Assembly: GCF_017569925.1 (NCBI RefSeq)
Contig: NZ_CP050854.1
Coordinates: 3,286,001-3,350,000 of the forward strand
Length of the DNA stretch: 64,000 bases
From: Brenneria izadpanahii
Lineage (GTDB): Bacteria > Pseudomonadota > Gammaproteobacteria > Enterobacterales > Enterobacteriaceae
Reading direction: 5' to 3'
Shown here: positions 1 through 64,000 of the stretch, in pieces
Position numbering within the stretch: the stretch's first letter is position 1
How the letters are laid out: every line of letters begins with the position of its first letter
Notes under the pieces: generated by a model
Told to the model about the DNA's origin: nothing
The model's database searches: none
What the model saw: the letters and a program-made list of their open reading frames with translations, nothing else
Position numbers and translations under genes: made by a program

Positions 1-207
1 ATTTGGCCGTGGGCGCCGGGCTGCGCTCCCGCCTATGCCTTTGCGCCGGTTGCGCCCGCCTTTTTAATCGGCGGCCTGGGGCACGGCGGCAACGCCCATG
101 GCGTAAATGAATTTGTCACGCTGCGCGGTTTGCAGCGTTTTATTGCGTCACTGATCAATTGGCTGACCCGTTTTACCGAGCCGGCCGAAGGCCAGCCGCT
201 TACTTAG
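1..207 (+). CDS. M20 family peptidase/deacetylase, C-terminal end (partial)
   Basis: The reading frame is open from the window edge to a TAG at 205-207, giving the last 68 residues of a protein. The stretch GGLGHGGNAHGVNEF followed by a helical tail is typical of the end of M20 metallopeptidases of the acetylornithine deacetylase / succinyl-diaminopimelate desuccinylase type, where the His contributes to the dinuclear metal site. The upstream part lies outside the window, so substrate cannot be assigned. It is followed closely by a D-cysteine desulfhydrase-family gene in the same direction, suggesting one amino-acid or peptide-use operon. Confidence 0.75.
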   Translation: MWPWAPGCAPAYAFAPVAPAFLIGGLGHGGNAHGVNEFVTLRGLQRFIASLINWLTRFTEPAEGQPLT

Positions 208-249
208 CCAGCACCAGGGAAATCGTTGTATCTGATTTCAGGACAATAT

Positions 250-1248
250 ATGAAAAATGTTAATGATTTTGAACGTGTTACGTTAGGCTTCTTCCCAACG
301 CCGCTGGAGCCGCTCCCCCGGTTCGGCGACGCGCTGGGGATCAAACTGAATATAAAACGGGATGATTACACCGGCTTCGGCGGCGGCGGCAATAAGGTGC
401 GGAAGCTGGAGTACCTGATGGCCGACGCCTGCCGCCGCAACGTCGATGTGGTCATTACCACCGGCGGGCATCAATCCAACCATGCGCGTATGGTGGCGGC
501 GGCGGCGCGCAAATTCGGCATGAAGCCGGTGCTGGTATTGCGAGGCAATCCGCCGCAAACCTATCAGGGCAATCTGCTGTTGGATAAGCTGTTCGGCGCG
601 GAACTACAGTTTCTCGATCCTGACGAGTACTTCACGCAAATCGACGGCGCGATGCAGGCGCATGCGGACGCGGCGGCGGCGCGCGGGGAAAAAGCGCTGA
701 TTATTCCGCTGGGCGGGGCGACGCCGCTGGGCGCGCTCGGCTATGTGCGCGCGATAGAGGAGATGGACGCGCAGTTGAAAGCCCGCGATCAACGCCCGCC
801 GCAGTTTATCGTCGCGCCTACCGGTTCCGGCGGCACGCTGGCCGGGCTATACGTTGGCGCGCATCGGTACTGGCCGGAGACCAAAATCGTCGGCATCAGC
901 GTCAGCGCCAAAGCGCCGTGGTTTCAGGAACGCATTTCCGCCATGGCGCAGGAGTGCGCCGATTTGCTGGAGTGGCCGCAGCGCTGGAAGCCGGAGGATA
1001 TCTGGATAGAGGACGGCTATGTCGGTACGGCTTATGGCGTACCTTCGCAAGGCGGTATCGACGCCATTTACCGCGTCGCCCAGGACGAGGGCGTGCTGCT
1101 GGATCCGGTCTACACCGGCAAAGCGATGCACGGGCTGATCGGGCTGGTCGAACAAGGCAAAATCCCGGCCGGCGCCCAGGTGATATTTATTCACTGCGGG
1201 GGATCGCCGGCGCTCTACCCCTTCGCCCAAACCTTGCTGGAACGCTAG
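250..1248 (+). CDS. D-cysteine desulfhydrase / ACC deaminase family PLP enzyme
   Basis: This is a fold-type II PLP enzyme of about 332 residues, the normal length for D-cysteine desulfhydrases (D-cysteine to pyruvate, sulfide and ammonia) and 1-aminocyclopropane-1-carboxylate deaminases. The motif GGGGNKVRKLEYL carries the expected PLP lysine (about K49), followed by TTGGHQSNHARM and the phosphate-binding APTGSGGTLAG loop. I chose ATG 250 because AGGA sits at 240-243; a TTG at 226 would add eight residues but has no better ribosome site. It lies between an M20 peptidase end and an ornithine cyclodeaminase fragment starting 1 nt after its stop, so the group probably handles an unusual amino acid or peptide. 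D-cysteine and ACC activity cannot be separated by eye. Confidence 0.85.
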   Translation: MKNVNDFERVTLGFFPTPLEPLPRFGDALGIKLNIKRDDYTGFGGGGNKVRKLEYLMADACRRNVDVVITTGGHQSNHARMVAAAARKFGMKPVLVLRGNPPQTYQGNLLLDKLFGAELQFLDPDEYFTQIDGAMQAHADAAAARGEKALIIPLGGATPLGALGYVRAIEEMDAQLKARDQRPPQFIVAPTGSGGTLAGLYVGAHRYWPETKIVGISVSAKAPWFQERISAMAQECADLLEWPQRWKPEDIWIEDGYVGTAYGVPSQGGIDAIYRVAQDEGVLLDPVYTGKAMHGLIGLVEQGKIPAGAQVIFIHCGGSPALYPFAQTLLER

Positions 1249-1249
1249 C

Positions 1250-1815
1250 ATGCATCCCGTTTTGCGTTATCTGGACCGTCAGGCCGTTATCCAGCTTGGC
1301 GGAACCGATCCGCGGCAAGCCTTTAACGATGTGGTGGAGGTGGTCGGCCTGATGCGGCGCGGAGAAGCGCATATGACGCCAGAGTCTCATGTCGATCTGG
1401 CGACGCCGCGCGGTAGAGCCTATGCGCTGCCCGCCGGCGTAGGCGGACGATTTAACGCCGCGGGCGTAAAATGGACCGCGCACCGGCCGCAAATACAGGA
1501 TCAATTGCCGCAGGCGATGGCGCTGACGCTGATTAATCGGCTGTCCGACGGTGTTCCTGTCGGCCTGGTGGAAAGCGCGGCGTTGACCGCGGCCCGCACC
1601 GCGGCCGTGTCAGCCGTCGCATTACGCTATGCCGCCCCCAAAGAGGTGCGGCGCGTACTGCTGATCGGCGCCGGCGTTCAGGCGCAGGCTCACATTGAGA
1701 TGCTGCGGGTTCTGTTCCCGTCGCTGGAAAAACTGGCGTGGTGGAACCGCACCCCGGATACCCGCAGCGCATTTTCGCATCGCTGCCCGCACTGCCCTGG
1801 CCGGTTCATTACCGG
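1250..1815 (+). pseudogene. Ornithine cyclodeaminase family protein, 5' fragment
   Basis: The first 165-170 residues read as the N-terminal half of the ornithine cyclodeaminase / mu-crystallin family: a substrate-domain start, then the dinucleotide-binding segment VLLIGAGVQAQAHIEMLR and LAWWNRT. Full members are about 310-340 residues. After about 1770 the frame degenerates (residues SHRCPHCPG), while frame 1 reads FASLPALPWPVHYR, which resembles a plausible cyclodeaminase continuation; this suggests a frameshift near 1765-1775. The sequence then passes into a rhodanese gene in a third frame, so the C-terminal half is missing. Probably non-functional. Confidence 0.6.
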
Positions 1816-2537
1816 GGGCCGGGCACTTCAACGTGTATGATTACTTTATTGATGATTGCACCGAGGCGGGCATCGCCGCCATGGCCGATGACGTCATGAT
1901 GGGCTGGCAACGGCTGGGCGTGATTGACGGCATCGTCCCGGTATTTTTCGAACAGCAAACCGGCATGCGTTCGCCCCGCGGCGCCTGGTTCGCCTGGCTG
2001 ATCGGCCGTTCCGATGCGCTGGTGTTAAACGGCGGCGTGGACGCCTGGCTGGCGGCGGGCGGACAACTATTTCCGGGGAGCGGCGTTGACAGCACAGTGG
2101 AACGCCAGCCGGTTCGCGGCGTAGCAAAAAACGTTGTCCGCGGCCTGGCCGCCAGCCGTCAACAGGTTCTCGATGCCGATGGCGGGCAAAACGTGATCCT
2201 CGACGCCCGACGTCCTTCGGAATTCGACGGTAGTTTTGCGCATGACTGCTGCCATCGCGCGGGGCGGATCCCCGGCGCGCATCTACTCTTTTGGGAAGAC
2301 GTGATCGAAGCCGGCGCCTACCGATCGCCGGCGGATATCGCCCAGCGCGCCGCGGCGGCGGGACTGCATCCCGAACAGCGGCTGCATATTTACTGCCATC
2401 GCGGCGCACGGGCCGCCACCGTGCTGGTCGCGCTGCGGCTGGCAGGCTACCGGCATCTGGCGGTCTATGTCGGCTCCTGGCATGAGTGGGCGGAACATAC
2501 GGAACTGCCCATCGTTCAGGGCGGTCAGGAAGCCTGA
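1791..2537 (+). pseudogene. Thiosulfate / 3-mercaptopyruvate sulfurtransferase (two-domain rhodanese), 5'-truncated
   Basis: The frame from about 1791 reads GSLPGAGHFNVYDYF and continues through an inactive first rhodanese domain and a complete second domain ending at 2537. The catalytic loop of the second domain is visible as YCHRGARA, with cysteine as the persulfide carrier. The N-terminal 20-30 residues and the expected start are absent because the gene runs directly out of an ornithine cyclodeaminase fragment in another frame. Whether a protein is still made, for example from an internal Met at about residue 30 of the visible part, is unknown. It overlaps the convergent ABC ATPase gene by 13 nt. 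Sulfur transfer would fit the nearby D-cysteine desulfhydrase. Confidence 0.6.
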
Positions 2538-4153
2538 CGTAACCGCAGAGCCAGTTGCACGTCCGGCGCCGCGGCGAGCAACTGGCGGGTATAATCATGC
2601 CGCGGCGCATTCAGAATCTGCTCGGTAGCGCCGCTTTCAACGATATTGCCGCGATACAACACTACCACCCGGTCGCACAGCTGGCGGACGGCGCTCAGAT
2701 CGTGGCTGATAAACAGCACGCTTAGCCCCAATTGTTCGCGCAGACGATCGAGCAGCGCCAATATCTGGCCGCGCACCGACAAATCCAGCGCCGAGACGGC
2801 CTCGTCCGCCACCAGCAAATCGGGTTCCAGAGCCAGCGCGCGGGCGATCGCAATACGCTGGCGCTGTCCGCCGGAGAAAGCGCCGGGCAAACGCTGCGCA
2901 TGATAGGGTTCAAGCCCGACCAGCGCCAGCAACTCTTCGACGCGCGCCGCAACCTGCCCGGCCGGGCGCAGTTTATATACGCGCACCGGTTCGGCGATCT
3001 GTTCGCCGATAGTGATTTTGGGGTTCAGGCTGGCGTACGGGTCCTGGAAGATAATCTGCGCCCGGCGCCGCAATAGGCGCTGCTGCCGATCGCTTCGCGC
3101 ATTCACTTCATGACCGTCGAACGTGATTTTCCCGCTATCCGCCGGGATCAGCCCGATTGCCGCGCGGCCAAGCGTGGTTTTCCCCGATCCTGATTCGCCG
3201 ATCAGGCCGACGATTTCCCCCCGGCCAATCTCCATTGAGGTGGGAAACAAAACGGTATGCCGCTTCGCCGGAAAAAACGGCAGGCTATGTTTTTGCGGAT
3301 AGCTTTTCGTCAGGCGCTCAATGCTGACCAGCGGCGCGGCGAAACCGCCATGCGGCCTTACCGGCTTCGCCTGAGCTTGCGAGGCGGCGATCAATTTACG
3401 CGTATAGTCATTTTGCGGTTGCGTAAGCAGCGTCGGCACATCGCCCTGTTCAACGATGCGGCCTTGATGCATAACGCAAGCCCGATCGGCATAGCGGGCA
3501 ACTACGCTGAGATCGTGGGTGATTAACAGGATCCCCATCGCCATCTCGCGCTGTAGCGTTTGCAACAGGGCCAAAATTTGCGTTTGGATGGTGGCGTCCA
3601 GCGCCGTGGTCGGTTCGTCGGCAATCAACAACGACGGCTTGCAACTGATGGCGCTGGCGATCATCACCCGTTGACGCATACCGCCGGAAAGCTGGTGGAT
3701 ATACTGCCGGGCGCGCAACGCCGGATTAACGATGCCGACGCGCTCCAGCAGCGCCACGGCTTCCGTTTGCGCCTGTTTCCAACTGAGCTTTTGATGACGA
3801 ACCAGGACTTCGGCAATCTGCTCTCCGACTTTCAGCACCGGATTCATGCTGGTCATCGGCTCCTGAAAGACCGTAGCCATGCGATGACCGCGCAGATGAG
3901 AGGCAAACGGCGACCCCGGTCTGGCGATCGTCCGCCCCTCAAGCCGGATTTCCCCGCCGGTCTGATATACGCCCGGCGGCAGCAACCCCATTAACGACAG
4001 TGAGCTGAGGGTCTTGCCGGAACCCGACTCGCCAACCAGCGCGACGATTTCACGCCGCTGCACGGAAAAATCGAGGTCGCACACCAGCGGCATGCCGCTT
4101 TCCGTGCCGATGCTAAGGCTGCTGACTTCAAGCAAAGAACCCGACTGCGACAT
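2525..4153 (-). CDS. Dipeptide/oligopeptide-type ABC transporter, fused double ATP-binding protein
   Basis: Two complete ABC ATPase domains are fused in about 542 residues, as in GsiA and YejF. Each half shows a Walker A (GESGSGKT), a signature (LSGGMRQR in the first, FSGGQRQR in the second) and a Walker B with DEPT or DEAVSALD. Each is followed by the C-terminal extension with HDYTR / NDYTRKL typical of the Opp/Dpp family. It would energise import of peptides or similar solutes. ATG 4153 is chosen because a GGGGCGGAG ribosome site precedes it; a TTG 12 nt upstream is also open. No permease or binding-protein gene adjoins it, so partners may lie left of the window or be lost. A perfect inverted repeat sits about 38 nt upstream. 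Confidence 0.88.
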
Positions 4154-4523
4154 ACTCCGCCCCAAAACGTTTGGTTAAATTATGAACTTGAGAATATATC
4201 CTATATTCTTGCCAGGCAAGCCGCGGGTTAGGCTGTTTTGTTATGACTCAGAAGGATATTTTTTATGGCGGCCAAGGAGACGGGCATTGCGCGCCGCAAG
4301 CGGTTCGTTAAAACCGGCTATCGGCCAGGAAGCCGCGCAGCGGCATAATTTCCGGGGTCGCGAAGGAAACGTCCCGCATCGGGCGGGCGCGGAAATGACG
4401 GCGCGCAAAACCGCCGCTGAGCCCAAAATGCGACTCAGCGACGGCAGGCAAGGAATGATGGCCGGGAGACGGCGAAATCCGCATATATCCTCATGAATCA
4501 TTCTGGGAATATGCGGCCTTTCT
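4154..4523. other. Intergenic region between divergently placed ABC ATPase and the cheV 3' end
   Basis: About 370 nt without a convincing gene. Open frames of 86-104 codons exist on both strands, but their predicted proteins are rich in Arg, Ala and Cys and resemble no family I know. The only structured signal I see is the palindrome at 4191-4209, described separately. Confidence 0.5.
4191..4209. promoter_or_regulatory. Perfect inverted repeat, candidate operator of the ABC ATPase gene
   Basis: AGAATATA and TATATTCT form a perfect 8-bp inverted repeat around a 3-nt centre (TCC), 38 nt upstream of the ATPase start codon. The AT-rich, promoter-proximal position fits a dimeric repressor site, but no regulator gene is adjacent and no family is assigned. 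Confidence 0.4.
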
Positions 4524-5480
4524 CTATTTGTTCAGCACCGTCTGGATAGCCGCCGCCAATTCGTTAATTTCGAATTTTGCCACATAGGCATCGGCGCCGA
4601 CCTTGCGCACATGATCTTCATTCGCGCTGCCGGACAGCGACGAGTGGATGATAACGGGGATGTTTTTCAGGAAATCGTCGTGCTTAATATTTCGCGTCAG
4701 GGTAAAACCGTCCATTTCCGGCATTTCCAAATCGGTGAGCACAAAGGCGATTTTATCTGAAATCGGCTTGCCTTCGGCCTGCGCCTCTTGAGCCATCGCC
4801 TTTATCTTTTTCCAGGCCTCCAGCCCGGTAACATGCATCATCGACGGAATCGACATGATATTCAGCCCCTGTTCAAGCAGCGAGCGCGCGACTTTGGAAT
4901 CTTCGGCGACAATGGCGACCGCGCCGGGCTTCATGGGAAATTTCTTCGATTCCACATTATCCACATGAACATTGCGATCCACGGGAATAATGTCATGCAG
5001 GATCTGTTCGACATCCAAAACCAGAGCCAGGCGATTGCTCTCTTTATCGCTGTCGAGGCGGGCGATACTGGTAATATGGCGGCTGCTGACGCCCGCTTCG
5101 GCGGTCAGCACCTGTCCCCAATCAAGACGGACGATATCGTCAACGGACTCCACGGCAAACGCCTGGGTGCTGCGCGCATATTCCGTCACCAGAAGAATAT
5201 TGAGTCCGGTGACCGGCACGCAGCCGGCTACCGCAGGAAGATCGATAACAGGAATGACTTGTCCGCGAATGTTGACCATGCCGAGCATCGGGGGTTTCAT
5301 GCCCGCGGCTTTGGTTAACGACGGCATCGGTACAATTTCGCGCAGCTTAAACACATTGATGCCGAACAACTCGGATTTTTCTTCGTGCTGTGCGTTTCCC
5401 AATCGGAACAGCAATAATTCAAACTTGTTAGCCGACGTGAGATTTGTTCTCTCATCAATCTCTTTTTGAAAATTATCCAT
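4524..5480 (-). CDS. cheV: Chemotaxis coupling protein CheV (CheW domain plus receiver)
   Basis: This protein of 318 residues has an N-terminal CheW-like domain (about residues 15-165: FELLLFRLG, FGINVFKLREIV, VNIRGQVIPVIDL) and a C-terminal response-regulator domain with the phospho-acceptor region FVLTDLEMPEMDGF and HSSLSG/K motifs. CheV couples chemoreceptors to the CheA kinase in the cytoplasm, and phosphorylation of its receiver is thought to aid adaptation. ATG 5480 is chosen for its GAGGAAAGC ribosome site; an upstream ATG at 5531 lacks support. It stands alone with no other chemotaxis gene nearby, as usual in enterobacteria, and has a sigma-28-like promoter upstream. Confidence 0.93.
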   Translation of the reverse strand: MDNFQKEIDERTNLTSANKFELLLFRLGNAQHEEKSELFGINVFKLREIVPMPSLTKAAGMKPPMLGMVNIRGQVIPVIDLPAVAGCVPVTGLNILLVTEYARSTQAFAVESVDDIVRLDWGQVLTAEAGVSSRHITSIARLDSDKESNRLALVLDVEQILHDIIPVDRNVHVDNVESKKFPMKPGAVAIVAEDSKVARSLLEQGLNIMSIPSMMHVTGLEAWKKIKAMAQEAQAEGKPISDKIAFVLTDLEMPEMDGFTLTRNIKHDDFLKNIPVIIHSSLSGSANEDHVRKVGADAYVAKFEINELAAAIQTVLNK

Positions 5481-5654
5481 GCTTTCCTCAATACGAATAA
5501 TTAATGATGGGCCTGATAAAACGACATTCATGATGCGAGCAAAATAAGGCCCAACATCTCCTTTTCACACCGCACGCGGTTGGCTGCGCGATTCAAGTCA
5601 CTCTTGCCTATCCTCCACTTTCAGAAAGAAAAAACAGCGATTCCACCTTATCTA

Positions 5655-5681
5655 TTTTCGTCACCCTGAATTTAAAGTTTA
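5655..5681 (-). promoter_or_regulatory. Sigma-28 (FliA) type promoter for cheV
   Basis: On the minus strand TAAACTTT is followed after exactly 11 nt by GACGAAAA. The E. coli FliA consensus is TAAAGTTT, 11 nt, GCCGATAA; the match is 7/8 and 6/8 with correct spacing. It leaves a leader of about 170 nt before the cheV start. This fits flagellar-regulon control of cheV. Confidence 0.6.
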
Positions 5682-5701
5682 GTGAAATATTGTATGAAAA
5701 A

Positions 5702-6067
5702 TCAGTTCGCGCGCAGTTGGCGGATAATGGCGTAATAACCATCCGCCGCACGCGTAAGCTGTTCTATCTCAATATACTCATCGATCACATGAGCCAGGTT
5801 TTCGCGCCAGGGGCCAAATCCGATCGTGGCAATCCCGGCTTCCCCGGCATAATGGCTGCCGTTGGTGCAAAACGAATACGTTGCGACCTTTGGCTGCCGG
5901 CCATCCTGCGTCAACGCGGCTAATGCGGTTTCGACCAACGGGTGCCGGCGCTCCGTTATCCATCCCGGAAAGAAACGCTTACCGTCAATGGCGTTGCCGG
6001 TGTAACAGGTTTCCTGCCTCAGAGCTATGGCGACATACTTCGCCATAGCGAATGACGCGCCCAGCAC
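5702..6067 (-). pseudogene. M20 family peptidase remnant (YgeY-like C-terminus)
   Basis: The 121-residue frame matches only the C-terminal third of M20 hydrolases: a YTGNAI / FPGW region, the metal-site segment SFCTNGSHYAGEAGIATIGFG and the NLAHVIDEY motif that usually reads LAHxxNEY. The N-terminal catalytic half (HTDVV region) is absent upstream, where another M20 gene ends about 75 nt away. It is probably the tail of a lost gene, although translation of a fragment cannot be excluded. The context is two M20-type genes side by side. Confidence 0.6.
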
Positions 6068-6118
6068 GTTTCATCGCCGCGCCGACGTTCGGGGCATGAT
6101 CTGACAGGATAAATGGCT

Positions 6119-6139
6119 TAAGCCGCATATCGCGGCTTA
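6119..6139 (-). terminator. Putative terminator of the M20D amidohydrolase gene
   Basis: TAAGCCGC and GCGGCTTA form a perfect 8-bp stem around a 5-nt loop, 5 nt beyond the stop codon of the minus-strand gene at 6144. The following minus-strand sequence has only a weak T tract (ATTTAT), so strength is uncertain. Confidence 0.45.
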
Positions 6140-6143
6140 TCGG

Positions 6144-7247
6144 TTAACCCAGAATTTTTTTTACGCAGGTCTTAAATACGCGAACGCCTATTTCCAGCGC
6201 CTCAAGATCAAAACGCATCTCTGGATGATGCAGGCCGGGCGTCAGGTTGGCGCCCAGCCCCCAGAATCCAGTTTTAATGGCCGGACGCTGAATCGAATAG
6301 TGGAAAAAATCCTCGCTTCCCGGCGTGGTTTTCGCTTCGGTCAGCCCGCCCTCGCCCAGCACCTCGGTAATGGCTTCGGCAATCAGGGCGGTTATCTCGT
6401 CATCGACCTGCGCCGCGGGCATTTCCGTCAAGACATTGATCTGCGCGGTAGCGCCCAAAGCCTCTACGCTGCGGCTAATCGCCTGAATGACCTTAGCCTT
6501 CAGCGCCTGCATCGGTTCATTGTATTGCGAGCGCAAATCCCAGCACACCACCGCTTTATCAGGAATCGAATTGGTTACGCCGGCATCGCAAAGAAAGCGG
6601 GTCGCTTTGGCGCTGTAGTTCAGGTTCGGCGCCAGATGAATGGCGTTGACCGCCTGAACCGCGCTGACCGCCGCATCCAGGGCGTTAATCCCCAGATGAG
6701 GGCGGGCCGCGTGAGAAGGGATGCCGGTAATCGTGGCCTCAAGCGTGGTATTGGCCGAATACAGCATGGCCGGAACCGCCAGCCCCAGCGGGCACTCCTC
6801 CTGCGGACGAAGATGAAATCCGATCAGGATATCGACATCATCAACGGCGCCGCCTTCCACCATCGCCAGCGCGCCTTTTCCCAGCTCTTCCGCCGGCTGA
6901 AAAATGATCTTTAAGCGGCCTTTTTTAACCAAACCTTCCTTGATCGTTTCCTGCGCCGTGGCCATGACCACCGACGAATGCCCGTCGTGTCCGCAGGTGT
7001 GGCGGGCGACCCGCTCGCCGTCAATAATGTGTCCTAACGCATCCATATCGGCGCGCAGCGCCAGCACCGGCCCCGGCTGACCGCTATCCAACTCGGCGAC
7101 AATCCCGGTGGTGCCATTCAGGTTGCGAGTGACCTTATAACCGGCCGCTTCCATCACCTCGGCGATATAGGCCGACGTTTTAAATTCCTGAAATCCTAAT
7201 TCGGGAATCTGATGCAAATAACGGTAATGCTCCAGCGTATTACTCAT
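6144..7247 (-). CDS. M20D family amidohydrolase (hippurate hydrolase / aminoacylase-like)
   Basis: A 367-residue cytosolic metal-dependent amidohydrolase. The M20D signature HTCGHDGH is present, with ALRADMDAL before it, the catalytic pair in FQPAEE, the lid-domain PSHAARP segment, and a C-terminal GSEDF metal-ligand motif. Members hydrolyse N-acyl amino acids, indole-3-acetyl amino acids, hippurate or peptidoglycan-derived amides; the substrate here is not evident. It has no signal peptide. ATG 7247 follows GGGGAGCAGGGC. A hairpin just after the stop suggests a single-gene unit. Confidence 0.88.
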   Translation of the reverse strand: MSNTLEHYRYLHQIPELGFQEFKTSAYIAEVMEAAGYKVTRNLNGTTGIVAELDSGQPGPVLALRADMDALGHIIDGERVARHTCGHDGHSSVVMATAQETIKEGLVKKGRLKIIFQPAEELGKGALAMVEGGAVDDVDILIGFHLRPQEECPLGLAVPAMLYSANTTLEATITGIPSHAARPHLGINALDAAVSAVQAVNAIHLAPNLNYSAKATRFLCDAGVTNSIPDKAVVCWDLRSQYNEPMQALKAKVIQAISRSVEALGATAQINVLTEMPAAQVDDEITALIAEAITEVLGEGGLTEAKTTPGSEDFFHYSIQRPAIKTGFWGLGANLTPGLHHPEMRFDLEALEIGVRVFKTCVKKILG

Positions 7248-7387
7248 GCCCTGCTCCCCAGTGAAAACAGAAAAACATCAAGTTATCGCATTCAGAATAC
7301 AAGCCGACATCGGCAGCGGCCAATATCTTTTCCGTAAGGCTGGTTCTTCTCGTCATTCCCGCGCAGGCGCACATCTCAGTGGTGGCT

Positions 7388-7627
7388 TCATCCGCGTTGG
7401 CACCCCCCTTTCTCATCAGGCCAGTATTTCAGGAAGTCGAAACGGCTATCGTCAATGCCAAAACGAGGAAAATAGTCTTTCACAAGGTCGTCAGCGGTTT
7501 CTCTGGCCCACGGATACTTGCCCGCAGATAGACGCGTATCGAGCGTTAGCGGACGCTTTTTACCGAAGGGAGTGGGTTCGTCATACCACTTTATGACGGC
7601 TTCTGCGGCGTTATCTTTCAACTCCAT
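7388..7627 (-). pseudogene. DUF1493 family protein, C-terminally truncated
   Basis: The 79 residues contain the hallmarks of DUF1493 proteins (about 105-115 residues, acyl-carrier-like fold, unknown role): VIKWYDE, PLTLDTRLSAG, YPWARETADDLV, RFDFLKYWPDEKGG. The normal C-terminal 30 residues are replaced by CQRG and a stop. The break falls after a run of six G, and the DNA beyond resembles the CGTCATTCCCGCG intergenic repeat, so a deletion or repeat insertion is likely. It starts 25 nt after the ybiW stop, in the same direction. Confidence 0.6.
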
Positions 7628-7652
7628 AGCTTGTCATCCTCGCGCGCGATCA

Positions 7653-10085
7653 TTACAGCGTATGCTCGGTGCGGGCGATAATATCGTCCTGGGTATCGGG
7701 TGACAGCGCGGTGAAAAACGCCGAGTATCCGGCCACGCGCACCACCAGATCGCGGTATCTGTCCGGGTGTTTTTTCGCTTCAATCAGCGTTTCGCGCGAA
7801 ACGATATTGTACTGAATATGCCAGCCTTTATGCACTTCGAAGAAGGTACGCAACAGCGCCATCAGCTTATGGCGATCGTTAATATTATCCAGCGTCGACG
7901 GGTTCAGCTTCTGGTTCAGCAATACGCCGCCCAATATTGACCCGGTAGGCAATTTGCCAATGGAACTGATGACCGCCGTCGGCCCCAGATGGTCGGTGCC
8001 GGACGCCGGGCTGGCCCCTTCGGCCAACGGCGCGTGGGCTTTGCGCCCGTCCGGCGTCGCCATGGTCGCGGCGCCAAAGGGAACATTGGCGGAAATCGAC
8101 GACGTTCCCGCGTAATAGTTGCCGCCGATCGGCCCGCGGCCATGGCGCGGATTGTGGTAATGCTGAAGCTCGGCGATATAGGTCTGGTAGGCGCGCACCA
8201 GCAGCTCATCAACGCTGTCGTCGTCATTGCCGTATTTCGGCGCCTGATTCATCAGGCGCTGGCGCAACTGTTCATTGGTCACGCCGGCAAAATCGCTCGC
8301 CAGCGCCTGCGCCAACTGCTGCTGACCGATAATCCCCTGGTCAAACACCAGTTTTTTCACCGCCGCCAGGCTGTTGCCCAGATTGGCGATCCCCACCTGC
8401 AGGCCGGAAACCCAATCATATTTGGCGCCGCCCTGCTTGATGCTTTTCGCCCGTTCGATGCAGTCATCCACCAGCGCGGAACACAGAATATCGTGCGCAT
8501 TCTCTTCAAGAACGGTATCGACCACATACTCGATCTCAATCGATTTACGCGTGTAATAACGAATTTGCCTGTCCCACGCCTGCATTACCTGATCAAAGTT
8601 CTCGAAGTTGCCCTGCGACAGGCTCTGTAGCTGCGGCAGGAAAACGTTGCCGCTGGTGGCGTCGCATCCGCCGTCAAGGGCGGCCAGCATCACGCGCGCA
8701 AAGTTGATGAAGCTCATGCCGGTACAGCGGTATCCCCATTTGCCCCCGACCGCCGTTTCGATACAGCCAATCGCGGCATATTGATAAGCATCTTCCGGTT
8801 CAACGCCCAGGCGGATGAACTCGGGAATAACGATTTCATCGTTATTGAATGCCGGCATGCCGAAGCCGCAGCGGATCACCTGCACGCAGGCGTCGAGGAA
8901 ATCGTCGCTGATGCCGGCATGATAACGCACGCTCAGATTCGGCTGGGTTGAACGCAGGCGGCCGCATGACTCCAGAATGGCGTAAGAGAGCGGATTAACC
9001 GCGTCCCTCGGCTCGCCGCCGATCAGGTTTTGCCCGCCGATGGTGACGTTCTGATAAAGCGGGCTGCCGGCCGAGGCTTTCGAGTGAGAGCCGGAGCGGA
9101 TTTTATTGACTTCAAGCAGCTTGAGCCAGCAGCTTTGCAGCATCTCGATGGCGTTTTCCCGCGTCAGCGTCTGTTGCAGTTCCACGTCGCGGCGGTAATA
9201 CGGGTACAGATATTGGTCCATGCGCCCGAAAGAGACCGAGTGACCGTTGGATTCGATCTGCAGCGCCAGTTGAATGAAATAGCACAGCTGTAACGCCTGA
9301 TAGAACGTTTGCGGCGGCTGATGCGCGATCCGATCGCAGTTCGCCGCGATCTGGAGCAGTTCCCGGCGGCGGAAATCCCTCGTCTCCGCCGCAGCCATGT
9401 TTCTGGCCAATTCCGCGTAACGCTTAATGTGCCGGCTCAATGCCTCAAGCGTAATATCAATGGCTTTCAGAAACTGCTCGCCGTGCAAATCGTCAAGTAC
9501 CGTCAGATTGATGCGCGAACGGCGTTCGGCCACTTTTTCACGCAATCCGTCCAGGCCTTTCTCCAGCAGCAGCGGAAAATTCACCGCCAGATGCGCATCG
9601 CCGGAGGTCATATTGCCTTCCGCTTTGATAATGCCGCTCGCCAGCAGCGCTTTCTGCTCATCGGTAAACATGCCGTAGCAGCGATCCTGCACGGTCTGTC
9701 CCCGCCACCAAGGGCAGATCTGATGCAGCACGCGTTTGTTCTCTTCACTGACCGAGAAACCGGCGCCGGGACGATCGGCCAGTTCGTCGATCTCTTTTTC
9801 AATCCAACTGACGGTGTATTCCGGGAAAATGGGCGCGGCGCGCACTTCGCCGGCCTGATTGCCGATAATCAACTCATCGTGTTTAATCCAGATGGTGCGG
9901 TTAGCCAGATGGCCGGCCAACGCCAGCGCCCGGCGCACCGGGATCGGCTTGTCCATATTTTCCTGATAGATGCGGGTATAGTGCTGAGCGCGCTCGGTGC
10001 ATACCGGCGGTTTCACAATATGAACCAACGCGTTTTTATGGGCTTTAATACGCTCGCTCAACATAGTTAAATTCAGGGTGGTCAT
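7653..10085 (-). CDS. ybiW: Glycyl-radical enzyme YbiW (PflF-type putative eliminase/dehydratase)
   Basis: This 810-residue glycyl-radical protein has the same length as E. coli YbiW. The radical site RVAGYSAFF places the glycine at 786, and the active-site loop reads GCIE (C441, E443). GCxE is the pattern of glycerol/diol dehydratase and choline lyase types rather than pyruvate formate-lyase, which has two adjacent cysteines. A dehydration or C-X bond cleavage of a small polyol-like substrate is therefore more likely than formate production. The substrate of YbiW is not known to me. It is the second gene of a two-gene unit with its activase, 4 nt apart, behind a perfect FNR box, as expected for an oxygen-sensitive enzyme. 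Confidence 0.92.
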   Translation of the reverse strand: MTTLNLTMLSERIKAHKNALVHIVKPPVCTERAQHYTRIYQENMDKPIPVRRALALAGHLANRTIWIKHDELIIGNQAGEVRAAPIFPEYTVSWIEKEIDELADRPGAGFSVSEENKRVLHQICPWWRGQTVQDRCYGMFTDEQKALLASGIIKAEGNMTSGDAHLAVNFPLLLEKGLDGLREKVAERRSRINLTVLDDLHGEQFLKAIDITLEALSRHIKRYAELARNMAAAETRDFRRRELLQIAANCDRIAHQPPQTFYQALQLCYFIQLALQIESNGHSVSFGRMDQYLYPYYRRDVELQQTLTRENAIEMLQSCWLKLLEVNKIRSGSHSKASAGSPLYQNVTIGGQNLIGGEPRDAVNPLSYAILESCGRLRSTQPNLSVRYHAGISDDFLDACVQVIRCGFGMPAFNNDEIVIPEFIRLGVEPEDAYQYAAIGCIETAVGGKWGYRCTGMSFINFARVMLAALDGGCDATSGNVFLPQLQSLSQGNFENFDQVMQAWDRQIRYYTRKSIEIEYVVDTVLEENAHDILCSALVDDCIERAKSIKQGGAKYDWVSGLQVGIANLGNSLAAVKKLVFDQGIIGQQQLAQALASDFAGVTNEQLRQRLMNQAPKYGNDDDSVDELLVRAYQTYIAELQHYHNPRHGRGPIGGNYYAGTSSISANVPFGAATMATPDGRKAHAPLAEGASPASGTDHLGPTAVISSIGKLPTGSILGGVLLNQKLNPSTLDNINDRHKLMALLRTFFEVHKGWHIQYNIVSRETLIEAKKHPDRYRDLVVRVAGYSAFFTALSPDTQDDIIARTEHTL

Positions 10086-10089
10086 AGGT

Positions 10090-10989
10090 CTATCCTCTCA
10101 GTGTGACTTTCAGCCCTTTTGCCTGCGCATAACGTTCTGCAAAAGCAAGTAATTCGGGATCGTTCAACGGTTTATCCGCGGCAAGATAAGCCTGGTTCAG
10201 CAAGACATACTTATTCATGCCCAGCGTGTGATAAGGCAGAAAATGAATATCGGCGACGTTCAGTTCATCGGCGGCGAAGTCGGTTATCGCCCTGACCGCC
10301 GCTCTATTGGCATTGAAATTCGGGATCAGCGGCACGCGGATGGTAAGCGGTTTCCCGGCGCGCGCGACTTTCCGCAGATTTTCCATCACCCGCCGGGCGG
10401 AACCGTCCGTCCACGCACGGAATACCTGTTCATCCACGTGCTTAAGATCGGCCAGGAAAAGATCGGTGTAGGGCAGTGAGGGTTCAATATAGGACCAGGG
10501 CACATGCAGGCAGGTTTCCACCGCGGTATGGATGCCCGCATCATGGCTGCGCCGCAGCAGCGCGCTGGCGGCATCGGGCTGCATAAAGGGTTCGCCGCCG
10601 GACAGCGTCACCCCGCCGCCGCTGCGCTGGTAGAACGGCATATCGCGCCGCACGATCGCCATCGTGTTATCCAGGTCGATCTCCTCGCCGCAAACCGTCA
10701 GCGCCTGCGTCGGGCAGCAGGTTTGCAGGCGTGGAAAGTCGCTCTCCTGCAACCGTTCACGATAAATCACCAAACCTGCGCTCGTGTTTTCAATCGCCTC
10801 CGGCACGGCGCGCTGGCAGAGATCGCAGCCATCCAGACACAAACGGGCATCGAACAGCAGCTCTTTTTTTCTGGAACGGCTTTCAGGGTTCTGACACCAA
10901 CGGCACCCCAGCGAACAGCCTTTCAGAAACACCACGGTTCTGATGCCTGGGCCGTCATGCGTGGAATAGCGTTGTATGTTGAAAATCAT
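10090..10989 (-). CDS. ybiY: Glycyl-radical enzyme activating protein YbiY (radical SAM)
   Basis: A radical SAM activase of 299 residues with the cluster motif CSLGCRWC (CX3CX2C) near the N-terminus. A second, ferredoxin-like cysteine region follows (CLDGCDLC, later [10 protein letters not shown]), as in activases of YbiY type. SGGEPF is the SAM-binding GGE motif. It would generate the glycyl radical on YbiW anaerobically. ATG 10989 gives the start [18 protein letters not shown] recalled for E. coli YbiY; the preceding GTG at 10990-10992 is also possible. AGG lies 8 nt upstream of the ATG. It is the first gene of the ybiY-ybiW unit. Confidence 0.93.
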
Positions 10990-11050
10990 CACTTCGGCCT
11001 ATTGCGCTTGCTTCATACGAAGATTAAATTTATTTCGAAAGAAAGTTATT

Positions 11051-11064
11051 TTGATTTATATCAA
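11051..11064. promoter_or_regulatory. FNR box in the ybiY / fsaA divergent promoter region
   Basis: TTGATTTATATCAA matches the FNR consensus TTGATNNNNATCAA at all ten fixed positions. Its centre is 65 nt upstream of the ybiY ATG. On the minus strand TTTAATCT at about 11029-11022 can serve as a -10 element, giving a start near 11016. That places the box at about -41.5, the class II activator position. The fsaA side also allows a -41.5 arrangement, but its -10 is poor. Confidence 0.8.
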
Positions 11065-11134
11065 CAGTATTACGCCTTTATCATTTTACACTTGGCAAAA
11101 TTAGCGATAACTCACACTTTCCGAGGACGAACCG

Positions 11135-11797
11135 ATGGAACTCTATCTCGATACCGCTGACCTCACGGCCGTAAAACGTCTGGCCCGTATCTTCCCGCTG
11201 GCCGGCGTCACCACCAATCCGAGCATCATCGCCAGCGGCGGCAAGCCCGTGGATCAGGTGTTGCCGGCACTGCATGAAATACTGGGCGGCAACGGGCGTC
11301 TATTTGCCCAGGTCATGGCGCCGACGGCGAAAGGCATGGTGGAAGACGCCAAAAAACTGCATGCCATCACCAGTAACGTGGTGGTGAAAGTACCGGTTAC
11401 CGCGGAAGGGCTGGCGGCCATCAAGATATTGAAAACAGAAGGTATTCCGACATTGGGCACGGCGGTGTACGGCGCGGGCCAAGGGCTGCTGTCCGCGCTG
11501 GCGGGAGCCGAGTACGTGGCGCCGTATGTCAATCGTATGGACGTTCAGGGCGGCGACGGCATTCAGACCGTAACCGACCTGCAAAAACTGCTGTCGCTGC
11601 ATGCGCCGCAGGCGAAAGTGCTGGCCGCCAGTTTTAAGACCTCGCGCCAGGTGCTTGACTGTTTGCTGGCGGGGTGCGAATCGGTGACGCTACCGATCGA
11701 CGTGGCGGAACAGTTTATCTCCGCGCCGGCGGTAAAAGCCGCGGTGGAAAAATTCGAGCACGACTGGAGGCAGGCGTTCAACACGGTTTCGTTATAG
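11135..11797 (+). CDS. fsaA: Fructose-6-phosphate aldolase
   Basis: The 220-residue product corresponds to E. coli FsaA along its whole length. It starts MELYLDT, has GVTTNPSII, and has the Schiff-base lysine at 85 in [11 protein letters not shown]. The enzyme belongs to the transaldolase-like aldolases and cleaves fructose 6-phosphate to dihydroxyacetone and glyceraldehyde 3-phosphate in vitro; it also accepts hydroxyacetone and other small donors. ATG 11135 follows a GAGGA ribosome site. It is divergent from ybiY-ybiW, the same arrangement as in E. coli, suggesting a linked role in small-ketone or polyol metabolism. Confidence 0.95.
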
Positions 11798-11814
11798 GGC
11801 GTTATTTCTGGTTT

Positions 11815-11850
11815 TGCCCCGCCCCAACCCTCTCCTTCACAGGGGAGGGA
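11815..11850. repeat. Interspersed CCCTCTCC / GGGGAGGG palindromic repeat, copy 1
   Basis: GCCCCAACCC precedes CCTCTCC, a short TTCACA loop and GGGGAGGG. Related copies occur at 59921-59950 and 61715-61739. It lies between fsaA and the DeoR-family gene and could act as a weak transcription terminator for fsaA. Confidence 0.6.
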
Positions 11851-12031
11851 GTCTATCGTTCGCCTCTCCCAAGCAAGGAGAAGGGATAAAATACTTTTCT
11901 GGTCTAATGAGTTAGCCCCTCCCCTTGGAAAAAAGAGACAAGGGGAATCATCAACGGCTACATTTCGAACTTTGCCGGCAAACGCGGTATAGTATCGCCT
12001 ATTACCTTCATTTCCTTTTCATTTGGCTATT

Positions 12032-12778
12032 ATGAACGCACGGCAACAAAATATTATTCAGCTCGTCAATCAGCGAAAAAGCGTTAGCGTCAGTGAACTG
12101 GCGCAGATTTCCGGCGTGTCGGAAGTCACTATCCGTCAGGATCTCAATACGCTGGAGCGAAATAGCTATCTGAAGCGGGTACACGGCTATGCCGTTGCGA
12201 TAGAAAGCGATGACGTCGACGCTCGCATGCAGACCAACTTTCAATTAAAAAAATCGCTGGCCGAATATGCGACCACACTGATTAACGACGGCGACTGCGT
12301 TTTCATCGAAGGCGGCAGCACCAACGCCCTGTTGGCCCGATACGTCGCCAATAGCAAAAATGTCACCATCATTACCGTCAGCCACTATATCGCTCATCTG
12401 CTTAATGATACCGACTGCGACGTCATCACCCTTGGCGGCCTTTTTCAGAAAAACAGCCAGTCGGTGGTCGGACCGTTGACCCGCAGCGGCATCCAGCAGG
12501 TGCATTTTCACAAGGCGTTTATCGGCATTGACGGCTACCATAACGATACGGGCTTTACCGGCCGCAATATGATGCGCTGCGACGTCATCGACGCCGTGCT
12601 GAGCAAAGGCGTCGAGACAATCGTGCTGACCGATTCCACCAAGTTCGGGCAGATACAGCCCTACCCGATCTCGACCGAATATCAGGTCAACCGGGTGATC
12701 ACCGATACTCACCTGCCGCAGGAATACCGGGATAAAATGGCGTCTCTGGGCATCAAGCTCGATCTGGTGGCGGAATAG
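12032..12778 (+). CDS. DeoR family transcriptional regulator (YciT-like)
   Basis: A 248-residue regulator with an N-terminal DeoR helix-turn-helix (residues about 5-55: [19 protein letters not shown], then LKRVHGYA). The C-terminal sugar-phosphate sensor domain has [34 protein letters not shown] and VLTDSTKFG, as in DeoR/GlpR proteins. It most resembles E. coli YciT from memory. ATG 12032 gives [12 protein letters not shown]; an in-frame TTG three codons upstream is less likely. It is codirectional with fsaA about 230 nt downstream, separated by a palindromic repeat, so it may sense a sugar phosphate linked to fsaA/ybiW, but that is only inferred from position. Confidence 0.87.
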
Positions 12779-12781
12779 GCG

Positions 12782-12901
12782 TTAGCCCACGACGCCCTTA
12801 AATTCCAGATAGTCATGCAGGCCGCCGGGATAGCCGGGCTCATTCTCTGGGTTTTCTTCATCGCCCGCCGGATGAGCGAGGATTGATTCACCCTCGCTCA
12901 T
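12782..12901 (-). CDS. Small acidic ORF downstream of the porin gene (39 aa)
   Basis: ATG 12901 to TAA 12782-12784 encodes 39 residues rich in Glu, Gly and Pro (for example GDEENPENEPG, then LHDYLEFKGVVG). It starts 13 nt after the porin stop on the same strand. The frame stays open upstream into the porin gene in another phase, and I see no good ribosome site. It could be a small protein or the tail of a lost gene; no family is recognised. Confidence 0.25.
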   Translation of the reverse strand: MSEGESILAHPAGDEENPENEPGYPGGLHDYLEFKGVVG

Positions 12902-12914
12902 GGCGCGCTCGGCG

Positions 12915-14282
12915 TCAAAGACCGAGCAGTTTATCCACCACTACGTTCAATTGCAGCCAGAAGGTATAGCCGTTTTCTGGCTTGACTCCGGAATACGGAT
13001 ACTGCCAGTTGCTGTTATTCCAGGTGCGGGCGCCGATCATCTGTAAATTGACCTCCGGCGTCAGCATGATGGAGGCATCGATGCTGAGTTGATACTCGTT
13101 GTTCGGCACCTGCCATCCCGTTCCGCCCGATACGTTATACATATCTTGCAGATAGTTCCGCTCGCTGCTGGTCAGTTTGGCCCAGCGGAAAGTCAGGCCA
13201 TAGCTGTCGTGAGGACGGCTCTGCCACGGGCCGGACCAGATCAGCCCGGTATCCGCCAGCGTGGCGATGCCCCGGTGAGCGTGCGACTGCAACGTCTGCG
13301 TTACGCTGCCGTGCAGACTGATGGCGCTGGGCGCCGGGTTTTGCGCATCGGCTCCGCCGTCGCGCCGCCACAGCGCCTTCTTGGCGGTGAGATAGACGCC
13401 GGAAACGCCGTCGTGGGTGCGCGCCGCGGCGCTGCCGTCGTAGACCTTGGACGTCCCGTTCACCGTATAGTAGACGTCGTCGTACTCTTTGAAGTTATGA
13501 AACGCCATCACCTCCCAGTTAAAGGGGTACGGTTCTTGCTGCCAGCCGACGCGCTTGGCTACGTTGGCGACCAGCAGGGTGTTGCCGCTCTGGTAGTCGT
13601 CGTCCCATCTTTCCCAGCCGTTGGTGAACGGAAACGCCTGATAGGTGCGCCAGGCGCCGATAGCGGACTCCAGCGCCGGCGTAAAGCGGTAGCCGATGCG
13701 CGCGCCCCAGCCGGCATAAGGCGGCGGCGCGAATACCGCCGTTTCATTCAGAATGGTATTCACGCAGGCCGACGGAATATTGCAGTTGGTGAAACCGAAG
13801 AACTGGCCGGGATTGCTCTTACCGGCTTCAATCGACAAGCGATCGTTGAACAGCTTCTGCTCGTAGGTGAAACGCATCAAATGCGCCGTCTTAGGAATGT
13901 ATGGGGGCGGGTTGCCGGCCAGTACGCCTCCCGACTGGTTGCCGAGATCCAGATTATGGGTAAACGGCACCCACAGTTGCATCAAGTGGATGCTCCCGCC
14001 GGGGATCAGCCCCATGCGATCCAGATCGAAATCCGCGCCGGCCATCAGCATCGTCAGCGTTTCATGGTTATCGGTGTCGGTCCCGGCGCTGGGGTTTCCC
14101 AAATAAAGCTGGGAAGCGATCAGGTGCGGCGTAATGCCGTGATCCGCCAGCCATTCTCCCGCTTCGGACAGCGGACGCCCCGTATTATCGGCGGCGGCCG
14201 CGCCGTTCATCAACATCATACCGGACACGACAACCCCGGCGGACATCATCCTCACCCACAAATTACGGTGTGTTATTTTCAT
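12915..14282 (-). CDS. Carbohydrate porin, OprB family
   Basis: A 455-residue outer-membrane protein with a Sec signal peptide (about residues 1-31, ending NGAAAAD). The start LADHGITPHLIASQLYLGNPSAG is characteristic of OprB-type carbohydrate-selective porins. The remainder is made of alternating amphipathic strands rich in aromatic residues, ending in an aromatic-containing C-terminal strand. It lies downstream of the flavoprotein reductase on the same strand after a 429-nt gap containing an interspersed repeat, so it may be separately expressed. It could admit the substrate of the catabolic block upstream. Confidence 0.8.
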   Translation of the reverse strand: MKITHRNLWVRMMSAGVVVSGMMLMNGAAAADNTGRPLSEAGEWLADHGITPHLIASQLYLGNPSAGTDTDNHETLTMLMAGADFDLDRMGLIPGGSIHLMQLWVPFTHNLDLGNQSGGVLAGNPPPYIPKTAHLMRFTYEQKLFNDRLSIEAGKSNPGQFFGFTNCNIPSACVNTILNETAVFAPPPYAGWGARIGYRFTPALESAIGAWRTYQAFPFTNGWERWDDDYQSGNTLLVANVAKRVGWQQEPYPFNWEVMAFHNFKEYDDVYYTVNGTSKVYDGSAAARTHDGVSGVYLTAKKALWRRDGGADAQNPAPSAISLHGSVTQTLQSHAHRGIATLADTGLIWSGPWQSRPHDSYGLTFRWAKLTSSERNYLQDMYNVSGGTGWQVPNNEYQLSIDASIMLTPEVNLQMIGARTWNNSNWQYPYSGVKPENGYTFWLQLNVVVDKLLGL

Positions 14283-14428
14283 TGTTCTATCTCACAAAGA
14301 GCAATGAGACGGCGACAGGCGGTCATTGAATGACAAAAAACGGCAGAGCGAATTATTTATCTCTATTCATTACGGCTATTTATTTCCGCTTAAGGCGCGC
14401 AGAATTTAACGGCCGCAGAATAAAGGTC

Positions 14429-14556
14429 ATACCCTAAATAATTCGAGTCGCGGGGCGAAACGTCGTCATGTTGCACAACGTAAAACATCGGCCCTTTACG
14501 GGCGCGGCTCAGAGAAGAGCCGGGCAATGCAGGCAACTTGAAATATAAACGGGTAT
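14429..14556. repeat. ATACCC...GGGTAT bounded miniature repeat element (copy A)
   Basis: A 128-bp element begins ATACCCTAAATAATTCGAGT and ends CAACTTGAAATATAAACGGGTAT; the two ends are imperfect inverted repeats of each other. A second element with the same architecture occurs at 42653-42795 and a degenerate one near 55439-55560. It fills much of the 429-nt gap between the reductase and porin genes. I find no coding capacity inside. Confidence 0.6.
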
Positions 14557-14665
14557 ATTCACGCTCTTTTCGGTCATGAATAATGTTAATGACGGTACGA
14601 TAATAATTATTCTCCGGCAGCGGAATTTATTATTAGCGTTCTGTTTCCGTCTCTGGTTGTCATTA

Positions 14666-14688
14666 ATGCGGCACATTCCGTGCCGCAT
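14666..14688. terminator. Inverted repeat after the flavoprotein reductase gene
   Basis: ATGCGGCAC and GTGCCGCAT form a perfect 9-bp stem with a 5-nt loop, 24 nt beyond the stop codon of the minus-strand reductase gene. No T tract follows on either strand, so it may be a weak or factor-dependent terminator or an mRNA-stabilising hairpin. Confidence 0.4.
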
Positions 14689-14711
14689 GGCTGATTATCA
14701 ATATTGCTTTA

Positions 14712-16631
14712 TTATTTTTTCGAAATACTTTGCGCCGCATGTTCGCCGGCGATACGCCCGGAATTCAGAGCAAAGCCATTCGCCAATCCCTGATAAGGCG
14801 GATAACCCGGTACGCTGTAGAAACCGGCCGCATTATTCCCGACCGCATACAGACCGTCGATAGGCTTAAGATCCGCATTAGTGACCTGCAAATCGGAGTT
14901 GACCCGCACGCCGCCCAGGGAGCTCAGGCTAACCACCACCGCCTTAAATGCATAGAACGGTCCCTTTTCGATACCGTATGCCAGATATTCAGGCTTCTTG
15001 CCGAAATCCTTGTCCTGTTTGGCTTTCACATTTTCGTTGTAGCGATCGACGGTGGCTTTCAGGCTGGCAGGCGCGATGCCCATATGCGACGCCAGTTCGG
15101 CAATGTCCTTGCCTTTGAATATCGTGTCGCTCTTACCACCTTTGGTGCCGGCATCCGCCAGCGCGACAAAATCGCCGGGCTTAGGCGGGTTGGCCGGACC
15201 GGCTCCCGACAGCGGGAACGGCATGGCGTTTTTGCTGAAGGATTGCAGCGTAGGGGTATCGACGATGATGTAATAATTGCCGCCGACGGAATAGGCGACG
15301 TTGGCCCAGAACGCGGTATCGTAGATATGTCCTTCGTCGGCAAAACGCTCGCCGACGACATCCACCCACAGCAGCGGAGATTTCAGCAGCCAGATCAGCG
15401 GGCTGTCCAACGCCGCCGCGTCGCCGCCGCCGTGATGCGCGTCTTCCGAGGGTTCAATGCCAATCAGTTGGGCCGCATGAATCAATGCGGACTGCATATC
15501 CCATTTCGCGCCGCCGGCGGCCCAGGCCATTTCCAGCCCCTCACCCATGTTGGGCCATGCCAGCGGGAAAATGTTCGAGGTCAGCATCGCCTCATCCAGC
15601 ATCTTCTTGTTCGCGCCGAAGCCGCCGCTTGCCAGAATGACGGCCTTGGCGTGTACGGTTAATTTACCGCCGTCCGCCTTTTCCGCGATCAGCCCGATCA
15701 CTTTTCCTTTATCATCCTGAATCAGTGATTTACCAACCGTTTTGGTCATCACTTTACCGCCAAGTTTCTCGAAGTCGGCATACAACTTCTGATAAGCGGC
15801 CTCGCCGCCGTTTTTGATGCGGTGATACACGTCCGATTTTATCGGATCTTCAAGATGCGCCTGCTGTACCGAGCTCTGCTTGGCGTCGCGCGTCGTCGAT
15901 ACGATTTCCAGCTCCACGCCGTGGTTGATCATCCAATCCACCGTCGAAGCCGATTTATCGACGATCTTTTTCGTCAACGGCCCGTTGGACAAATATTGGT
16001 TATATTCCAGCAGCCGCTGCGTCAGCTCGGCGGCGGTATATTTCATGCCTTTGGCTTTTTGCAGCGACGATTCCACCGCGGTAAAACCGCTGGCCATCCG
16101 ACCCGCGCCGCCCAACACCGGCATCTTTTCCACCACCAGCACGCTGGCGCCTTTCTCCGCCGCCGCCAGCGCGGCCGCCGTACCGGACACGCCGCCGCCT
16201 ACGACGACGACGTCGACGCTGGTTTCCTCATCCTGTCCCTGCCTGGCGACCTTGCCCTGATAGCGCGCGACGTCCGCCCCCGCCTGAGATAAGGCATTGG
16301 CGACGGCTTTCTTCACCGCGTTGCTGGTCATCGTCGCGCCGGTCACGCCGTCCACATTCAGACTCTGGTGTTCGACAATGGCCTTGCCCACCGCCGGACC
16401 GGCTTCGCCGCCCAGCGCCGGAGTTTCCTGACTGGCATCCACCGCGATATCTTTGATGACGCCTTCGCCATCGACGGTGACCGTCACATTGACCATGCCT
16501 TCGTTGCCCTTTTCCGTGGCGCTATACTGACCCGCGGTAACCGCGGCCTGAGCCGAGCCCATCATGCCGCAGATCAACAACATCATGGCAAGCCGCCGTT
16601 TATAGGTGCTTCCTCTGTTTTTCGTTATCAT
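14712..16631 (-). CDS. Periplasmic FMN/FAD flavoprotein reductase (flavocytochrome c / urocanate reductase family, haem-free)
   Basis: This 639-residue protein has a Sec signal peptide (about 1-30, ending GSAQAA). An FMN-binding domain follows (about 32-115) with the flavinylation motif DGVTGAT, matching Dxx(S/T)GA(S/T); ApbE would attach FMN to T100. Next comes a fumarate reductase/succinate dehydrogenase type FAD domain starting VVVVGGGVSGTAAA and ending in SVPGYPPYQGLANGFALNSGRIAGEHA. There is no CxxCH haem motif. Relatives reduce fumarate, urocanate or other enoates in the periplasm. Within the catabolic block it may saturate a C=C bond of the substrate or use it as electron acceptor. No apbE gene is visible in the window. 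Confidence 0.85.
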   Translation of the reverse strand: MITKNRGSTYKRRLAMMLLICGMMGSAQAAVTAGQYSATEKGNEGMVNVTVTVDGEGVIKDIAVDASQETPALGGEAGPAVGKAIVEHQSLNVDGVTGATMTSNAVKKAVANALSQAGADVARYQGKVARQGQDEETSVDVVVVGGGVSGTAAALAAAEKGASVLVVEKMPVLGGAGRMASGFTAVESSLQKAKGMKYTAAELTQRLLEYNQYLSNGPLTKKIVDKSASTVDWMINHGVELEIVSTTRDAKQSSVQQAHLEDPIKSDVYHRIKNGGEAAYQKLYADFEKLGGKVMTKTVGKSLIQDDKGKVIGLIAEKADGGKLTVHAKAVILASGGFGANKKMLDEAMLTSNIFPLAWPNMGEGLEMAWAAGGAKWDMQSALIHAAQLIGIEPSEDAHHGGGDAAALDSPLIWLLKSPLLWVDVVGERFADEGHIYDTAFWANVAYSVGGNYYIIVDTPTLQSFSKNAMPFPLSGAGPANPPKPGDFVALADAGTKGGKSDTIFKGKDIAELASHMGIAPASLKATVDRYNENVKAKQDKDFGKKPEYLAYGIEKGPFYAFKAVVVSLSSLGGVRVNSDLQVTNADLKPIDGLYAVGNNAAGFYSVPGYPPYQGLANGFALNSGRIAGEHAAQSISKK

Positions 16632-16838
16632 AATCTCACCTTTATAGAGATGTTTTCATCATGCCAATACCGCATTTGATTCCCCGCCCTTTGTTTTCAT
16701 TCGTCCAAATAGCCATATTTAATTTTTAATATCAGTGACATAAACGACAAATTCCTGTACCTCGCGCTGATATATATTTTCCCGTCGTTATTCCTGATTT
16801 TATTTTTTCGAATGATTTACGCTTTCCATACGCTACGT

Positions 16839-18017
16839 TCAAATGCGCTCCACAATCATCGCTACCCCCTGCCCGCCGCCGACGCAAAGCGTCGCCAGTC
16901 CCAGAGTTTTATCTTGTGCGGCCAATGCATGTAACAGCGTCACCAGGATACGGGCGCCGGACGCGCCGATTGGATGCCCCAACGCAATAGCGCCGCCGTT
17001 AATATTGGTTTTATCCATATCCAGCTTTAATTCATGGCTGACGGCGACAAACTGCGCGGCAAAGGCTTCGTTAGCTTCCACCAGGTCAAGATCGCCGACC
17101 GTTAACCCCGCCCGGCTCAACGCCTGCCGGGTCGCCGGCACCGGACCAATCCCCATCACGGCGGGATCGACGCCGCTGACGGCATAGCTGCGGATACGGG
17201 CCAAAGGCTTAACGCCATACTGTTTCGCCCTCGCTTCGCTCATCACCAACAGCGCGGCGGCGCCGTCGTTAATCCCCGATGCATTGCCCGCCGTTACTGA
17301 ACCGGCGGGATCGAAAGCGGGCGACAGCTTGGCCAGGCTTTCCGCCGAGGCGTCGGCCCGCGGGTGTTCATCAACCGCAAACACCGTATCGCCCTTTTTG
17401 CTTTTCAGCGTGACCGGAATGATTTCCTGCCGAAATGCGCCGCGCTCAATCGCCGCCGCCGCCCGCTGCTGGGAAAGCAATGCCGCTTCATCCTGCTCCC
17501 GGCGGCTGATATGGCAGCGTTTCGCCACGTTTTCCGCCGTGACCCCCATGTGATAACGGTTAATGGCGCAGAACAGACCGTCGTTGACCATGCTGTCCAC
17601 TACCGTTTTATCGCCCATCCGGTATCCCCAGCGCGCCTGATTAAGCAGATAGGGCGCCGCCGACATATTTTCCATGCCGCCCGCCAGCACCACGTCCGCA
17701 TTGCCGGCGGCAACGCTCTGCGCGGCGAGAATCACGCTTTGCAGACCGGAGCCACACACCATATTGATGCTGGTGGCCGGCGTGGTATCCGGCAGACCGG
17801 CCTGCAGCAGCGCCTGACGAGCGGGGTTCTGCCCCAGCCCCGCCTGAAGCACGTTGCCGAAAATCACTTCCGTAACCGCCGATGACTCAAGTCCCGCCCG
17901 GCGAACCGCCTCATCCATTACCAATGCGCCTAGCTGCGGCGCGCTGAAGCTGCTCAGGCTGCCGCCGAATTTGCCGATTGCCGTTCGTACGGCGCTGGCG
18001 ATAACAAGTGATGTCAT
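16839..18017 (-). CDS. atoB: Acetyl-CoA C-acetyltransferase (AtoB-type thiolase)
   Basis: A 392-residue thiolase with the acylated cysteine at 88 (INMVCGSG), the histidine in [15 protein letters not shown] and the second cysteine in LCVGGGQG. Length and sequence fit AtoB/PhaA, which converts acetoacetyl-CoA plus CoA to two acetyl-CoA. ATG 18017 is chosen because GAGG lies 7 nt upstream; a longer frame to 18101 has no support. It lies downstream of the CoA-transferase, permease and SphA-like genes on the same strand and would finish the conversion of acetoacetate to acetyl-CoA. Confidence 0.93.
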
Positions 18018-18163
18018 AAATGCCTCGTTATAATAAGAGATACGCTTCACACTGAAATTAATTCGGCATCCAGCCGAATTAATTACCGAATGACAAAACA
18101 CACCGCGTTATTTATATTTTCTTGAAATTAAAAATTCGCCGTTGATATTAAATACGCCGCTGC

Positions 18164-19150
18164 TCAGTGAAAATTAATTAACGGCATACTAAATCCGAGG
18201 TGAAGAAACGATACATCGGCGTCATTCTTTGCCCGTAGCGAGAACAACATCCGCGCATTTACCGAGAACGCGCCGAAGTCATAGGCCAATAAAGGCCCAG
18301 CCAGCACATGCTCCATTTTATTTCCTTCACCATAAAACCCCGGCACTGCGGACACCGTTTCCCCATTAATTTTATCGTCGGTAATTTGCCGGGTATAATT
18401 TCCAATTAATCCCAAGGTAAAATTATCGATGCGTCTGGCGGCGGTCATATCCAGATAATACGTCATGCCCGAACGGTAATCGGTTGTCTTATTAGTGGTA
18501 TTCACATCCAGCAAATTATTAATCGTAATATTCCAGCCATCGGCCAGATAGGTTAATGCCAGACTCGGCTCCACCGTCCAGTAATCATTGCCGATGGCGG
18601 TGGAGGATTTCACGTTGCGTCCGGCGGTTGCATCATAGGCGTAGCGGAATTTTCCATTATCGGCATAGAGCGTCAGCCCGGTTCCCAAATAATATCCGCC
18701 GCCCAAGCTCCATGACAGGATAACCGGCGTGATGGCGGTGTTGACCATGCCGCTGCTGCGCACGACGTCACTGCCGTTTTCATCGCTGATCCGGGTCCGC
18801 GACCATTTATACGGCTGCGCAATGGCCGCGGCATAACGCGCGCCCAGCGCTTCCCAGCCCGGCACCCAGGTCAGCGCCGCCACGGAACTGATATTGGACG
18901 CCTTAATGCGCTGCCCGGCCGGCGTTCTGGCCGTTTTGCCCCGTTCGTCTTTCAGCTTTCCGCCTTCAGATGCGACATCCGCCATCAAATACAATCCCGG
19001 CGGCGGCAACGCTCCAGCGGCATTGCCCGTCGTCGCGCCGGGTTGCAGAGGGCTGATGCCCTCCGCGGCAATGGCGTGGCCGCCCATCACGGAGAGATAA
19101 AGCGCCGCCGCGCCCATCACGCGCCGAGACATCGGCTTTATATGAGTCAT
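18164..19150 (-). CDS. SphA / phenol meta-degradation family outer-membrane protein
   Basis: A 328-residue secreted protein with a signal peptide (about 1-28, ending GGHAIAA). Its body is of repeated beta strands and resembles the phenol meta-pathway-associated (MetA) outer-membrane family, whose members are often encoded with aromatic or alicyclic catabolic genes and are thought to aid uptake. Segments such as LPPPGLYLMADV near the mature N-terminus and GLTLYADNGKFRYAYD fit that family. Its start overlaps the end of the MFS gene by 4 nt, so the two are probably translationally coupled parts of an uptake pair. Confidence 0.7.
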   Translation of the reverse strand: MTHIKPMSRRVMGAAALYLSVMGGHAIAAEGISPLQPGATTGNAAGALPPPGLYLMADVASEGGKLKDERGKTARTPAGQRIKASNISSVAALTWVPGWEALGARYAAAIAQPYKWSRTRISDENGSDVVRSSGMVNTAITPVILSWSLGGGYYLGTGLTLYADNGKFRYAYDATAGRNVKSSTAIGNDYWTVEPSLALTYLADGWNITINNLLDVNTTNKTTDYRSGMTYYLDMTAARRIDNFTLGLIGNYTRQITDDKINGETVSAVPGFYGEGNKMEHVLAGPLLAYDFGAFSVNARMLFSLRAKNDADVSFLHLGFSMPLINFH

Positions 19151-20502
19151 TCTCCGCTCCTGGTTTCCTCAACGTTCACGCTGACATCCACCGGCGTCAC
19201 ATCGGTCATCAAAATCAACAGAAACGCGGCGGCGCCGACCCCCACCAGCAGCAGGTAAGCGCCGGTATAACCGCCCAGATACGCCAGACCGAAAGCCAGA
19301 ATGGAAAACGCGAAACAGCGCACCACGGATTGAATCGGATGAACAATGCCGATGGCGCGAACGTAGAGACGACGGGGAAACTTGGTGGCGATCAGCGCGG
19401 TGCTTAAGTTGGTGGCGCCCGGCAGGCTAAAGCCGATCATCAGCAGAGAGATCCACAGCATTACGGCATGATGGGCGAACAGGTTGATCACCACGGCTGC
19501 CATCCACCAGAGGGTATAAACCAGCAGCGCCCGTTTGACCCCAACGCGGTGATTGAGCCAGCCCCAGCCGTACGCGCCCAGCGTGCCGAACAGCGCAGAC
19601 ATGGTCATATAAAAGATGGCGGTGTTTAACTCATAGCCCATCTCCATCAGCCGGGGCACGATCTGGCTGACGACTCCCACCAGCATGATGTAAATAGCGC
19701 CGGTGGAGATCCCCATGAACCAGACATCCCGCATGCCCAGCAATTGCCTGACGCCAAGCGGACAAACATAGCTGTCGTGCTCGCGCACCCGCGCCCCCAG
19801 TTCAGCGGCGGTGAGCGGCTCGTTATCCGGAGCAAGGCCGACATCCTCGGGTTTATTGGCGACGAACAGCAGCACCAGTACGGCCATAATAAACATCATG
19901 ACTGAGATGCCCCAGAAGCCATGAATAACCCCCAGCCAGACGAACAGCGCCGCCAGAGTGGGAACGAAGAAGGCGCTGGAAAACGTCTGCCCCACCGTAC
20001 ACCATCCCAACGCCAGCCCCGCTTTGCGCACGAACCAACTGGTCATGATGGCGGTGCCGCCTACATAGGCGAATCCAGTGCCGAAGAAGCAGACGCCCGC
20101 GAACAACAGCGCGAACCCGGTCAGCGAAGCGCAGTATCCCAGCAGGCCGAAGCATAGCCCGCAGGCCAAAAGACAGAAGACGATGTTGAATTTGGCGCCT
20201 TTCTTTTCACACAGCCAGGCGCATATCGGGCCGGCGGGAATCGAGGCCCAGGACGCCGGCGTCGCCAATGCCAGCAGCGCGCTGTATTCCAAACCGTAGA
20301 TCTGCGATAGCGCGGGCAATATCACGTTCAGGCCGTGAGTCACTGCCCCCGCGGCAATCCAGAACATGAACGCCTGAAAGATGATAATGGTCCAACCGCG
20401 CGCGCCGAAACCGCTGCGATCGGCGACAGAAGATTGCGTATCGTCCTTGATGGAACATGCGGCCATTTTATTTAACGCGATATTATTTTTTTGCCCAGTC
20501 AT
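19147..20502 (-). CDS. MFS transporter (catabolic substrate permease)
   Basis: A 451-residue major-facilitator protein with about 12 hydrophobic segments from residue 38 onward and a polar N-terminal tail of about 35 residues. The central loop KPEDVGLAPDNEP is typical of the MFS branch that imports organic acids. ATG 20502 has GGGAG about 10 nt upstream. It lies between the CoA-transferase genes and the SphA-like outer-membrane gene, making it the likely inner-membrane importer for the substrate of this block. The exact substrate is unknown. Confidence 0.87.
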   Translation of the reverse strand: MTGQKNNIALNKMAACSIKDDTQSSVADRSGFGARGWTIIIFQAFMFWIAAGAVTHGLNVILPALSQIYGLEYSALLALATPASWASIPAGPICAWLCEKKGAKFNIVFCLLACGLCFGLLGYCASLTGFALLFAGVCFFGTGFAYVGGTAIMTSWFVRKAGLALGWCTVGQTFSSAFFVPTLAALFVWLGVIHGFWGISVMMFIMAVLVLLFVANKPEDVGLAPDNEPLTAAELGARVREHDSYVCPLGVRQLLGMRDVWFMGISTGAIYIMLVGVVSQIVPRLMEMGYELNTAIFYMTMSALFGTLGAYGWGWLNHRVGVKRALLVYTLWWMAAVVINLFAHHAVMLWISLLMIGFSLPGATNLSTALIATKFPRRLYVRAIGIVHPIQSVVRCFAFSILAFGLAYLGGYTGAYLLLVGVGAAAFLLILMTDVTPVDVSVNVEETRSGE

Positions 20503-20553
20503 AAAAGAGTGCTCCCACGGCGCGAACGGGGTAATACGGCATCGTCGCCGTTA

Positions 20554-21198
20554 TTAGGCCTGCATAATCGTCAACCGATCGGCGACGATCAGTTGCGGTT
20601 CGACCTGACGTTGAATATCTTCAGGCGTCAATCCTTCCAACAGTTCGACCAGCATCAGCCCGTCGCGCGTGACGTCAATCACGCACTGCTCGGTTACGAT
20701 ATGGTCGACGCAGCCTTCGCCCGTCAGCGGATAACTGCATGATTTAACTATCTTCGGCTCGCCTTTCTTGGTGCATAGCTCCATGGTGATAATCACTTTG
20801 CGGGCGCCGTTGACCAGATCCATCGCGCCGCCCATGCCGAACACCCGGCCGGGCTGCGCCCAGTTGGCCAAATCGCCGTTCTCCGCCACCTGCAACCCGC
20901 CCAGCACCGTCGCCGCCAGTTTGCCGGCGCGCACCAGGGCGAAGGATTCGGCGCTGTCGAACGCGCAGGCGCCGGGCACCGGCTCAAAACGCAACGCGGT
21001 GGCGTTGGAGAAACCTTCCACCGCCAGCAGCCCGTCGACCAGCGGCCCCATGCCCACCAGGCCGTTTTCGGTATGGAACATGACGCCGCGCGGCGCATAG
21101 TCGCTGCATAGGCTGGGAATGCCGATGCCGAGATTGATGACGTCGCCGTCCGCAAAATATTGCGCGGCGCGCTTGGCAATTCTGTCTCGTGCGTTCAT
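20554..21198 (-). CDS. 3-oxoacid CoA-transferase, subunit B (AtoA/ScoB/PcaJ type)
   Basis: This 214-residue beta subunit shows NLGIGIPSL and the catalytic-glutamate motif HTENGLVGMGP; the Glu forms the CoA thioester intermediate. CSYPLTGEGCVDHIVTE lies in the C-terminal part. With subunit A it would move CoA from succinyl- or acetyl-CoA to a keto acid such as acetoacetate. Its start overlaps the subunit A stop by 4 nt, indicating coupled translation and 1:1 production. Confidence 0.92.
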   Translation of the reverse strand: MNARDRIAKRAAQYFADGDVINLGIGIPSLCSDYAPRGVMFHTENGLVGMGPLVDGLLAVEGFSNATALRFEPVPGACAFDSAESFALVRAGKLAATVLGGLQVAENGDLANWAQPGRVFGMGGAMDLVNGARKVIITMELCTKKGEPKIVKSCSYPLTGEGCVDHIVTEQCVIDVTRDGLMLVELLEGLTPEDIQRQVEPQLIVADRLTIMQA

Positions 21199-21860
21199 AA
21201 CCGTTCTCCTTGCAACGTCAGGATCTTGTCCACATAGGCGCCGGGGGTGATGATGCTGTCGACGCCGAGCTCATCCACATCCACCAGCATGTCGGCATCC
21301 ACCAGCGTCAGGCGGGCGGCCTTGGCGACCAGCGGATTGAAGTTGCGCATGGTGCCACGATAGGTCAGATTGCCGAGCGGATCGGCGGTGCGCGCGCGCA
21401 CCAGGCCGATATCCGCCTGTAGCGCCGTTTCCAGCAGATAACGCTCGCCGTCGACCATGACGGACTGCTTGCCTTCTTCCACCATCGTGCCGATGCCGGT
21501 TTTGGTCAGCACCCCGCCCAGCCCCGAACCGCCGCAGCGCATCCGTTCGGCCAGACTGCCCTGCGGCACCAGTTCCAGTTCAATCTTTCCGGCGGCGACC
21601 AGCGCCACCGTTTCGGTGTTGCGCCCGATATGCGACGCAATCAGCTTGTCCACCAGGCCGTGATGGATAAGACGGCCTATCGTGAGATCCGCGTCGCCGG
21701 AGTCGTTGGAAATCAAAGTGAAGTGGCGCGCGCCGCTGTCGATCACGCACTGAATAAGCCGGTTAGGCACGCCGTGGTTGGCGAAACCGCCGCACATTAA
21801 CGTTTGTCCGTCCTGAAACAGGCCGGTAATTTCATCGGTTGAAGCGAATTTTCCCAGCAT
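21195..21860 (-). CDS. 3-oxoacid CoA-transferase, subunit A (AtoD/ScoA/PcaI type)
   Basis: A 221-residue alpha subunit with CGGFANHGVPN (CoA-binding GGF..G region), ISNDSG and GSLAERMRCGGSGLGG. Three consecutive ATG codons occur at 21866, 21863 and 21860. The last is chosen because the GAGGGA ribosome site then has a 6-nt spacing. The start region overlaps the thiolase stop, so the thiolase, subunit A and subunit B genes are tightly coupled. Acceptor preference (acetoacetate, oxoadipate or other) cannot be read from the sequence. Confidence 0.9.
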   Translation of the reverse strand: MLGKFASTDEITGLFQDGQTLMCGGFANHGVPNRLIQCVIDSGARHFTLISNDSGDADLTIGRLIHHGLVDKLIASHIGRNTETVALVAAGKIELELVPQGSLAERMRCGGSGLGGVLTKTGIGTMVEEGKQSVMVDGERYLLETALQADIGLVRARTADPLGNLTYRGTMRNFNPLVAKAARLTLVDADMLVDVDELGVDSIITPGAYVDKILTLQGERL

Positions 21861-21862
21861 CA

Positions 21863-23032
21863 TCATTCCCTCGTCAGCAGGACCGCCACGCCCTGACCGC
21901 CGCCGACGCAAAAGGTGATGACGGCGTTGTTCAGATTACGGCGTTGCATGTCATAAACGGCTTTGGTCGCCAGAATGGCGCCGCTCCCGGCCAGCGGATG
22001 TCCCAGGGCGATCGCCCCGCCGTTCGGGTTAACCCGATGCGGATCCATGCCGATATCGCGGATACAGGCCAGCGACTGGGCGGCAAAGGCTTCGTTCAGC
22101 TCCCACAGGTCGATGTCATTGACCGTCAGGCCGGTCTGTTGCAGCAACTTGGCCGTCGCGGGCACCGGACCCAGCCCCATATAGTTGGGATCGACGCCGG
22201 CGGCGGCATAGCCGCGGAATACCGCCAGAATTTCCCGCCCCTGCGCTTGCGCCAGCGAACGCTCCATCACCACCAGCGCGCCCGCGCCGTCGCTCATCGG
22301 CGAGCTATTGCCGGCGGTGACGACGCCATCGTCGCAAAAGCAGGGACGCAGCGAGGACAACGCCTCCAGCGAGCAATCCGGACGCACGGATTCATCGCGC
22401 TGAATCACGATTTCCCGCCCTTTTCGATCCGGCAGCGAAACCGGCGTCACCTGTCCGTCAAATAGCCCCTTCTGCCAGGCGTCGGCGGCCAACCGATGGC
22501 TGCGCAGCGCAAATTCATCCAATTCGCGGCGGCTCAGTTCATAGCGGCGGGCGATGTTTTCGGCCGTGATGCCCATAGACGGATTGCCCAGCCGATCCGG
22601 CGAGGTATGAATATCCACCCAGCGCGGCGGCTGTACCGAATACGCCGTTTCCGTTTTTTCCATCGACCAGGTGCGCCTGGAATCGCTTTCCACGCCGCCG
22701 ACCACCACGGTTTCGGCGAACCCGGCCATAATCTGAATCGCGCCATAGGCCAGCGCGTTCAGCGACGCGGCGCATTGGCGGTCAAGCGTAATGCCCGGCA
22801 CCGTAATCGGCAGCCCCGCTTCCAGCGCCACCATGCGCCCCATATTGTTGATTTCGTTGTTCATTAAATTGGCAAAGATGACGTCATCAATGCTCTCTGG
22901 CGCGATCCCGGCGCGGCGCACCGCTTCCTTCACCGCCTGCGCGCCCAGCCTATGCGCCGGAACCGGCGCCAATACGCCGCGGCACCTGCCGATCGGCGTG
23001 CGAACCGCCGAGACAATCACTGCTTCTTTCAT
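21863..23032 (-). CDS. Thiolase family acyltransferase (acetyl-CoA acyltransferase / oxoadipyl-CoA thiolase-like)
   Basis: A second thiolase in the block (389 residues), distinct from the AtoB-type copy. The nucleophile is C87 in [25 protein letters not shown] and [11 protein letters not shown] carry the other catalytic residues. Motifs such as QCAAS and HPLAGSG lean towards the FadA/PcaF branch, which cleaves longer or branched 3-ketoacyl-CoAs. Having both types suggests that the pathway makes a 3-ketoacyl-CoA other than acetoacetyl-CoA as well. It starts 33 nt after the BKACE stop. Confidence 0.9.
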
Positions 23033-23065
23033 AATCTTTCCCCGATAAACCGCATAAAGGGATAA

Positions 23066-23905
23066 CTACAGAGGACGGATCCCCAGCATTTTTCTGGCGC
23101 TGGCCGGCGTGGCGACCTGTTTGCCGAACAGGCGAATGGCCCGCGCGGCGCGTTCCACCAACTGTGGATTGGTGGCTTTTACGCCTTTGCTGAAATAGAC
23201 GTTGTCTTCCAGGCCTACCCGCACATGTCCGCCCAGCGCCAGGGTGGCGAACAGAATCGGCAGATGGTGTTTGCCGACGCCAAAGGCCGACCAGGTGGCA
23301 TCGGTTGGAATATGCGAAACCAGATAGTTCAGGTTCTCTACCGTGGCGGGCATCCCCCCCGGCACGCCGAGACAGAATTGATAGTGAAGCGGCGAGCGCA
23401 GTTTGCCCTGCTCGACGAAATAGCCGGCGACGCCCAGCATGCCGCTGTCGAAGATTTCCACTTCCGGCTTGATCGCCCGCTCGGTGAGAATTTCCCCCAG
23501 TTTGCCCAGGAACTGCGGAGAGTTGACGAACACGCCGCCGGGCATCCAGTTAAATGACCCGGCATCCCAGGAGGCCATTTCAATCCCGTCCAGCCGGGAA
23601 ACGTGTTCCATCCGTTGCGCGTCGCTGGCGCGATGATCGCCGGAGGTGGTGCAGTTGATGATCACGTCGCAGTCATGGTAGCCGCGCAGCAGACGCAGGG
23701 TTTCAGCGAACTTATCGCAGTCCATGGTGCCCATGCCCCGATCGTCGCGCATATGAAGATGCACGATGGCGGCGCCCTGCTGCCAGCAGCGGTAAGCATC
23801 TGCGGCGATCTCTTCCGGCGTCAGCGGAATGTGTTCATTGATATCTTTTGGCGTTACCGCGCCGGTCAGCGCGGCGGAAATAATGACGTCGTTGCCTGTG
23901 TTCAT
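23066..23905 (-). CDS. Beta-keto acid cleavage enzyme (BKACE / Kce family)
   Basis: A 279-residue TIM-barrel protein of the former DUF849 family. The zinc ligands are visible as VHLHMRDDRG (H49, H51), with INCTTSGD, VEIFDSGML and FGVGKHHLPI further on. Characterised members condense a beta-keto acid with acetyl-CoA and cleave it to acetoacetate plus a new CoA ester, as in lysine fermentation (3-keto-5-aminohexanoate). From memory, the triacetate acetoacetate-lyase of anaerobic phloroglucinol degradation is also of this type. It lies directly upstream of a thiolase and CoA-transferase that would consume acetoacetate and the CoA ester. The beta-keto acid used here is unknown. Confidence 0.9.
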   Translation of the reverse strand: MNTGNDVIISAALTGAVTPKDINEHIPLTPEEIAADAYRCWQQGAAIVHLHMRDDRGMGTMDCDKFAETLRLLRGYHDCDVIINCTTSGDHRASDAQRMEHVSRLDGIEMASWDAGSFNWMPGGVFVNSPQFLGKLGEILTERAIKPEVEIFDSGMLGVAGYFVEQGKLRSPLHYQFCLGVPGGMPATVENLNYLVSHIPTDATWSAFGVGKHHLPILFATLALGGHVRVGLEDNVYFSKGVKATNPQLVERAARAIRLFGKQVATPASARKMLGIRPL

Positions 23906-24093
23906 GGATTTTCCCCGTTCACAGTTTTTATAATTGTTAAATCAATAGGTTGCCTATACCCATCTGCCACTCTGACGGCGGCGGGCGTTAAGCCGCGCGG
24001 CTATCGGATTGGGCGACCGCACGTGCGATCGCCGCTAACAAAATGGCTATGGCGCTGACGTATACAGCAAAGTCAGTCGAGGCCGTCAGGCGC

Positions 24094-25089
24094 TCACTTG
24101 ATTTCATCTTCCTCCTGCCCGCCGCCGATCCTTGGACGAATAACCTTGCCTTTCTTCTCGGCGGCCTTAACGAGCTCGGCCTCTTCATGGGCCAACATCC
24201 AGTAGTTGGCTTCGTGCGGGGAGTGCTCGGTGGCGGTCACGAACATTTCGGTGGCGAAGGCGTTGCGCAGTTCGTTGGCGATATCCTCCTTCCAGGCTTT
24301 ACGCAGTTGCTGCGTGGTGATGCGGCGGGTGACGCGGGTGCCGGTGCGCATAATCAGTTCGGCGATTTCCCAGGCGCGGTCATAGGCCGCTTCCGCATCG
24401 GGACAAATTTCGTTGACCATGCCGAGGGAGAGCGCCTTACGCGCGGTGATGATTTCGCCGGTCAGTTCAGCGTAGGCATAACGTTTGCGCCCCATCAGCT
24501 CGCGCCAGGCGATTTGAATACCGTCGCCGGGCACCATGTTGGTGCGGAAGTGCATCTCCGTGGTCCATGCGTCTTCGGTACACAGGGTGATATCGCTGAA
24601 CAGCACCAGGTCGGTATGGAAAGCCGCGCCGTTCCATACGCCGATGGTGGGAACCTCAACATCGAAGACCTGGCCTTCAATGTCGTTGGTGCCGTCATAG
24701 TACTGATATTCATACATTTTCCATGCTTCATCCGGCGCTGAAGCGAACTCGGTGGCCGGAAGCCAGTTGCCGTTTTCATCCAGCCGGCCGATGCCTTTCA
24801 TAAAATCCTTACCGGTGCCGCCAAGAATGATGATTTCGTTATCCGGATCTCTTCCGGCCCAGTCGAAGAAATAATGAAGAGCCTGGTGCGCAGGCGCGCC
24901 CCACTGTAGGCTATCGCCATTGGTATGCAGACGCGCTTCAAGAATTCCATTTTTCCGCTTCATGGTGAAACAGTGTTTTAGCTTTTCCGAATATTCTTCG
25001 AAAGGCATATGGGGAATAGTTCCCAATTCCTTATGTGACATTTCTTTGCGTTTATCGTGATCGGACTCGTAATTGGCTTTAATCACCAT
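24094..25089 (-). CDS. Crotonase-superfamily hydrolase resembling 6-oxocamphor hydrolase (beta-diketone C-C hydrolase)
   Basis: This 331-residue protein is longer than usual enoyl-CoA hydratases (about 260), with a 25-residue N-terminal extension and an insertion near residues 98-125. From residue 29 it follows 6-oxocamphor hydrolase: PFEEYSEK, then ILGGTGKDF, NGAAFHTD, MHFRTNMVPGDG and ALSLGMVNEI. The active-site residues recalled for that enzyme (H122, H145, D154, E244) line up with H158, H180, D189 and E281 at a nearly constant offset of 35-37. A retro-Claisen ring opening of a cyclic beta-diketone is therefore more likely than enoyl-CoA hydration, but a normal hydratase remains possible. 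ATG 25089 has GGGAG upstream. It is the first gene of the block, behind a CRP-like site. Confidence 0.75.
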   Translation of the reverse strand: MVIKANYESDHDKRKEMSHKELGTIPHMPFEEYSEKLKHCFTMKRKNGILEARLHTNGDSLQWGAPAHQALHYFFDWAGRDPDNEIIILGGTGKDFMKGIGRLDENGNWLPATEFASAPDEAWKMYEYQYYDGTNDIEGQVFDVEVPTIGVWNGAAFHTDLVLFSDITLCTEDAWTTEMHFRTNMVPGDGIQIAWRELMGRKRYAYAELTGEIITARKALSLGMVNEICPDAEAAYDRAWEIAELIMRTGTRVTRRITTQQLRKAWKEDIANELRNAFATEMFVTATEHSPHEANYWMLAHEEAELVKAAEKKGKVIRPRIGGGQEEDEIK

Positions 25090-25541
25090 GATTTATTTAC
25101 TCCCATATTTCTTTATTGGCATTTATTAGAAGCGACGTCGATTTAAGTGATGTAATTCACATTTTACCTCTGGAGCTTCCAGACAATAAAAACGTAGCAT
25201 CGCCCCTATAACGGGAGAAATTCTTTTTATTTTCGCGCCTATGCATTTTTTACATAACCATTTGCAAATTGGCGCTATTTTTATTTTTTTATCCTTAAAA
25301 AACAAATAGAAGCATGGGGATAAAACAATAATTGATAATATAAAAAACCCTAATCGACGGCGATTAATAATATATTAATGAGACAGAGGTCACATTTAAT
25401 TACCGCACGCCATTATTTCAATTTTTTCGCGGTCAAGTTCTCTCTCAGGGAGCAAAGATGCATGCCGTCAGACAAAATGGCGGAGAGTCCAGAATTGCGG
25501 CTGATTAATAAGATAAGGTAATGAAATAAGCGGGGTAGGTT
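25090..25541. other. AT-rich promoter region of the catabolic block
   Basis: About 450 nt between the crotonase start and the end of the upstream LysR gene, both on the minus strand. It is much richer in A and T than its surroundings, with no plausible gene. Besides the CRP-like site at 25146-25161, a -10-like TAATAA on the minus strand at about 25127-25122 would start transcription near 25115. LysR operators (T-N11-A) are too loose to place by eye. Confidence 0.5.
25146..25161. promoter_or_regulatory. CRP-cAMP site upstream of the crotonase operon
   Basis: AGTGA, six bases, TCACA matches the CRP consensus TGTGA-N6-TCACA at nine of ten positions, with AT-rich flanks. The centre (25153.5) lies about 40 nt upstream of the start predicted from the TAATAA -10 element, the class II activator position. 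This implies catabolite-sensitive expression of the block. Confidence 0.6.
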
Positions 25542-26462
25542 TTATGAGCAATATTCAGGAGAGAGTGTTTTATTATTAAAAAAACATTTAAATTCATTTA
25601 GGAATAGCGGAATACAAGGGTTGGTATTTTTATTGTCCCACACCAATTCCAGATTAAACCAATAATCATTCTCCACTATTTCCAGCAAGACGCTATTCGG
25701 ACCGACTAAGTACCCCCGGTGTTTGGGCATCACTAAAGCGACCTGTTCCCTGAACTCCAGATTAAAACAGCAGGTTTTCAGATTGGGATATTCCTTATCC
25801 AGATTAAAGGCAATGCCGTAGCAATCAAAAAATCGGGTGCTGTATTCTTCGGATAACAGAAACTCGCGCGGATCGACGCGAATAATCGGCCATTTGCTGA
25901 CCTCTCTTAATGATACCTGGGATTTTCCGGCCAGCGGATGATTCTTGTTCACCACCACGCACAGCGAGTCGGTTTGAAACGGCAAAGCGTTAAATTTTTT
26001 ATTTTCCAAGAAGTTAGGGCGAACTAAAAAGCCCAGATCGCAGGTGTGATCTTCCAGAAAAAGCAACGCTTCATCCAACTCGCTATCACGGCATTCCACC
26101 ATGATATCGGGGTGATTTCGTTGGAACTGGGTTAATAGCTCAACCAGCACATGTTGAATGGCTTCGCCCAGATAGGTGATGGTTAACCGGCGGCGGCTTT
26201 TCCCGGTAAACGCGTTGACGATGGACATAGAACTTTCATACTGCTGAATGATTTTGCGCGCCTCTCCGCATAGCAATTTCCCGGTCGACGTCAGTTCCAC
26301 GCGGTGGGTATCACGCCGGAACAATTCAGCGCCGAATTGCTCTTCGAGCGATTTCATATGCCGGCTTAAAACCGGCTGGGTTATATTCATCTTCTGCGCA
26401 GCTCTGCTGAAGTTAAGCAAATCCGACAACAGAATAAATTCGTACAAAAGCTGCATTTTCAT
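25542..26462 (-). CDS. LysR family transcriptional regulator
   Basis: A 306-residue LysR protein with the N-terminal winged helix-turn-helix (FSRAAQKMNITQPVLSRHMKSLEEQFG, residues about 18-45) and a periplasmic-binding-like effector domain from about residue 90. It lies upstream of and codirectional with the crotonase/BKACE block and divergent from a pirin gene, so it probably controls one or both in response to a pathway intermediate. Confidence 0.88.
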   Translation of the reverse strand: MKMQLLYEFILLSDLLNFSRAAQKMNITQPVLSRHMKSLEEQFGAELFRRDTHRVELTSTGKLLCGEARKIIQQYESSMSIVNAFTGKSRRRLTITYLGEAIQHVLVELLTQFQRNHPDIMVECRDSELDEALLFLEDHTCDLGFLVRPNFLENKKFNALPFQTDSLCVVVNKNHPLAGKSQVSLREVSKWPIIRVDPREFLLSEEYSTRFFDCYGIAFNLDKEYPNLKTCCFNLEFREQVALVMPKHRGYLVGPNSVLLEIVENDYWFNLELVWDNKNTNPCIPLFLNEFKCFFNNKTLSPEYCS

Positions 26463-26708
26463 CGTTTATCTCTTCATGCCGATCTGGCGACGCCTATACC
26501 CGATCGACACTATAGCGGGATTGCGCCGCATGAAATGTGAAAGCAATCAAAGTGCATTTATCGCTGTCGCCTGATTATGTAGTTTTGACATAACAGAGGC
26601 GTTATCTTGAACAGAGCATGATATAGGCTGCTATTCTAATGTGACTGGTTTCACGAAACGAATATCCATGCGTTAACCGCCGAGCCATAAACCTTATGGG
26701 GATCCCAA

Positions 26709-27569
26709 ATGACCAGCAGAACGATTAAATTCCAGCACCCCGCGCATAGAGATGATATTGCCGATCTATCGACGGTGCGGCCGCTTCCCGGCCCCAAGGT
26801 TGAGCAAATCGATCCTTTCCTGTTTTTGAACCATCACGGTCCCCAGGTGTATCCGCCGCATAACGCCGGCCTGCCGTTTGGCCCGCATCCTCATCGCGGT
26901 TTCGAAACGGTTACCTTCATTCTCGACGGCGAACTGTCCCATCTTGATAGCGGCGGTCATGAAAATATCATCAGCGCCGGGGGCGTACAGTGGATGACCG
27001 CCGGTTCCGGCTTGGTGCACGCGGAGCTCTCCCCCGCGTCGTTTAAACAAAACGGCGGACCGCTGGAGATCCTGCAACTGTGGGTTAATCTGCCTGCCCG
27101 GCTGAAAATGACCAAACCGGCCTATAGCGGGCTACAGAAAGAGCAGATCCCCGCAATCTCGCTTGACGACGGACGGGTAAAGGTCGATTTGGTTTCAGGC
27201 CAATTCGCGGGAACAACGGGGCCGATCGCCTCGTTGACCGATGTCTCGCTGATGACGGTCGCCATGAAGCCCGGCGGCAAAATATCATTGCCCGCGCCGC
27301 AGGGACGCAACGTGTTTTTATATACGGTCCGGGGAAATCTTGCCATCGACGGCGTACCGCTCAATCCCCAGCATTTGATTGAACTGAACGATGATGGCGA
27401 TGAGGTCGGCATCACGGCGTTCACCGATGCCGTGATCCTGTATGGACACGCCGCCCCGTTAAATGAACCGGTGGTCTCGCACGGTCCTTTTGTGATGAAT
27501 ACGCGAGAGGAGATCTCCCAGGCCATTCGCGACTATCAGTCGGGCGCATTTGGCAAGGTTACACTCTGA
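26709..27569 (+). CDS. Pirin family bicupin protein
   Basis: A 286-residue bicupin of the pirin/YhhW group. The metal-site motif GPHPHRGFETVTFILDGEL and the later SGLVHAEL give three His and one Glu ligands in the N-terminal cupin. Some members have quercetin 2,3-dioxygenase activity in vitro; others act as redox-sensing regulators, so function is open. It is divergent from the LysR gene at 26462, the usual layout for a LysR target. Its 3' end is convergent with the AraC-type gene, 18 nt apart. Confidence 0.87.
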   Translation: MTSRTIKFQHPAHRDDIADLSTVRPLPGPKVEQIDPFLFLNHHGPQVYPPHNAGLPFGPHPHRGFETVTFILDGELSHLDSGGHENIISAGGVQWMTAGSGLVHAELSPASFKQNGGPLEILQLWVNLPARLKMTKPAYSGLQKEQIPAISLDDGRVKVDLVSGQFAGTTGPIASLTDVSLMTVAMKPGGKISLPAPQGRNVFLYTVRGNLAIDGVPLNPQHLIELNDDGDEVGITAFTDAVILYGHAAPLNEPVVSHGPFVMNTREEISQAIRDYQSGAFGKVTL

Positions 27570-27587
27570 GGCGCTGCGGATTTATCG

Positions 27588-28631
27588 TCAATGACCTAAA
27601 CGCATACGCAGCGTCGCCGACGGCTTCTCGCTGAACAACCGCTGATAATCGTTGGCGAACTGGCTTAAATGCCAGAAGCCCCACTGCATCGCCGCGTCCT
27701 TTACCGTCTCACAACGGGAAAACGGGCTGATCAGCTCGCGGCGCACCGCATTAAGCCGAATCATTTTCAGCCAGGCATTCGGTCCCGCGCCCAGCACCTC
27801 GCAGAAGGCATTCTGCAGCGTCCGGCGGCTAACGAACAGTTCCCGGCACAGATCGGGAACCGTTACCGGCTCCGACATCCGGCTCAGGGCGTATTCGCGC
27901 GCGCGCGTCACCAGCCGCCGGTAGCCGATGCGCCGGTCGGTTGTCTGGGAAGGCGCCGGATAGGCGCTTTCCAGCAAATCCACCACCGCCGTCAGCAGAT
28001 TATCGTTCAACACCTTGCTGGCGCCGGCGCTCCGCATCCCTTGCGGATCGTGACTGCCATACCACAACGCCTGATGGATGAAAGACCACAGCGCCGCTTT
28101 TCGGCCGCGTTCCACCATCAGAGCCGACGGCTCTTTCAGCAGCCGGAAGAACTGCTCCTGCTCCGCCAGCATTCCGGTATGCTTAAGCAGCACCTCATAC
28201 GAAATTACGACGCCCAGGATCGCATACTCGTTCGGCGTATTCAGCTCGAACTCTTTACCGCCGGGGCTCAGCGCGATACTTCGTTCGTCAATGGGCTGTG
28301 AACCGATGGATCCCATATCGCCGCGCGCGACGGGGCTCCCCAGCCAAAACGCCTCCGGCCACACCATGCAGGATTGTCGCAACGCCAGATTGGTGTATTC
28401 ATGGCAGAATTGAATGCCGTCGAACAGCAACTCCGTCAATTCGCCCCGGAAATGCCCAGGATGAACCTGATCGTAAAGCTGCTGCCACGCCGTAATGGCG
28501 CAGGATTGCGCGTAGACATCCTGCGTATGATGCTGATGTACGTTCTCATCCTCGGTCAACGATGCCAGTTTTATTTCCGAGGGATAATTCATGGCATCGA
28601 GAGAATGCAGATTGGGGCGTTTTTTAGTCAT
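27588..28631 (-). CDS. eutR: AraC family regulator EutR (ethanolamine operon activator)
   Basis: The 347-residue product follows E. coli/Salmonella EutR by recall: an N-terminal sensor region with DNVHQHHTQDVY-like sequence, ITAWQQLYDQVHPG and LALRQSC.VWP, then a C-terminal AraC helix-turn-helix with LFVSRRTLQNAF, GPNAWLKMIRLNAVRREL and DAAMQWGFWHLSQFA. EutR activates eut genes in response to ethanolamine plus adenosylcobalamin. ATG 28631 is chosen for its GAGGAG site; the open frame upstream is GC-rich spacer. It lies downstream of eutE on the same strand, matching its place at the end of eut operons, but no other eut gene is present. Confidence 0.88.
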   Translation of the reverse strand: MTKKRPNLHSLDAMNYPSEIKLASLTEDENVHQHHTQDVYAQSCAITAWQQLYDQVHPGHFRGELTELLFDGIQFCHEYTNLALRQSCMVWPEAFWLGSPVARGDMGSIGSQPIDERSIALSPGGKEFELNTPNEYAILGVVISYEVLLKHTGMLAEQEQFFRLLKEPSALMVERGRKAALWSFIHQALWYGSHDPQGMRSAGASKVLNDNLLTAVVDLLESAYPAPSQTTDRRIGYRRLVTRAREYALSRMSEPVTVPDLCRELFVSRRTLQNAFCEVLGAGPNAWLKMIRLNAVRRELISPFSRCETVKDAAMQWGFWHLSQFANDYQRLFSEKPSATLRMRLGH

Positions 28632-28943
28632 CGCACGCTCCTCGACAATTACCGTAACGATATCCACAACATTGCCGACCGCCGCTATCCGGCATGGATA
28701 ACGATACTCTATGTCATATTCGGGCGAATTAACGTGACGCCGACGATACCCTCGCACCATCGGCGCCGCCTGACCAACGCCCGATGCGCTTTGCCGCCGC
28801 GGCGGCCCGCCGGCCGTTTGGCCCGCCTCCCCCTTTCGGGGCGCGGCCCCAATCCGCGGCAGGAGGATTGGAGCCATTAACGGCCAGAGGCCCGGTGGCC
28901 GCGGCCTGCAATATGCCGGCCGCGGCGTTCCTCGTCTAACGCC
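28632..28943. other. GC-rich spacer between eutE and eutR
   Basis: About 310 nt without a convincing gene. The half nearest eutE is extremely GC-rich with short hairpins such as CCCCTTTCGGGG. Open frames here read as Ala/Gly/Arg-rich sequence and match no eut protein that I know. It may be scar sequence left where other eut genes were lost. Confidence 0.4.
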
Positions 28944-30302
28944 TCACACGATACGGAACATATCCACCATCACACAGCGGCGGCGGCGGACGAAGGTACT
29001 GGCCGAGGTTACGCCTTCCCCGGTCGGCGTTGATATGGTCATTGAAGTACAGCCTTCGCCGCCCAATCCCAGACCGGCGATGCAGGGGCCGTTCTTCACG
29101 AAGATGCTGGTATCAATGATGCTCGCCATACTATGCATATTGTTGACATTCGTAGAGTGAATCGCGGCGGTATGATGGCGGCCGCCTTCCAGCTTCACCG
29201 CCAAATCAATGGCTTCCTTCACGTTTTTGGCGCGCACGACCGGCAATACCGGCATCATCATCTCGGTGACGGCGAACGGATGCGCGGCGTCGGTTTCCGC
29301 CAGCAGCAGGCGCGTTTGTTCGCCGACATGCAGGCCGATGCCCTGCGCGATTTTCGCCGCATCGCGCCCCACCCATTCACGGCTGACCACGCCCTTGCCG
29401 TTTTCGTCGATATCCGTCAACAGCATCGGCAGCAACTGCCCTACTTCGCTGTCGCTCAACAATACCGCCTGATAGCGCTGCATTTCCGTCAACAACGCAT
29501 CCGCCACGCTCTCTACCACAATCAGCACTTTTTCATCGGCGCAGATGATGTTGTTATCAAAAGACGCGCCGCGCACGATAGAACGGGCGGCCCGCGCAAT
29601 ATCCGCCGTTTCATCCACCACGACCGGAGGATTGCCCGCGCCCGCGGCGATTAGACGCTTATCGGTGTGCTTACGCGCCGCTTCCACCACCGCTTCGCCG
29701 CCGGTCACCACCAACAGGCCGATTCCGGGATATTTAAACAACCGTTGCGCGGTTTCGATATCGGGATTCGCCACGCTGACCAGCAGATTTTCCGGGCCGC
29801 CGGCCGCCACGATAGCCCTGTTCAGCAGGTTGATCGCATGCAGGGAGACTTTTTTCGCCGACGGATGCGGCGCGAATACCACGCTGTTGCCGGCGGCGAT
29901 CATGCTGATGGCGTTATTAATCACCGTCGCGGCCGGGTTGGTGGAAGGCGTGACCGAGGCCACCACGCCCCAGGGCGCATTTTCAATCAGGGTCAACCCG
30001 TTGTCGCCGGTCAGCACTTCCGCGGCCAGGCACTCCAGCCCCGGCGTGCAGCGCGCCTGAGACACGTTCTTAGTATATTTATCGATGACCCGGCCCATTC
30101 CTGTTTCGGCGACGGCCATCTCGGCCAGCACCTGCGCATAACGCTCCCCGGTCTGGCGAATGGCATCAATCACCCGCTGACGCAAAGCCATGCTGTTCAG
30201 CATCTTCTGCGCCATCGTCGCAGCGTATACCGCATCGTCCAGCGAGTCGAACACGCCGGCCTGCGGTACATGCGCTGCTTTTTCGGTCATTAACTGTTCC
30301 AT
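28944..30302 (-). CDS. eutE: CoA-acylating aldehyde dehydrogenase EutE
   Basis: A 452-residue CoA-acylating aldehyde dehydrogenase that follows EutE closely by recall: GVFDSLDDAV, LTLIENAPWGVVASVTPSTNP, VTGGEAVVEAARKHT and the catalytic cysteine in FDNNIICADEKV. It oxidises acetaldehyde (or propionaldehyde) with NAD and CoA to the acyl-CoA. The N-terminus is about 17 residues shorter than E. coli EutE and lacks the amphipathic helix that targets EutE into the microcompartment. ATG 30302 is preferred because AGAGGA has an 8-nt spacing; GTG at 30308 would add only two residues. It lies between the phospho-lyase gene and eutR on the same strand, with no shell genes nearby. Confidence 0.9.
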   Translation of the reverse strand: MEQLMTEKAAHVPQAGVFDSLDDAVYAATMAQKMLNSMALRQRVIDAIRQTGERYAQVLAEMAVAETGMGRVIDKYTKNVSQARCTPGLECLAAEVLTGDNGLTLIENAPWGVVASVTPSTNPAATVINNAISMIAAGNSVVFAPHPSAKKVSLHAINLLNRAIVAAGGPENLLVSVANPDIETAQRLFKYPGIGLLVVTGGEAVVEAARKHTDKRLIAAGAGNPPVVVDETADIARAARSIVRGASFDNNIICADEKVLIVVESVADALLTEMQRYQAVLLSDSEVGQLLPMLLTDIDENGKGVVSREWVGRDAAKIAQGIGLHVGEQTRLLLAETDAAHPFAVTEMMMPVLPVVRAKNVKEAIDLAVKLEGGRHHTAAIHSTNVNNMHSMASIIDTSIFVKNGPCIAGLGLGGEGCTSMTISTPTGEGVTSASTFVRRRRCVMVDMFRIV

Positions 30303-30759
30303 ACTCACTTTCCTCTTAGTTATGCGGTTATGCCGTTTATTCCAACCGTGGACGGCGAAAAGTACGGATGTTGATTAACTCGCGTCCTCTTACGACATCG
30401 CCCAGACCGCACGCCGTTAAAACACGCCATTCCTGGCGGGAAACGGCTTGCCGTGCACCGTCCGGGCAGGCCATGAGAAACATCAACGTAATCGGCCTGC
30501 TGAATGAACGCCTGAAGAATCCGTTCCGTTTCATCACGTTTCCTCATTGCCTTGAAAGCGATTCTGGCAACGATTTGCAAAAGGAAATAGCAAATTTCGG
30601 CAAGGGGAATGAAAGATTGAAGTGGATCACTTAAATAACGGCGTTTAACCGCCGATGGTCTGATGGATGAGGGGCGTTAAGAAGGGCGATCGGCGCGATC
30701 GCCCGATAAAAACCATGCCGCGTCATCGCCCGATGCGCGCGGCGATGGCCGCTGCGGGC
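30303..30759. other. Intergenic region upstream of eutE
   Basis: About 450 nt between the phospho-lyase stop and the eutE start, same strand. Frames of 60-90 codons are present but show no family features. A separate eutE promoter is likely given the length, but I could not pick a clear -35/-10 pair or an EutR site. Confidence 0.4.
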
Positions 30760-32121
30760 CTACGCCGCGCTCAGCAACTGCGCCAGCACGGTTTCCATTT
30801 CGCCGAGCAGTTGCTCGGCATCACTTTGCGAAAAGACCAGCGGCGGACGAATTTTCAGTATGTTCGCCGAGAATCCCGTCGCCGAGATCAGCACCCGGCG
30901 CTCGCGCAGTCCGTTGACAATCGCCGCCGCCAATTGCGCGTCCGGGGTTTTCTGCTGCGGATCGCTGACCATCTCAACGCCGATGTACAGCCCGCTTCCC
31001 CGCACGTCGCCAATCTGCGGATAGCGCCGGGCCAGTTCGCGCACACCGTCGCGGATAAAACGCCCGACCCGGAGGGAGTTTTCCTGCAATCCTTCATCGC
31101 GGATCACGTCAAACGTTGCCTGTGCGGCGGCAATAGCCACCGAGTTGCCGCCGAACGTATTGAAGTAGCGCTGGTCGCGGCCGAAACGTTCGACGGCTTC
31201 GTGGGTGACGGCCACCGCCGCCACCGGATAACCATTGCCCATCGGTTTGCCCATGGTAATGATATCCGGATCGATGCCGTGACGCTGAAAGCCCCACAGC
31301 TTCTCGCCGGTGCGGGCGAAACCGGATTGCACCTCGTCGGCGATAAACAACCCGCCGGCCTTGCGCACCACCTCCGCCACCGGCGCCAGCAGGTCGGTAG
31401 GATCGGTATAGATGCCATCGGACGAAAAGGCCGAATCGGCGATAAACGCCGCCAGCCCTTCGCCATGTCGCTGTAATTCGTCGATCTGCGCGGCCACCTG
31501 CGCCGCCATCCGCTGCCCCATCTCCGCGCGGGAGAGACGGTAGGAATCCGGCGCCGGCACGCGGCGCACCCAGGCGCCAAGCGCCGAATGAACGCCCAGC
31601 GACGGCGAGATGCCGGCGGTAAGGAAAGAGTTGCCGTGATAGGCCTCAGAGGTGATGATCACCCCCTGCCGCCCGGTATAATGCCGGGCGATGCGCAAGG
31701 CCAGATCGTTGGCCTCAGATCCGGTGCAGGTGAACATCATATGGCCCTGCTCCGCTATCCGTCCGCCGAACGTCGGCAGCAACTGCTCGGCAAAATCCAG
31801 AATGCCGTCCTGAATATAGCGGGTATGGGAGCAAAGCCGCCGCATCTGGTTGCTAACGGCGTCGGCGACTTTCGGATTCGCATGTCCCACCGAAACGACG
31901 TTATTGTAGGCATCCAGATACTCATTGCCGTTGCGGTCGTACAGTCGCACGCCCTGGGCGCGGCTCACCTCCACCGGATGCTGGTAAAAAAGGCGATAGG
32001 CCGGGCCGAGCAGCCGGATACGCCGCTCGATGGCGGCGCGGTCGGCGGCATCCAGATGATCAAGATCGTCGGGATTAAAAGCGTTGACCATTTTACCGCG
32101 GCGGACATGGGAATCAGTCAT
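30760..32121 (-). CDS. Class III aminotransferase-fold phospho-lyase (AGXT2L / ethanolamine-phosphate phospho-lyase type)
   Basis: A 453-residue PLP enzyme. The PLP lysine is in DIITMGKPMGNGYPVAA, the cofactor aspartate in IADEVQSGF, and GSEANDLALR and YFNTFGGNS are in the expected places. These segments match the AGXT2L group, whose members eliminate phosphate and ammonia from O-phosphoethanolamine or 5-phosphohydroxylysine to give an aldehyde, rather than transaminate. Its gene overlaps that of an APH-type kinase by 8 nt, as expected for a kinase/phospho-lyase pair, and eutE lies downstream to oxidise the aldehyde. ATG 32121 follows an AGGAG site. The amino alcohol handled is not certain. 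Confidence 0.82.
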   Translation of the reverse strand: MTDSHVRRGKMVNAFNPDDLDHLDAADRAAIERRIRLLGPAYRLFYQHPVEVSRAQGVRLYDRNGNEYLDAYNNVVSVGHANPKVADAVSNQMRRLCSHTRYIQDGILDFAEQLLPTFGGRIAEQGHMMFTCTGSEANDLALRIARHYTGRQGVIITSEAYHGNSFLTAGISPSLGVHSALGAWVRRVPAPDSYRLSRAEMGQRMAAQVAAQIDELQRHGEGLAAFIADSAFSSDGIYTDPTDLLAPVAEVVRKAGGLFIADEVQSGFARTGEKLWGFQRHGIDPDIITMGKPMGNGYPVAAVAVTHEAVERFGRDQRYFNTFGGNSVAIAAAQATFDVIRDEGLQENSLRVGRFIRDGVRELARRYPQIGDVRGSGLYIGVEMVSDPQQKTPDAQLAAAIVNGLRERRVLISATGFSANILKIRPPLVFSQSDAEQLLGEMETVLAQLLSAA

Positions 32122-33214
32122 GGTGTTCTCCTGAATACGGGATCATCGACATAAAAGTTTGCGCAAGCGTGTCGCTGGGCCGGTCCAACAGCCAGGCCAA
32201 CTGCCCCCACCCCGGCTCCGTATTGCGCAGAATATACCGGGCGTTGTCGGGAAAACGCTGCGCCCGCCATAGCGTAATCAGCGCCCGTGCAATCACCCGC
32301 CCCATCACCAGATGGGGCAACAGCGCCAGTTCTTCGCGGCTAAGCGACGCCTGACGCAGATAGCCGCGCAGCAGATCGCGGCCGGCGGCGAACAGGTCGT
32401 CGGGCGGGTTGTCGGCGGCATCCCGCGGCAGCTGATTGAGCAATGCGGTGGATACGTCAACGGCTACCGCGGTATACACCGTATCGCCGAAATCAATGAT
32501 GCCGGTGACGAAATCGCGGCGGCCGGGATCAACGATAATATTCGACTGGCTGAAATCATTATGCAATACCTGGCAGCGCAACGCCCGGATACGATCCGAA
32601 AAACGCAGAAAGCGCGCCATGCCGCGTTCCAAAAGCCGCCTGCGCCCGCTATCCTCCACCGTCGCCAGCAGCGGTTGCAGGCTCGCCAGACGTTTCACGT
32701 CCCATAACAGCGCGCGGCGAGCCGCCGGATGTTCGAAGCCCGCCATCGCCAGCCGCAGCCGGGCCAGCGTCTTTCCCACCTGCTCCCGCTGCCGGGCCGA
32801 CGCGGCCACGCTATCCAGCGGCGTCCCGTCCAGATAGGTTAACAGCCGCGCGCATCGCCGCTGGCCCGCGCCGTCCGTTATCTCCGCCATAGCGCGGCCC
32901 TGCGCGTCGGGAATAACCGCGGGCACCGGCAAACGGCTGTCCGCCTGTTGCAGATAATTCAACAGATCCGTCTGTAGCGCGATCTCTTCCGCCGGTTCGG
33001 CGGGATTGGCGACCTTCAGAATATAGTGCCGTCCGGCCATATCCGTCAGCCGGAACGTATCATCCTTTTCGGTGGCCAGACGTCTGACCTGCCCCTCTAT
33101 GCCAAAGTGATGACGGGCAAGCCGCAACGCTTCGTCATCCCCCATGCTGATGAATTCGGCGGCTAAATCGTTGCCCGCCAGCGTGATAGCAATGTCATCG
33201 GAGTGTGTCGCCAT
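32114..33214 (-). CDS. APH-family small-molecule kinase (hydroxylysine/amino-alcohol kinase-like)
   Basis: A 366-residue aminoglycoside-phosphotransferase-fold kinase. The catalytic loop VLHNDFSQSNIIVD and metal-binding GIIDFGD are intact. The N-lobe with EKDDTFRL and YILKVANP resembles hydroxylysine kinase (HYKK/AGPHD1), whose partner in animals is an AGXT2L phospho-lyase. It should phosphorylate the hydroxyl of an amino alcohol such as ethanolamine, 1-aminopropan-2-ol or 5-hydroxylysine. It is the first gene of the pair and is divergent from a GntR gene, with two copies of a palindromic motif in between. No clear ribosome site precedes ATG 33214. Confidence 0.8.
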   Translation of the reverse strand: MATHSDDIAITLAGNDLAAEFISMGDDEALRLARHHFGIEGQVRRLATEKDDTFRLTDMAGRHYILKVANPAEPAEEIALQTDLLNYLQQADSRLPVPAVIPDAQGRAMAEITDGAGQRRCARLLTYLDGTPLDSVAASARQREQVGKTLARLRLAMAGFEHPAARRALLWDVKRLASLQPLLATVEDSGRRRLLERGMARFLRFSDRIRALRCQVLHNDFSQSNIIVDPGRRDFVTGIIDFGDTVYTAVAVDVSTALLNQLPRDAADNPPDDLFAAGRDLLRGYLRQASLSREELALLPHLVMGRVIARALITLWRAQRFPDNARYILRNTEPGWGQLAWLLDRPSDTLAQTFMSMIPYSGEHHD

Positions 33215-33248
33215 AGCCCGTTATTCCGTATTGAATCCTACATTGCCG

Positions 33249-33260
33249 ATTGTCGACAAT
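33249..33260. promoter_or_regulatory. Candidate GntR operator 1 (kinase / gntR divergent region)
   Basis: ATTGTCGACAAT is a perfect 12-bp palindrome, 35 nt upstream of the kinase start. The same core (TTGTCGACAA) recurs upstream of the binding-protein gene at 40793-40802, and a half-related copy lies 33 bp away, about three helical turns. Size and symmetry fit FadR/FCD-type GntR repressors. Confidence 0.65.
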
Positions 33261-33282
33261 AAGGCGTGATAAAGCAAGCGGA

Positions 33283-33294
33283 GAGTCGACAATC
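33283..33294. promoter_or_regulatory. Candidate GntR operator 2 (imperfect)
   Basis: GAGTCGACAATC keeps the GTCGACAAT half of operator 1 but loses symmetry on the left side. Its centre is 33 bp from that of operator 1, so dimers could bind on the same DNA face. It lies 53 nt upstream of the gntR start. Confidence 0.5.
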
Positions 33295-33346
33295 GCCAAT
33301 TCCCACCTATATAATTTGGTTATCACTGATTCCCGATGCGCCGATA

Positions 33347-34039
33347 ATGAAAAACTCCCAGTTAAAACCGCTGACCAAAAGTTCGATAGAAAGCCAAACC
33401 ACCGACAGCCTGCGCAGCTACATTCTCTCCGGCGCGGTCAGGCCGGGCGATCGGCTCACCGAAACCGCGCTGGCCGAACAGCTTGGCGTGGGCCGGGCGA
33501 CCGTCAGGAGCGCCTTCCAGCGCTTATCGGGAGAAGGCATTCTGGTGCAAATTCCCTATACCGGTTGGGAAGTCACCTCGCTGTCCATCCAAGACGTCTG
33601 GGAGCTGTGGACGCTGCGCGGCAGTCTGGAAGGGCTGGCGGCCAGGCTGGCGGCGGAACAGGACTCCCCGGCGCGGCGCAAAACCATTGAGCTGGCCTAC
33701 CAGCGGCTACGGGACGATTGCGCGGCGGGCGATATGGACGACATCAGCGAAAGCGACATGAATCTGCACCGAGCCATCGTCGACGCCGCGGGGCACACCC
33801 GGCTGGCGCATCAGTACAAACTGGTGGAGCAGCAGGTTCGTCTCTACATCGCAACCAGCAATGCCTACGCCTCCGACGGCCCTTCCGATATCCTTTCCCA
33901 GCACGCGCCGATGGTGGAAGCGCTGCTGGCGGGCGACGGACAGCGCGCCTCGCAGGAAGCCTGGCTGCACAACGAAACCGAAGGAAAGCGGCTGTCCGAG
34001 TGGCTGCGCCGGCAAAGTTCCCCGGACGCCGCCGGCTGA
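33347..34039 (+). CDS. GntR family transcriptional regulator (FCD domain)
   Basis: A 230-residue regulator with an N-terminal GntR winged helix (residues about 12-75: LRSYILSGAVRPGDRLTETALAEQLGVGRATVRSAFQRL). The helical FCD effector domain has LRGSLEGLAARLA, an N-terminal acidic/His pair in SDMNLHRAIV and later histidines (SQHAPMVEAL), which often bind a metal and a carboxylate ligand. ATG 33347 gives the normal length; an upstream frame from 33266 runs through the operators. It is divergent from the kinase/phospho-lyase genes and convergent with the amidase. The shared palindromes suggest that it controls both sides. Confidence 0.9.
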   Translation: MKNSQLKPLTKSSIESQTTDSLRSYILSGAVRPGDRLTETALAEQLGVGRATVRSAFQRLSGEGILVQIPYTGWEVTSLSIQDVWELWTLRGSLEGLAARLAAEQDSPARRKTIELAYQRLRDDCAAGDMDDISESDMNLHRAIVDAAGHTRLAHQYKLVEQQVRLYIATSNAYASDGPSDILSQHAPMVEALLAGDGQRASQEAWLHNETEGKRLSEWLRRQSSPDAAG

Positions 34040-34054
34040 CGCGCCCTATATGGC

Positions 34055-35473
34055 TTAATCGTCAGACGCGACGCCGGCTATCGGCAAACGGGGAGTGCGC
34101 GCTTCGATATCGGCCCCCGCCGCCAGACACAGATCCTCGCGAAAGCGCCCCGCCACTATCTGTATGCCCAATGGGGTTTGGTCGGGCAGATAACCGGTGC
34201 ACAGGCTCAGCGCGGGCAGACCGGTGACCGGCAGGCCGATCATCGGCAACTGCGAACGCCAGACGTATTGATAGGCTTCCTCCCCCTGCAAATCCAGATC
34301 GTTGGCGAAAGGCAGCGATGCGCTGACCGGCAGCAGCACAACCGGATACTCTTGTAGGAAGGCGGCCCATTCACGGGCAATCCCCAGCCGCCGCGACAGC
34401 GCGCGGGAGAAATCCGTAATGCCGATCTGCTCGGCGATCGCCTTTTGTCCGGCCAATGCGGTGATAGCGCCGGGATCGCCCTCCTGCTCCGCCGCCGCGA
34501 CCATGCCGTCATAGCCGTCGCCCATCCACAGCGTAATCTGGATCGCGACCGCCTCTTCCAGCGAGACCAGTTCATCCACTTCATCGACGATCCAGCCCGC
34601 GTCGCGCAGCTTGTCAGCCGATTCCAGCAGAGCCTGACAAATTTCCGGCGCGGTGTCGATGCCGTCGGGGCGCAGACAAACCGCGGCGCGGCGCGGCATA
34701 TCCGGGCCGTTGAGCGGCGCCGGCACCCACCAGGGATCGTCGGCGCTGCCCACCGACATCGCCTTTAGCGCCAGCGATAAATCCGCCACGCTGCGCGCTA
34801 TCGGCCCGGACACCGCCATAATCTGCCCGCCGATGGTGCGCTCGGCGCCGGAGGCGTTATAAGCGGCGATACGGCCGAACGACGGGCGCAGGCCGTGAAC
34901 CCCGCAGGCATAGGCCGGATAGCGAATTGAACCGGCGATATCCGTACCGTGGCCGATGGCGGCTATCCCCGCCGCCACCGAAGCGGCCGCGCCGCCGGAC
35001 GATCCGCCCGGCGTTAGGGCGGCATTGCGCGGATTCAACGTGGCGCCGTGCAACTGGTTGTTGGTAAACCAGCGATAGCTGAACGCCGGCGTGTTGGTGC
35101 GCCCGACGGTCAGCGCCCCGGCCGCCAGCAGGCTGGAAACCACCGGATTATTGCGGGCGGCGATCAGATTTTTTTGCGCTTTCAGGCCGTTGGTATTGGC
35201 ATAGCCGGTTTGGTCCACGTTGACTTTAATCGTAACCGGCACCCCGGCCAGCGGCCCGGCATCCTCGCCGGCGGCCAGCTTTCTGTCCACTTCGCGCGCC
35301 TGCGCCAGCGTATCTTCCGGGCGATAATCCACCACCGCATTGATGGCGGGATTCGCATCCTCCAAACGTTGCAGACAGGCTTGCGCGACGTCTCTGGCGC
35401 TAATGTCGCGCAGTTGAATCAAGCTGGCGATTTCGTTCGCCGACAGTTGCCACAGTTCGGGTATATCTTTCAT
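34055..35473 (-). CDS. Amidase signature family hydrolase
   Basis: A 472-residue amidase-signature enzyme with the Ser-cisSer-Lys triad visible: the lysine in VPVTIKVN, the cis-serine in LTPGGSSGGAAAS and the nucleophile in GTDIAGSIRYPA. It has no signal peptide, so it acts on an imported amide. It is the last gene of the minus-strand unit with a dipeptide-type ABC importer, 40 nt downstream of the ATPase gene. Hydrolysis of an amide or N-acyl amino alcohol carried in by that transporter would fit the regulon, but the substrate is not evident from sequence. Confidence 0.9.
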   Translation of the reverse strand: MKDIPELWQLSANEIASLIQLRDISARDVAQACLQRLEDANPAINAVVDYRPEDTLAQAREVDRKLAAGEDAGPLAGVPVTIKVNVDQTGYANTNGLKAQKNLIAARNNPVVSSLLAAGALTVGRTNTPAFSYRWFTNNQLHGATLNPRNAALTPGGSSGGAAASVAAGIAAIGHGTDIAGSIRYPAYACGVHGLRPSFGRIAAYNASGAERTIGGQIMAVSGPIARSVADLSLALKAMSVGSADDPWWVPAPLNGPDMPRRAAVCLRPDGIDTAPEICQALLESADKLRDAGWIVDEVDELVSLEEAVAIQITLWMGDGYDGMVAAAEQEGDPGAITALAGQKAIAEQIGITDFSRALSRRLGIAREWAAFLQEYPVVLLPVSASLPFANDLDLQGEEAYQYVWRSQLPMIGLPVTGLPALSLCTGYLPDQTPLGIQIVAGRFREDLCLAAGADIEARTPRLPIAGVASDD

Positions 35474-35513
35474 ACAGGTTTCCTTGTTTCATCGCAGAAA
35501 AGCATCGGAGACA

Positions 35514-37190
35514 TCAGCAGACTGCGGCTGACGCGCCCGCCGGACAGAAATTCTGAAAATCCCAATCCCGTCCGGGAGCCGCGTCAATCAGCGCGCGCGT
35601 ATAGCTGTGGCTGGGCTGGCTCAGTACCCTGACGGCATCGCCGGCTTCGACGATCTCTCCCTTTTTCATCACCACGATGGAGTGGCAGATTTGCGCCGCC
35701 ACCCGCAGATCGTGAGTGATAAACAGGATGGCGACGCCGGTGCGCTGGCGAATCTCCTCCAGCAGAGCCAGCACCTGCGCCTGCACCGAGACATCCAGCG
35801 CCGAAACCGCTTCATCCGCCACCAGTACGTCCGGCTCCATCACCACCGCGCGGGCGATGCACAGCCGCTGGCGCTGGCCGCCGGAAAACTGATGGGGATA
35901 ACGTGACATGATATCCGCCGACATTCCCACCAGCGTTAAGGCGTTGGCGGCCGTCTCCAGCGCCTGCCGGCGGGATACGCCGAAATTGATCAACCCCTCG
36001 ATCAGCGAATCCCCCACCGTGCGGCGCGGATTAAGCGAGCGATAGGGATCCTGAAAGATAAACTGTATTTTGCGCCGCAGCGCGCGCATCTCCCCGGCGC
36101 GGGTTTTCACCAAATCGGCTTTGCCCAACATAATGCTGCCGCCGGTCGGTTCCTGTAACCGCACCAGACAGCGCGCCACCGAAGATTTGCCGGAACCGGA
36201 TTCGCCCACGACGCCGAGCACTTCGCCGCGGCGAATGCGGAAGCTGACGTTATTGGCCGCCACCACGCGCCGGGTGGTTCCCATGAATTTTTTCTCTTCG
36301 TAAACTTTATCCAGCCCCGCCACTTCGATGGCCACCGCCGTGTCCGGACGGGCGGTATGCCGGGGCAGCAGGCTGGGCACCGAGGAAACCAGCATACGGG
36401 TGTAGTCCTGCGCGGGCCGGACCAGAATGTCGTCGCGGCTGCCGCTTTCCACCAGCGCGCCGCGGTTCATCACCACGATACGATCGGCAATCTCCGACAC
36501 CACGCCAAAATCGTGGGTGATAAACACCACCGCCGTCTGCTGGCTGCGCTGCAACTCTTTAATCAGCGTCAGGATCTGCTTCTGCGTGGTGACATCCAGC
36601 GCGGTGGTCGGTTCATCGCAGATCAGCAGCCGCGGTTTAAGAATCAGCGCCATTGCGATAACGATACGCTGGCGCTGTCCGCCCGACAGTTGATGCGGGT
36701 AGCTGTGATAAATACGCTCAACGTCCGGCAGATGAACCGAGGTCAGCATCGCCATAATCCGGCCTTTACGCTCATGCCCCGACAGCCGGGTGTGAATACG
36801 CAGCACCTCATCGATCTGCTTGCCCACGCTCTGCACCGGGTTCAGCGCCGTCATCGGCTCCTGAAACACCATGCCGATCGTGGACGCCCGCAGTTGACGC
36901 AGGCGCGAAGGCGCGGCTTTCACCACATCCTCGCCGTTCACCAGAATAGCGCCGCCGGTGACGGTCAACGCGCCGGCGGGCAGCAGCCCCATAATAGCCA
37001 GCGACGTTACCGATTTTCCTGAACCGGACTCGCCGACGACGCAGACCGTCTCACCGGCGTAAACCTGATAGGACACGTTCTCCACCACCGCTCGTCCTTC
37101 GCCCGCTGCGCCGGTTTTCACGGTGACCGACTGTACGCTCAGCACCGGACTACGGTCTTGCTCCGCCTCAGAGGATTGAATTTGCGACAT
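35514..37190 (-). CDS. Dipeptide-type ABC transporter, fused double ATPase (DppD-DppF like)
   Basis: 558 residues with two ABC domains. Each has Walker A (GESGSGKS), Walker B (LLICDEPT; VLVADEAV), and LSGGQRQR or FSGGQRQR signatures with the Opp/Dpp C-terminal extensions (QDYTRML; HSYTRAL). It powers the permease pair encoded just upstream. ATG 37190 is chosen for its GGGAGA site. The unit SBP, DppB, DppC, DppDF, amidase runs on the minus strand with gaps of 20-61 nt, so it is one operon. Confidence 0.92.
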   Translation of the reverse strand: MSQIQSSEAEQDRSPVLSVQSVTVKTGAAGEGRAVVENVSYQVYAGETVCVVGESGSGKSVTSLAIMGLLPAGALTVTGGAILVNGEDVVKAAPSRLRQLRASTIGMVFQEPMTALNPVQSVGKQIDEVLRIHTRLSGHERKGRIMAMLTSVHLPDVERIYHSYPHQLSGGQRQRIVIAMALILKPRLLICDEPTTALDVTTQKQILTLIKELQRSQQTAVVFITHDFGVVSEIADRIVVMNRGALVESGSRDDILVRPAQDYTRMLVSSVPSLLPRHTARPDTAVAIEVAGLDKVYEEKKFMGTTRRVVAANNVSFRIRRGEVLGVVGESGSGKSSVARCLVRLQEPTGGSIMLGKADLVKTRAGEMRALRRKIQFIFQDPYRSLNPRRTVGDSLIEGLINFGVSRRQALETAANALTLVGMSADIMSRYPHQFSGGQRQRLCIARAVVMEPDVLVADEAVSALDVSVQAQVLALLEEIRQRTGVAILFITHDLRVAAQICHSIVVMKKGEIVEAGDAVRVLSQPSHSYTRALIDAAPGRDWDFQNFCPAGASAAVC

Positions 37191-37251
37191 GGGTTCTCCC
37201 GTCGTTGTAAACATGCGTCGTTATAAACTTGAGCCGTAACCGCCGTTTCCG

Positions 37252-38130
37252 TTACAGCCGTTTCGCCATACGGGGATCGAGCGCATCGCGCACCGCGTCC
37301 CCCAACACATTCACGCTCAGCACCGTCAATGAAACCAGGATCCCCGGATAGAGGATCATGCCCGGCAACATCATGAAATAGACCCGGCCATCGGCCATAA
37401 TATTGCCCCACGACGGGATCTCCGGCGGGATGCCGGCGCCGAGGAAGCTCAGAATCGCTTCGGTCAGAATGGCGGAAGCGAAGATATAGGTTCCCTGCAC
37501 GATCAGCGGCGCCACCGTGGACGGCATCATATGCCGCCACATAATGACCGGCGCCGGCGTGCCGAGAATCGTCGCCGCCTCCACGTAGGACTCGCTGCGC
37601 ACGCCCATAATGACGCTGCGCACCATCCGCACCACGCGCGGAATTTCGGGAATGGAGATCGCCACCAGCACCGTAAACAGACTGGCTCCCGACAGGGAAA
37701 CCAGCGCAATCGCCAATAAAATGCCGGGAATGGCCATCAGGCCGTCCATAATGCGCATCGCTATGGCGTCCACCAGCCGGAAATAACCGGCGACGACGCC
37801 AATCGCCAGCCCGATAACGACGCTGATGCACACCGCGCCCAATCCCACCACCAGCGACTGGCGGCCGCCGTACGCCACGCGGGCGAAAATATCGCGCCCC
37901 AGCGCGTCGGTCCCCAGCCAGTGCAGCGCCGAGGGCGGCTTGAGCCGCTGAGAGGGATCGATGTCAATCGGGCTGTAGCTGCTAATCCAGGGGGCCAGCA
38001 GCGCCAGCGCGACAACCAGCAGCAGTACGGTGCATCCCAGCATCACCGGCCAGGTCATCAGGCTGGCGCGAATCTGGGCGGACAACCCGCCCGGCGATGC
38101 GGACGAAACAATCGCGGTCTCTGAACTCAT
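37252..38130 (-). CDS. Dipeptide-type ABC transporter permease (DppC-like)
   Basis: A 292-residue inner-membrane permease with an N-terminal OppC-type segment, the extracytoplasmic HWLGTDALGRDIFARV motif of the DppC/OppC family, and the EAA loop EAATILGTPAPVIMWRHMMP that contacts the ATPase. ATG 38130 follows an AGGAG site. It is cotranscribed with the DppB-like gene 20 nt upstream. Confidence 0.92.
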   Translation of the reverse strand: MSSETAIVSSASPGGLSAQIRASLMTWPVMLGCTVLLLVVALALLAPWISSYSPIDIDPSQRLKPPSALHWLGTDALGRDIFARVAYGGRQSLVVGLGAVCISVVIGLAIGVVAGYFRLVDAIAMRIMDGLMAIPGILLAIALVSLSGASLFTVLVAISIPEIPRVVRMVRSVIMGVRSESYVEAATILGTPAPVIMWRHMMPSTVAPLIVQGTYIFASAILTEAILSFLGAGIPPEIPSWGNIMADGRVYFMMLPGMILYPGILVSLTVLSVNVLGDAVRDALDPRMAKRL

Positions 38131-38149
38131 CGTCAATCTCCTGTTCGGC

Positions 38150-39091
38150 TCAGTAACGGATACGGGGATCAATCAGGGCATAGAGCAGATCGATAACCAG
38201 ATTGATCACGATATACAGCGCGGAGAAGATCAGAATCAGCGCCTGAATAATGGGATAGTCGCGCGCCTGTACCGACTCCAGCACCAGCCGCCCCAATCCT
38301 GGGATATTGAACACCGACTCGGTGACCACCACGCCGCCGATCAGCATGGCGATGCTGACGCCGATGATGGTGACGATCGGCACCGCGGCGTTGCGCAGCG
38401 CATGGTGGATCAGCACGCCGCTCTCTTTCAGGCCTTTGGCGCGCGCGGTGCGGATAAAATCCTCCCCCATCACTTCAATCACGCTGGTACGCACGATGCG
38501 GGCGATCAGCGCGATGTAGGCCGTGCTCAGCGCCAGCGTCGGTAAAATCAGCCGTTCGAAAAACGGCCACAGCCCTTCGGCCGGCGGACGGTATCCCTGC
38601 ACCGGCAGCCAGCCGAGCCAGCGGGAGAAGACCAGGATCAGGGTGTAGCCAAAAATGAACACCGGCACCGAAAAACCGATCACCGAACCGGCCATGATCA
38701 AACGATCCAGGGATTTTCCCTGCTGCCAGGCGGCCACAATCCCCAGCGGGATAGCCACGGCGATAGCCAATACGATGGTGGACAGACACAGCGCCAGCGA
38801 CGGGCCGAAGCGATCGGCGATCATTGACGATACCGGCGTGCCGGAGATAAGCGATACGCCCAAATCGCCGCGCAGCAGTCCGCCCGCCCAGATAAGAAAC
38901 TGTTGCAGCATCGGCTTATCCAGCCCCATGGCGGCGCGGATGTTTTCCAACTGTTCGGGGGTGGCGCTGTCTCCGGCCAGAATCAGCGCCGGATCGCCAG
39001 AGGTAACGCGCAGCAGCATAAAGACGATAACCGCGACGATACACAGTACCGGCAGCGTCGCCGCCAGGCGTTGCAGAATGAATCTTGGCAT
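38150..39091 (-). CDS. Dipeptide-type ABC transporter permease (DppB-like)
   Basis: A 313-residue permease with the family start MPRFILQRLAATLPVL, about six membrane segments and the EAA loop DFIRTARAKGLKESGVLIHHAL. The DPRIRY C-terminus is typical of DppB proteins. It lies second in the transporter operon, after the solute-binding protein gene. Confidence 0.93.
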   Translation of the reverse strand: MPRFILQRLAATLPVLCIVAVIVFMLLRVTSGDPALILAGDSATPEQLENIRAAMGLDKPMLQQFLIWAGGLLRGDLGVSLISGTPVSSMIADRFGPSLALCLSTIVLAIAVAIPLGIVAAWQQGKSLDRLIMAGSVIGFSVPVFIFGYTLILVFSRWLGWLPVQGYRPPAEGLWPFFERLILPTLALSTAYIALIARIVRTSVIEVMGEDFIRTARAKGLKESGVLIHHALRNAAVPIVTIIGVSIAMLIGGVVVTESVFNIPGLGRLVLESVQARDYPIIQALILIFSALYIVINLVIDLLYALIDPRIRY

Positions 39092-39148
39092 AGTGAGTTA
39101 CCTGTCGTGTCGGAAACGAAATGCCCGGCCGGCGCCGGGCATACAGAC

Positions 39149-40741
39149 TCAGTTACCGGTTTTAGTCATATTCCAGAACACGGGAACCGTGGTATCCACC
39201 TGATCCTTGACATTGGCCCGGCGGGCCGTGACCACGGAACGCTCTCCCAGCGGTATCGCCGCCGCTTCGTCCAGCAGGATTTTCTGCATCTCGCCGGCAT
39301 ACTGCTTTTTCTCATCGTCGCTGGCGCTCAGCGCGATTTTCTGGCGCAGTTCCTCAACCGCCGGAATATCCGGCCAGCCGAACCAGGCTTGCGGCCCGTT
39401 GGCCGCCGCGGTGATGGAGCCAACCGGATCGGAAATATCGGCGATGGTGTTATAGGTGCTGAAGATGTGCCAGCCGCCGTTGGCGGGCTTCTCTTTGGAA
39501 GCCCGGCGCACGGTGACGGTTTGCCAGTCCATAGCCTGCAACTGCACGTTAAAACCGGCCTGACGCAGCGACTGGGCGAACACCGGCGGCATCGCCGCCA
39601 GCGACTGTACGTCGGTCGCATGCAGGATAACGATCGGCGTGCCGTCATAGTTTCCTTCCTTCAGCAGCGCCGCGGCTTTGGCCGGATCGCCCTTTACCAA
39701 ATCTTCCGCGCCGGCTTCGTTGGCGTAGGGCGTATCGCAGCCAAAGAACGCCGCGCAGGTGTGGTAATACTTAGGATTGCCGCTTTGCGCCTGCAATACC
39801 GATTCCTGATCCATCGCCGCCAGCGCCGCCTGCCGGATAAGTTTGTTATCGAACGGCGGTTGAAGGAAATTCAGGCGGGCGACATTCTGGGTGCCCTGCC
39901 GTTTGTATTCGGTCAGCGTGATCTCATCGTTATTCTCCAGCATCGGCAGCAAATCCATCGGTAAATCCTCGATGAAATCCACTTCGCCGGAGAGCAACGC
40001 ATTAACCGCGGTCATGGTGTCCGGCATGGAGATCCATTTCACCCGATCCACATGCGCCGCTTTCCCGCCCGCCAGGCCGTTGGCCGGCTCTGAGCGGGGA
40101 ACGTAGTCGGCGAATTTCTCAAACACCGCCTGTACGCCGGGACGATATTCATTGGCGACGAATTTAAACGGGCCGGAGCCAATCGCCTCTTTGATCGGCT
40201 CCCCCGGCGGCTGGCCGGCAAGCCGTTTCGGCAAGATAAAAGGCGCTACGCCGCTCGGTTTGGACAACGCCTGCAACGCGATGGCGGTGGGTTGTTTAAA
40301 GGTCATGGAGAAACTTTTGGCGTCAATGACCTGCATATTGTCCAGCAGGCCGTTCATCACCTGTCCCAGTTTATCCAACTGCGCCCAGCGCTGAATGGAA
40401 GCGACGCAGTCCTCGGCGGTCACCGGCTGGCCGTCATGCCATTTAAGACCGTCGCGCAGCACGAAGGTGTAGGTTTTACCGTCCTGAGACACATCCCACT
40501 TCTCCGCCATCTGCGGCTGGACTTTATTGTCGGCGTCAAGCGCCAGCAACGTATCGTAGACCATGTAAGCATAATCACGCACGATGTAGGCGGTGGTGAT
40601 ATTGGGGTCCAGCGCGCGCAGGCTGGCATGCATGACGGCGTTGATGGTTTCGGCCTGAACCACTGTCGAACTGAACCCTAGCGATGCGGCCATTAACGCA
40701 TAACGGGCATAACGCCGCAGCGGTAACTTTAAACTGGTCAT
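39149..40741 (-). CDS. Dipeptide-type ABC transporter solute-binding protein (SBP family 5)
   Basis: A 530-residue periplasmic binding protein with a signal peptide (about 1-30, ending VVQA). The family-5 pattern includes EKWDVSQDGKTYTFVLRDGLKWHDGQPVTA split across the N-terminal lobe, and YCxxxIQRWA-like and GSGPFKF motifs. This family binds peptides, glutathione, nickel complexes, opines or other amines, so the ligand is open. ATG 40741 follows an AGGAG site. The candidate GntR operator lies 52-61 nt upstream. Confidence 0.92.
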   Translation of the reverse strand: MTSLKLPLRRYARYALMAASLGFSSTVVQAETINAVMHASLRALDPNITTAYIVRDYAYMVYDTLLALDADNKVQPQMAEKWDVSQDGKTYTFVLRDGLKWHDGQPVTAEDCVASIQRWAQLDKLGQVMNGLLDNMQVIDAKSFSMTFKQPTAIALQALSKPSGVAPFILPKRLAGQPPGEPIKEAIGSGPFKFVANEYRPGVQAVFEKFADYVPRSEPANGLAGGKAAHVDRVKWISMPDTMTAVNALLSGEVDFIEDLPMDLLPMLENNDEITLTEYKRQGTQNVARLNFLQPPFDNKLIRQAALAAMDQESVLQAQSGNPKYYHTCAAFFGCDTPYANEAGAEDLVKGDPAKAAALLKEGNYDGTPIVILHATDVQSLAAMPPVFAQSLRQAGFNVQLQAMDWQTVTVRRASKEKPANGGWHIFSTYNTIADISDPVGSITAAANGPQAWFGWPDIPAVEELRQKIALSASDDEKKQYAGEMQKILLDEAAAIPLGERSVVTARRANVKDQVDTTVPVFWNMTKTGN

Positions 40742-40792
40742 GTAAAGCTCCTGGATCAATTGATGGAAATGGCGTTATTCTCTGACAGTACG

Positions 40793-40802
40793 TTGTCGAC
40801 AA
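40793..40802. promoter_or_regulatory. Candidate GntR operator 3 (SBP / mlrC divergent region)
   Basis: TTGTCGACAA is a perfect 10-bp palindrome and shares GTCGACAATC with operator 2. It lies upstream of the transporter operon and in the same 236-nt region as the divergent M81 peptidase gene, so a single regulator could control both directions. Confidence 0.6.
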
Positions 40803-40977
40803 TCGACGACATGATAATTCAAGCAATTTTCGTTCCAGCTTTTAGACCTGATTAAACGCGGCGCCTTGCGCGCTGCTGGTGCATTTTTAACCGCCTTCGC
40901 CACTCGGCGCGCACCTGGGCGGTGCAGTAACCCGGAAAGTTTCAGACAGGTATTCCCAATACAGCGAGGAGAAGACA

Positions 40978-42477
40978 TTGCGTATCGTATATGGCGGTTT
41001 TGAGCATGAAACCAACACGTTCGCCCCTAGCCCCGCCGACTGGCGGATGTTCGAACAAGGCGGCGGCTGGCCGGGAATGACGCAGGGCGACGCGGTATGG
41101 CCCGCCATCAGCGGCAAGAATATTCCCGCGGCGGGTTTCGTCGCCCAGGCGCTGGCCCACGGCGATGAAACGATCCCGACGGTATGGGCGGCGGCCAGTC
41201 CTTCCGGCCCGGTCACCCGCGATGCTTTCGAACGCATCGCCGGTCTGATTGTGGACGGTATCCGTACGGCGCTGCCGGTCGACGCCGTCTATCTGGATCT
41301 TCACGGCGCGATGGTGGCCGAACACGCCGACGACGGCGAGGGCGAGCTGCTGCGTCGGGTCAGAGCGCTGGTGGGCGCGGCCGTTCCCATTGTGGTCAGC
41401 CTTGACCTGCATGCCAACGTGACGCAGGCGATGCTGGATAACGCCGACTATCTGGCGGCCTTCCGCACCTATCCCCATGTGGATATGGCCGATACCGGCG
41501 CGCGCGCCTATGATCTGCTCACGCGCCGCATCGCTTCGGGCCGGCCGCCGGCTAAAGCCGTTCGGCGTATTCCGTTTCTTATCCCCATCAGCTGGCAGTG
41601 CACCGATATGTCGCCCGCCCGCGAGCTTTATCAACAGTTGGCGTCGCTGGAAACCGAGCAGACGCATCTGTCGTTTACCATGGGATTTCCGGCGGCGGAT
41701 TTTGCCGAGTGTACGCCGGTCATCTGGGCCTATGCCCCGGAGCAGGCGCAGGCGGAACGGCTGGCCGATACCTTGTTCGCCGCCGTGTGCAAGGCGGAAC
41801 CCCGGTTCTGCGATAAAACCTATACGCCGGACGAGGCGGTGCAATATGCCATGAGGCAGGCATCGCAAGGCCTGCGTCCGATCGTGATAGCCGATGCCCA
41901 GGATAACCCCGGCGCGGGCAGCGACTCCGACACCACCGGCATGCTGCGCGCGCTGATACGCAATCAGGCTAGCCGGGCCGCCATTGGCCTGATGGTGGAT
42001 CCCGACGCGATGCAAACCATCGCCGCCGCCGGCGCCGGCAATACCGTCACGCTTTCGCTGGGCGGCCATGCCGGTCTGAGCGACGATCGCCCCTTCGCCG
42101 CCGATTTCTTTATCGAACGTATTATGTCCGGCCGTTTCAAAGCCACCGGCCCCTATTTCGGCGGTTTCGATATGGATCTCGGCCCCAGCGCCTGTCTAAA
42201 AATCGGCGAGGTGCGGGTGGTGGTATCCACTTATAAGGCGCAAATGGCCGATCAGTCCATGTTTCGCTTCGCCGGTATTGAAACCACCGAGCAGGATATT
42301 CTGGTGGTGAAAAGCGCGGTGCATTTTCGGGCCGATTTTTCCGCCATTGCGACGGAAATTATTGTGGCCGCCGCGCCGGGCTTTATGCCGGTGGATCTAA
42401 CCACTCTGCCCTGGCGGCATCTGCCGGACGGTCAGCGCCTAATGCCGATGGGGACGCCATTCAAAGCCCGGCGCTGA
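40978..42477 (+). CDS. M81 family metallopeptidase (MlrC-like)
   Basis: A 499-residue protein of the M81/MlrC family (MlrC cleaves linearised microcystin in sphingomonads). The N-terminal FGGFEHETNTF-like motif appears as YGGFEHETNTFAP with metal ligands in the HE pair, followed by LDLHGAMV and LDLHANV. The C-terminal MlrC domain has IVIADAQDNPGAGSDSDTTG and PSACLKIG. The start is a TTG at 40978, justified by a strong GAGGAG site 7 nt upstream and by the family's MRI start. It is divergent from the ABC transporter/amidase operon and probably degrades the imported amide or peptide. Confidence 0.9.
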   Translation: MRIVYGGFEHETNTFAPSPADWRMFEQGGGWPGMTQGDAVWPAISGKNIPAAGFVAQALAHGDETIPTVWAAASPSGPVTRDAFERIAGLIVDGIRTALPVDAVYLDLHGAMVAEHADDGEGELLRRVRALVGAAVPIVVSLDLHANVTQAMLDNADYLAAFRTYPHVDMADTGARAYDLLTRRIASGRPPAKAVRRIPFLIPISWQCTDMSPARELYQQLASLETEQTHLSFTMGFPAADFAECTPVIWAYAPEQAQAERLADTLFAAVCKAEPRFCDKTYTPDEAVQYAMRQASQGLRPIVIADAQDNPGAGSDSDTTGMLRALIRNQASRAAIGLMVDPDAMQTIAAAGAGNTVTLSLGGHAGLSDDRPFAADFFIERIMSGRFKATGPYFGGFDMDLGPSACLKIGEVRVVVSTYKAQMADQSMFRFAGIETTEQDILVVKSAVHFRADFSAIATEIIVAAAPGFMPVDLTTLPWRHLPDGQRLMPMGTPFKARR

Positions 42478-42652
42478 ATTATTGCCTGCTAATGGCGCCG
42501 TCAACGCGGCGCCCGCCGCTGCCGATGCGGCGGATTATGCCGCGTCACGCCCTTGATTGAACGGGAAATATTGATGCGTGTGCTACACTTACTCCTACAA
42601 TATCAATAAGGTCTTTTTTGCCCGGAAGGGCTATTTCAGACCACTTCCGTGG

Positions 42653-42795
42653 ATACCCGATAAATTTCGAGACGCAGGACAAAACGTTGCCGTTTTGAAT
42701 AACGCCAGGCGTTGTCTCTTTACGGATGAGGCTCAGCAATGAACCGAGTCATAGCGCGGCCGACGCGCCTGCGGCTTGAAAGATGAAGGGGGTAT
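42653..42795. repeat. ATACCC...GGGTAT bounded miniature repeat element (copy B)
   Basis: A 143-bp element begins ATACCCGATAAATTTCGAGA and ends GCGGCTTGAAAGATGAAG plus GGGGTAT; its ends are imperfect inverted repeats and match copy A at 14429-14556. It occupies the 372-nt gap between the mlrC and EAL genes. The rest of that gap holds a rho-independent-like T run (about 42613-42619) but no gene I can support. Confidence 0.6.
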
Positions 42796-42849
42796 ATTGT
42801 AGGCGTAATAAAATCCCACAATATCGGGGAAATAAAGAATAGAGACGTA

Positions 42850-44430
42850 ATGGAAAAAAACGATTATAACCGCGCCCCCGGAAATCTGTTTCTGCTTCTC
42901 GCGGCCTGGTTACTCCCCGCGTTACTGGGCATCATCTTCAGCTATATCATCGCAAGGCAAAACGTAAAACAGGATTTGCAGGCCACAACCCTGGTCATCG
43001 TGCATCAGACGGAATCGATCAGCCGCCAGGCCTGGGAAATGGTCGACAGCCTGATGGGGTTCGAGGGCCAATCCTGCGACGCGGTTTCTCCGACGCTGAT
43101 ACAACAAGGCACGCTGTCCCCCTATTTTCGTTCGGTGGGTTTGACGCAGGGACGAGATATGTACTGCTCATCCGTCTCCGGCAACCAGCGCGTGCCGTTA
43201 AAGGCGATTATTCAATGTTCGCTGCCAATACCGAGCTCGGGGAATTGGAATATTTCACTGTCGGAAACCAAGGGCGTCCAGGGCCGGCCGGCCGTCATCT
43301 TCGCCAAACAACGCGCTTCGTCATTCGGCGCGTTTGCCATTGTCGACGCGCAATATTTGATCGACTTTATGAGCGCGATAGGAAATACCCGGCAATATCT
43401 GCTGACCATACAGTTCGGCGACGGCTATGAGATTCGGGAAGGCCGGGATATTGCCGACGACAACCCGATCATCTCGCCCATATCCGATACGGTCGTCTCA
43501 TCCCATTACCCGATCAAAGTCAGCGCGACGGTCGCCGCCGCTGAAATAACCGAGTCATGGCGGAGCGCCTTCTTCACCTTCCTGCCGCTGTCGCTGATTC
43601 TGTCGCTGATATTCGTCTCCATCATACGCTCATGGCAGAAACGCAAAATGTCGCTGCGCGATGAACTGCGCAAAGGCATGATCAGCAACGAATTCGCCGT
43701 ACATTACCAACCCATCTATGATATCGCGGCCCGCAGCTGCATCGGCGTAGAGGCGTTGATGCGCTGGTATCGGCCCGGCGGCAGAAGCATCAGACCGGAT
43801 GTGTTTATCCCTTCCGCCGAAGCCGAAGGCTTAATCATTCCCCTGACGCGCCACATGTTCAAACTGCTGGCCGACGACGTAAAACACTGGCGGGTGCCCG
43901 CCGGTTTTCATCTGGGAGTGAACATCGCGGCCGAGCATGTTCAGCATCCCGACTTTGTGGACGATATCCGCCGCCTTTCGGACATGCTGTCGCCGCACAA
44001 GATGAGAATTACCCTGGAGCTTACCGAGCGCAGCCTTATCACTAATACGCAAGATGTGGTGGAGAAATTGGCCATTCTGCGTCAGGAAGGGTTCGTCATC
44101 GCCGTTGATGATTTTGGCACCGGTCACTGCTCCTTATCCTATTTGCAGATGTTTCCGCTGGATTATCTCAAGATTGATAAGGCCTTCGTCGGCACTATTG
44201 ATTCGGCTCACAACGATACGCCGGTGCTTGATGCGATTATCGGCCTGAGCCATAGGCTGGCGCTGGATATGGTGGCGGAAGGCGTTAATACCCGGCATGA
44301 ATACCGCTATCTGAAGCAAAACGGCGTCAAATACTTACAAGGGTATCTGTATGCCCGTCCGATGGATAGCAAGGCATTGATGGCCTGGCTGCAAAGTCGT
44401 AGAGTCCGCCCGGTTAAGCGCGAATCGTGA
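42850..44430 (+). CDS. CSS-motif EAL-domain cyclic-di-GMP phosphodiesterase
   Basis: 526 residues: a membrane segment (about 12-35), a periplasmic CSS sensor domain with C106-S-S (DMYCSS) and another cysteine at about 76, a second membrane segment (about 240-262), and a cytoplasmic EAL domain (about 275-515). Catalytic motifs are intact: GVEALMRW, LGVNIAAEH, LELTER, DDFGTG, LKIDKAF and VAEGV. It should hydrolyse c-di-GMP, and disulfide state of the CSS domain is known to control such proteins. It is a single-gene unit flanked by interspersed repeats. Confidence 0.92.
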   Translation: MEKNDYNRAPGNLFLLLAAWLLPALLGIIFSYIIARQNVKQDLQATTLVIVHQTESISRQAWEMVDSLMGFEGQSCDAVSPTLIQQGTLSPYFRSVGLTQGRDMYCSSVSGNQRVPLKAIIQCSLPIPSSGNWNISLSETKGVQGRPAVIFAKQRASSFGAFAIVDAQYLIDFMSAIGNTRQYLLTIQFGDGYEIREGRDIADDNPIISPISDTVVSSHYPIKVSATVAAAEITESWRSAFFTFLPLSLILSLIFVSIIRSWQKRKMSLRDELRKGMISNEFAVHYQPIYDIAARSCIGVEALMRWYRPGGRSIRPDVFIPSAEAEGLIIPLTRHMFKLLADDVKHWRVPAGFHLGVNIAAEHVQHPDFVDDIRRLSDMLSPHKMRITLELTERSLITNTQDVVEKLAILRQEGFVIAVDDFGTGHCSLSYLQMFPLDYLKIDKAFVGTIDSAHNDTPVLDAIIGLSHRLALDMVAEGVNTRHEYRYLKQNGVKYLQGYLYARPMDSKALMAWLQSRRVRPVKRES

Positions 44431-44465
44431 CCTTGGGTGGGAAAAAACAAAATAACGGCATGCTC

Positions 44466-44603
44466 CGTCATTCCCGCGGCGGTAGCGGTAGGCGGGGATC
44501 TCCCGCCGAAACCGTAAACCGTCATTAACCGGTTCCCGCCGGCGCGGGAACGACTAAGAAGCGTACCCCGTCATCCCCGCGGCGGCAGGCGGGGATGGCG
44601 ACG
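44466..44603. repeat. REP-like palindromic repeats (two copies)
   Basis: CGTCATTCCCGCGGCGG...GGCGGGGAT occurs at 44466-44500 and again at 44569-44596 (CGTCATCCCCGCGGCGG), with another hairpin (GTTCCCGCC / GGCGCGGGAAC) between. Related fragments sit at about 7350 and 51678. They lie between convergent EAL and gcd genes, a usual place for REP sequences and bidirectional termination. Confidence 0.65.
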
Positions 44604-44635
44604 GGAACCGTAAACCGTTATTGGCCGATTTCCGG

Positions 44636-47032
44636 TTATTTTTCGTCAGGCAACGCATAGGCGATAATGTAGTCGCCGAGTTTGGTGCCGAACGAACCGT
44701 GACCGCCGGCGGCGATGACCACATACTGCTTGCCGTTGACCGCATAGGTCATTGGCGTGGCCTGCCCGCCGGCCGGCAAACGCGCTTCCCACAGCTGTTC
44801 GCCATTGGTAACGTTGAAGGCGCGCAGGTAGTTATCCGCCGTCGCCGCGATAAAGAATACATTACCGGCGGTCGATACGGGCGCGCCCAGCATCGGCATC
44901 CCGACCTTGAACGGCAACGGCAGCGGCGAACTGTCACGCACGGTGCCGATGCGTTTTTTCCATACGATATCATTGGTTTTCAGATCGATGGCCGAGATAT
45001 AGCCCCAGGCCGGCTGCTTACAGGGAATGCCCAGCGGCGATAGGAACGCATTCAATTTCACGCCATATGGCACGCCGTACTGCGGCTGAACGCCGGATTC
45101 CGAACCGGAGCCGCCTTTCTCTCCCTCGCCCGGTTGCGCCGGGTTATTCGGACCGCGCGGAATCAGTTGAGAAACAAACGGCAGCGCCATCGGGTTGGCG
45201 ACGGCAATCTGGCGATCGGTATCAACCGAAATACCGCCCCATTCAAACATCCCCAGGTTGCCGGGGAAAACCAGCGTGCCCTGTTCGGAAGGCGGGGTAA
45301 ACGGCCCTTCATAGCGCAACTGGTGGAACATCACGCGGCAAACCAGCTGATCGTAAATGGTCGCCCCCCACATATCCTTGCCGGTCAGCGGCTGCTGCGG
45401 ACGGAAAGTCAGTTCGGAGTACGGCTGAGTGGGTGAAAGGCGATCGCCCTTGGCCGGGCCTTGCGGAACTGGGGTTTCCGGCGCGGGCACTACGGTTTCG
45501 CCGGTCCGGCGATCCAGTACGAAAATGTTGCCGGTTTTCGCCGGCACATACACTACCGGCACCTTGTCGCCGTTCTTATCGGTGATGTCCGCCAGGCTTG
45601 GCTGCGCCGGTACGTCCATATCCCATAAATCATGGTGCACCGTCTGATAAAACCACGCCAGCTTGCCGGTCGTCGCATTCAGCGCCAGCAGACCGCTGGC
45701 GAAGCGTTCCATTTCCGGCGTACGATGACCGCCCCAGATATCCGGCGTCGCCACGCCGATCGGCAGATAGACTAAATCCAGCGCGGCGTCATAGGCGGCC
45801 GGCGCCCAGGAGTTAGGCGAGTTGGGGGTATAAAACTGCCCTTCTTCCGGGATCTTATTCGGATCTTTGCTGCCGGTATCGAATACCCACAGCAGCTTCC
45901 CGCTATTCACATCAAAACCGCGGATCACGCCGGAAGGTTCACGGGTGGAATAGTTATCGGTGACCGCGCCGGCGATGATCACCACTTTGTCGGTCACAAT
46001 CGGCGGAGACGTCGGCTCATAGGCGCCGGCTTTGGCATACGGCATATTGCTTTGCAGATTCAGTTTACCGTGCTCGGCAAAGTCGGGGCACAGTTCGCCG
46101 CTTTTCGCATCCAGCGCATACAGGTTGCCGTCATTGACCGGCAGCAGAATACGCCGGGAACAGAGCGCGGGTTCGGCGCCGGACGCATTAGCCTGCGCGG
46201 CCTGCGGCGTTTGGTGGTAAGAAACGCCGCGGCAGGTGACATGCTGGAATGAAGGGTTGGTTTCCAACTGCGGATCAAAATGCCATTTCTCCTTCCCGGT
46301 CACCGCATCCAGCGCGAACAACCGCTGGTGCGGCGTACAGAGGTAAAGGGTATCGTCAATTTTGATCGGCGTAACCTCATCGGTGATTTCCGCCGGATCG
46401 TTGGCATTTTTCAGGTCGCCGGTGCGAAACCGCCAGACTTCCTGCAACCGGCCGACGTTTTTATCGTTAATCTGCGCCAGCGGCGAATAGCGCGTGCCCT
46501 GCTGAGTACGGCCATAAGCGGGCCAATCATCGTCGGGAATGCCGCTGGCGGCCTGTCCGGCCGGCGTGGCGGTCTGGGCCGCGCTCAAACTGCCATCGAT
46601 CTCCTGCGGATCATTAAATATCGCATAGGCCAGCACGATGACGGCGATCGCCAGCGAGGCATTCAGCGCGCCGCGCGCTAATGCGTTCTGCGCGGTCAGG
46701 CTGCGGTAAATAAAAGGCAGCGTAATCCACAGGCCGAAAAAGAAGGTAACGTCCAGACGCGGCGTCAGCGCCCAAAAGTCAGGCCCGACTTCCCACAGCG
46801 CCCAGATAGTCGTGCCGAGCAGAAAAGCCGCATACAGCAACAGCGCAACGGCGCGCCGGCGATACAGCAGCCAGGCGGTCGCCAGCATAATCAGACCGGC
46901 GATAAGGTAATACAATGAACCCTGAAGTTTGGCCAGCCAAATACCGCCGATTAACAGGTATAGACCGGTCAACGCGGAAAATAGAACAGTGATGATTATC
47001 AGTATTCGTGATATCCCTGCTTTACTTTGCAT
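44636..47032 (-). CDS. gcd: Membrane-bound PQQ-dependent glucose dehydrogenase
   Basis: A 798-residue protein matching E. coli Gcd (796) from end to end: five N-terminal membrane segments (residues about 10-140), then the periplasmic eight-bladed PQQ domain (DWPAYGRTQQGTRYSPL; DEVTPIKI; QHVTCRGVSYH; SPNSWAPAAYD; TVHHDLWDMD; GNLGMFEWGG; AGGHGSFGTKLGDYI). It oxidises glucose to gluconolactone outside the inner membrane and passes electrons to ubiquinone. No pqq biosynthesis genes lie in the window, so cofactor must come from elsewhere in the genome or the environment. It is a single-gene unit. Confidence 0.96.
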   Translation of the reverse strand: MQSKAGISRILIIITVLFSALTGLYLLIGGIWLAKLQGSLYYLIAGLIMLATAWLLYRRRAVALLLYAAFLLGTTIWALWEVGPDFWALTPRLDVTFFFGLWITLPFIYRSLTAQNALARGALNASLAIAVIVLAYAIFNDPQEIDGSLSAAQTATPAGQAASGIPDDDWPAYGRTQQGTRYSPLAQINDKNVGRLQEVWRFRTGDLKNANDPAEITDEVTPIKIDDTLYLCTPHQRLFALDAVTGKEKWHFDPQLETNPSFQHVTCRGVSYHQTPQAAQANASGAEPALCSRRILLPVNDGNLYALDAKSGELCPDFAEHGKLNLQSNMPYAKAGAYEPTSPPIVTDKVVIIAGAVTDNYSTREPSGVIRGFDVNSGKLLWVFDTGSKDPNKIPEEGQFYTPNSPNSWAPAAYDAALDLVYLPIGVATPDIWGGHRTPEMERFASGLLALNATTGKLAWFYQTVHHDLWDMDVPAQPSLADITDKNGDKVPVVYVPAKTGNIFVLDRRTGETVVPAPETPVPQGPAKGDRLSPTQPYSELTFRPQQPLTGKDMWGATIYDQLVCRVMFHQLRYEGPFTPPSEQGTLVFPGNLGMFEWGGISVDTDRQIAVANPMALPFVSQLIPRGPNNPAQPGEGEKGGSGSESGVQPQYGVPYGVKLNAFLSPLGIPCKQPAWGYISAIDLKTNDIVWKKRIGTVRDSSPLPLPFKVGMPMLGAPVSTAGNVFFIAATADNYLRAFNVTNGEQLWEARLPAGGQATPMTYAVNGKQYVVIAAGGHGSFGTKLGDYIIAYALPDEK

Positions 47033-47253
47033 AACATTAACCTTACTGAAATTTACATTGACTCAGATAAAGGTTACGCCAAATTATTAAAATGTCCTTT
47101 TTTTATCCGGCCATTTACGCCGGAGTTATCAACATGCGGTTTTACCCGGTGACGACGCCTTGTAAACCGGGCGACCATGCCGCTGACGCCGTCATCGGGA
47201 AAATGTAAGAAAGAGTGTGTCCCCCTCAATCCCTGCCGGAAGACGGGCGATGT

Positions 47254-48420
47254 TTATAACCACCCTTTTTCTCTGAAATCAAACATCAGTTGGGTAAACC
47301 TGCCCATTTCCTCAGGCGTTCCCATCGAGATACGACACCAGTCCGTCGCCGGCGGGAACGCCCTGCCGATTATTACGCCATGCTCTTTCATTTTTTGCTG
47401 ATAAGAGGCTAAAGGCACACTGATACGGTGAAACAGGAAATTGGCTTCCGAAGGCAGATATTCAAGATCGAGCTTTTTCAATGCGGAAATTAAAATCTGG
47501 CGCGAGGTATCAATGGTCTTTTTGCTGTAACTGATAAACTCTTTATCATCCAGCGAAACGCTGGCCGCCTCGATAGCGCAATAGTTTAATGATTCGGAGG
47601 TATTGTAATCCGCCATTTTTTTCAGCATCCCGGCGTTTCCGATCGCATAACCGACGCGCATCCCCGCCATGGCGAATATTTTTGAAAACGTCTTCAGCAG
47701 AACAATATTGTCATAACCTTCTCTGATTAACCCGGCAACCGAACGGAAGGTATCGTCATTGACAAATTCGGCGTAGGCTTCATCCACCAGAAATAACGTA
47801 TCCTTCGGTTTGCTTTTTATCCAGGGTTCAATTAAATCGGCGGGAGTAATGGTTGCCGTAGGATTGTTCGGGTTAACGATATAAACAATAGAAGGGCCGG
47901 CGTATGCGTCAACGGCTTTTTTCAACCCGGCGACATCGAATTTCCAGCCCGGCGACATGGGCACGCGGACAATATTCATTCCCATGACTTTGGCGTATTT
48001 AGGCCCGCCTTCATAGGTTAACTCAGGAATAACGAGCTGGGTTTCCGGCGTCCCCAGCGCTTCAAAACAGGAGCGAATACCTTCGCACGAGCCCTGTAAT
48101 ACCAGCACATTGCTTTTATCAACGCCTTGCATGGCGGCAATCTTATCGCGCAGCAGCCCCTGTTCCTGATAAGGATAACGGTTAGCTTTGGCTATCGCCA
48201 GGCGCGCCGCTTCCTGCGCTTTGGGCGACATCCCCAGCGGGTTTTCATTATAATTAATACGTATTAACGCAGGGGCGGTATTATCCGCCGATGCCCCGCC
48301 GCCGATGGATGAGGCTAATGCCGTTTTGCTCAATCCGCCTAATGCCAAGCCGCCCAGAATAGCGCCGGAATATTTAAACAGATCTCTACGTTGTCTATTA
48401 ATATTTTTTATATCGCTCAT
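47254..48420 (-). CDS. Tat-exported PLP aminotransferase (histidinol-phosphate aminotransferase family)
   Basis: 388 residues: a twin-arginine signal (RQRRDLFKYSG then a Gly/Ala-rich hydrophobic stretch ending KTALASS, about residues 8-37) followed by a class I/II aminotransferase. INYNENPLG, NPNNPTA, DEAYAEF and KTFSKIFAMAGMRVGY match the HisC-like family, with the PLP lysine in TFSKIF. The signal implies folding with PLP before export to the periplasm. ATG 48420 is preferred to an in-frame GTG six bases upstream. It is a lone gene; its substrate is unknown. Confidence 0.87.
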   Translation of the reverse strand: MSDIKNINRQRRDLFKYSGAILGGLALGGLSKTALASSIGGGASADNTAPALIRINYNENPLGMSPKAQEAARLAIAKANRYPYQEQGLLRDKIAAMQGVDKSNVLVLQGSCEGIRSCFEALGTPETQLVIPELTYEGGPKYAKVMGMNIVRVPMSPGWKFDVAGLKKAVDAYAGPSIVYIVNPNNPTATITPADLIEPWIKSKPKDTLFLVDEAYAEFVNDDTFRSVAGLIREGYDNIVLLKTFSKIFAMAGMRVGYAIGNAGMLKKMADYNTSESLNYCAIEAASVSLDDKEFISYSKKTIDTSRQILISALKKLDLEYLPSEANFLFHRISVPLASYQQKMKEHGVIIGRAFPPATDWCRISMGTPEEMGRFTQLMFDFREKGWL

Positions 48421-48765
48421 GAACACCCCATCATTACCTGTTAATTAACATCAGGTATTCATTAAGCAACTCCTGTACCAATCATATATAAAATTAACCA
48501 TTAAATAAATTGAAATACATATTCACACTTCACTACAAAAAAGCCATAAAAAAGACTATTACCCTGACGTTATCGGGATAAATTTAATTATCACCATAAT
48601 AGTATTAGATTAGAAATTATATTTCCCATACTACAAACGCATGTATTAATAGATTAAAAATCAAACAAAACGCACCGTATGCCTATTTTAGTTGCACTTA
48701 AAAAGTGCCACCTATTAATTAAAATAATGATTACTCTACCAGGAGCGGCGAATGCCGCGCCTTAG
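48421..48765. other. AT-rich intergenic region upstream of the Tat aminotransferase gene
   Basis: About 345 nt, strongly AT-rich, between two minus-strand units. I see no gene. A 6-bp inverted repeat (GCACTT / AAGTGC, about 48693-48707) and a 5-bp GC hairpin at 48745-48758 just past the ydcV stop may mark transcript ends. Confidence 0.45.
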
Positions 48766-49572
48766 CTACTTACCGTCGCCGGCCACGTCCGCCCCGTCTT
48801 TCGTCAGATGCCAGGCCGCCAAAATCGGGATCATGGTCAGCGCCATCAGACACAACGCGACGACGTTGGTTATCGGCACATCCCGCGGACGTCCCAACTG
48901 ATTCAGCAACCAAATCGGCAAGGTGCGTTCATGTCCGGCGGTAAACGTCGTTACGATGATCTCATCAAATGAGAGCGCGAACGCCAGCATGCCGCCGGCC
49001 AGCAGCGCCGTGCCCAAATTCGGCAGAATGACGTAACGAAAAGTTTGCCAGCCGTCAGCCCCCAGATCCATCGACGCCTCCAGCAGATGGTGGGAAATAC
49101 GGCGAAAACGGGCGATCGCATTGTTGAACACGATCACAATGCAAAACGTGGCGTGTCCCACCACTATCGTCAGCATGCCTGGCTCGATATCGGCCGAATG
49201 AAACGCCGACAGCAGCGCCAACCCGGTAATAATGCCCGGCAGCGCGATGGGCAACATAAACATCAGCGTGAGGCCGTTTTTACCGAAAAAATTACGCCGG
49301 TAGAGCGCCGCCGCCGCCAACGTGCCGAGCAGCAGCGCGATCAGCGTGGCGAAACAGGCGATCTTCAGCGACAGCATCACCGACTCGATAATGTCATGCC
49401 GTTGCGCCGCAATGCTGAACCAGCGCAGCGTGAACCCCTGCGGCGGAAAGCTGAAGGCGGCGTCTTCGGTATTAAACGCATAAATGGCGATAATCAGCAG
49501 CGGGAAGTGCAGGAACAGCAACCCGCCCCATGCCGCCAGTTTTAACAGCAGCGGCGCGCGTCTAGAGTGCAT
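48766..49572 (-). CDS. ydcV: ABC transporter permease YdcV (polyamine/opine type)
   Basis: A 268-residue PotC-type permease with about six membrane segments and the EAA loop [23 protein letters not shown]. It is the fourth gene of ydcSTUV; its start overlaps the ydcU end by 11 nt. With YdcU it forms the membrane channel. The E. coli system is annotated as a putative putrescine/spermidine-like importer, and the real ligand is unsettled. Confidence 0.9.
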
Positions 49573-50506
49573 CGAAAGCCCCCAATCGTTTAACCAGCGC
49601 TAGATAGACGGCGATCAGCACGATGGGAACCAGCGTAAACGCGGCCGCCATCGGCATATTGCCGATCGCCCCTTGTTGGGAATAAACCATATTGCCGATG
49701 AAGTAGCCCGGCGGCCCCACCAACTGCGGCACGATAAAATCACCCAGCGTCAGGGAGAAGGTAAAAATGGATCCGGCGGCGATGCCCGGCACGGACAGCG
49801 GCAGAACGACATAGCGGAAAGTCTGCTGCGGCTGCGCCCCCAGATCTTCCGACGCCTGGAGTAGAGACTCCGGCAAGCGCTCCAGCGCGGCCTGGATCGG
49901 TAAAATCATAAAAGGCAGCCAGATATAGACGAACACCAGAAAGCGCCCCAGCCCGGAAGTGGAGAGCGTATTACCGCCGATGCCGGGTAACAGCAGGATA
50001 TCGTTCAGCAGCCGCTCCGCCCCCAGATGCTGCAAAAACCACTGAATAACGCCGTCTTTGGAGAGCAGCAGCGTCCATGCATAGGCTTTGACGATATAGC
50101 TGGCCCACATCGGCATCATAACGGCGATATAAAAAAACGCCTTCTGCTTGCCGGTGGTGTAGCGCGCCATATAGTAGGCGATGGGAAAGGCCAACATGGC
50201 GCTGAACACCGACACCAATATCGCCATAACCAGCGTTCGGACAATAATGTCGTAATTCGACGGGCTGAAAAGCGCCTGAATATTCGCCAGCGTCAAAACG
50301 GGGGAGACCGTCATGGTAAAGTCGTCGAAGGTATAGAAGCCCTGCCACAGCAGCGACAGCAGGGAACCAAGGTAGATGGCGCCGAACCACAGCAGCGGCG
50401 GGATCAGCAGCAGAGCCAGGTAGAATCCCGGACGGCGGTAGAAAAAGTCGGCCAGCCGATGCATCCAGCCGCCGCGCGCCGTTGCAGGCATAAGCGGTCT
50501 ATCCAT
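49562..50506 (-). CDS. ydcU: ABC transporter permease YdcU
   Basis: A 314-residue PotB-type permease (E. coli YdcU is about 313). An N-terminal membrane segment near residues 28-55 is followed by the conserved cytoplasmic EAA loop [33 protein letters not shown], typical of PotB/YdcU proteins, is present. It starts 2 nt after the ydcT stop and overlaps ydcV. Confidence 0.9.
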
Positions 50507-50507
50507 C

Positions 50508-51542
50508 TTAACCCGCCTCCCGCAGCGTCACCATCGCGCTGCGATCCCAGCAGGCAACGACCTGTTGACCGATATGCAACGCCGGGCGCGCGTCATGGCT
50601 TTGGGTATTCGCTTCGCTTACCAGCAACCGCTCGCCCTGTTCCAGCGCCAGCTCATAACGGGTAGCCGCGCCCTGATAATGAATGTCTCTGAGTTGCCCC
50701 GCCACGCGGATATCGCCGGGCAGACTCGCCGCGGCGGACGCATCGGCCAGTTGAATATACTCCGGGCGGATGGCGTAACTGGCCGCGCTTCCGGTTAAGC
50801 GCCGCGCCTGCTCGCCCGACAACACATTGGACGTACCGACGAACTCCGCCACAAACGGCGTTTTCGGATGCATATAGAGTTCGCGCGGGCTGTCCACCTG
50901 TTCAATGCGGCCATTATTGAACACCGCCACGCGATCGGACATGGACAGGGCTTCGCTCTGATCGTGCGTCACAAAAATAAAGGTGATGCCCAACTGGCGC
51001 TGCAACTTTTTCAGTTCGCCCTGCATCTGCTCCCGCAGTTTAAGATCCAACGCGCCCAGCGGCTCATCCAGCAGCAGGACGCTGGGCTGATTGACCAGCG
51101 CCCGCGCCAGCGCCACCCGCTGACGCTGGCCGCCGGAAAGCTGCGCCGGTTTTCGCCCGGCGACGAAACCCAGCGCCACGCGCTCCAGCGCTTCCTGCGC
51201 GCGATCGCGGCGCTCCCGTTTACCCACGCCTTTGACCATCAGGCCATAGGCGACGTTTTCCAGCACGCTCATATGGGGAAACAACGCATAATCCTGAAAA
51301 ACCGTGTTCACATCGCGCTGGTAAGGCGCCAGCCCGGCGGCGTCCCGGCCATGAATACGGATCGAACCGGAGGTAAGCTGTTCAAAACCGGCAATCAGCC
51401 GCAAGCAGGTGGTTTTCCCCGAACCGGAAGGACCGAGCATGGAAAAAAATTCGCCGTCCTGTATTTCGATGGAAACGCCATCGACGGCGCGCACATCGCC
51501 AAATATTCGGGACACATCAATAAATTCTACGGCGTTGGACAT
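50508..51542 (-). CDS. ydcT: ABC transporter ATP-binding protein YdcT
   Basis: A 344-residue PotA-type ATPase with Walker A GPSGSGKTT, signature LSGGQRQR, Walker B VLLLDEPLGALD, the switch histidine in FVTHDQSEA and a C-terminal TOBE region. ATG 51542 is chosen for its AGGAG site; a longer frame to 51581 has no support. It lies 254 nt from ydcS, a gap holding a REP-like fragment (about 51678-51700), so the binding protein may be made in excess of the membrane complex. Confidence 0.92.
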   Translation of the reverse strand: MSNAVEFIDVSRIFGDVRAVDGVSIEIQDGEFFSMLGPSGSGKTTCLRLIAGFEQLTSGSIRIHGRDAAGLAPYQRDVNTVFQDYALFPHMSVLENVAYGLMVKGVGKRERRDRAQEALERVALGFVAGRKPAQLSGGQRQRVALARALVNQPSVLLLDEPLGALDLKLREQMQGELKKLQRQLGITFIFVTHDQSEALSMSDRVAVFNNGRIEQVDSPRELYMHPKTPFVAEFVGTSNVLSGEQARRLTGSAASYAIRPEYIQLADASAAASLPGDIRVAGQLRDIHYQGAATRYELALEQGERLLVSEANTQSHDARPALHIGQQVVACWDRSAMVTLREAG

Positions 51543-51796
51543 AACGGACTCCTGATAAATGATGATGGCATCCTTCATCATTCATTAAACTCAAACGGAA
51601 AATAGCGTCAGAATATTCACGGCAAATAAGGGAAGAAGAGATGATATTAATAATCCCTCTCGCCGCTACAGTTATTTCCGCGCAGGCGGGAATCTATTTC
51701 AACGCCATGAATTGATATCGGCAAGATTCCCGCCGGAATGCTCATTTAGCTACGCGATTGACGGCGTTAATGCTGATTAATAAAACGGCGAATTAA

Positions 51797-52951
51797 TTAA
51801 CGCCCGCCCATAATGGCGATATAGTCCTGCGTCCAGCGGCTATAAGGGACGAACTTACCGCCCTCGGCCTGAGGCGTTTTCCAGAAAGCGATTTTTTCGA
51901 ACTGGCCGGCGCCGTTATTTTCGCAGCCTTCCGCGCCCAGCAGCGCATTGCCTTTACAGGCGGCCGGCGCCGCCGGAACCGAGCCGAACCAGGCCGCGAT
52001 ATCGCCCTGTACTTTCGTTTCCAGCGACCAGTTCATCCATTTATAGGCGCAGACCGGATGTTTGGCGTCCGTCGCCAGCATGGTGGTATCCGCCCAGCCG
52101 GTGACGCCCTCTTTAGGGATCACGGTGGCTACCGGCTGTCCCTCGCTTTTCAGCGCGTTAGCCTGATAGGGCCAGGTGCTGGACGCCGCCACGCCCTCGT
52201 TTTTGAAATCGCTCATCTGTACCGAGGTATCATGCCAGTAGCGGTGAATCAGCCCATGCTGATTGCGCAGCAGCGTCAACACGGCCTGATACTGCGCCTC
52301 CGTTAACTGGTACGGATCGCTGATACCCAGTTCCGGCTGCGCGCTTTTCAGGTAAAGCGCGGCGTCGGCGATATAAATCGGGCCATCGTAGGCCTGAACC
52401 CGCCCCTGATTTGTTTTACCGTCAGGCAGATCCTGTTTGACGAAAACCACAGACCAGCTATCCGGCGCGGAAGGGAATATTTTGCTGTTATACATCAGCA
52501 GATTCGGCCCCCACTGATAGGGCGTGCCGTAAACCTGGCCGTTGACCGTATACCAGGGGGCGTTGACCAGACGCGGATCGAGATTTTTCCAGTTCGGAAT
52601 AGCGGCAGGATCAACGGGCTGTACGCGCTTACCGGCAATCAACCGCAGCGAGGCATCCCCCGATGCGGTAACCAGATCGTACCCGCCTTTCGCCATCAGA
52701 CTGACCATTTCGTCGGAGGTCGCCGCCGTTTTGACATTCACCTGACAGCTGGTTTGTTGTTCAAACTCCGTTACCCAGTCATAGCTCTTATCACTCTGCC
52801 CGCGCTCAATGTATCCGGGCCAGGCGATGATATCCAGGCGTCCCTCGCCTTTTGCCGATAGATCCGGCGCAGCCGCATCGGCGCTATTAATAGCGCATAG
52901 AATACTCAGGCAAATAGCGGAAAGCGAAGTCGTTACGGTTGTTTTTCCCAT
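51797..52951 (-). CDS. ydcS: ABC transporter solute-binding protein YdcS
   Basis: This 384-residue protein follows E. coli YdcS (381) nearly throughout by recall: LDIIAWPGYIERGQ, VNVKTAATSDEMVSLM, GTPYQWGPNLLMYN, YRYWHDTSVQMSDF-like sequence, GVTGWADTTML and the C-terminus SRWTQDYIAIMGGR. It has a signal peptide of about 27 residues (ending NSADAA). YdcS is a PotD-type periplasmic binding protein, and poly-3-hydroxybutyrate synthase activity has also been ascribed to the E. coli protein. It is the first gene of ydcSTUV and divergent from a LysR gene. Confidence 0.93.
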   Translation of the reverse strand: MGKTTVTTSLSAICLSILCAINSADAAAPDLSAKGEGRLDIIAWPGYIERGQSDKSYDWVTEFEQQTSCQVNVKTAATSDEMVSLMAKGGYDLVTASGDASLRLIAGKRVQPVDPAAIPNWKNLDPRLVNAPWYTVNGQVYGTPYQWGPNLLMYNSKIFPSAPDSWSVVFVKQDLPDGKTNQGRVQAYDGPIYIADAALYLKSAQPELGISDPYQLTEAQYQAVLTLLRNQHGLIHRYWHDTSVQMSDFKNEGVAASSTWPYQANALKSEGQPVATVIPKEGVTGWADTTMLATDAKHPVCAYKWMNWSLETKVQGDIAAWFGSVPAAPAACKGNALLGAEGCENNGAGQFEKIAFWKTPQAEGGKFVPYSRWTQDYIAIMGGR

Positions 52952-53316
52952 ACCAATACCCCTGTCATGAATATATATACGGCGGCGGGAACGACGCCGC
53001 CTGTTTTTAGTTCGTTATAAAAAAACCGTACTTAACTGTGCGTGCATCTTATTAATATTAATGACGTATTTGCCGTAATGACGGCGCGTGTATAATTTTC
53101 GATCCTCTGCCGGAAATACTTAATGTATAACTAACACGCTATTGATTGAATCGAAAGGAAATGCCGGCAATTATAATAAATGCATATGAAGGACGATGAC
53201 GGGAAAGTCAGCGCGGTCGGTATGAAGGACGATAATAACGATATCTTATAATCTTTCGTTCATTGCCTTACTTCAGCCATCGCACATAAAAAACGACGCT
53301 TATCAGGTAATAGGTT
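52952..53316. other. Divergent promoter region between ydcS and a LysR gene
   Basis: About 365 nt without a gene. It contains a 13-bp direct repeat TATGAAGGACGAT at 53185-53197 and 53221-53233, 36 bp apart, the only organised signal I find. This could be a regulator site or a repeat remnant. Confidence 0.4.
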
Positions 53317-54243
53317 ATGCATCTGGATTTACGGCAATTACGCAATTTTCTCGCGCTGGTGGAACACGGCAGTTTTGTGCAGGCGGCGGAAGCCGTCTGT
53401 CTGTCGCAATCCGCATTCAGCCGCAGCATTCAAACGCTGGAACAAACCCTGGGCCACCCGCTGATCGATCGGCAGAGTAAGCGGTTCGCGCTGACATGGC
53501 AGGGGAAAAAACTGTTGCCGTTCGCGCGCCGGATGCAGGAGCTGTCCTGGGAGTTGATCAACGATATGCAGCAAATCCTCGATGAGGACGGCGGCGAGTT
53601 GACGTTCGGCTGCGGCCCCGCGCCCGCTATCGCGCTTATCCCGCGCGCCGTGGCGCACTTTCACCGGCTGCGCCCGCGGGACAGGGTGGCTTACAGCGTG
53701 GATAACTGGCAGTCGTTGCGTCAGCGTCTGTTGGCCGACGAATGGCCGTTTTTCGTCGCCGATACCTGGCAGGCCGAGCTGGAAACCACGTTTCGCGTAC
53801 AGCCGCTGAGTCAGCAGCGCTGCTTTTTCATCTGTCACCACACGCATCCGCTGGCCCGGCAACCGGCCGTCGCGCCGGACGAACTGCTGCGCTTCCCGCT
53901 GGCCTCGCCCTATCTGCCGGTCGGCATGCGCAAAATCCTTGCGTCGCTGACGCGCCAGCCCGATTTCCGGCCGCAAATTCAATGTGACCATATCTACTCG
54001 CTGTTTAACGTGCTGTCCCAGACTCAGGCCATCAGTTTCGCCAGCGAAGACGGCTTCGCGCTGGGCCGGCGTAGCCACCAACTGGTGGAAATTCCCCTGA
54101 CGGAAACGCCGCCGGAATGGGGGGAAATGCGCACCCGTTTTGGCATCATATCCAACCTGCAAAAAGCCATTCCTCCGCTGGCGCAACTGATGATAGACAC
54201 ATTGCTTGAGCAGGATCGGCTGCGCCAGTCCGACGGCTATTGA
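53317..54243 (+). CDS. LysR family transcriptional regulator
   Basis: A 308-residue LysR protein: an N-terminal helix-turn-helix (FVQAAEAVCLSQSAFSRSIQTLEQTLG) and an effector domain from about 90. It is divergent from ydcS and convergent with the sulfonate-type binding protein gene, overlapping its original stop by 7 nt, so it could regulate either. The ydcS side offers the usual divergent geometry. Its effector is unknown. Confidence 0.88.
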   Translation: MHLDLRQLRNFLALVEHGSFVQAAEAVCLSQSAFSRSIQTLEQTLGHPLIDRQSKRFALTWQGKKLLPFARRMQELSWELINDMQQILDEDGGELTFGCGPAPAIALIPRAVAHFHRLRPRDRVAYSVDNWQSLRQRLLADEWPFFVADTWQAELETTFRVQPLSQQRCFFICHHTHPLARQPAVAPDELLRFPLASPYLPVGMRKILASLTRQPDFRPQIQCDHIYSLFNVLSQTQAISFASEDGFALGRRSHQLVEIPLTETPPEWGEMRTRFGIISNLQKAIPPLAQLMIDTLLEQDRLRQSDGY

Positions 54244-55327
54244 GCCTGGCCGGCCGCATCATAGAGCGGCCAGACCGTTTCCTGCTGTTGATCCGCCAGC
54301 GACTTCTCGACAAAGCGGCCGTCAAACCACTCGTCGACCGGATAATCGCGGCGAATCAGCCCGGCGGCTTTCGCCCGCTGAATGCTGTCCTCGAAGCTGC
54401 TGCGCAAAAACGCATCCAGCCGGGGGAACTCTGGAAGTTGAGATCGTTCGGATTCAGTTCTTCCTCAAACAGAGCCGGCGGGATCTGGCTCTGTTCCGCC
54501 ATCAACGCGATATAGTCCGGCAGATGCGCGGGATCGGCGATCCAGCGGGCATTGTCCACCAGCACGTCGACCAGTTGCTGCGTCGCCTGCGGGTAACGCT
54601 GAATGAAGTCCTCGGTCGCCAGCACCGCGGCCTGCGTCGTATTGGCGCGCCCCAGCGCGCTGCTGTTGGCCACAATATTGATGCCCTGTTTGCGCAAGGC
54701 CAGCAGACCGACGCCGCCCCACGCCGCATCCACGCGTTTGGCCGCCAGCGCGGCTTTACTGGCCGTCCAGTCCAGATTAATCACCCGGATGTCCCGTTCA
54801 TTAAGCCCGGCGCTTTTCAACGCCCGTTCGAAAGAGAGCTGATCCGCCGTTCCTTTGTAGACCGCCACGCGTTTGCCGCGTAAATCCTCAATGCGCTGAA
54901 TGCCCGATTCCGGCGTCGCCGCCAGATAGGAATTTGAACCGCGCGCGCCTAGCAACACCTTGGTAGGCAGCCCGCCGGCGCGGCCGATAATGGCGGCCAA
55001 ATCGCCCAGGTAGACGACGTCCAACTGCTGGTTTGCCAGCGCTTCGTTAATCGCCGGCCCCGCGCCTTTAAAAAACAGCCAGTTAACTTTTATCCCCTGG
55101 GGCTCGAATACCGCTTCCAACTGATGGCGAATATGCGCCAGCCCCAGCGGTCCACGGATAAACGGCTTGCTGCCCGCGCTCTGATCGGGCAGACCGATAC
55201 GGATTTCCGCCGGTTTGTTCTCCGCCGCCTGAACCACGCCGCCGGCCAGCATAAGGCCGATCAGCGCCAGCGAACCAACCATGCGGCCGGCCAATATTCG
55301 CCAGCGGCCTACTGCGCTCTTCTGCAT
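54237..55327 (-). pseudogene. Sulfonate/sulfate-ester type ABC solute-binding protein (SsuA/NrtA-like), frameshifted near the 3' end
   Basis: The frame from 55327 encodes a signal peptide (ending VVQAAEN) and an SsuA-type binding protein: RIGLPDQ, QLDVVYLGDLAAIIG, DLRGKRVAVYKGT and KRVDAAWGG. After residue about 300, at a run of five C on the coding strand (54422-54426), the frame leaves the family and stops at 54356. Adding one C restores 60 residues (DAFLRSSFEDSIQRAKAAG ... WPLYDAAGQAQ) ending at 54237. This is either a real one-base loss or a homopolymer sequencing error. ATG 55327 has GGAG at good spacing. It is divergent from the permease/ATPase genes it should serve. Confidence 0.75.
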
Positions 55328-55438
55328 CATTTTCTCCATGAATAACAAAATATTGCCGTCAATATGCTGATATCAAACTACCGAAACACAGCGGCGCGCT
55401 TTAAATAACATTTCCGGCTTTATTCAGTAAAAAAAAGC

Positions 55439-55560
55439 ATAAACCCAATAGATCTCCGGCCGCATCAAGGGGCCGTCTTAACGAGGCGCCGCTGGTTTAC
55501 ATCAGTAACTAAATGGAATTATTAGTAAAAATCAACGCGAACGCGGCTTGAAAGATGAAG
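55439..55560. repeat. Degenerate copy of the ATACCC-type miniature element in the SBP/permease intergenic region
   Basis: The left side AAACCCAATAGAT and the right side GCGGCTTGAAAGATGAAG resemble the ends of the elements at 14429-14556 and 42653-42795; the right-hand 18 nt are identical to copy B. The terminal GGGTAT is lost. The rest of the 370-nt divergent gap (55328-55700) shows no gene and probably holds both promoters. Confidence 0.45.
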
Positions 55561-55700
55561 GCGCGGATCGGTCATCGGGCGGTCATCCCGCATATATGCA
55601 TTTTTTGCACGTCAACTATCGGATTAATGCATTGGCCTTCACGGCTAAAAACTGTTTTTTATTCCTTATTAGTCCGCTTTAGCTTATTTCGATAAAGAAA

Positions 55701-57278
55701 ATGAATAAGGTTATTCCACTAAAAATGTCTCCGTTGACCTGGCCCGCCTTACCGGAAAAAGCGTTTTATCCATTGGCGGCGCCGCTTGTTCTGCTGATGC
55801 TGTGGTACGTCAGCAGCCAGTCAGGATGGATGCCGCCGCAGATCCTCCCATCCCCGGCGGCGGTGGCGCATACCGCCGTCGAGCTTTGGCAAAACGATCT
55901 GCTGTCTCAGCTATTGGTCAGCCTGAACCATCTGCTGCGCGGCCTGCTGGCGGGATTGGCGGCAGGCACCTTATTGGGCGCGCTGATGGGCGCCTCGCCG
56001 CGCGCGGCCAGCCTGCTGCATCCGACCATCTATGCCCTGGCGCAAATTCCGACGCTGGGCTGGATCCCGCTGTTTATGGTGCTGTTCGGCATCGACGATG
56101 GTCTGAAACTGGCCGTGATCGTTAAAGCGGTGATTGTGCCGGTCACGCTGCACACCCAAAGCGGCGTGAGCAATATTCCCGCCTCATTGCTGGAGGTGGC
56201 GCAAACGCTGCGCCTGCCCTGGCATCAACGGCTGATTCGCCTGACGCTGCCGGCGATGCTGCCGGTGTGGCTGACCGGGCTGCGGCTGGCGCTGTCGCAG
56301 GCCTGGGTTTCGCTCATCGTGGTGGAGCTGCTGGCGTCGTCGCAGGGCATCGGCTACCTGCTGGTTTGGGGCCGCCAGCTGTTTCAACTGGATATCGTAT
56401 TCGTCTGCATCGCGGTCATCGGTCTGGCCGGGCTGACGATGGAGTGGGCGATCAACCGGTTGGAGCAGCGGCTGGTCTATTGGCCGCATCCGCCGGTCAG
56501 CCGCCTCAATACGACGCCCTCGCGCTGGCTGACCGGCTTACTCTTGCCCGTCGCGCTGCTGGCGCTCTGGCGCCACGCCAGCCTGTCCGGCTGGGTTGAC
56601 GACGTATTGCTGCCGCCGCCCTCCGCCGTACTGCATACGCTGGTTCAGGGGATCGGCGACGGCGTATTGCTGGACGCCATGCGGCACAGCCTGATGCGCG
56701 CGCTGGCCGGCGCGGCGGGCGGCGTCATCGCCGGCCTGCTGCTGGGAACATTGCTGGGACTCAGCTCGCGCGCCGATGCCTTGTTTACCCCGACCATCGC
56801 CACGCTGCGCCAGATTGCCTTATTCGCCTGGCTGCCGTTACTGACGGCCTGGGTCGGCAACGGCGAAGCGGGCAAAGTCGTATTTGTCGCATTGGCGTCT
56901 TTCTTTCCGATGCTGGTCGCCAGCCACCGGGGAATTCGGCAGCGCTCTCTCCAGTTGCAGGAGGTGGCGCAGGTGTTGCGGCTTTCGCTGGCGCTTCGGC
57001 TGCGCGTGCTGATTCTGCCGGGGGCGGCGCCGGCCATCTTTGCCGGTTTGCGCCTGTCGCTGATTTATGCCTGGCTCGGCACGATCGGCGCGGAATATTT
57101 CATGTCGTCGAACATCGGGATCGGCAGCCTAATGATCAATGCCCAGCAGTTGCTGGATATGCCCACCATCATCAGCGGCATGCTGCTGATTGGCATCACC
57201 GGGGCCGTTATCGACCGTGCCGGCCTCGCGCTGGAAAAACGTATGACCCGCTGGCGTACCGCAGGAGAATCCGCATGA
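55701..57278 (+). CDS. Fused double ABC permease (SsuC-type)
   Basis: 525 residues encode two SsuC/TauC-like permease domains in tandem. Each has about six membrane segments, a P(P/L)PSAV motif after the first segment (ILPSPAAV; LLPPPSAV) and an EAA loop (EVAQTLRLPWHQRLIRLTLP; EVAQVLRLSLALRLRVLILP). Most systems of this family use a homodimer of one permease, so a single-chain heterodimer is unusual. ATG 55701 is the only good start. Its stop overlaps the ATPase start by 4 nt. It would import sulfonates, sulfate esters or a related compound. Confidence 0.9.
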   Translation: MNKVIPLKMSPLTWPALPEKAFYPLAAPLVLLMLWYVSSQSGWMPPQILPSPAAVAHTAVELWQNDLLSQLLVSLNHLLRGLLAGLAAGTLLGALMGASPRAASLLHPTIYALAQIPTLGWIPLFMVLFGIDDGLKLAVIVKAVIVPVTLHTQSGVSNIPASLLEVAQTLRLPWHQRLIRLTLPAMLPVWLTGLRLALSQAWVSLIVVELLASSQGIGYLLVWGRQLFQLDIVFVCIAVIGLAGLTMEWAINRLEQRLVYWPHPPVSRLNTTPSRWLTGLLLPVALLALWRHASLSGWVDDVLLPPPSAVLHTLVQGIGDGVLLDAMRHSLMRALAGAAGGVIAGLLLGTLLGLSSRADALFTPTIATLRQIALFAWLPLLTAWVGNGEAGKVVFVALASFFPMLVASHRGIRQRSLQLQEVAQVLRLSLALRLRVLILPGAAPAIFAGLRLSLIYAWLGTIGAEYFMSSNIGIGSLMINAQQLLDMPTIISGMLLIGITGAVIDRAGLALEKRMTRWRTAGESA

Positions 57279-58084
57279 GCATCGTCACCAACGACCACCC
57301 GCCGGTGGTGCAGTTTGAACATCTGAAGAAACAATTCAACGTGAAAGGCCAACCGCTGACGGCGATCGACGACTTTTCACTCGCCATTTACAGCGGCGAG
57401 CTGGTCGCCATCGTCGGCAGCAGCGGCTGCGGCAAATCGACGCTGTTGCGCATGCTGGTCGGGCTGGATAACGATTATCAGGGCCGCATTCTGGTGGACG
57501 GCAAACCGGTAAACGGCATCAGCCGCGATCGGGGCATGGTATTCCAAGAGCCGCGGCTGTTCCCCTGGCTAACGGTGCGCCAGAACATCGCGCTGGGGCT
57601 GGCGCATGAGAAGCAAAACCGGGAGACGCGCGAACGGCTGATCGACCATTTTATTCAGTTGGTGCACCTAAATGAATTTGCCGACGCCCTGCCCGCCCAG
57701 CTTTCCGGCGGTATGGCGCAGCGCGTCGCCATCGCGCGCGGGCTGGTGGCCAACCCACGGATTTTAATGCTGGATGAACCCTTCGGCGCATTGGACGCCT
57801 TAACCCGCCAGCAGATGCAGCAGGAACTGCGGCGCATCCATCAGACGGAAGGCACAACAACGCTGCTGGTCACCCATGATGTGGAAGAAGCGGTCTACCT
57901 GGCCGATCGCGTCGTGGTGCTGGCGCCGCGTCCGGGCCGCATCCGCCACGTCGCCACGCTCAGCCAGCCGCATCCCCGTCAGCGGGACAGCCAGGCTTTT
58001 CACCAGCAGTGCAGCGCACTGCTGTCGCTGTTGACACATCCTGAGACGCCGGCGTCGCCGGAACCCTCTCTTACACCTTTCTGA
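57275..58084 (+). CDS. SsuB/TauB-type ABC transporter ATP-binding protein
   Basis: A 269-residue ATPase with Walker A GSSGCGKST, Q-loop FQEPRLFPWL, signature LSGGMAQR, Walker B ILMLDEPFGALD and switch TTLLVTHDVEEA. FPWLTV and the SGGMAQR signature are typical of the nitrate/sulfonate/taurine branch. It overlaps the fused permease gene by 4 nt and precedes the arylsulfotransferase gene by 13 nt, forming a three-gene operon. Confidence 0.93.
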   Translation: MSIVTNDHPPVVQFEHLKKQFNVKGQPLTAIDDFSLAIYSGELVAIVGSSGCGKSTLLRMLVGLDNDYQGRILVDGKPVNGISRDRGMVFQEPRLFPWLTVRQNIALGLAHEKQNRETRERLIDHFIQLVHLNEFADALPAQLSGGMAQRVAIARGLVANPRILMLDEPFGALDALTRQQMQQELRRIHQTEGTTTLLVTHDVEEAVYLADRVVVLAPRPGRIRHVATLSQPHPRQRDSQAFHQQCSALLSLLTHPETPASPEPSLTPF

Positions 58085-58097
58085 ATGGAGCTTTGCT

Positions 58098-59888
58098 ATG
58101 GGACATCCTTCCGTTTACCCCACCGGCACAACAATTTACAACCCGGATAAGGCCTGGGGCGGTTATACCGTCTTTCAGGCGCTGGAAAGCGGCGCCGTGC
58201 TGATCGACATGAACGGAACCGAACTGCGGCTGTGGGAAGGCCTGCACGGCTTCCCCAATAAAATCCTGCCCGGCGGCTACATTCTCGGCCATAGCGGCGA
58301 GCGCGATTCACGCTATGGGATGCAGGATATGGTCGATCTGATTCAGGTTGACTGGGACGGCAATATCGTCTGGAAATTCAACGGCTATGAACAGATCAGC
58401 GATCCCGGCCTTCCCAGCGAATGGATGGCGCGCGTCCATCATGACTACCAGCGCAGCGGCAACCCGGTCGGTTACTATGCGCCGGGACAAGAGCCGCAAT
58501 CGATCGGCGGCAATACGCTGCTGCTGGCGCATAAGAATCTCTACAACCCGCGTATCAGCGACAAGCTGCTGCTCGACGACGTCATTATCGAGGTGGACTG
58601 GCAGGGAAATATTCTGTGGGAGTGGCGTTGCAGCGATCACTTTGATGAGCTGGGTTTCGACGACGCGGCCAAAACCGCCATCTACAATAATCCCAACATG
58701 CGCAAAAGCGGCGGCGGCATGGGCGACTGGATGCACATTAACTCGATGTCGGCCCTGGGCCCCAATCCGTGGTTCGATCAGGGCGACGCCCGCTTCCACC
58801 CCGATAATATTATCTGGGACGCGCGCGAATCCAACATCATCGCCATCATCGACAAACAAAGCGGCAAGATCGTCTGGAAGCTGGGACCGAACTACAACAC
58901 GCCGGAGCTGAAACATCTGGGCTGGATCATCGGCCAGCATCACGCCCATATGATCCCGGCAGGATTACCCGGCGCCGGCAATATTCTGGTGTTCGACAAC
59001 GGCGGCTGGGCGGGCTACGGCGCCCCTAATCCCGCTTCCGCCGACGGCGTTAAAAACGCCTGGCGCGACTACTCGCGGATACTGGAAATCAACCCGGTCA
59101 CGCTCGATATCGTCTGGCGCTATTCGCCTTATGAAGCCGGCATCCCGCATCCTACCGACGCCTTCCGCTTTTATAGCCCTTACATCAGCAATATTCAGCG
59201 TCTGCCGAACGGCAATACGCTGATCAATGAAGGGGCGAACGGCCGGATTTTCGAGGTGACGGTAGAGCACGATATCGTGTGGGAATATATCTCGCCGTAT
59301 TGGGGCAAGACCGTTAACACCAATATGCTTTACCGGGCCTATCGCGTGCCCTATGACTGGGTGCCGCAGTTGGCGCGCCCGCGGGAGATCCCGGTGGAAG
59401 CGCCCGACAACACGCGCTTTCGTCAGCCGGGCGCCGCCCAGCCTGGTTTCGCCAGCGTTATCCGCGTCGACGGCGTGCGTCCTTACAAGAAAAGCGGCGA
59501 CGCGCTATGCGTGGCGACCGACAGCGAAGACCTGAAACGCAGTCCCAAATTGTTTACCGTTGACCGCGCCCGCTTTACGCCGCTGGACGATACCGTATGG
59601 GAAGGCCTCAGCCGGCAGCCGTCGCCGCAGCTGTTGCTGGTCGGCGCGGAGCGCTGCGTACACTGTAAAAGTCTGTACCGGCAGTTGGAGACGGTATTGA
59701 GCGAGGACGCCTTCCGCCAGCTTGACGGCCACTATCTGGATGCCGATCGTCACACCGATTTAGCGCAGTTGTTCGCGGTGCGAACGCTGCCTACGCTGCT
59801 GTGGCTGGAACAGGGCGAGGTGAAGGCGCGCATTAACGGCGTTCAGCAGCCGGAGGCCCTGCGGGAGTGGCTGCGAAATAATTCATAA
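58098..59888 (+). CDS. Arylsulfotransferase (ASST) family protein fused to a C-terminal thioredoxin-like domain
   Basis: Of 596 residues, about 1-465 form an arylsulfotransferase beta-propeller, with repeated GNILW.W / GxIVWK blades, HINSMSALG, GQHHAHMIPAG and NGNTLINEG. ASST enzymes move sulfate from one phenolic sulfate to another phenol through a sulfo-histidine. Residues about 500-596 form a thioredoxin-like domain with a CVHC redox motif (ERCVHCKSL) and the cis-proline segment RTLPTLLWL. No signal peptide is present, unlike the periplasmic E. coli-type ASST, so it is probably cytosolic and acts on sulfate esters brought in by the adjacent ABC importer. The fusion is not one I know as characterised. 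Confidence 0.85.
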   Translation: MGHPSVYPTGTTIYNPDKAWGGYTVFQALESGAVLIDMNGTELRLWEGLHGFPNKILPGGYILGHSGERDSRYGMQDMVDLIQVDWDGNIVWKFNGYEQISDPGLPSEWMARVHHDYQRSGNPVGYYAPGQEPQSIGGNTLLLAHKNLYNPRISDKLLLDDVIIEVDWQGNILWEWRCSDHFDELGFDDAAKTAIYNNPNMRKSGGGMGDWMHINSMSALGPNPWFDQGDARFHPDNIIWDARESNIIAIIDKQSGKIVWKLGPNYNTPELKHLGWIIGQHHAHMIPAGLPGAGNILVFDNGGWAGYGAPNPASADGVKNAWRDYSRILEINPVTLDIVWRYSPYEAGIPHPTDAFRFYSPYISNIQRLPNGNTLINEGANGRIFEVTVEHDIVWEYISPYWGKTVNTNMLYRAYRVPYDWVPQLARPREIPVEAPDNTRFRQPGAAQPGFASVIRVDGVRPYKKSGDALCVATDSEDLKRSPKLFTVDRARFTPLDDTVWEGLSRQPSPQLLLVGAERCVHCKSLYRQLETVLSEDAFRQLDGHYLDADRHTDLAQLFAVRTLPTLLWLEQGEVKARINGVQQPEALREWLRNNS

Positions 59889-59920
59889 TAAAACAAACTG
59901 TTAATGCAACACTTACCCCA

Positions 59921-59950
59921 CCCCAACCCTCCCCTTGTCAGGGGAGGGAG
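59921..59950. repeat. Interspersed CCCTCCCC / GGGGAGGG palindromic repeat, copy 2
   Basis: CCCTCCCC and GGGGAGGG make a perfect 8-bp stem around TTGTCA, preceded by CCCCAAC as in the copies at 11815-11850 and 61715-61739. The stop codon of the truncated LysR gene lies inside it (TCA at 59938-59940), so the repeat marks the gene's breakpoint. Confidence 0.65.
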
Positions 59951-60459
59951 CAAACCGGAACCAACGTCTCGTGCAGCAGCCGGTGGGTTCTCATTCCTGT
60001 CCACGCAGGATGTTCGAAATGGATCGCGGCATCGAAACCGCTGCCGGCGAGCACAAAAGGTTCCATCCGTTCGGCCAGATGCACGATGATATTCGGGTGC
60101 ATGTCACGAAACCGCGCCAAGCGGGGAATAAGCCAGCGCGCGGCGAAGGTCGGGATGGTGGCGATGTCGAGGCTCGCGCCGCCGCTGGGCTGCCCCATCA
60201 GATATTGGCTGTCACGCTCCAGCCGGTCGAGAGACTCCCGAACCTGAACCGCATAACGCTCGCCGTTCGGCAAAAGCCGAACTCGATTACCGACCCGCTC
60301 GAACAGCATAACGCCGAGAAAAGCCTCCAGCCGGCTAATCTGGCGGCTGATCGCGCCTTCGGTCAGAGCCAGTTCGTCGGCGGCGCGAGCGAAGCTGCCA
60401 TGACGAGCGGACGCCTCGAACGCCATGAGCGCGGAATTGCTGGGGATCTTGCGGCGCAT
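59938..60459 (-). pseudogene. LysR family regulator (GcvA-like), C-terminally truncated at a repeat
   Basis: The 173-residue frame has a complete LysR helix-turn-helix (FARAADELALTEGAISRQISRLEAFLG) and the first part of the effector domain up to LHETLVPVC. The last three codons and stop (SLP, then TGA) come from the palindromic repeat. About 120-130 residues of a normal LysR are missing, so it is at best a DNA-binding fragment. Its start lies divergent from the small remnant and MBL gene, the usual layout for a LysR and its target. Confidence 0.75.
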
Positions 60460-60629
60460 GAGCGGCCCTCGAGATGACGGTTCGGCGTTCGATTCGCCGT
60501 TACCTTGACATTAGATCACTGAAGCATGAGTCAATGTCGATTTATAGACGGATAACGACAGCTTATCATGAGGAAATATCAGTGAGAAACCAGACCGGGA
60601 GTTACGTGCTTGCGGTCGAAGGGGGCGCG

Positions 60630-60770
60630 ATGATCTATACGGTAGAATGCAGCTTTGCCGATCCCGGCAGCGAAGCGGAATGGAACGACTTTTACAGCCT
60701 GGACAAACTGCCGGCTCTCATTTCGGTGAGCGGTTTCCATACCTCGCAGCGTTTCATGCTTTGGTTATGA
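60630..60770 (+). pseudogene. Remnant of an EthD/DUF4286-like small protein gene
   Basis: From ATG 60630 (with GGGGG upstream) the 46 residues MIYTVECSFADPGSEAEWNDFY... resemble the start of dimeric alpha-beta barrel proteins that are encoded with aromatic or lactone-degrading genes. The frame ends abruptly after GFHTSQRFMLWL, well short of family length, and the expected remainder is not found before the MBL gene 49 nt on. It is probably a deletion remnant; the family assignment is tentative. Confidence 0.35.
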
Positions 60771-60819
60771 CGCATCGAGCATCCACGCGCGAAATTAAGT
60801 TAATGTCTGGAGAAAAACG

Positions 60820-61683
60820 ATGTCTAGTCTTGCATTTCCCTGCCAACAGGTCGGTGACTTAACAATCACCGCGGTCAGTGATGGCTATCTCCCCGCCAGC
60901 TTCGACATCCTCTCTAATATCGACCCGGCCGATGCCACCCGGATGCAGGAAAGCGCGGGGATAAAGGATTACACCGCGATCCATATAAACTGCTACCTGG
61001 TGCGTGGAGGCGGCCGCACGGTTCTGATCGATGCCGGAGCGGGCGGCGTCAAGCAATGGGGCGGTCGATTGCAGACCAATCTGCCGCTGGCTGGCATCCA
61101 GCCTTCCGAGATCGACGCGATCCTGTTGACCCATGCCCATCCCGATCATGTCGGGGGGCTGACGGACGCTTCAGGAGAAGCCGTATTCCCGAACGCCGAG
61201 CTGGTCGTCCACCATCGAGAGCTCGCGTTCTGGCAGGACGACGGCTATCTGAGCCGCGCTTCCGAGCGAGCGCGGGGTAACTTCCTCATGGCGCGCCAGG
61301 CGTTCGACGGCTATCGCGATAGACTGCGCGTCTTCGATGCCGGAGAGGTGCTTCCCGGCATGACTGCGGTTCCGCTTCCGGGCCACACGGACGGACACAC
61401 CGGCTATCGTCTCGAGTCCGCCGGCCAAAACCTGCTGGTTTGGGGCGATATCGTCCATTTCCCGCAGATTCAGATTCCGCGCCCGGATGTGTCGATTGCC
61501 TTCGATCAGGATGCGCATCTAGCCGCCGCGACACGATCGAGGCTGCTGGATCTCGCCAGCTCGGAACGATTGCCGATCGCCGGTATGCATTTTGGCGAAC
61601 TCGGTTTCGCTCAAATCGAACGAACCGCGTCAGGTTACCGCATTGCTTACGACAAGCCCCCTGCGGGAGAGGCTGCGGAATAA
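60820..61683 (+). CDS. MBL-fold metallo-hydrolase
   Basis: A 287-residue metallo-beta-lactamase-fold hydrolase. The motif LTHAHPDHVGG (HxHxDH) and later LPGHTDGHTGY and VWGDIVHFP supply the dinuclear zinc ligands, resembling lactonase or quinone-linked MBL enzymes. ATG 60820 follows GGAG at 7 nt. It has no signal peptide. It lies in a module with a truncated LysR gene and a small remnant, bounded by two copies of a palindromic repeat, and appears intact. The substrate is unknown. Confidence 0.85.
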   Translation: MSSLAFPCQQVGDLTITAVSDGYLPASFDILSNIDPADATRMQESAGIKDYTAIHINCYLVRGGGRTVLIDAGAGGVKQWGGRLQTNLPLAGIQPSEIDAILLTHAHPDHVGGLTDASGEAVFPNAELVVHHRELAFWQDDGYLSRASERARGNFLMARQAFDGYRDRLRVFDAGEVLPGMTAVPLPGHTDGHTGYRLESAGQNLLVWGDIVHFPQIQIPRPDVSIAFDQDAHLAAATRSRLLDLASSERLPIAGMHFGELGFAQIERTASGYRIAYDKPPAGEAAE

Positions 61684-61714
61684 CGCCGGATAACACAGAC
61701 GGTTTTCCCTCCCC

Positions 61715-61739
61715 GCCCCAACGCTCCCCTTGTCAGGAG
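61715..61739. repeat. Interspersed palindromic repeat, truncated copy 3
   Basis: CCCCAACGCTCCCCTTGTCAGG matches copies 1 and 2 on the left but lacks the GGGGAGGG right arm, which is replaced by the inverted repeat starting at 61738. It is in the same orientation as copy 2, about 1.8 kb away. Confidence 0.55.
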
Positions 61740-61780
61740 CTGTCTCTTCGTCACATTTTTATGCGGACTCAGAGACAGCT
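61738..61780. repeat. 10-bp inverted repeat joined to the truncated repeat copy
   Basis: AGCTGTCTCT and AGAGACAGCT are perfect inverted repeats separated by 23 nt. The CTGTCTCTT end resembles ends of IS4/Tn5-type elements, but no transposase is present and the element is only 43 bp. It may be an insertion-sequence scar or a hairpin. Confidence 0.4.
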
Positions 61781-61880
61781 TCGTGCGCCACAATACCGCC
61801 ATTTTCATGCGGCTTCGTCGCTCGCGCTGTTCAAAAACGCTCCCGACAACAAAACATTTCTTTTGCATTATCCCGTTGCA

Positions 61881-61906
61881 TTTTGTTATGTTATTACATA
61901 ACAAAA
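61881..61906. promoter_or_regulatory. Palindromic operator/promoter at the start of the Opp/Cnt-type ATPase operon
   Basis: TTTTGTTATG and CATAACAAAA are perfect 10-bp inverted repeats around TTATTA, ending 4 nt before the start codon at 61911. The sequence includes -10-like TATGTT. The arm spacing differs from the Zur (TGTTATA-N-TATAACA) and NikR (GTATGA-N16-TCATAC) patterns that I know, so the regulator is not assigned. Confidence 0.6.
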
Positions 61907-61910
61907 AACG

Positions 61911-62732
61911 ATGACTAATACAGTGATAATGACGAACAGCAGCAAAACAGCGGATACCGTATTAGAGGTGGACAACCTTAGCCTGTCCATTGGCGGGGAT
62001 CGCAAAATCAGCGATCTGACTTTCAGCCTGCGCGCCGGGGAAAAGGTTTGTCTGATCGGCGCATCCGGTTCCGGTAAGTCGTTAACCGCCAAAATGGTGA
62101 TCGGCGCGCCGCCGGCAGGCGGTCAGATAAGCGGACAAATCCGGGTAAACGGGGAAAACGTGACGCATCTGAGAGCGCTCGCCCGACCGGCCAGTTCACG
62201 CGTGTCCGCGGTTTTTCAAGATTCCGCCACGGCGCTGAATCCGCTGATGACGCTCGGCAAACAACTGGCGCTGGCGTTAGGTACGTCGTCACCGAGTGAA
62301 CTCGCTATGCTGTTGGATGACATGGGACTGGGCGATATCGACAATCTGCCGCGGCGCTTTCCGTCAGAGCTGTCGGGCGGACAACGCCAGCGCATTTGCA
62401 TCGCGCTGGCGCTGCTGAGCCGGACCCGTTTACTGGTTGCCGATGAACCCACTACCGCGCTGGACGTCATTACCCAACAGCAGGTTCTACAGGTCTTACA
62501 GGCCAGATGCGCGCAGCCGTCGGCCCCGGCGCTGCTGTTTATTACGCATGATATCGCCGTCGCGGCGCAGCTTTGTCAACGCGGGCTGGTGATGGAACAA
62601 GGATGTCTAGTTGAATCCGGCGACATGCGGCGATTGCTGAACGCGCCGCAGCACCCTTATACCCGCGCGCTGGTCAAGGCGGCCCGTCACGCCGATATGT
62701 CATTGGCCTCCGCCGGAGCGCTTGCCGGATGA
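61911..62732 (+). CDS. ABC transporter ATP-binding protein (OppD/CntD/NikD-like)
   Basis: A 273-residue ATPase with Walker A GASGSGKS, signature LSGGQRQR, Walker [13 protein letters not shown] and the Opp-family tail HPYTRALVKAA. It belongs to the nickel/peptide/metallophore branch. The start is uncertain: ATG 61911 has no ribosome site and abuts the palindrome, while ATG 61929 gives a shorter protein; a leaderless or near-leaderless message is possible. It overlaps the second ATPase gene by 4 nt. Binding-protein and permease genes that normally precede such ATPases are absent upstream. Confidence 0.87.
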   Translation: MTNTVIMTNSSKTADTVLEVDNLSLSIGGDRKISDLTFSLRAGEKVCLIGASGSGKSLTAKMVIGAPPAGGQISGQIRVNGENVTHLRALARPASSRVSAVFQDSATALNPLMTLGKQLALALGTSSPSELAMLLDDMGLGDIDNLPRRFPSELSGGQRQRICIALALLSRTRLLVADEPTTALDVITQQQVLQVLQARCAQPSAPALLFITHDIAVAAQLCQRGLVMEQGCLVESGDMRRLLNAPQHPYTRALVKAARHADMSLASAGALAG

Positions 62733-63577
62733 GCCGCCATCTTCACGACGTTTCAATGCCGTTTTTGCGCATGGAGCGCGTTAGCCGTTACCGTCATTCA
62801 CCGCGCTTCCCGTGGCAAAAGGCTGATCCCGCCAGCGCGATTTTTCTTGATCTGTCGCTGAGCCTGCAACGCCGTGAACGCGTCGGTCTGGTCGGGGTAT
62901 CCGGCTGCGGCAAATCCACGCTGCTGAAAACGCTGCTGGCGTTGGACACGCCGGACAGCGGCGCGATACACTGCGACGGCCAATTGGTGCGGCCCGGTTC
63001 CGTACGTTCGCTCCTGTGGTATCGCCGCCGTGTACAGTACATTCCGCAAGATCCGGCCGGCTCGCTGGATCCGCGCCAGTCTGTCGCCGCACTGATCGCC
63101 GAACCGTTGAAACGTCTGAAAAGCGGCGAAAATATTTGGTTATGCGTCCGAGACGCGATGGATCAGGTGGGCCTGAGCGCCGACTTACTGGCGACGCCGG
63201 CCGGTCTGCTATCCGGCGGGCAGGCTCAGCGAGTGGCGATAGCCCGCGCCCTGGTGACGCGACCTGATTTTTTACTGGCGGACGAACCCATCAGCGGATT
63301 GGATTTACCGCTGCGGGAACAGATAAAAACCCTGCTACGGCAGGTGACGTTACAAAATAATATGGGATTGTTGATGGTGTCGCACGACATCTCAATGATC
63401 GCCGGTTTGTGCGAACGTATGCTGGTCATGGACGATGGACGCATTATCGAAGATCGCCCGACGGCCGATGTGCTGGCATCGCCCCTGCATCCGCATACTC
63501 ACCGGTTATTAACGGCAATCCCTTCTATAACGACGCTCAATGAATTTCACGTCGCCGCTAATCGCGTGGCGATTTGA
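62729..63577 (+). CDS. ABC transporter ATP-binding protein (OppF/CntF/NikE-like)
   Basis: A 282-residue ATPase with Walker A GVSGCGKST, the OppF-type stretch YIPQDPAGSLDPRQSV, signature LSGGQAQR, Walker B LLADEPISGLD and switch MVSHD. It pairs with the OppD-like ATPase encoded upstream, overlapping it by 4 nt. The order D, F, then an MFS gene is the one of staphylococcal cntDFE, where the ABC part imports the metal-staphylopine complex and CntE exports the metallophore; the parallel is by order only. Confidence 0.88.
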   Translation: MSRHLHDVSMPFLRMERVSRYRHSPRFPWQKADPASAIFLDLSLSLQRRERVGLVGVSGCGKSTLLKTLLALDTPDSGAIHCDGQLVRPGSVRSLLWYRRRVQYIPQDPAGSLDPRQSVAALIAEPLKRLKSGENIWLCVRDAMDQVGLSADLLATPAGLLSGGQAQRVAIARALVTRPDFLLADEPISGLDLPLREQIKTLLRQVTLQNNMGLLMVSHDISMIAGLCERMLVMDDGRIIEDRPTADVLASPLHPHTHRLLTAIPSITTLNEFHVAANRVAI

Positions 63578-63632
63578 AAGACGACGGGCATATATACCCA
63601 ATAGCTTGCAAGATATCGGGTACTTTGAATTA

Positions 63633-64000
63633 ATGGATGATTCTATGTCAGACCTCGCAAATAACCGCGCACTGCGCCCTTACCCGCCCCTACTGCTGGG
63701 CAGCCAGCTTGTTTTCAATATTGGCTTTTATGCCGTCGTCCCCTTTTTAGCCATCTTTCTGCGTGACGACATGCGGCTTTCCGGTTGGACGATCGGACTG
63801 GTCATCGGCTTAAGAACCTTTTCGCAGCAGGGCATGTTTTTGATCGGCGGCGCGCTGGCCGACCGTTTCGGCGCACGGGGCGTCATCCTCTGCGGCTGCG
63901 TGGTGCGTATTGCCGGCTATCTGTTATTGGCGCTGTCGGATTCGCTGTGGCCGATTATCCTGGGCGCTTGTCTGACCGGCGTTGGCGGCGCGCTGTTTTC
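63633..64000 (+). CDS. MFS transporter, N-terminal part (runs off the window)
   Basis: The frame from ATG 63633 (or 63645) is open to the window end and gives 122 residues: the first three to four membrane segments (LLGSQLVFNIGFYAVVPFLAIFL; GWTIGLVIGL) and MFS motif A as GGALADRFGARGVIL. It belongs to the drug/proton antiporter-like branch, consistent with an exporter. It follows the ATPase pair by 55 nt, a gap containing another ATACCC-type repeat end (TATACCCAATAG). Confidence 0.85.
   Translation, partial: MDDSMSDLANNRALRPYPPLLLGSQLVFNIGFYAVVPFLAIFLRDDMRLSGWTIGLVIGLRTFSQQGMFLIGGALADRFGARGVILCGCVVRIAGYLLLALSDSLWPIILGACLTGVGGALF

Follow-up and report, generated by a model that had tools for sequence, protein, structure and literature searches.

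The kinase–phospho-lyase pair and the neighbouring eut genes

The stretch of DNA analysed here (the window) comprises 64,000 nucleotides of the genome of Brenneria izadpanahii, a plant-associated bacterium. Between positions 27588 and 33214 it carries four genes, all on the minus strand and in the arrangement given by an earlier sequence-only reading: an APH-type kinase gene that overlaps an AGXT2L-type phospho-lyase gene, followed by eutE and eutR. The kinase gene (32114..33214; PF01636, E 2.1e-28) is the first of the kinase–lyase operon, and its ORF shares 8 bases with that of the lyase (30760..32121; PF00202, E 1e-77), a PLP enzyme with the class-III aminotransferase fold. In NCBIfam, the top match of the kinase was the N-terminal part of PRK06148, under the cut-off. 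Its APH domain contains the HND...N and DFGD motifs (as HNDFSQSN and IDFGD), and residues H218, N219, D220, N225, D241, G243 and D244, which we take to be catalytic, were unchanged in 14/14 aligned sequences. The two PDB sequences nearest to the lyase are known phospho-lyases (5g4i, 364 bits; 6tor, 328 bits), with the third match at 185 bits. The segment GKPMGNG aligns with both and is unchanged in 16/16 sequences, and its lysine is presumably the one that binds PLP. Family, PDB and motif matches thus agree with the assignment of a kinase and a phospho-lyase. Because of the families to which the two enzymes belong, the pair would fit phosphorylation followed by elimination on some vicinal amino alcohol.

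Public databases name the lyase aspartate aminotransferase family protein, which would suit a true transaminase beside a kinase that acts on something unrelated. We consider this highly improbable, as the two nearest structures score almost double the next match and as the kinase gene is mostly found next to the lyase gene in relatives. In the best-scoring 80 lyase relatives, for each of which the surrounding stretch was fetched, a kinase match was found near the lyase in 70, and 69 of 79 loci had it directly 5' of the lyase. The pair resembles the AGXT2L/ETNPPL phospho-lyases (5g4i, human 6tor and the PRK06148 fusion family) in fold and sequence, and in the presence of a partner kinase of the APH type, but here the two activities are encoded by separate genes, in a module with a transporter, an amidase, an MlrC-like peptidase and a GntR regulator.

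Downstream of the pair, eutE (28944..30302, minus strand; acylating aldehyde dehydrogenase, PRK15398, 675 bits, cut-off 403) and eutR (27588..28631, minus strand; AraC-type regulator, PRK10130, 527 bits, cut-off 319) pass their family cut-offs, which likens them to the genes of the long eut operon of E. coli. There, eutE stands among eutM, eutN, eutJ and eutG, whereas here it is accompanied by eutR only, its product has a shorter N terminus and eutBC lies elsewhere. Model alignments and the sequence place the likely starts at ATG 30302 (eutE) and ATG 28631 (eutR), the listed ORFs opening further upstream in frame. With these starts, gaps of 457 bp between lyase and eutE and of 312 bp between eutE and eutR remain, and therefore the four genes do not form one tight operon. 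The first gap contains a hairpin with a 9-bp stem 3' of the lyase stop (30684..30704, minus strand), a possible terminator (51-nt stretch, -17.8 kcal/mol, z -2.5; 4/200 shuffles equal or better). This hairpin was not among the output of a terminator scan, which gave 6 sites versus 6.6 in shuffles. Closer to eutE lies a conserved block that is likely its own promoter region (30553..30636, minus strand) and is 88% identical to the corresponding block in G004, a Brenneria genome without the module. The core motif of this block is present at eutE in 5 genomes, and within the B. izadpanahii genome (G000) it was found at eutE only.

Aligned with E. coli EutE, the protein retains the SFDNNIICADEK segment and shows a 14-residue gap at the N terminus. 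Lengths from predicted starts are 452 residues in G000, G002 and G004 and 459 in G003 and G005, versus 467 in E. coli. The N-terminal segment of EutE is described as a predicted encapsulation peptide in PMC5821096. With the predicted starts, the gap falls in this segment and does not point to an EutE of the microcompartment type; with an N terminus shorter than that of its E. coli counterpart, the protein need not reside in such a compartment.

Probable separate inheritance of the module and eutE–eutR

We compared nine Brenneria genomes. The pair and eutE occur together in two (G000 and G002, where they are adjacent on the same strand), one without the other in four, and neither is found in three. 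Three congeners carry eutE–eutR without an orthologous pair (G003, G004 and G005) and in one (G006) the pair is present but neither eutE nor eutR passes the cut-off; eutE and eutR are adjacent in 5/5 genomes with EutR over cut-off. G004 provides the empty site: it has eutR–eutE with 84 bp of eutE upstream DNA, then approximately 80 bp, and then a match to the window from position 42845. This genome therefore keeps eutR–eutE, the eutE upstream block and the next gene, and is without the 12.2-kb module that lies between them in G000. In G006, the kinase gene is split by a transposase ORF, and Brenneria therefore offered no example of an intact module that lacks eutE. Further afield, neither eutE nor eutR was matched in any of the 80 stretches fetched around the best-scoring lyase relatives. 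EutE and EutR are probably a neighbouring unit that is inherited separately from the module, and nothing found here ties them to it beyond adjacency in two genomes.

The sequence-only reading had stated that EutBC is absent. This holds for the window, but the same genome encodes a permease–eutBC locus 1.7 Mb away, with EutB at 738 bits (G000:C1:1609516) and EutC adjoining; the only EutB match in the genome is this one outside the window. eutB is present in 9/9 Brenneria genomes, as is cbiC, a marker of corrin synthesis. The sequence TGGTAC-N5-TTGCA, which resembles the sigma-54 consensus, precedes the permease gene in all nine. The order permease–eutB–eutC and the sigma-54-type promoter are those of the short eut locus of Klebsiella, Pseudomonas and Acinetobacter, which in Klebsiella is under NtrC–RpoN control according to PMC11101070; here the locus stands 1.7 Mb from the window, outside the module.

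It is a serious possibility, to which we give slightly less than even weight, that EutE and EutR serve this distant eutBC locus and that the kinase–lyase module is an unrelated neighbour. They are the only EutE and EutR over cut-off in the genome, occur alongside eutBC and are adjacent to each other wherever EutR passes the cut-off. However, 4 genomes in which no EutR passes the cut-off also have eutB, the permease has a sigma-54-like site and in G000 the eutE motif was found at eutE only, and PMC9426561 reports that a Salmonella strain could grow on ethanolamine in the absence of EutE when it had the A. baumannii enzyme.

The same observations bear on the proposal that kinase, lyase and EutE make up a route for ethanolamine or 1-aminopropan-2-ol that needs no cobalamin and is controlled by EutR. 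Such a combination makes chemical sense and has a precedent, since the Aut/RMM microcompartment cluster for 1-amino-2-propanol of Rhodococcus and Mycobacterium brings together an APH-type phosphotransferase, a class-III aminotransferase-like enzyme, an EutE-like acylating dehydrogenase and a GntR regulator (PMC6620236). That cluster differs in its shell proteins, GabP-type permease and aminopropanol dehydrogenase, and the same paper proposes transamination there, not phospho-elimination; here, eutE stands apart as a unit of its own, and the window kinase is only distantly similar to 6ef6.

We take 6ef6, a solved APH kinase, to be a mycobacterial aminopropanol kinase. A profile of 14 kinases gave the window kinase 35 bits against it, and 6ef6 was absent among the matches of this kinase in a single-sequence PDB comparison (E 1e-3). 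A second kinase–lyase pair in the same genome (L118) has a kinase that scores 288 bits against 6ef6. By sequence, it is this second pair, and not the window pair, that appears much closer to this presumed aminopropanol kinase, and we do not regard the window kinase as one of the Aut/RMM type.

Adjacency on the same strand in two genomes, the Aut/RMM precedent, an EutE that could act outside a microcompartment and the broken kinase in the genome that lacks eutE would all suit the cobalamin-free route under EutR. It is nevertheless improbable: eutBC with its permease is present in the genome, which agrees with part of a refutation that the sequence-only reading had itself foreseen. In addition, eutE–eutR occurs without the pair in three congeners and is missing from the distant lyase loci, eutE has a separate upstream block beyond a 457-bp gap with a hairpin, the kinase is remote from 6ef6, and the pair has its own divergent GntR gene and an operator-like site that also occurs at the transporter–amidase operon. 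The joining of the pair to eutE and eutR, and with it the rewired eut route, is therefore not upheld. A downstream EutE could possibly take, in trans, acetaldehyde or propionaldehyde formed by the lyase.

The GntR module and its candidate operator

The 12.2 kb between the eutE block and the next gene encode the lyase, the kinase, a GntR regulator, an amidase, a peptide-type ABC transporter and an MlrC-like peptidase, and the same block occurs in all three Brenneria genomes with a lyase ortholog (G000, G002 and G006). Divergent from the kinase gene is a GntR/FCD-family regulator gene (33266..34039, plus strand; PF00392, PF07729). It is followed on the minus strand by genes for an amidase-signature hydrolase (34055..35473; PF01425; PRK07487, 678 bits, cut-off 428), a fused double ATPase of a peptide-type ABC transporter (35514..37214; PF00005 in two stretches, PF08352), two ABC permeases (37252..38172, assigned by position and length, for which G002 and G006 have a 90–91% homolog in the corresponding position; and 38150..39091, PF00528 and PF19300) and a family 5 solute-binding protein (39149..40759; PF00496, E 6e-71). 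An MlrC-like M81 metallopeptidase is encoded on the plus strand (40978..42477; PF07364, E 1e-100, and PF07171); it scored 174 bits against the MlrC model, under the cut-off of 999, and in G002 and G006 homologs with 87–88% identity adjoin the gene for the binding protein.

A proposed GntR operator, ATTGTCGACAAT, lies between the kinase and gntR genes (33249..33260), and a second proposed copy, GTTGTCGACAAT, between the binding protein and MlrC-like genes (40792..40803). These are the only two RTTGTCGACAAY sites in the 5.33 Mb genome, and both are at the divergent promoters of the module. The kinase–gntR site is conserved in G002 and reads GTTGTCGACAAT in G006, and the other copy is at the same place in both genomes, so that RTTGTCGACAAY is found at 6/6 module promoters. 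Total counts were 6 in the six non-module genomes, 5 in G006 and 3 in G002, and the reversed control gave 1 in G000, 4 in G002 and 2 in G004. The count of sites is by itself ordinary, and the argument rests on their position.

Distant loci contain the module in parts. Among the 80, GntR homologs were found in only 5, binding-protein homologs in 4 and amidase matches in 3; in Bradyrhizobium locus L024, a single run comprises GntR, the binding protein, two permeases, the ATPase, the kinase and the lyase. Other amide hydrolases near the pair are a gamma-glutamyltranspeptidase (L020, L030), an M20 peptidase (L017, L029) and an amidase (L034), and MlrC-like homologs adjoin a transporter in L017 and L019. 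As an independent test, one mismatch was allowed across the 80 loci: there were 14 operator near-matches in 87 kb of the 5 loci with a GntR homolog and 13 in 69 kb of the 4 loci with a binding-protein homolog (L024 is in both sets), whereas the remaining 72 loci, 1109 kb in total, gave 5. Upstream of the pair itself, such a site was seen in only 5/79 relatives versus 12/1580 random windows. According to PMC9765439, the 12-nt palindrome ATTGTCGACAAT is also the predicted site of PrpR, a Pseudomonas aeruginosa repressor of the same GntR/FCD domain family, which bound DNA with this palindrome in gel shift and has other target genes. As the palindrome serves another GntR protein too, some of the distant sites may belong to other regulators.

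A predicted route for amide-linked amino alcohols

Judged from sequence, the kinase and phospho-lyase are probably the catalytic core of a self-contained, approximately 12-kb GntR-controlled module that stands beside a separately inherited eutE–eutR. In this module, the peptide-type ABC transporter would import an amide- or peptide-linked amino alcohol, and the amidase and MlrC-like peptidase would cleave the amide to give the free amino alcohol. The kinase would then phosphorylate its hydroxyl, and the PLP enzyme would eliminate phosphate and ammonia to leave an aldehyde. The divergent GntR/FCD regulator would govern both divergent promoters through RTTGTCGACAAY. The DNA itself shows which genes are present, that the module is conserved but missing from one relative, and that operator-like sites are shared; we infer the binding of GntR, the order of the reactions and the class of substrate.

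The substrate may differ from a simple amino alcohol. Several relatives of the kinase carry the source-given name hydroxylysine kinase, a phospho-lyase for phosphohydroxylysine has reportedly been described (Veiga-da-Cunha 2012), and the peptidases and amidase would suit release from peptides. Degradation of 5-hydroxylysine, or of another amino acid that ends in a vicinal amino alcohol, is thus conceivable, if rather unlikely. Streptomyces GlnA4 gamma-glutamylation is another way of using ethanolamine, but it has a different first enzyme, and the start of the abstract of PMC6529630 mentions no kinase–lyase pair.

Kinase–phospho-lyase pairs are common, and the lyase goes publicly by the name of an aspartate aminotransferase. 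A pathway read from neighbours alone can mislead, as the whole module between eutE and the next gene is missing in one relative. By linking the pair with a transporter and amide-cleaving enzymes, the proposed regulon reduces the field of candidate substrates to conjugated amino alcohols, and it offers a testable operator. Parts of the module occur from Brenneria to Bradyrhizobium, Variovorax, Caballeronia and marine relatives of Rhodobacter. On a view that we hold to be evenly poised between right and wrong, a transferable module would use GntR and ATTGTCGACAAT to turn on the import of an amide-linked amino alcohol, the cleavage of its amide bond, and phosphorylation and phospho-elimination, and would represent the scavenging of conjugates rather than a version of eut.

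The kinase–lyase pair and eutE-eutR across Brenneria

Four genes are present in the window as a sequence-only reading had described them: kinase, PLP enzyme, eutE and eutR, in that order. The kinase (33214-32114, minus strand) is an APH-fold phosphotransferase, and the gene after it encodes a class-III PLP enzyme, the predicted phospho-lyase (32121-30760, minus strand), whose nearest PDB entries are two phospho-lyases (5g4i and 6tor) that score nearly twice as high as the next sequence. Judged from these protein families, the pair likely carries out kinase-then-lyase chemistry. eutE and eutR, with likely start codons at ATG 30302 and ATG 28631, each exceed the curated family cut-off. Kinase and lyase have their best named relatives in Brenneria, the closest being B. 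goodwinii (83% for the kinase, 90% for the lyase). The wider lyase family (E 1e-170, 295 sequences) held an ortholog from the genome of the window only (G000, a single contig of 5.33 Mb on which the window spans C1:3286001-3350000); this sample evidently lacks two other Brenneria genomes, G002 and G006, whose lyases would pass. An Rfam scan of window positions 26000-42000 gave no riboswitch or other RNA match at the gathering score.

The same reading joined the pair to eutE-eutR, but in this genome's case the parts do not travel together. Among nine Brenneria genomes, the pair's lyase is found at 86% at least in three (G000, G002 and G006); five of the other six carry lyase relatives of 49-52% only, and G001 yields no match at this threshold. 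EutR is above its cut-off in five genomes (G000, G002, G003, G004 and G005), adjoining eutE every time. G003, G004 and G005 carry eutE-eutR and lack the pair; in G006 the pair is present and both eutE and eutR are missing. By sequence comparison, eutE-eutR was inherited separately from the pair. A match in G008 that exceeds the EutE cut-off (model PRK15398) was not counted as eutE-eutR, as the gene sits in a pdu-type operon, a call made by eye. This dehydrogenase (locus L129) has a full N terminus, and the genes around it resemble a microcompartment operon of the pdu kind. In the five eutE-eutR genomes, the EutE protein is 452 or 459 residues long, versus 467 in E. coli, and the gap falls at the N terminus, the position of a predicted EutE encapsulation peptide (PMC5821096).

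The gene order in G004 (LysR, eutR, eutE, EAL gene) is that of the window, a pirin gene apart, minus one stretch. An 84-bp block 5' of eutE in G004 is 88% identical to window positions 30553-30636, and about 80 bp further on the match resumes with the window from position 42845. This means that about 12.2 kb is absent from G004, which would either never have been gained or have been lost. A cluster at window positions 20554-25089 encodes subunit B of a 3-oxoacid CoA-transferase as well as a protein that falls below the cut-off of the 3-keto-5-aminohexanoate cleavage model; genes of this cluster also adjoin eutR-eutE in G004. The motif from the eutE upstream block is present at eutE in the five genomes that supplied it, and elsewhere in the nine genomes only once, with three mismatches, in G006. 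Between the lyase and the eutE upstream block there is a hairpin whose stem measures 9 bp; the automatic terminator scan did not list it, and predicted terminators were no more numerous than in shuffles.

Ethanolamine genes and the proposed cobalamin-free route

The sequence-only reading had further proposed that kinase, lyase and EutE form one B12-independent amino-alcohol route under EutR, with EutBC absent. That absence does not hold, as a whole-genome search placed EutB at G000 position 1609516 (738 bits), next to an amino-acid-type permease and EutC. These genes make up a short ethanolamine locus, permease-eutB-eutC (locus L002, 7924-11669; G000:C1:1607923-1611668). Only the window eutE and the window eutR are above their respective cut-offs in this genome. 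eutB was found in all nine Brenneria genomes, and in all nine TGGTAC-N5-TTGCA occurs 5' of the permease gene. Read against the sigma-54 consensus, this element looks like a sigma-54 promoter. In Klebsiella, the same kind of locus is reported to be under NtrC-RpoN control in the portion of the source seen (PMC11101070). The corrin synthesis marker cbiC is also over its cut-off in all nine genomes, which, as a single marker of the pathway, weakens a rationale of B12 shortage.

The genome of the window encodes two further class-III enzymes of the phospho-lyase kind. One belongs to a second pair of an APH kinase and an AGXT2L-type enzyme with overlapping ORFs (locus L118, 5450-7797), in which the lyase directly follows a kinase that is 22% identical to the window kinase; a DeoR-type regulator and a family-3 binding protein are encoded close by. 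Its lyase matches 5g4i and 6tor at 369 and 353 bits, as closely as the window lyase does. The other is a third AGXT2L-like gene (locus L117, 5958-7292) of about 50% identity, and the stretch fetched around it contains nothing that matches the window kinase. The L118 kinase matches PDB 6ef6, deposited as an aminoglycoside phosphotransferase, at 288 bits, whereas the profile of the window kinase family reaches 35 bits. We take 6ef6 to be the aminopropanol kinase from the M. smegmatis microcompartment; on that identification, the L118 pair would be a better candidate than the window pair for 1-aminopropan-2-ol.

These scores speak against the cobalamin-free eut route and a precedent speaks for it; taken together, they do not shift its odds. 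The chemistry of the route is reasonable, but its parts do not stay together here. The closest known case is the Aut/RMM cluster for 1-amino-2-propanol in Rhodococcus and Mycobacterium, which, as far as the accessible text describes it, contains an APH-type phosphotransferase, an aminotransferase, an EutE-like acylating dehydrogenase, a GntR regulator and shell proteins (PMC6620236). That text proposes transamination to lactaldehyde, whereas the kinase-then-lyase reading of the cluster is our own. Amino-alcohol kinase and phospho-lyase biochemistry in Erwinia and Pseudomonas, on which the proposal had drawn, was not found among literature titles and abstract openings, a search with most subscription journals outside its coverage; the review PMC9397018 does not mention phospho-lyase or phosphoethanolamine, nor PMC5821096 phosphoethanolamine or phospholyase. 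We consider the rewired route unlikely but retain it, since an aldehyde of two or three carbons could be taken up by EutE acting in trans.

A conserved module with a proposed operator

The block common to G000, G002 and G006 comprises the lyase, the kinase, a divergent GntR gene (33266-34039 in the window), an amidase, a double ATPase, two permeases and a binding protein (39149-40759), with an MlrC-like peptidase across a second divergent promoter. In G006, the kinase of this module (locus L113, 5363-7779) is interrupted by an ORF encoding a DDE transposase domain. A minus-strand ORF at 40942-42069 was rejected as a gene, as it has no family match and the overlapping plus-strand MlrC-like ORF has one.

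The gap between kinase and gntR, 51 bp long in the window, contains ATTGTCGACAAT in the window and in G002, and GTTGTCGACAAT in G006. The genome of the window has two copies of the proposed operator, RTTGTCGACAAY, at window positions 33249-33260 and 40792-40803. The latter lies between the binding protein and the MlrC-like gene, a gap that also holds a site in G002 and G006. In total, G002 has three sites and G006 five, and the six non-module genomes have six, a background of about one per genome. A reversed-motif control gave one site in G000, four in G002, two in G004, one each in G005 and G006, and none in the other four. The sites are ordinary in number but not in where they lie.

For an independent check, we searched for the motif with one mismatch allowed in 80 distant lyase-relative loci. 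The five loci with a GntR homolog held 14 near-matches in 87 kb and the four with a binding-protein homolog 13 in 69 kb (one locus, L024, belongs to both groups), versus 5 in 1109 kb for the remaining 72. A near-match lies 5' of the pair itself in 5 of 79 loci, compared with 12 of 1580 random windows. In P. aeruginosa, the GntR/FCD protein PrpR represses the methylcitrate (propionate) operon; its predicted site is the same 12-mer, and purified PrpR bound upstream DNA carrying it, according to the sections available (PMC9765439). The window sites 33249-33260 and 40792-40803 are identical to this predicted site. The PrpR binding supports the 12-mer as a site for such a GntR/FCD protein, and its prediction for PrpR means that the motif is not unique to the module regulon. 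The titles and abstract openings searched, with most subscription journals outside coverage, did not describe the module. Conservation, the empty site and the operator make the module and its regulator a well-supported prediction.

Neighbours of the pair in distant relatives

The 80 loci are the top-scoring 80 among at least 590 confirmed lyase relatives; several contigs are short, so absences apply within the fetched stretches. At the thresholds set, nearby matches were to the kinase in 70, GntR in 25, the ATPase in 13 and the amidase in 3, and within these stretches eutE and eutR were found in none of the 80. An aldehyde dehydrogenase lies near the lyase in 14 of these best 80 (eight seeds, E 1e-12), with the EutE seed never the best match, and we rejected such an enzyme as the pair's usual partner at this count. 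Neighbouring ORFs were clustered using codon-position GC, and Pfam searches of selected neighbours identified a gamma-glutamyltranspeptidase in L020 and L030, an M20 peptidase in L017 and L029, and an amidase in L034; as selected genes were scanned, these cases show a pattern and give no frequency. MlrC-like homologs adjoin the transporter in L017 and L019. From the different amide-cutting families around one kinase–lyase core, we infer that the substrate of the pair would be a conjugated compound.
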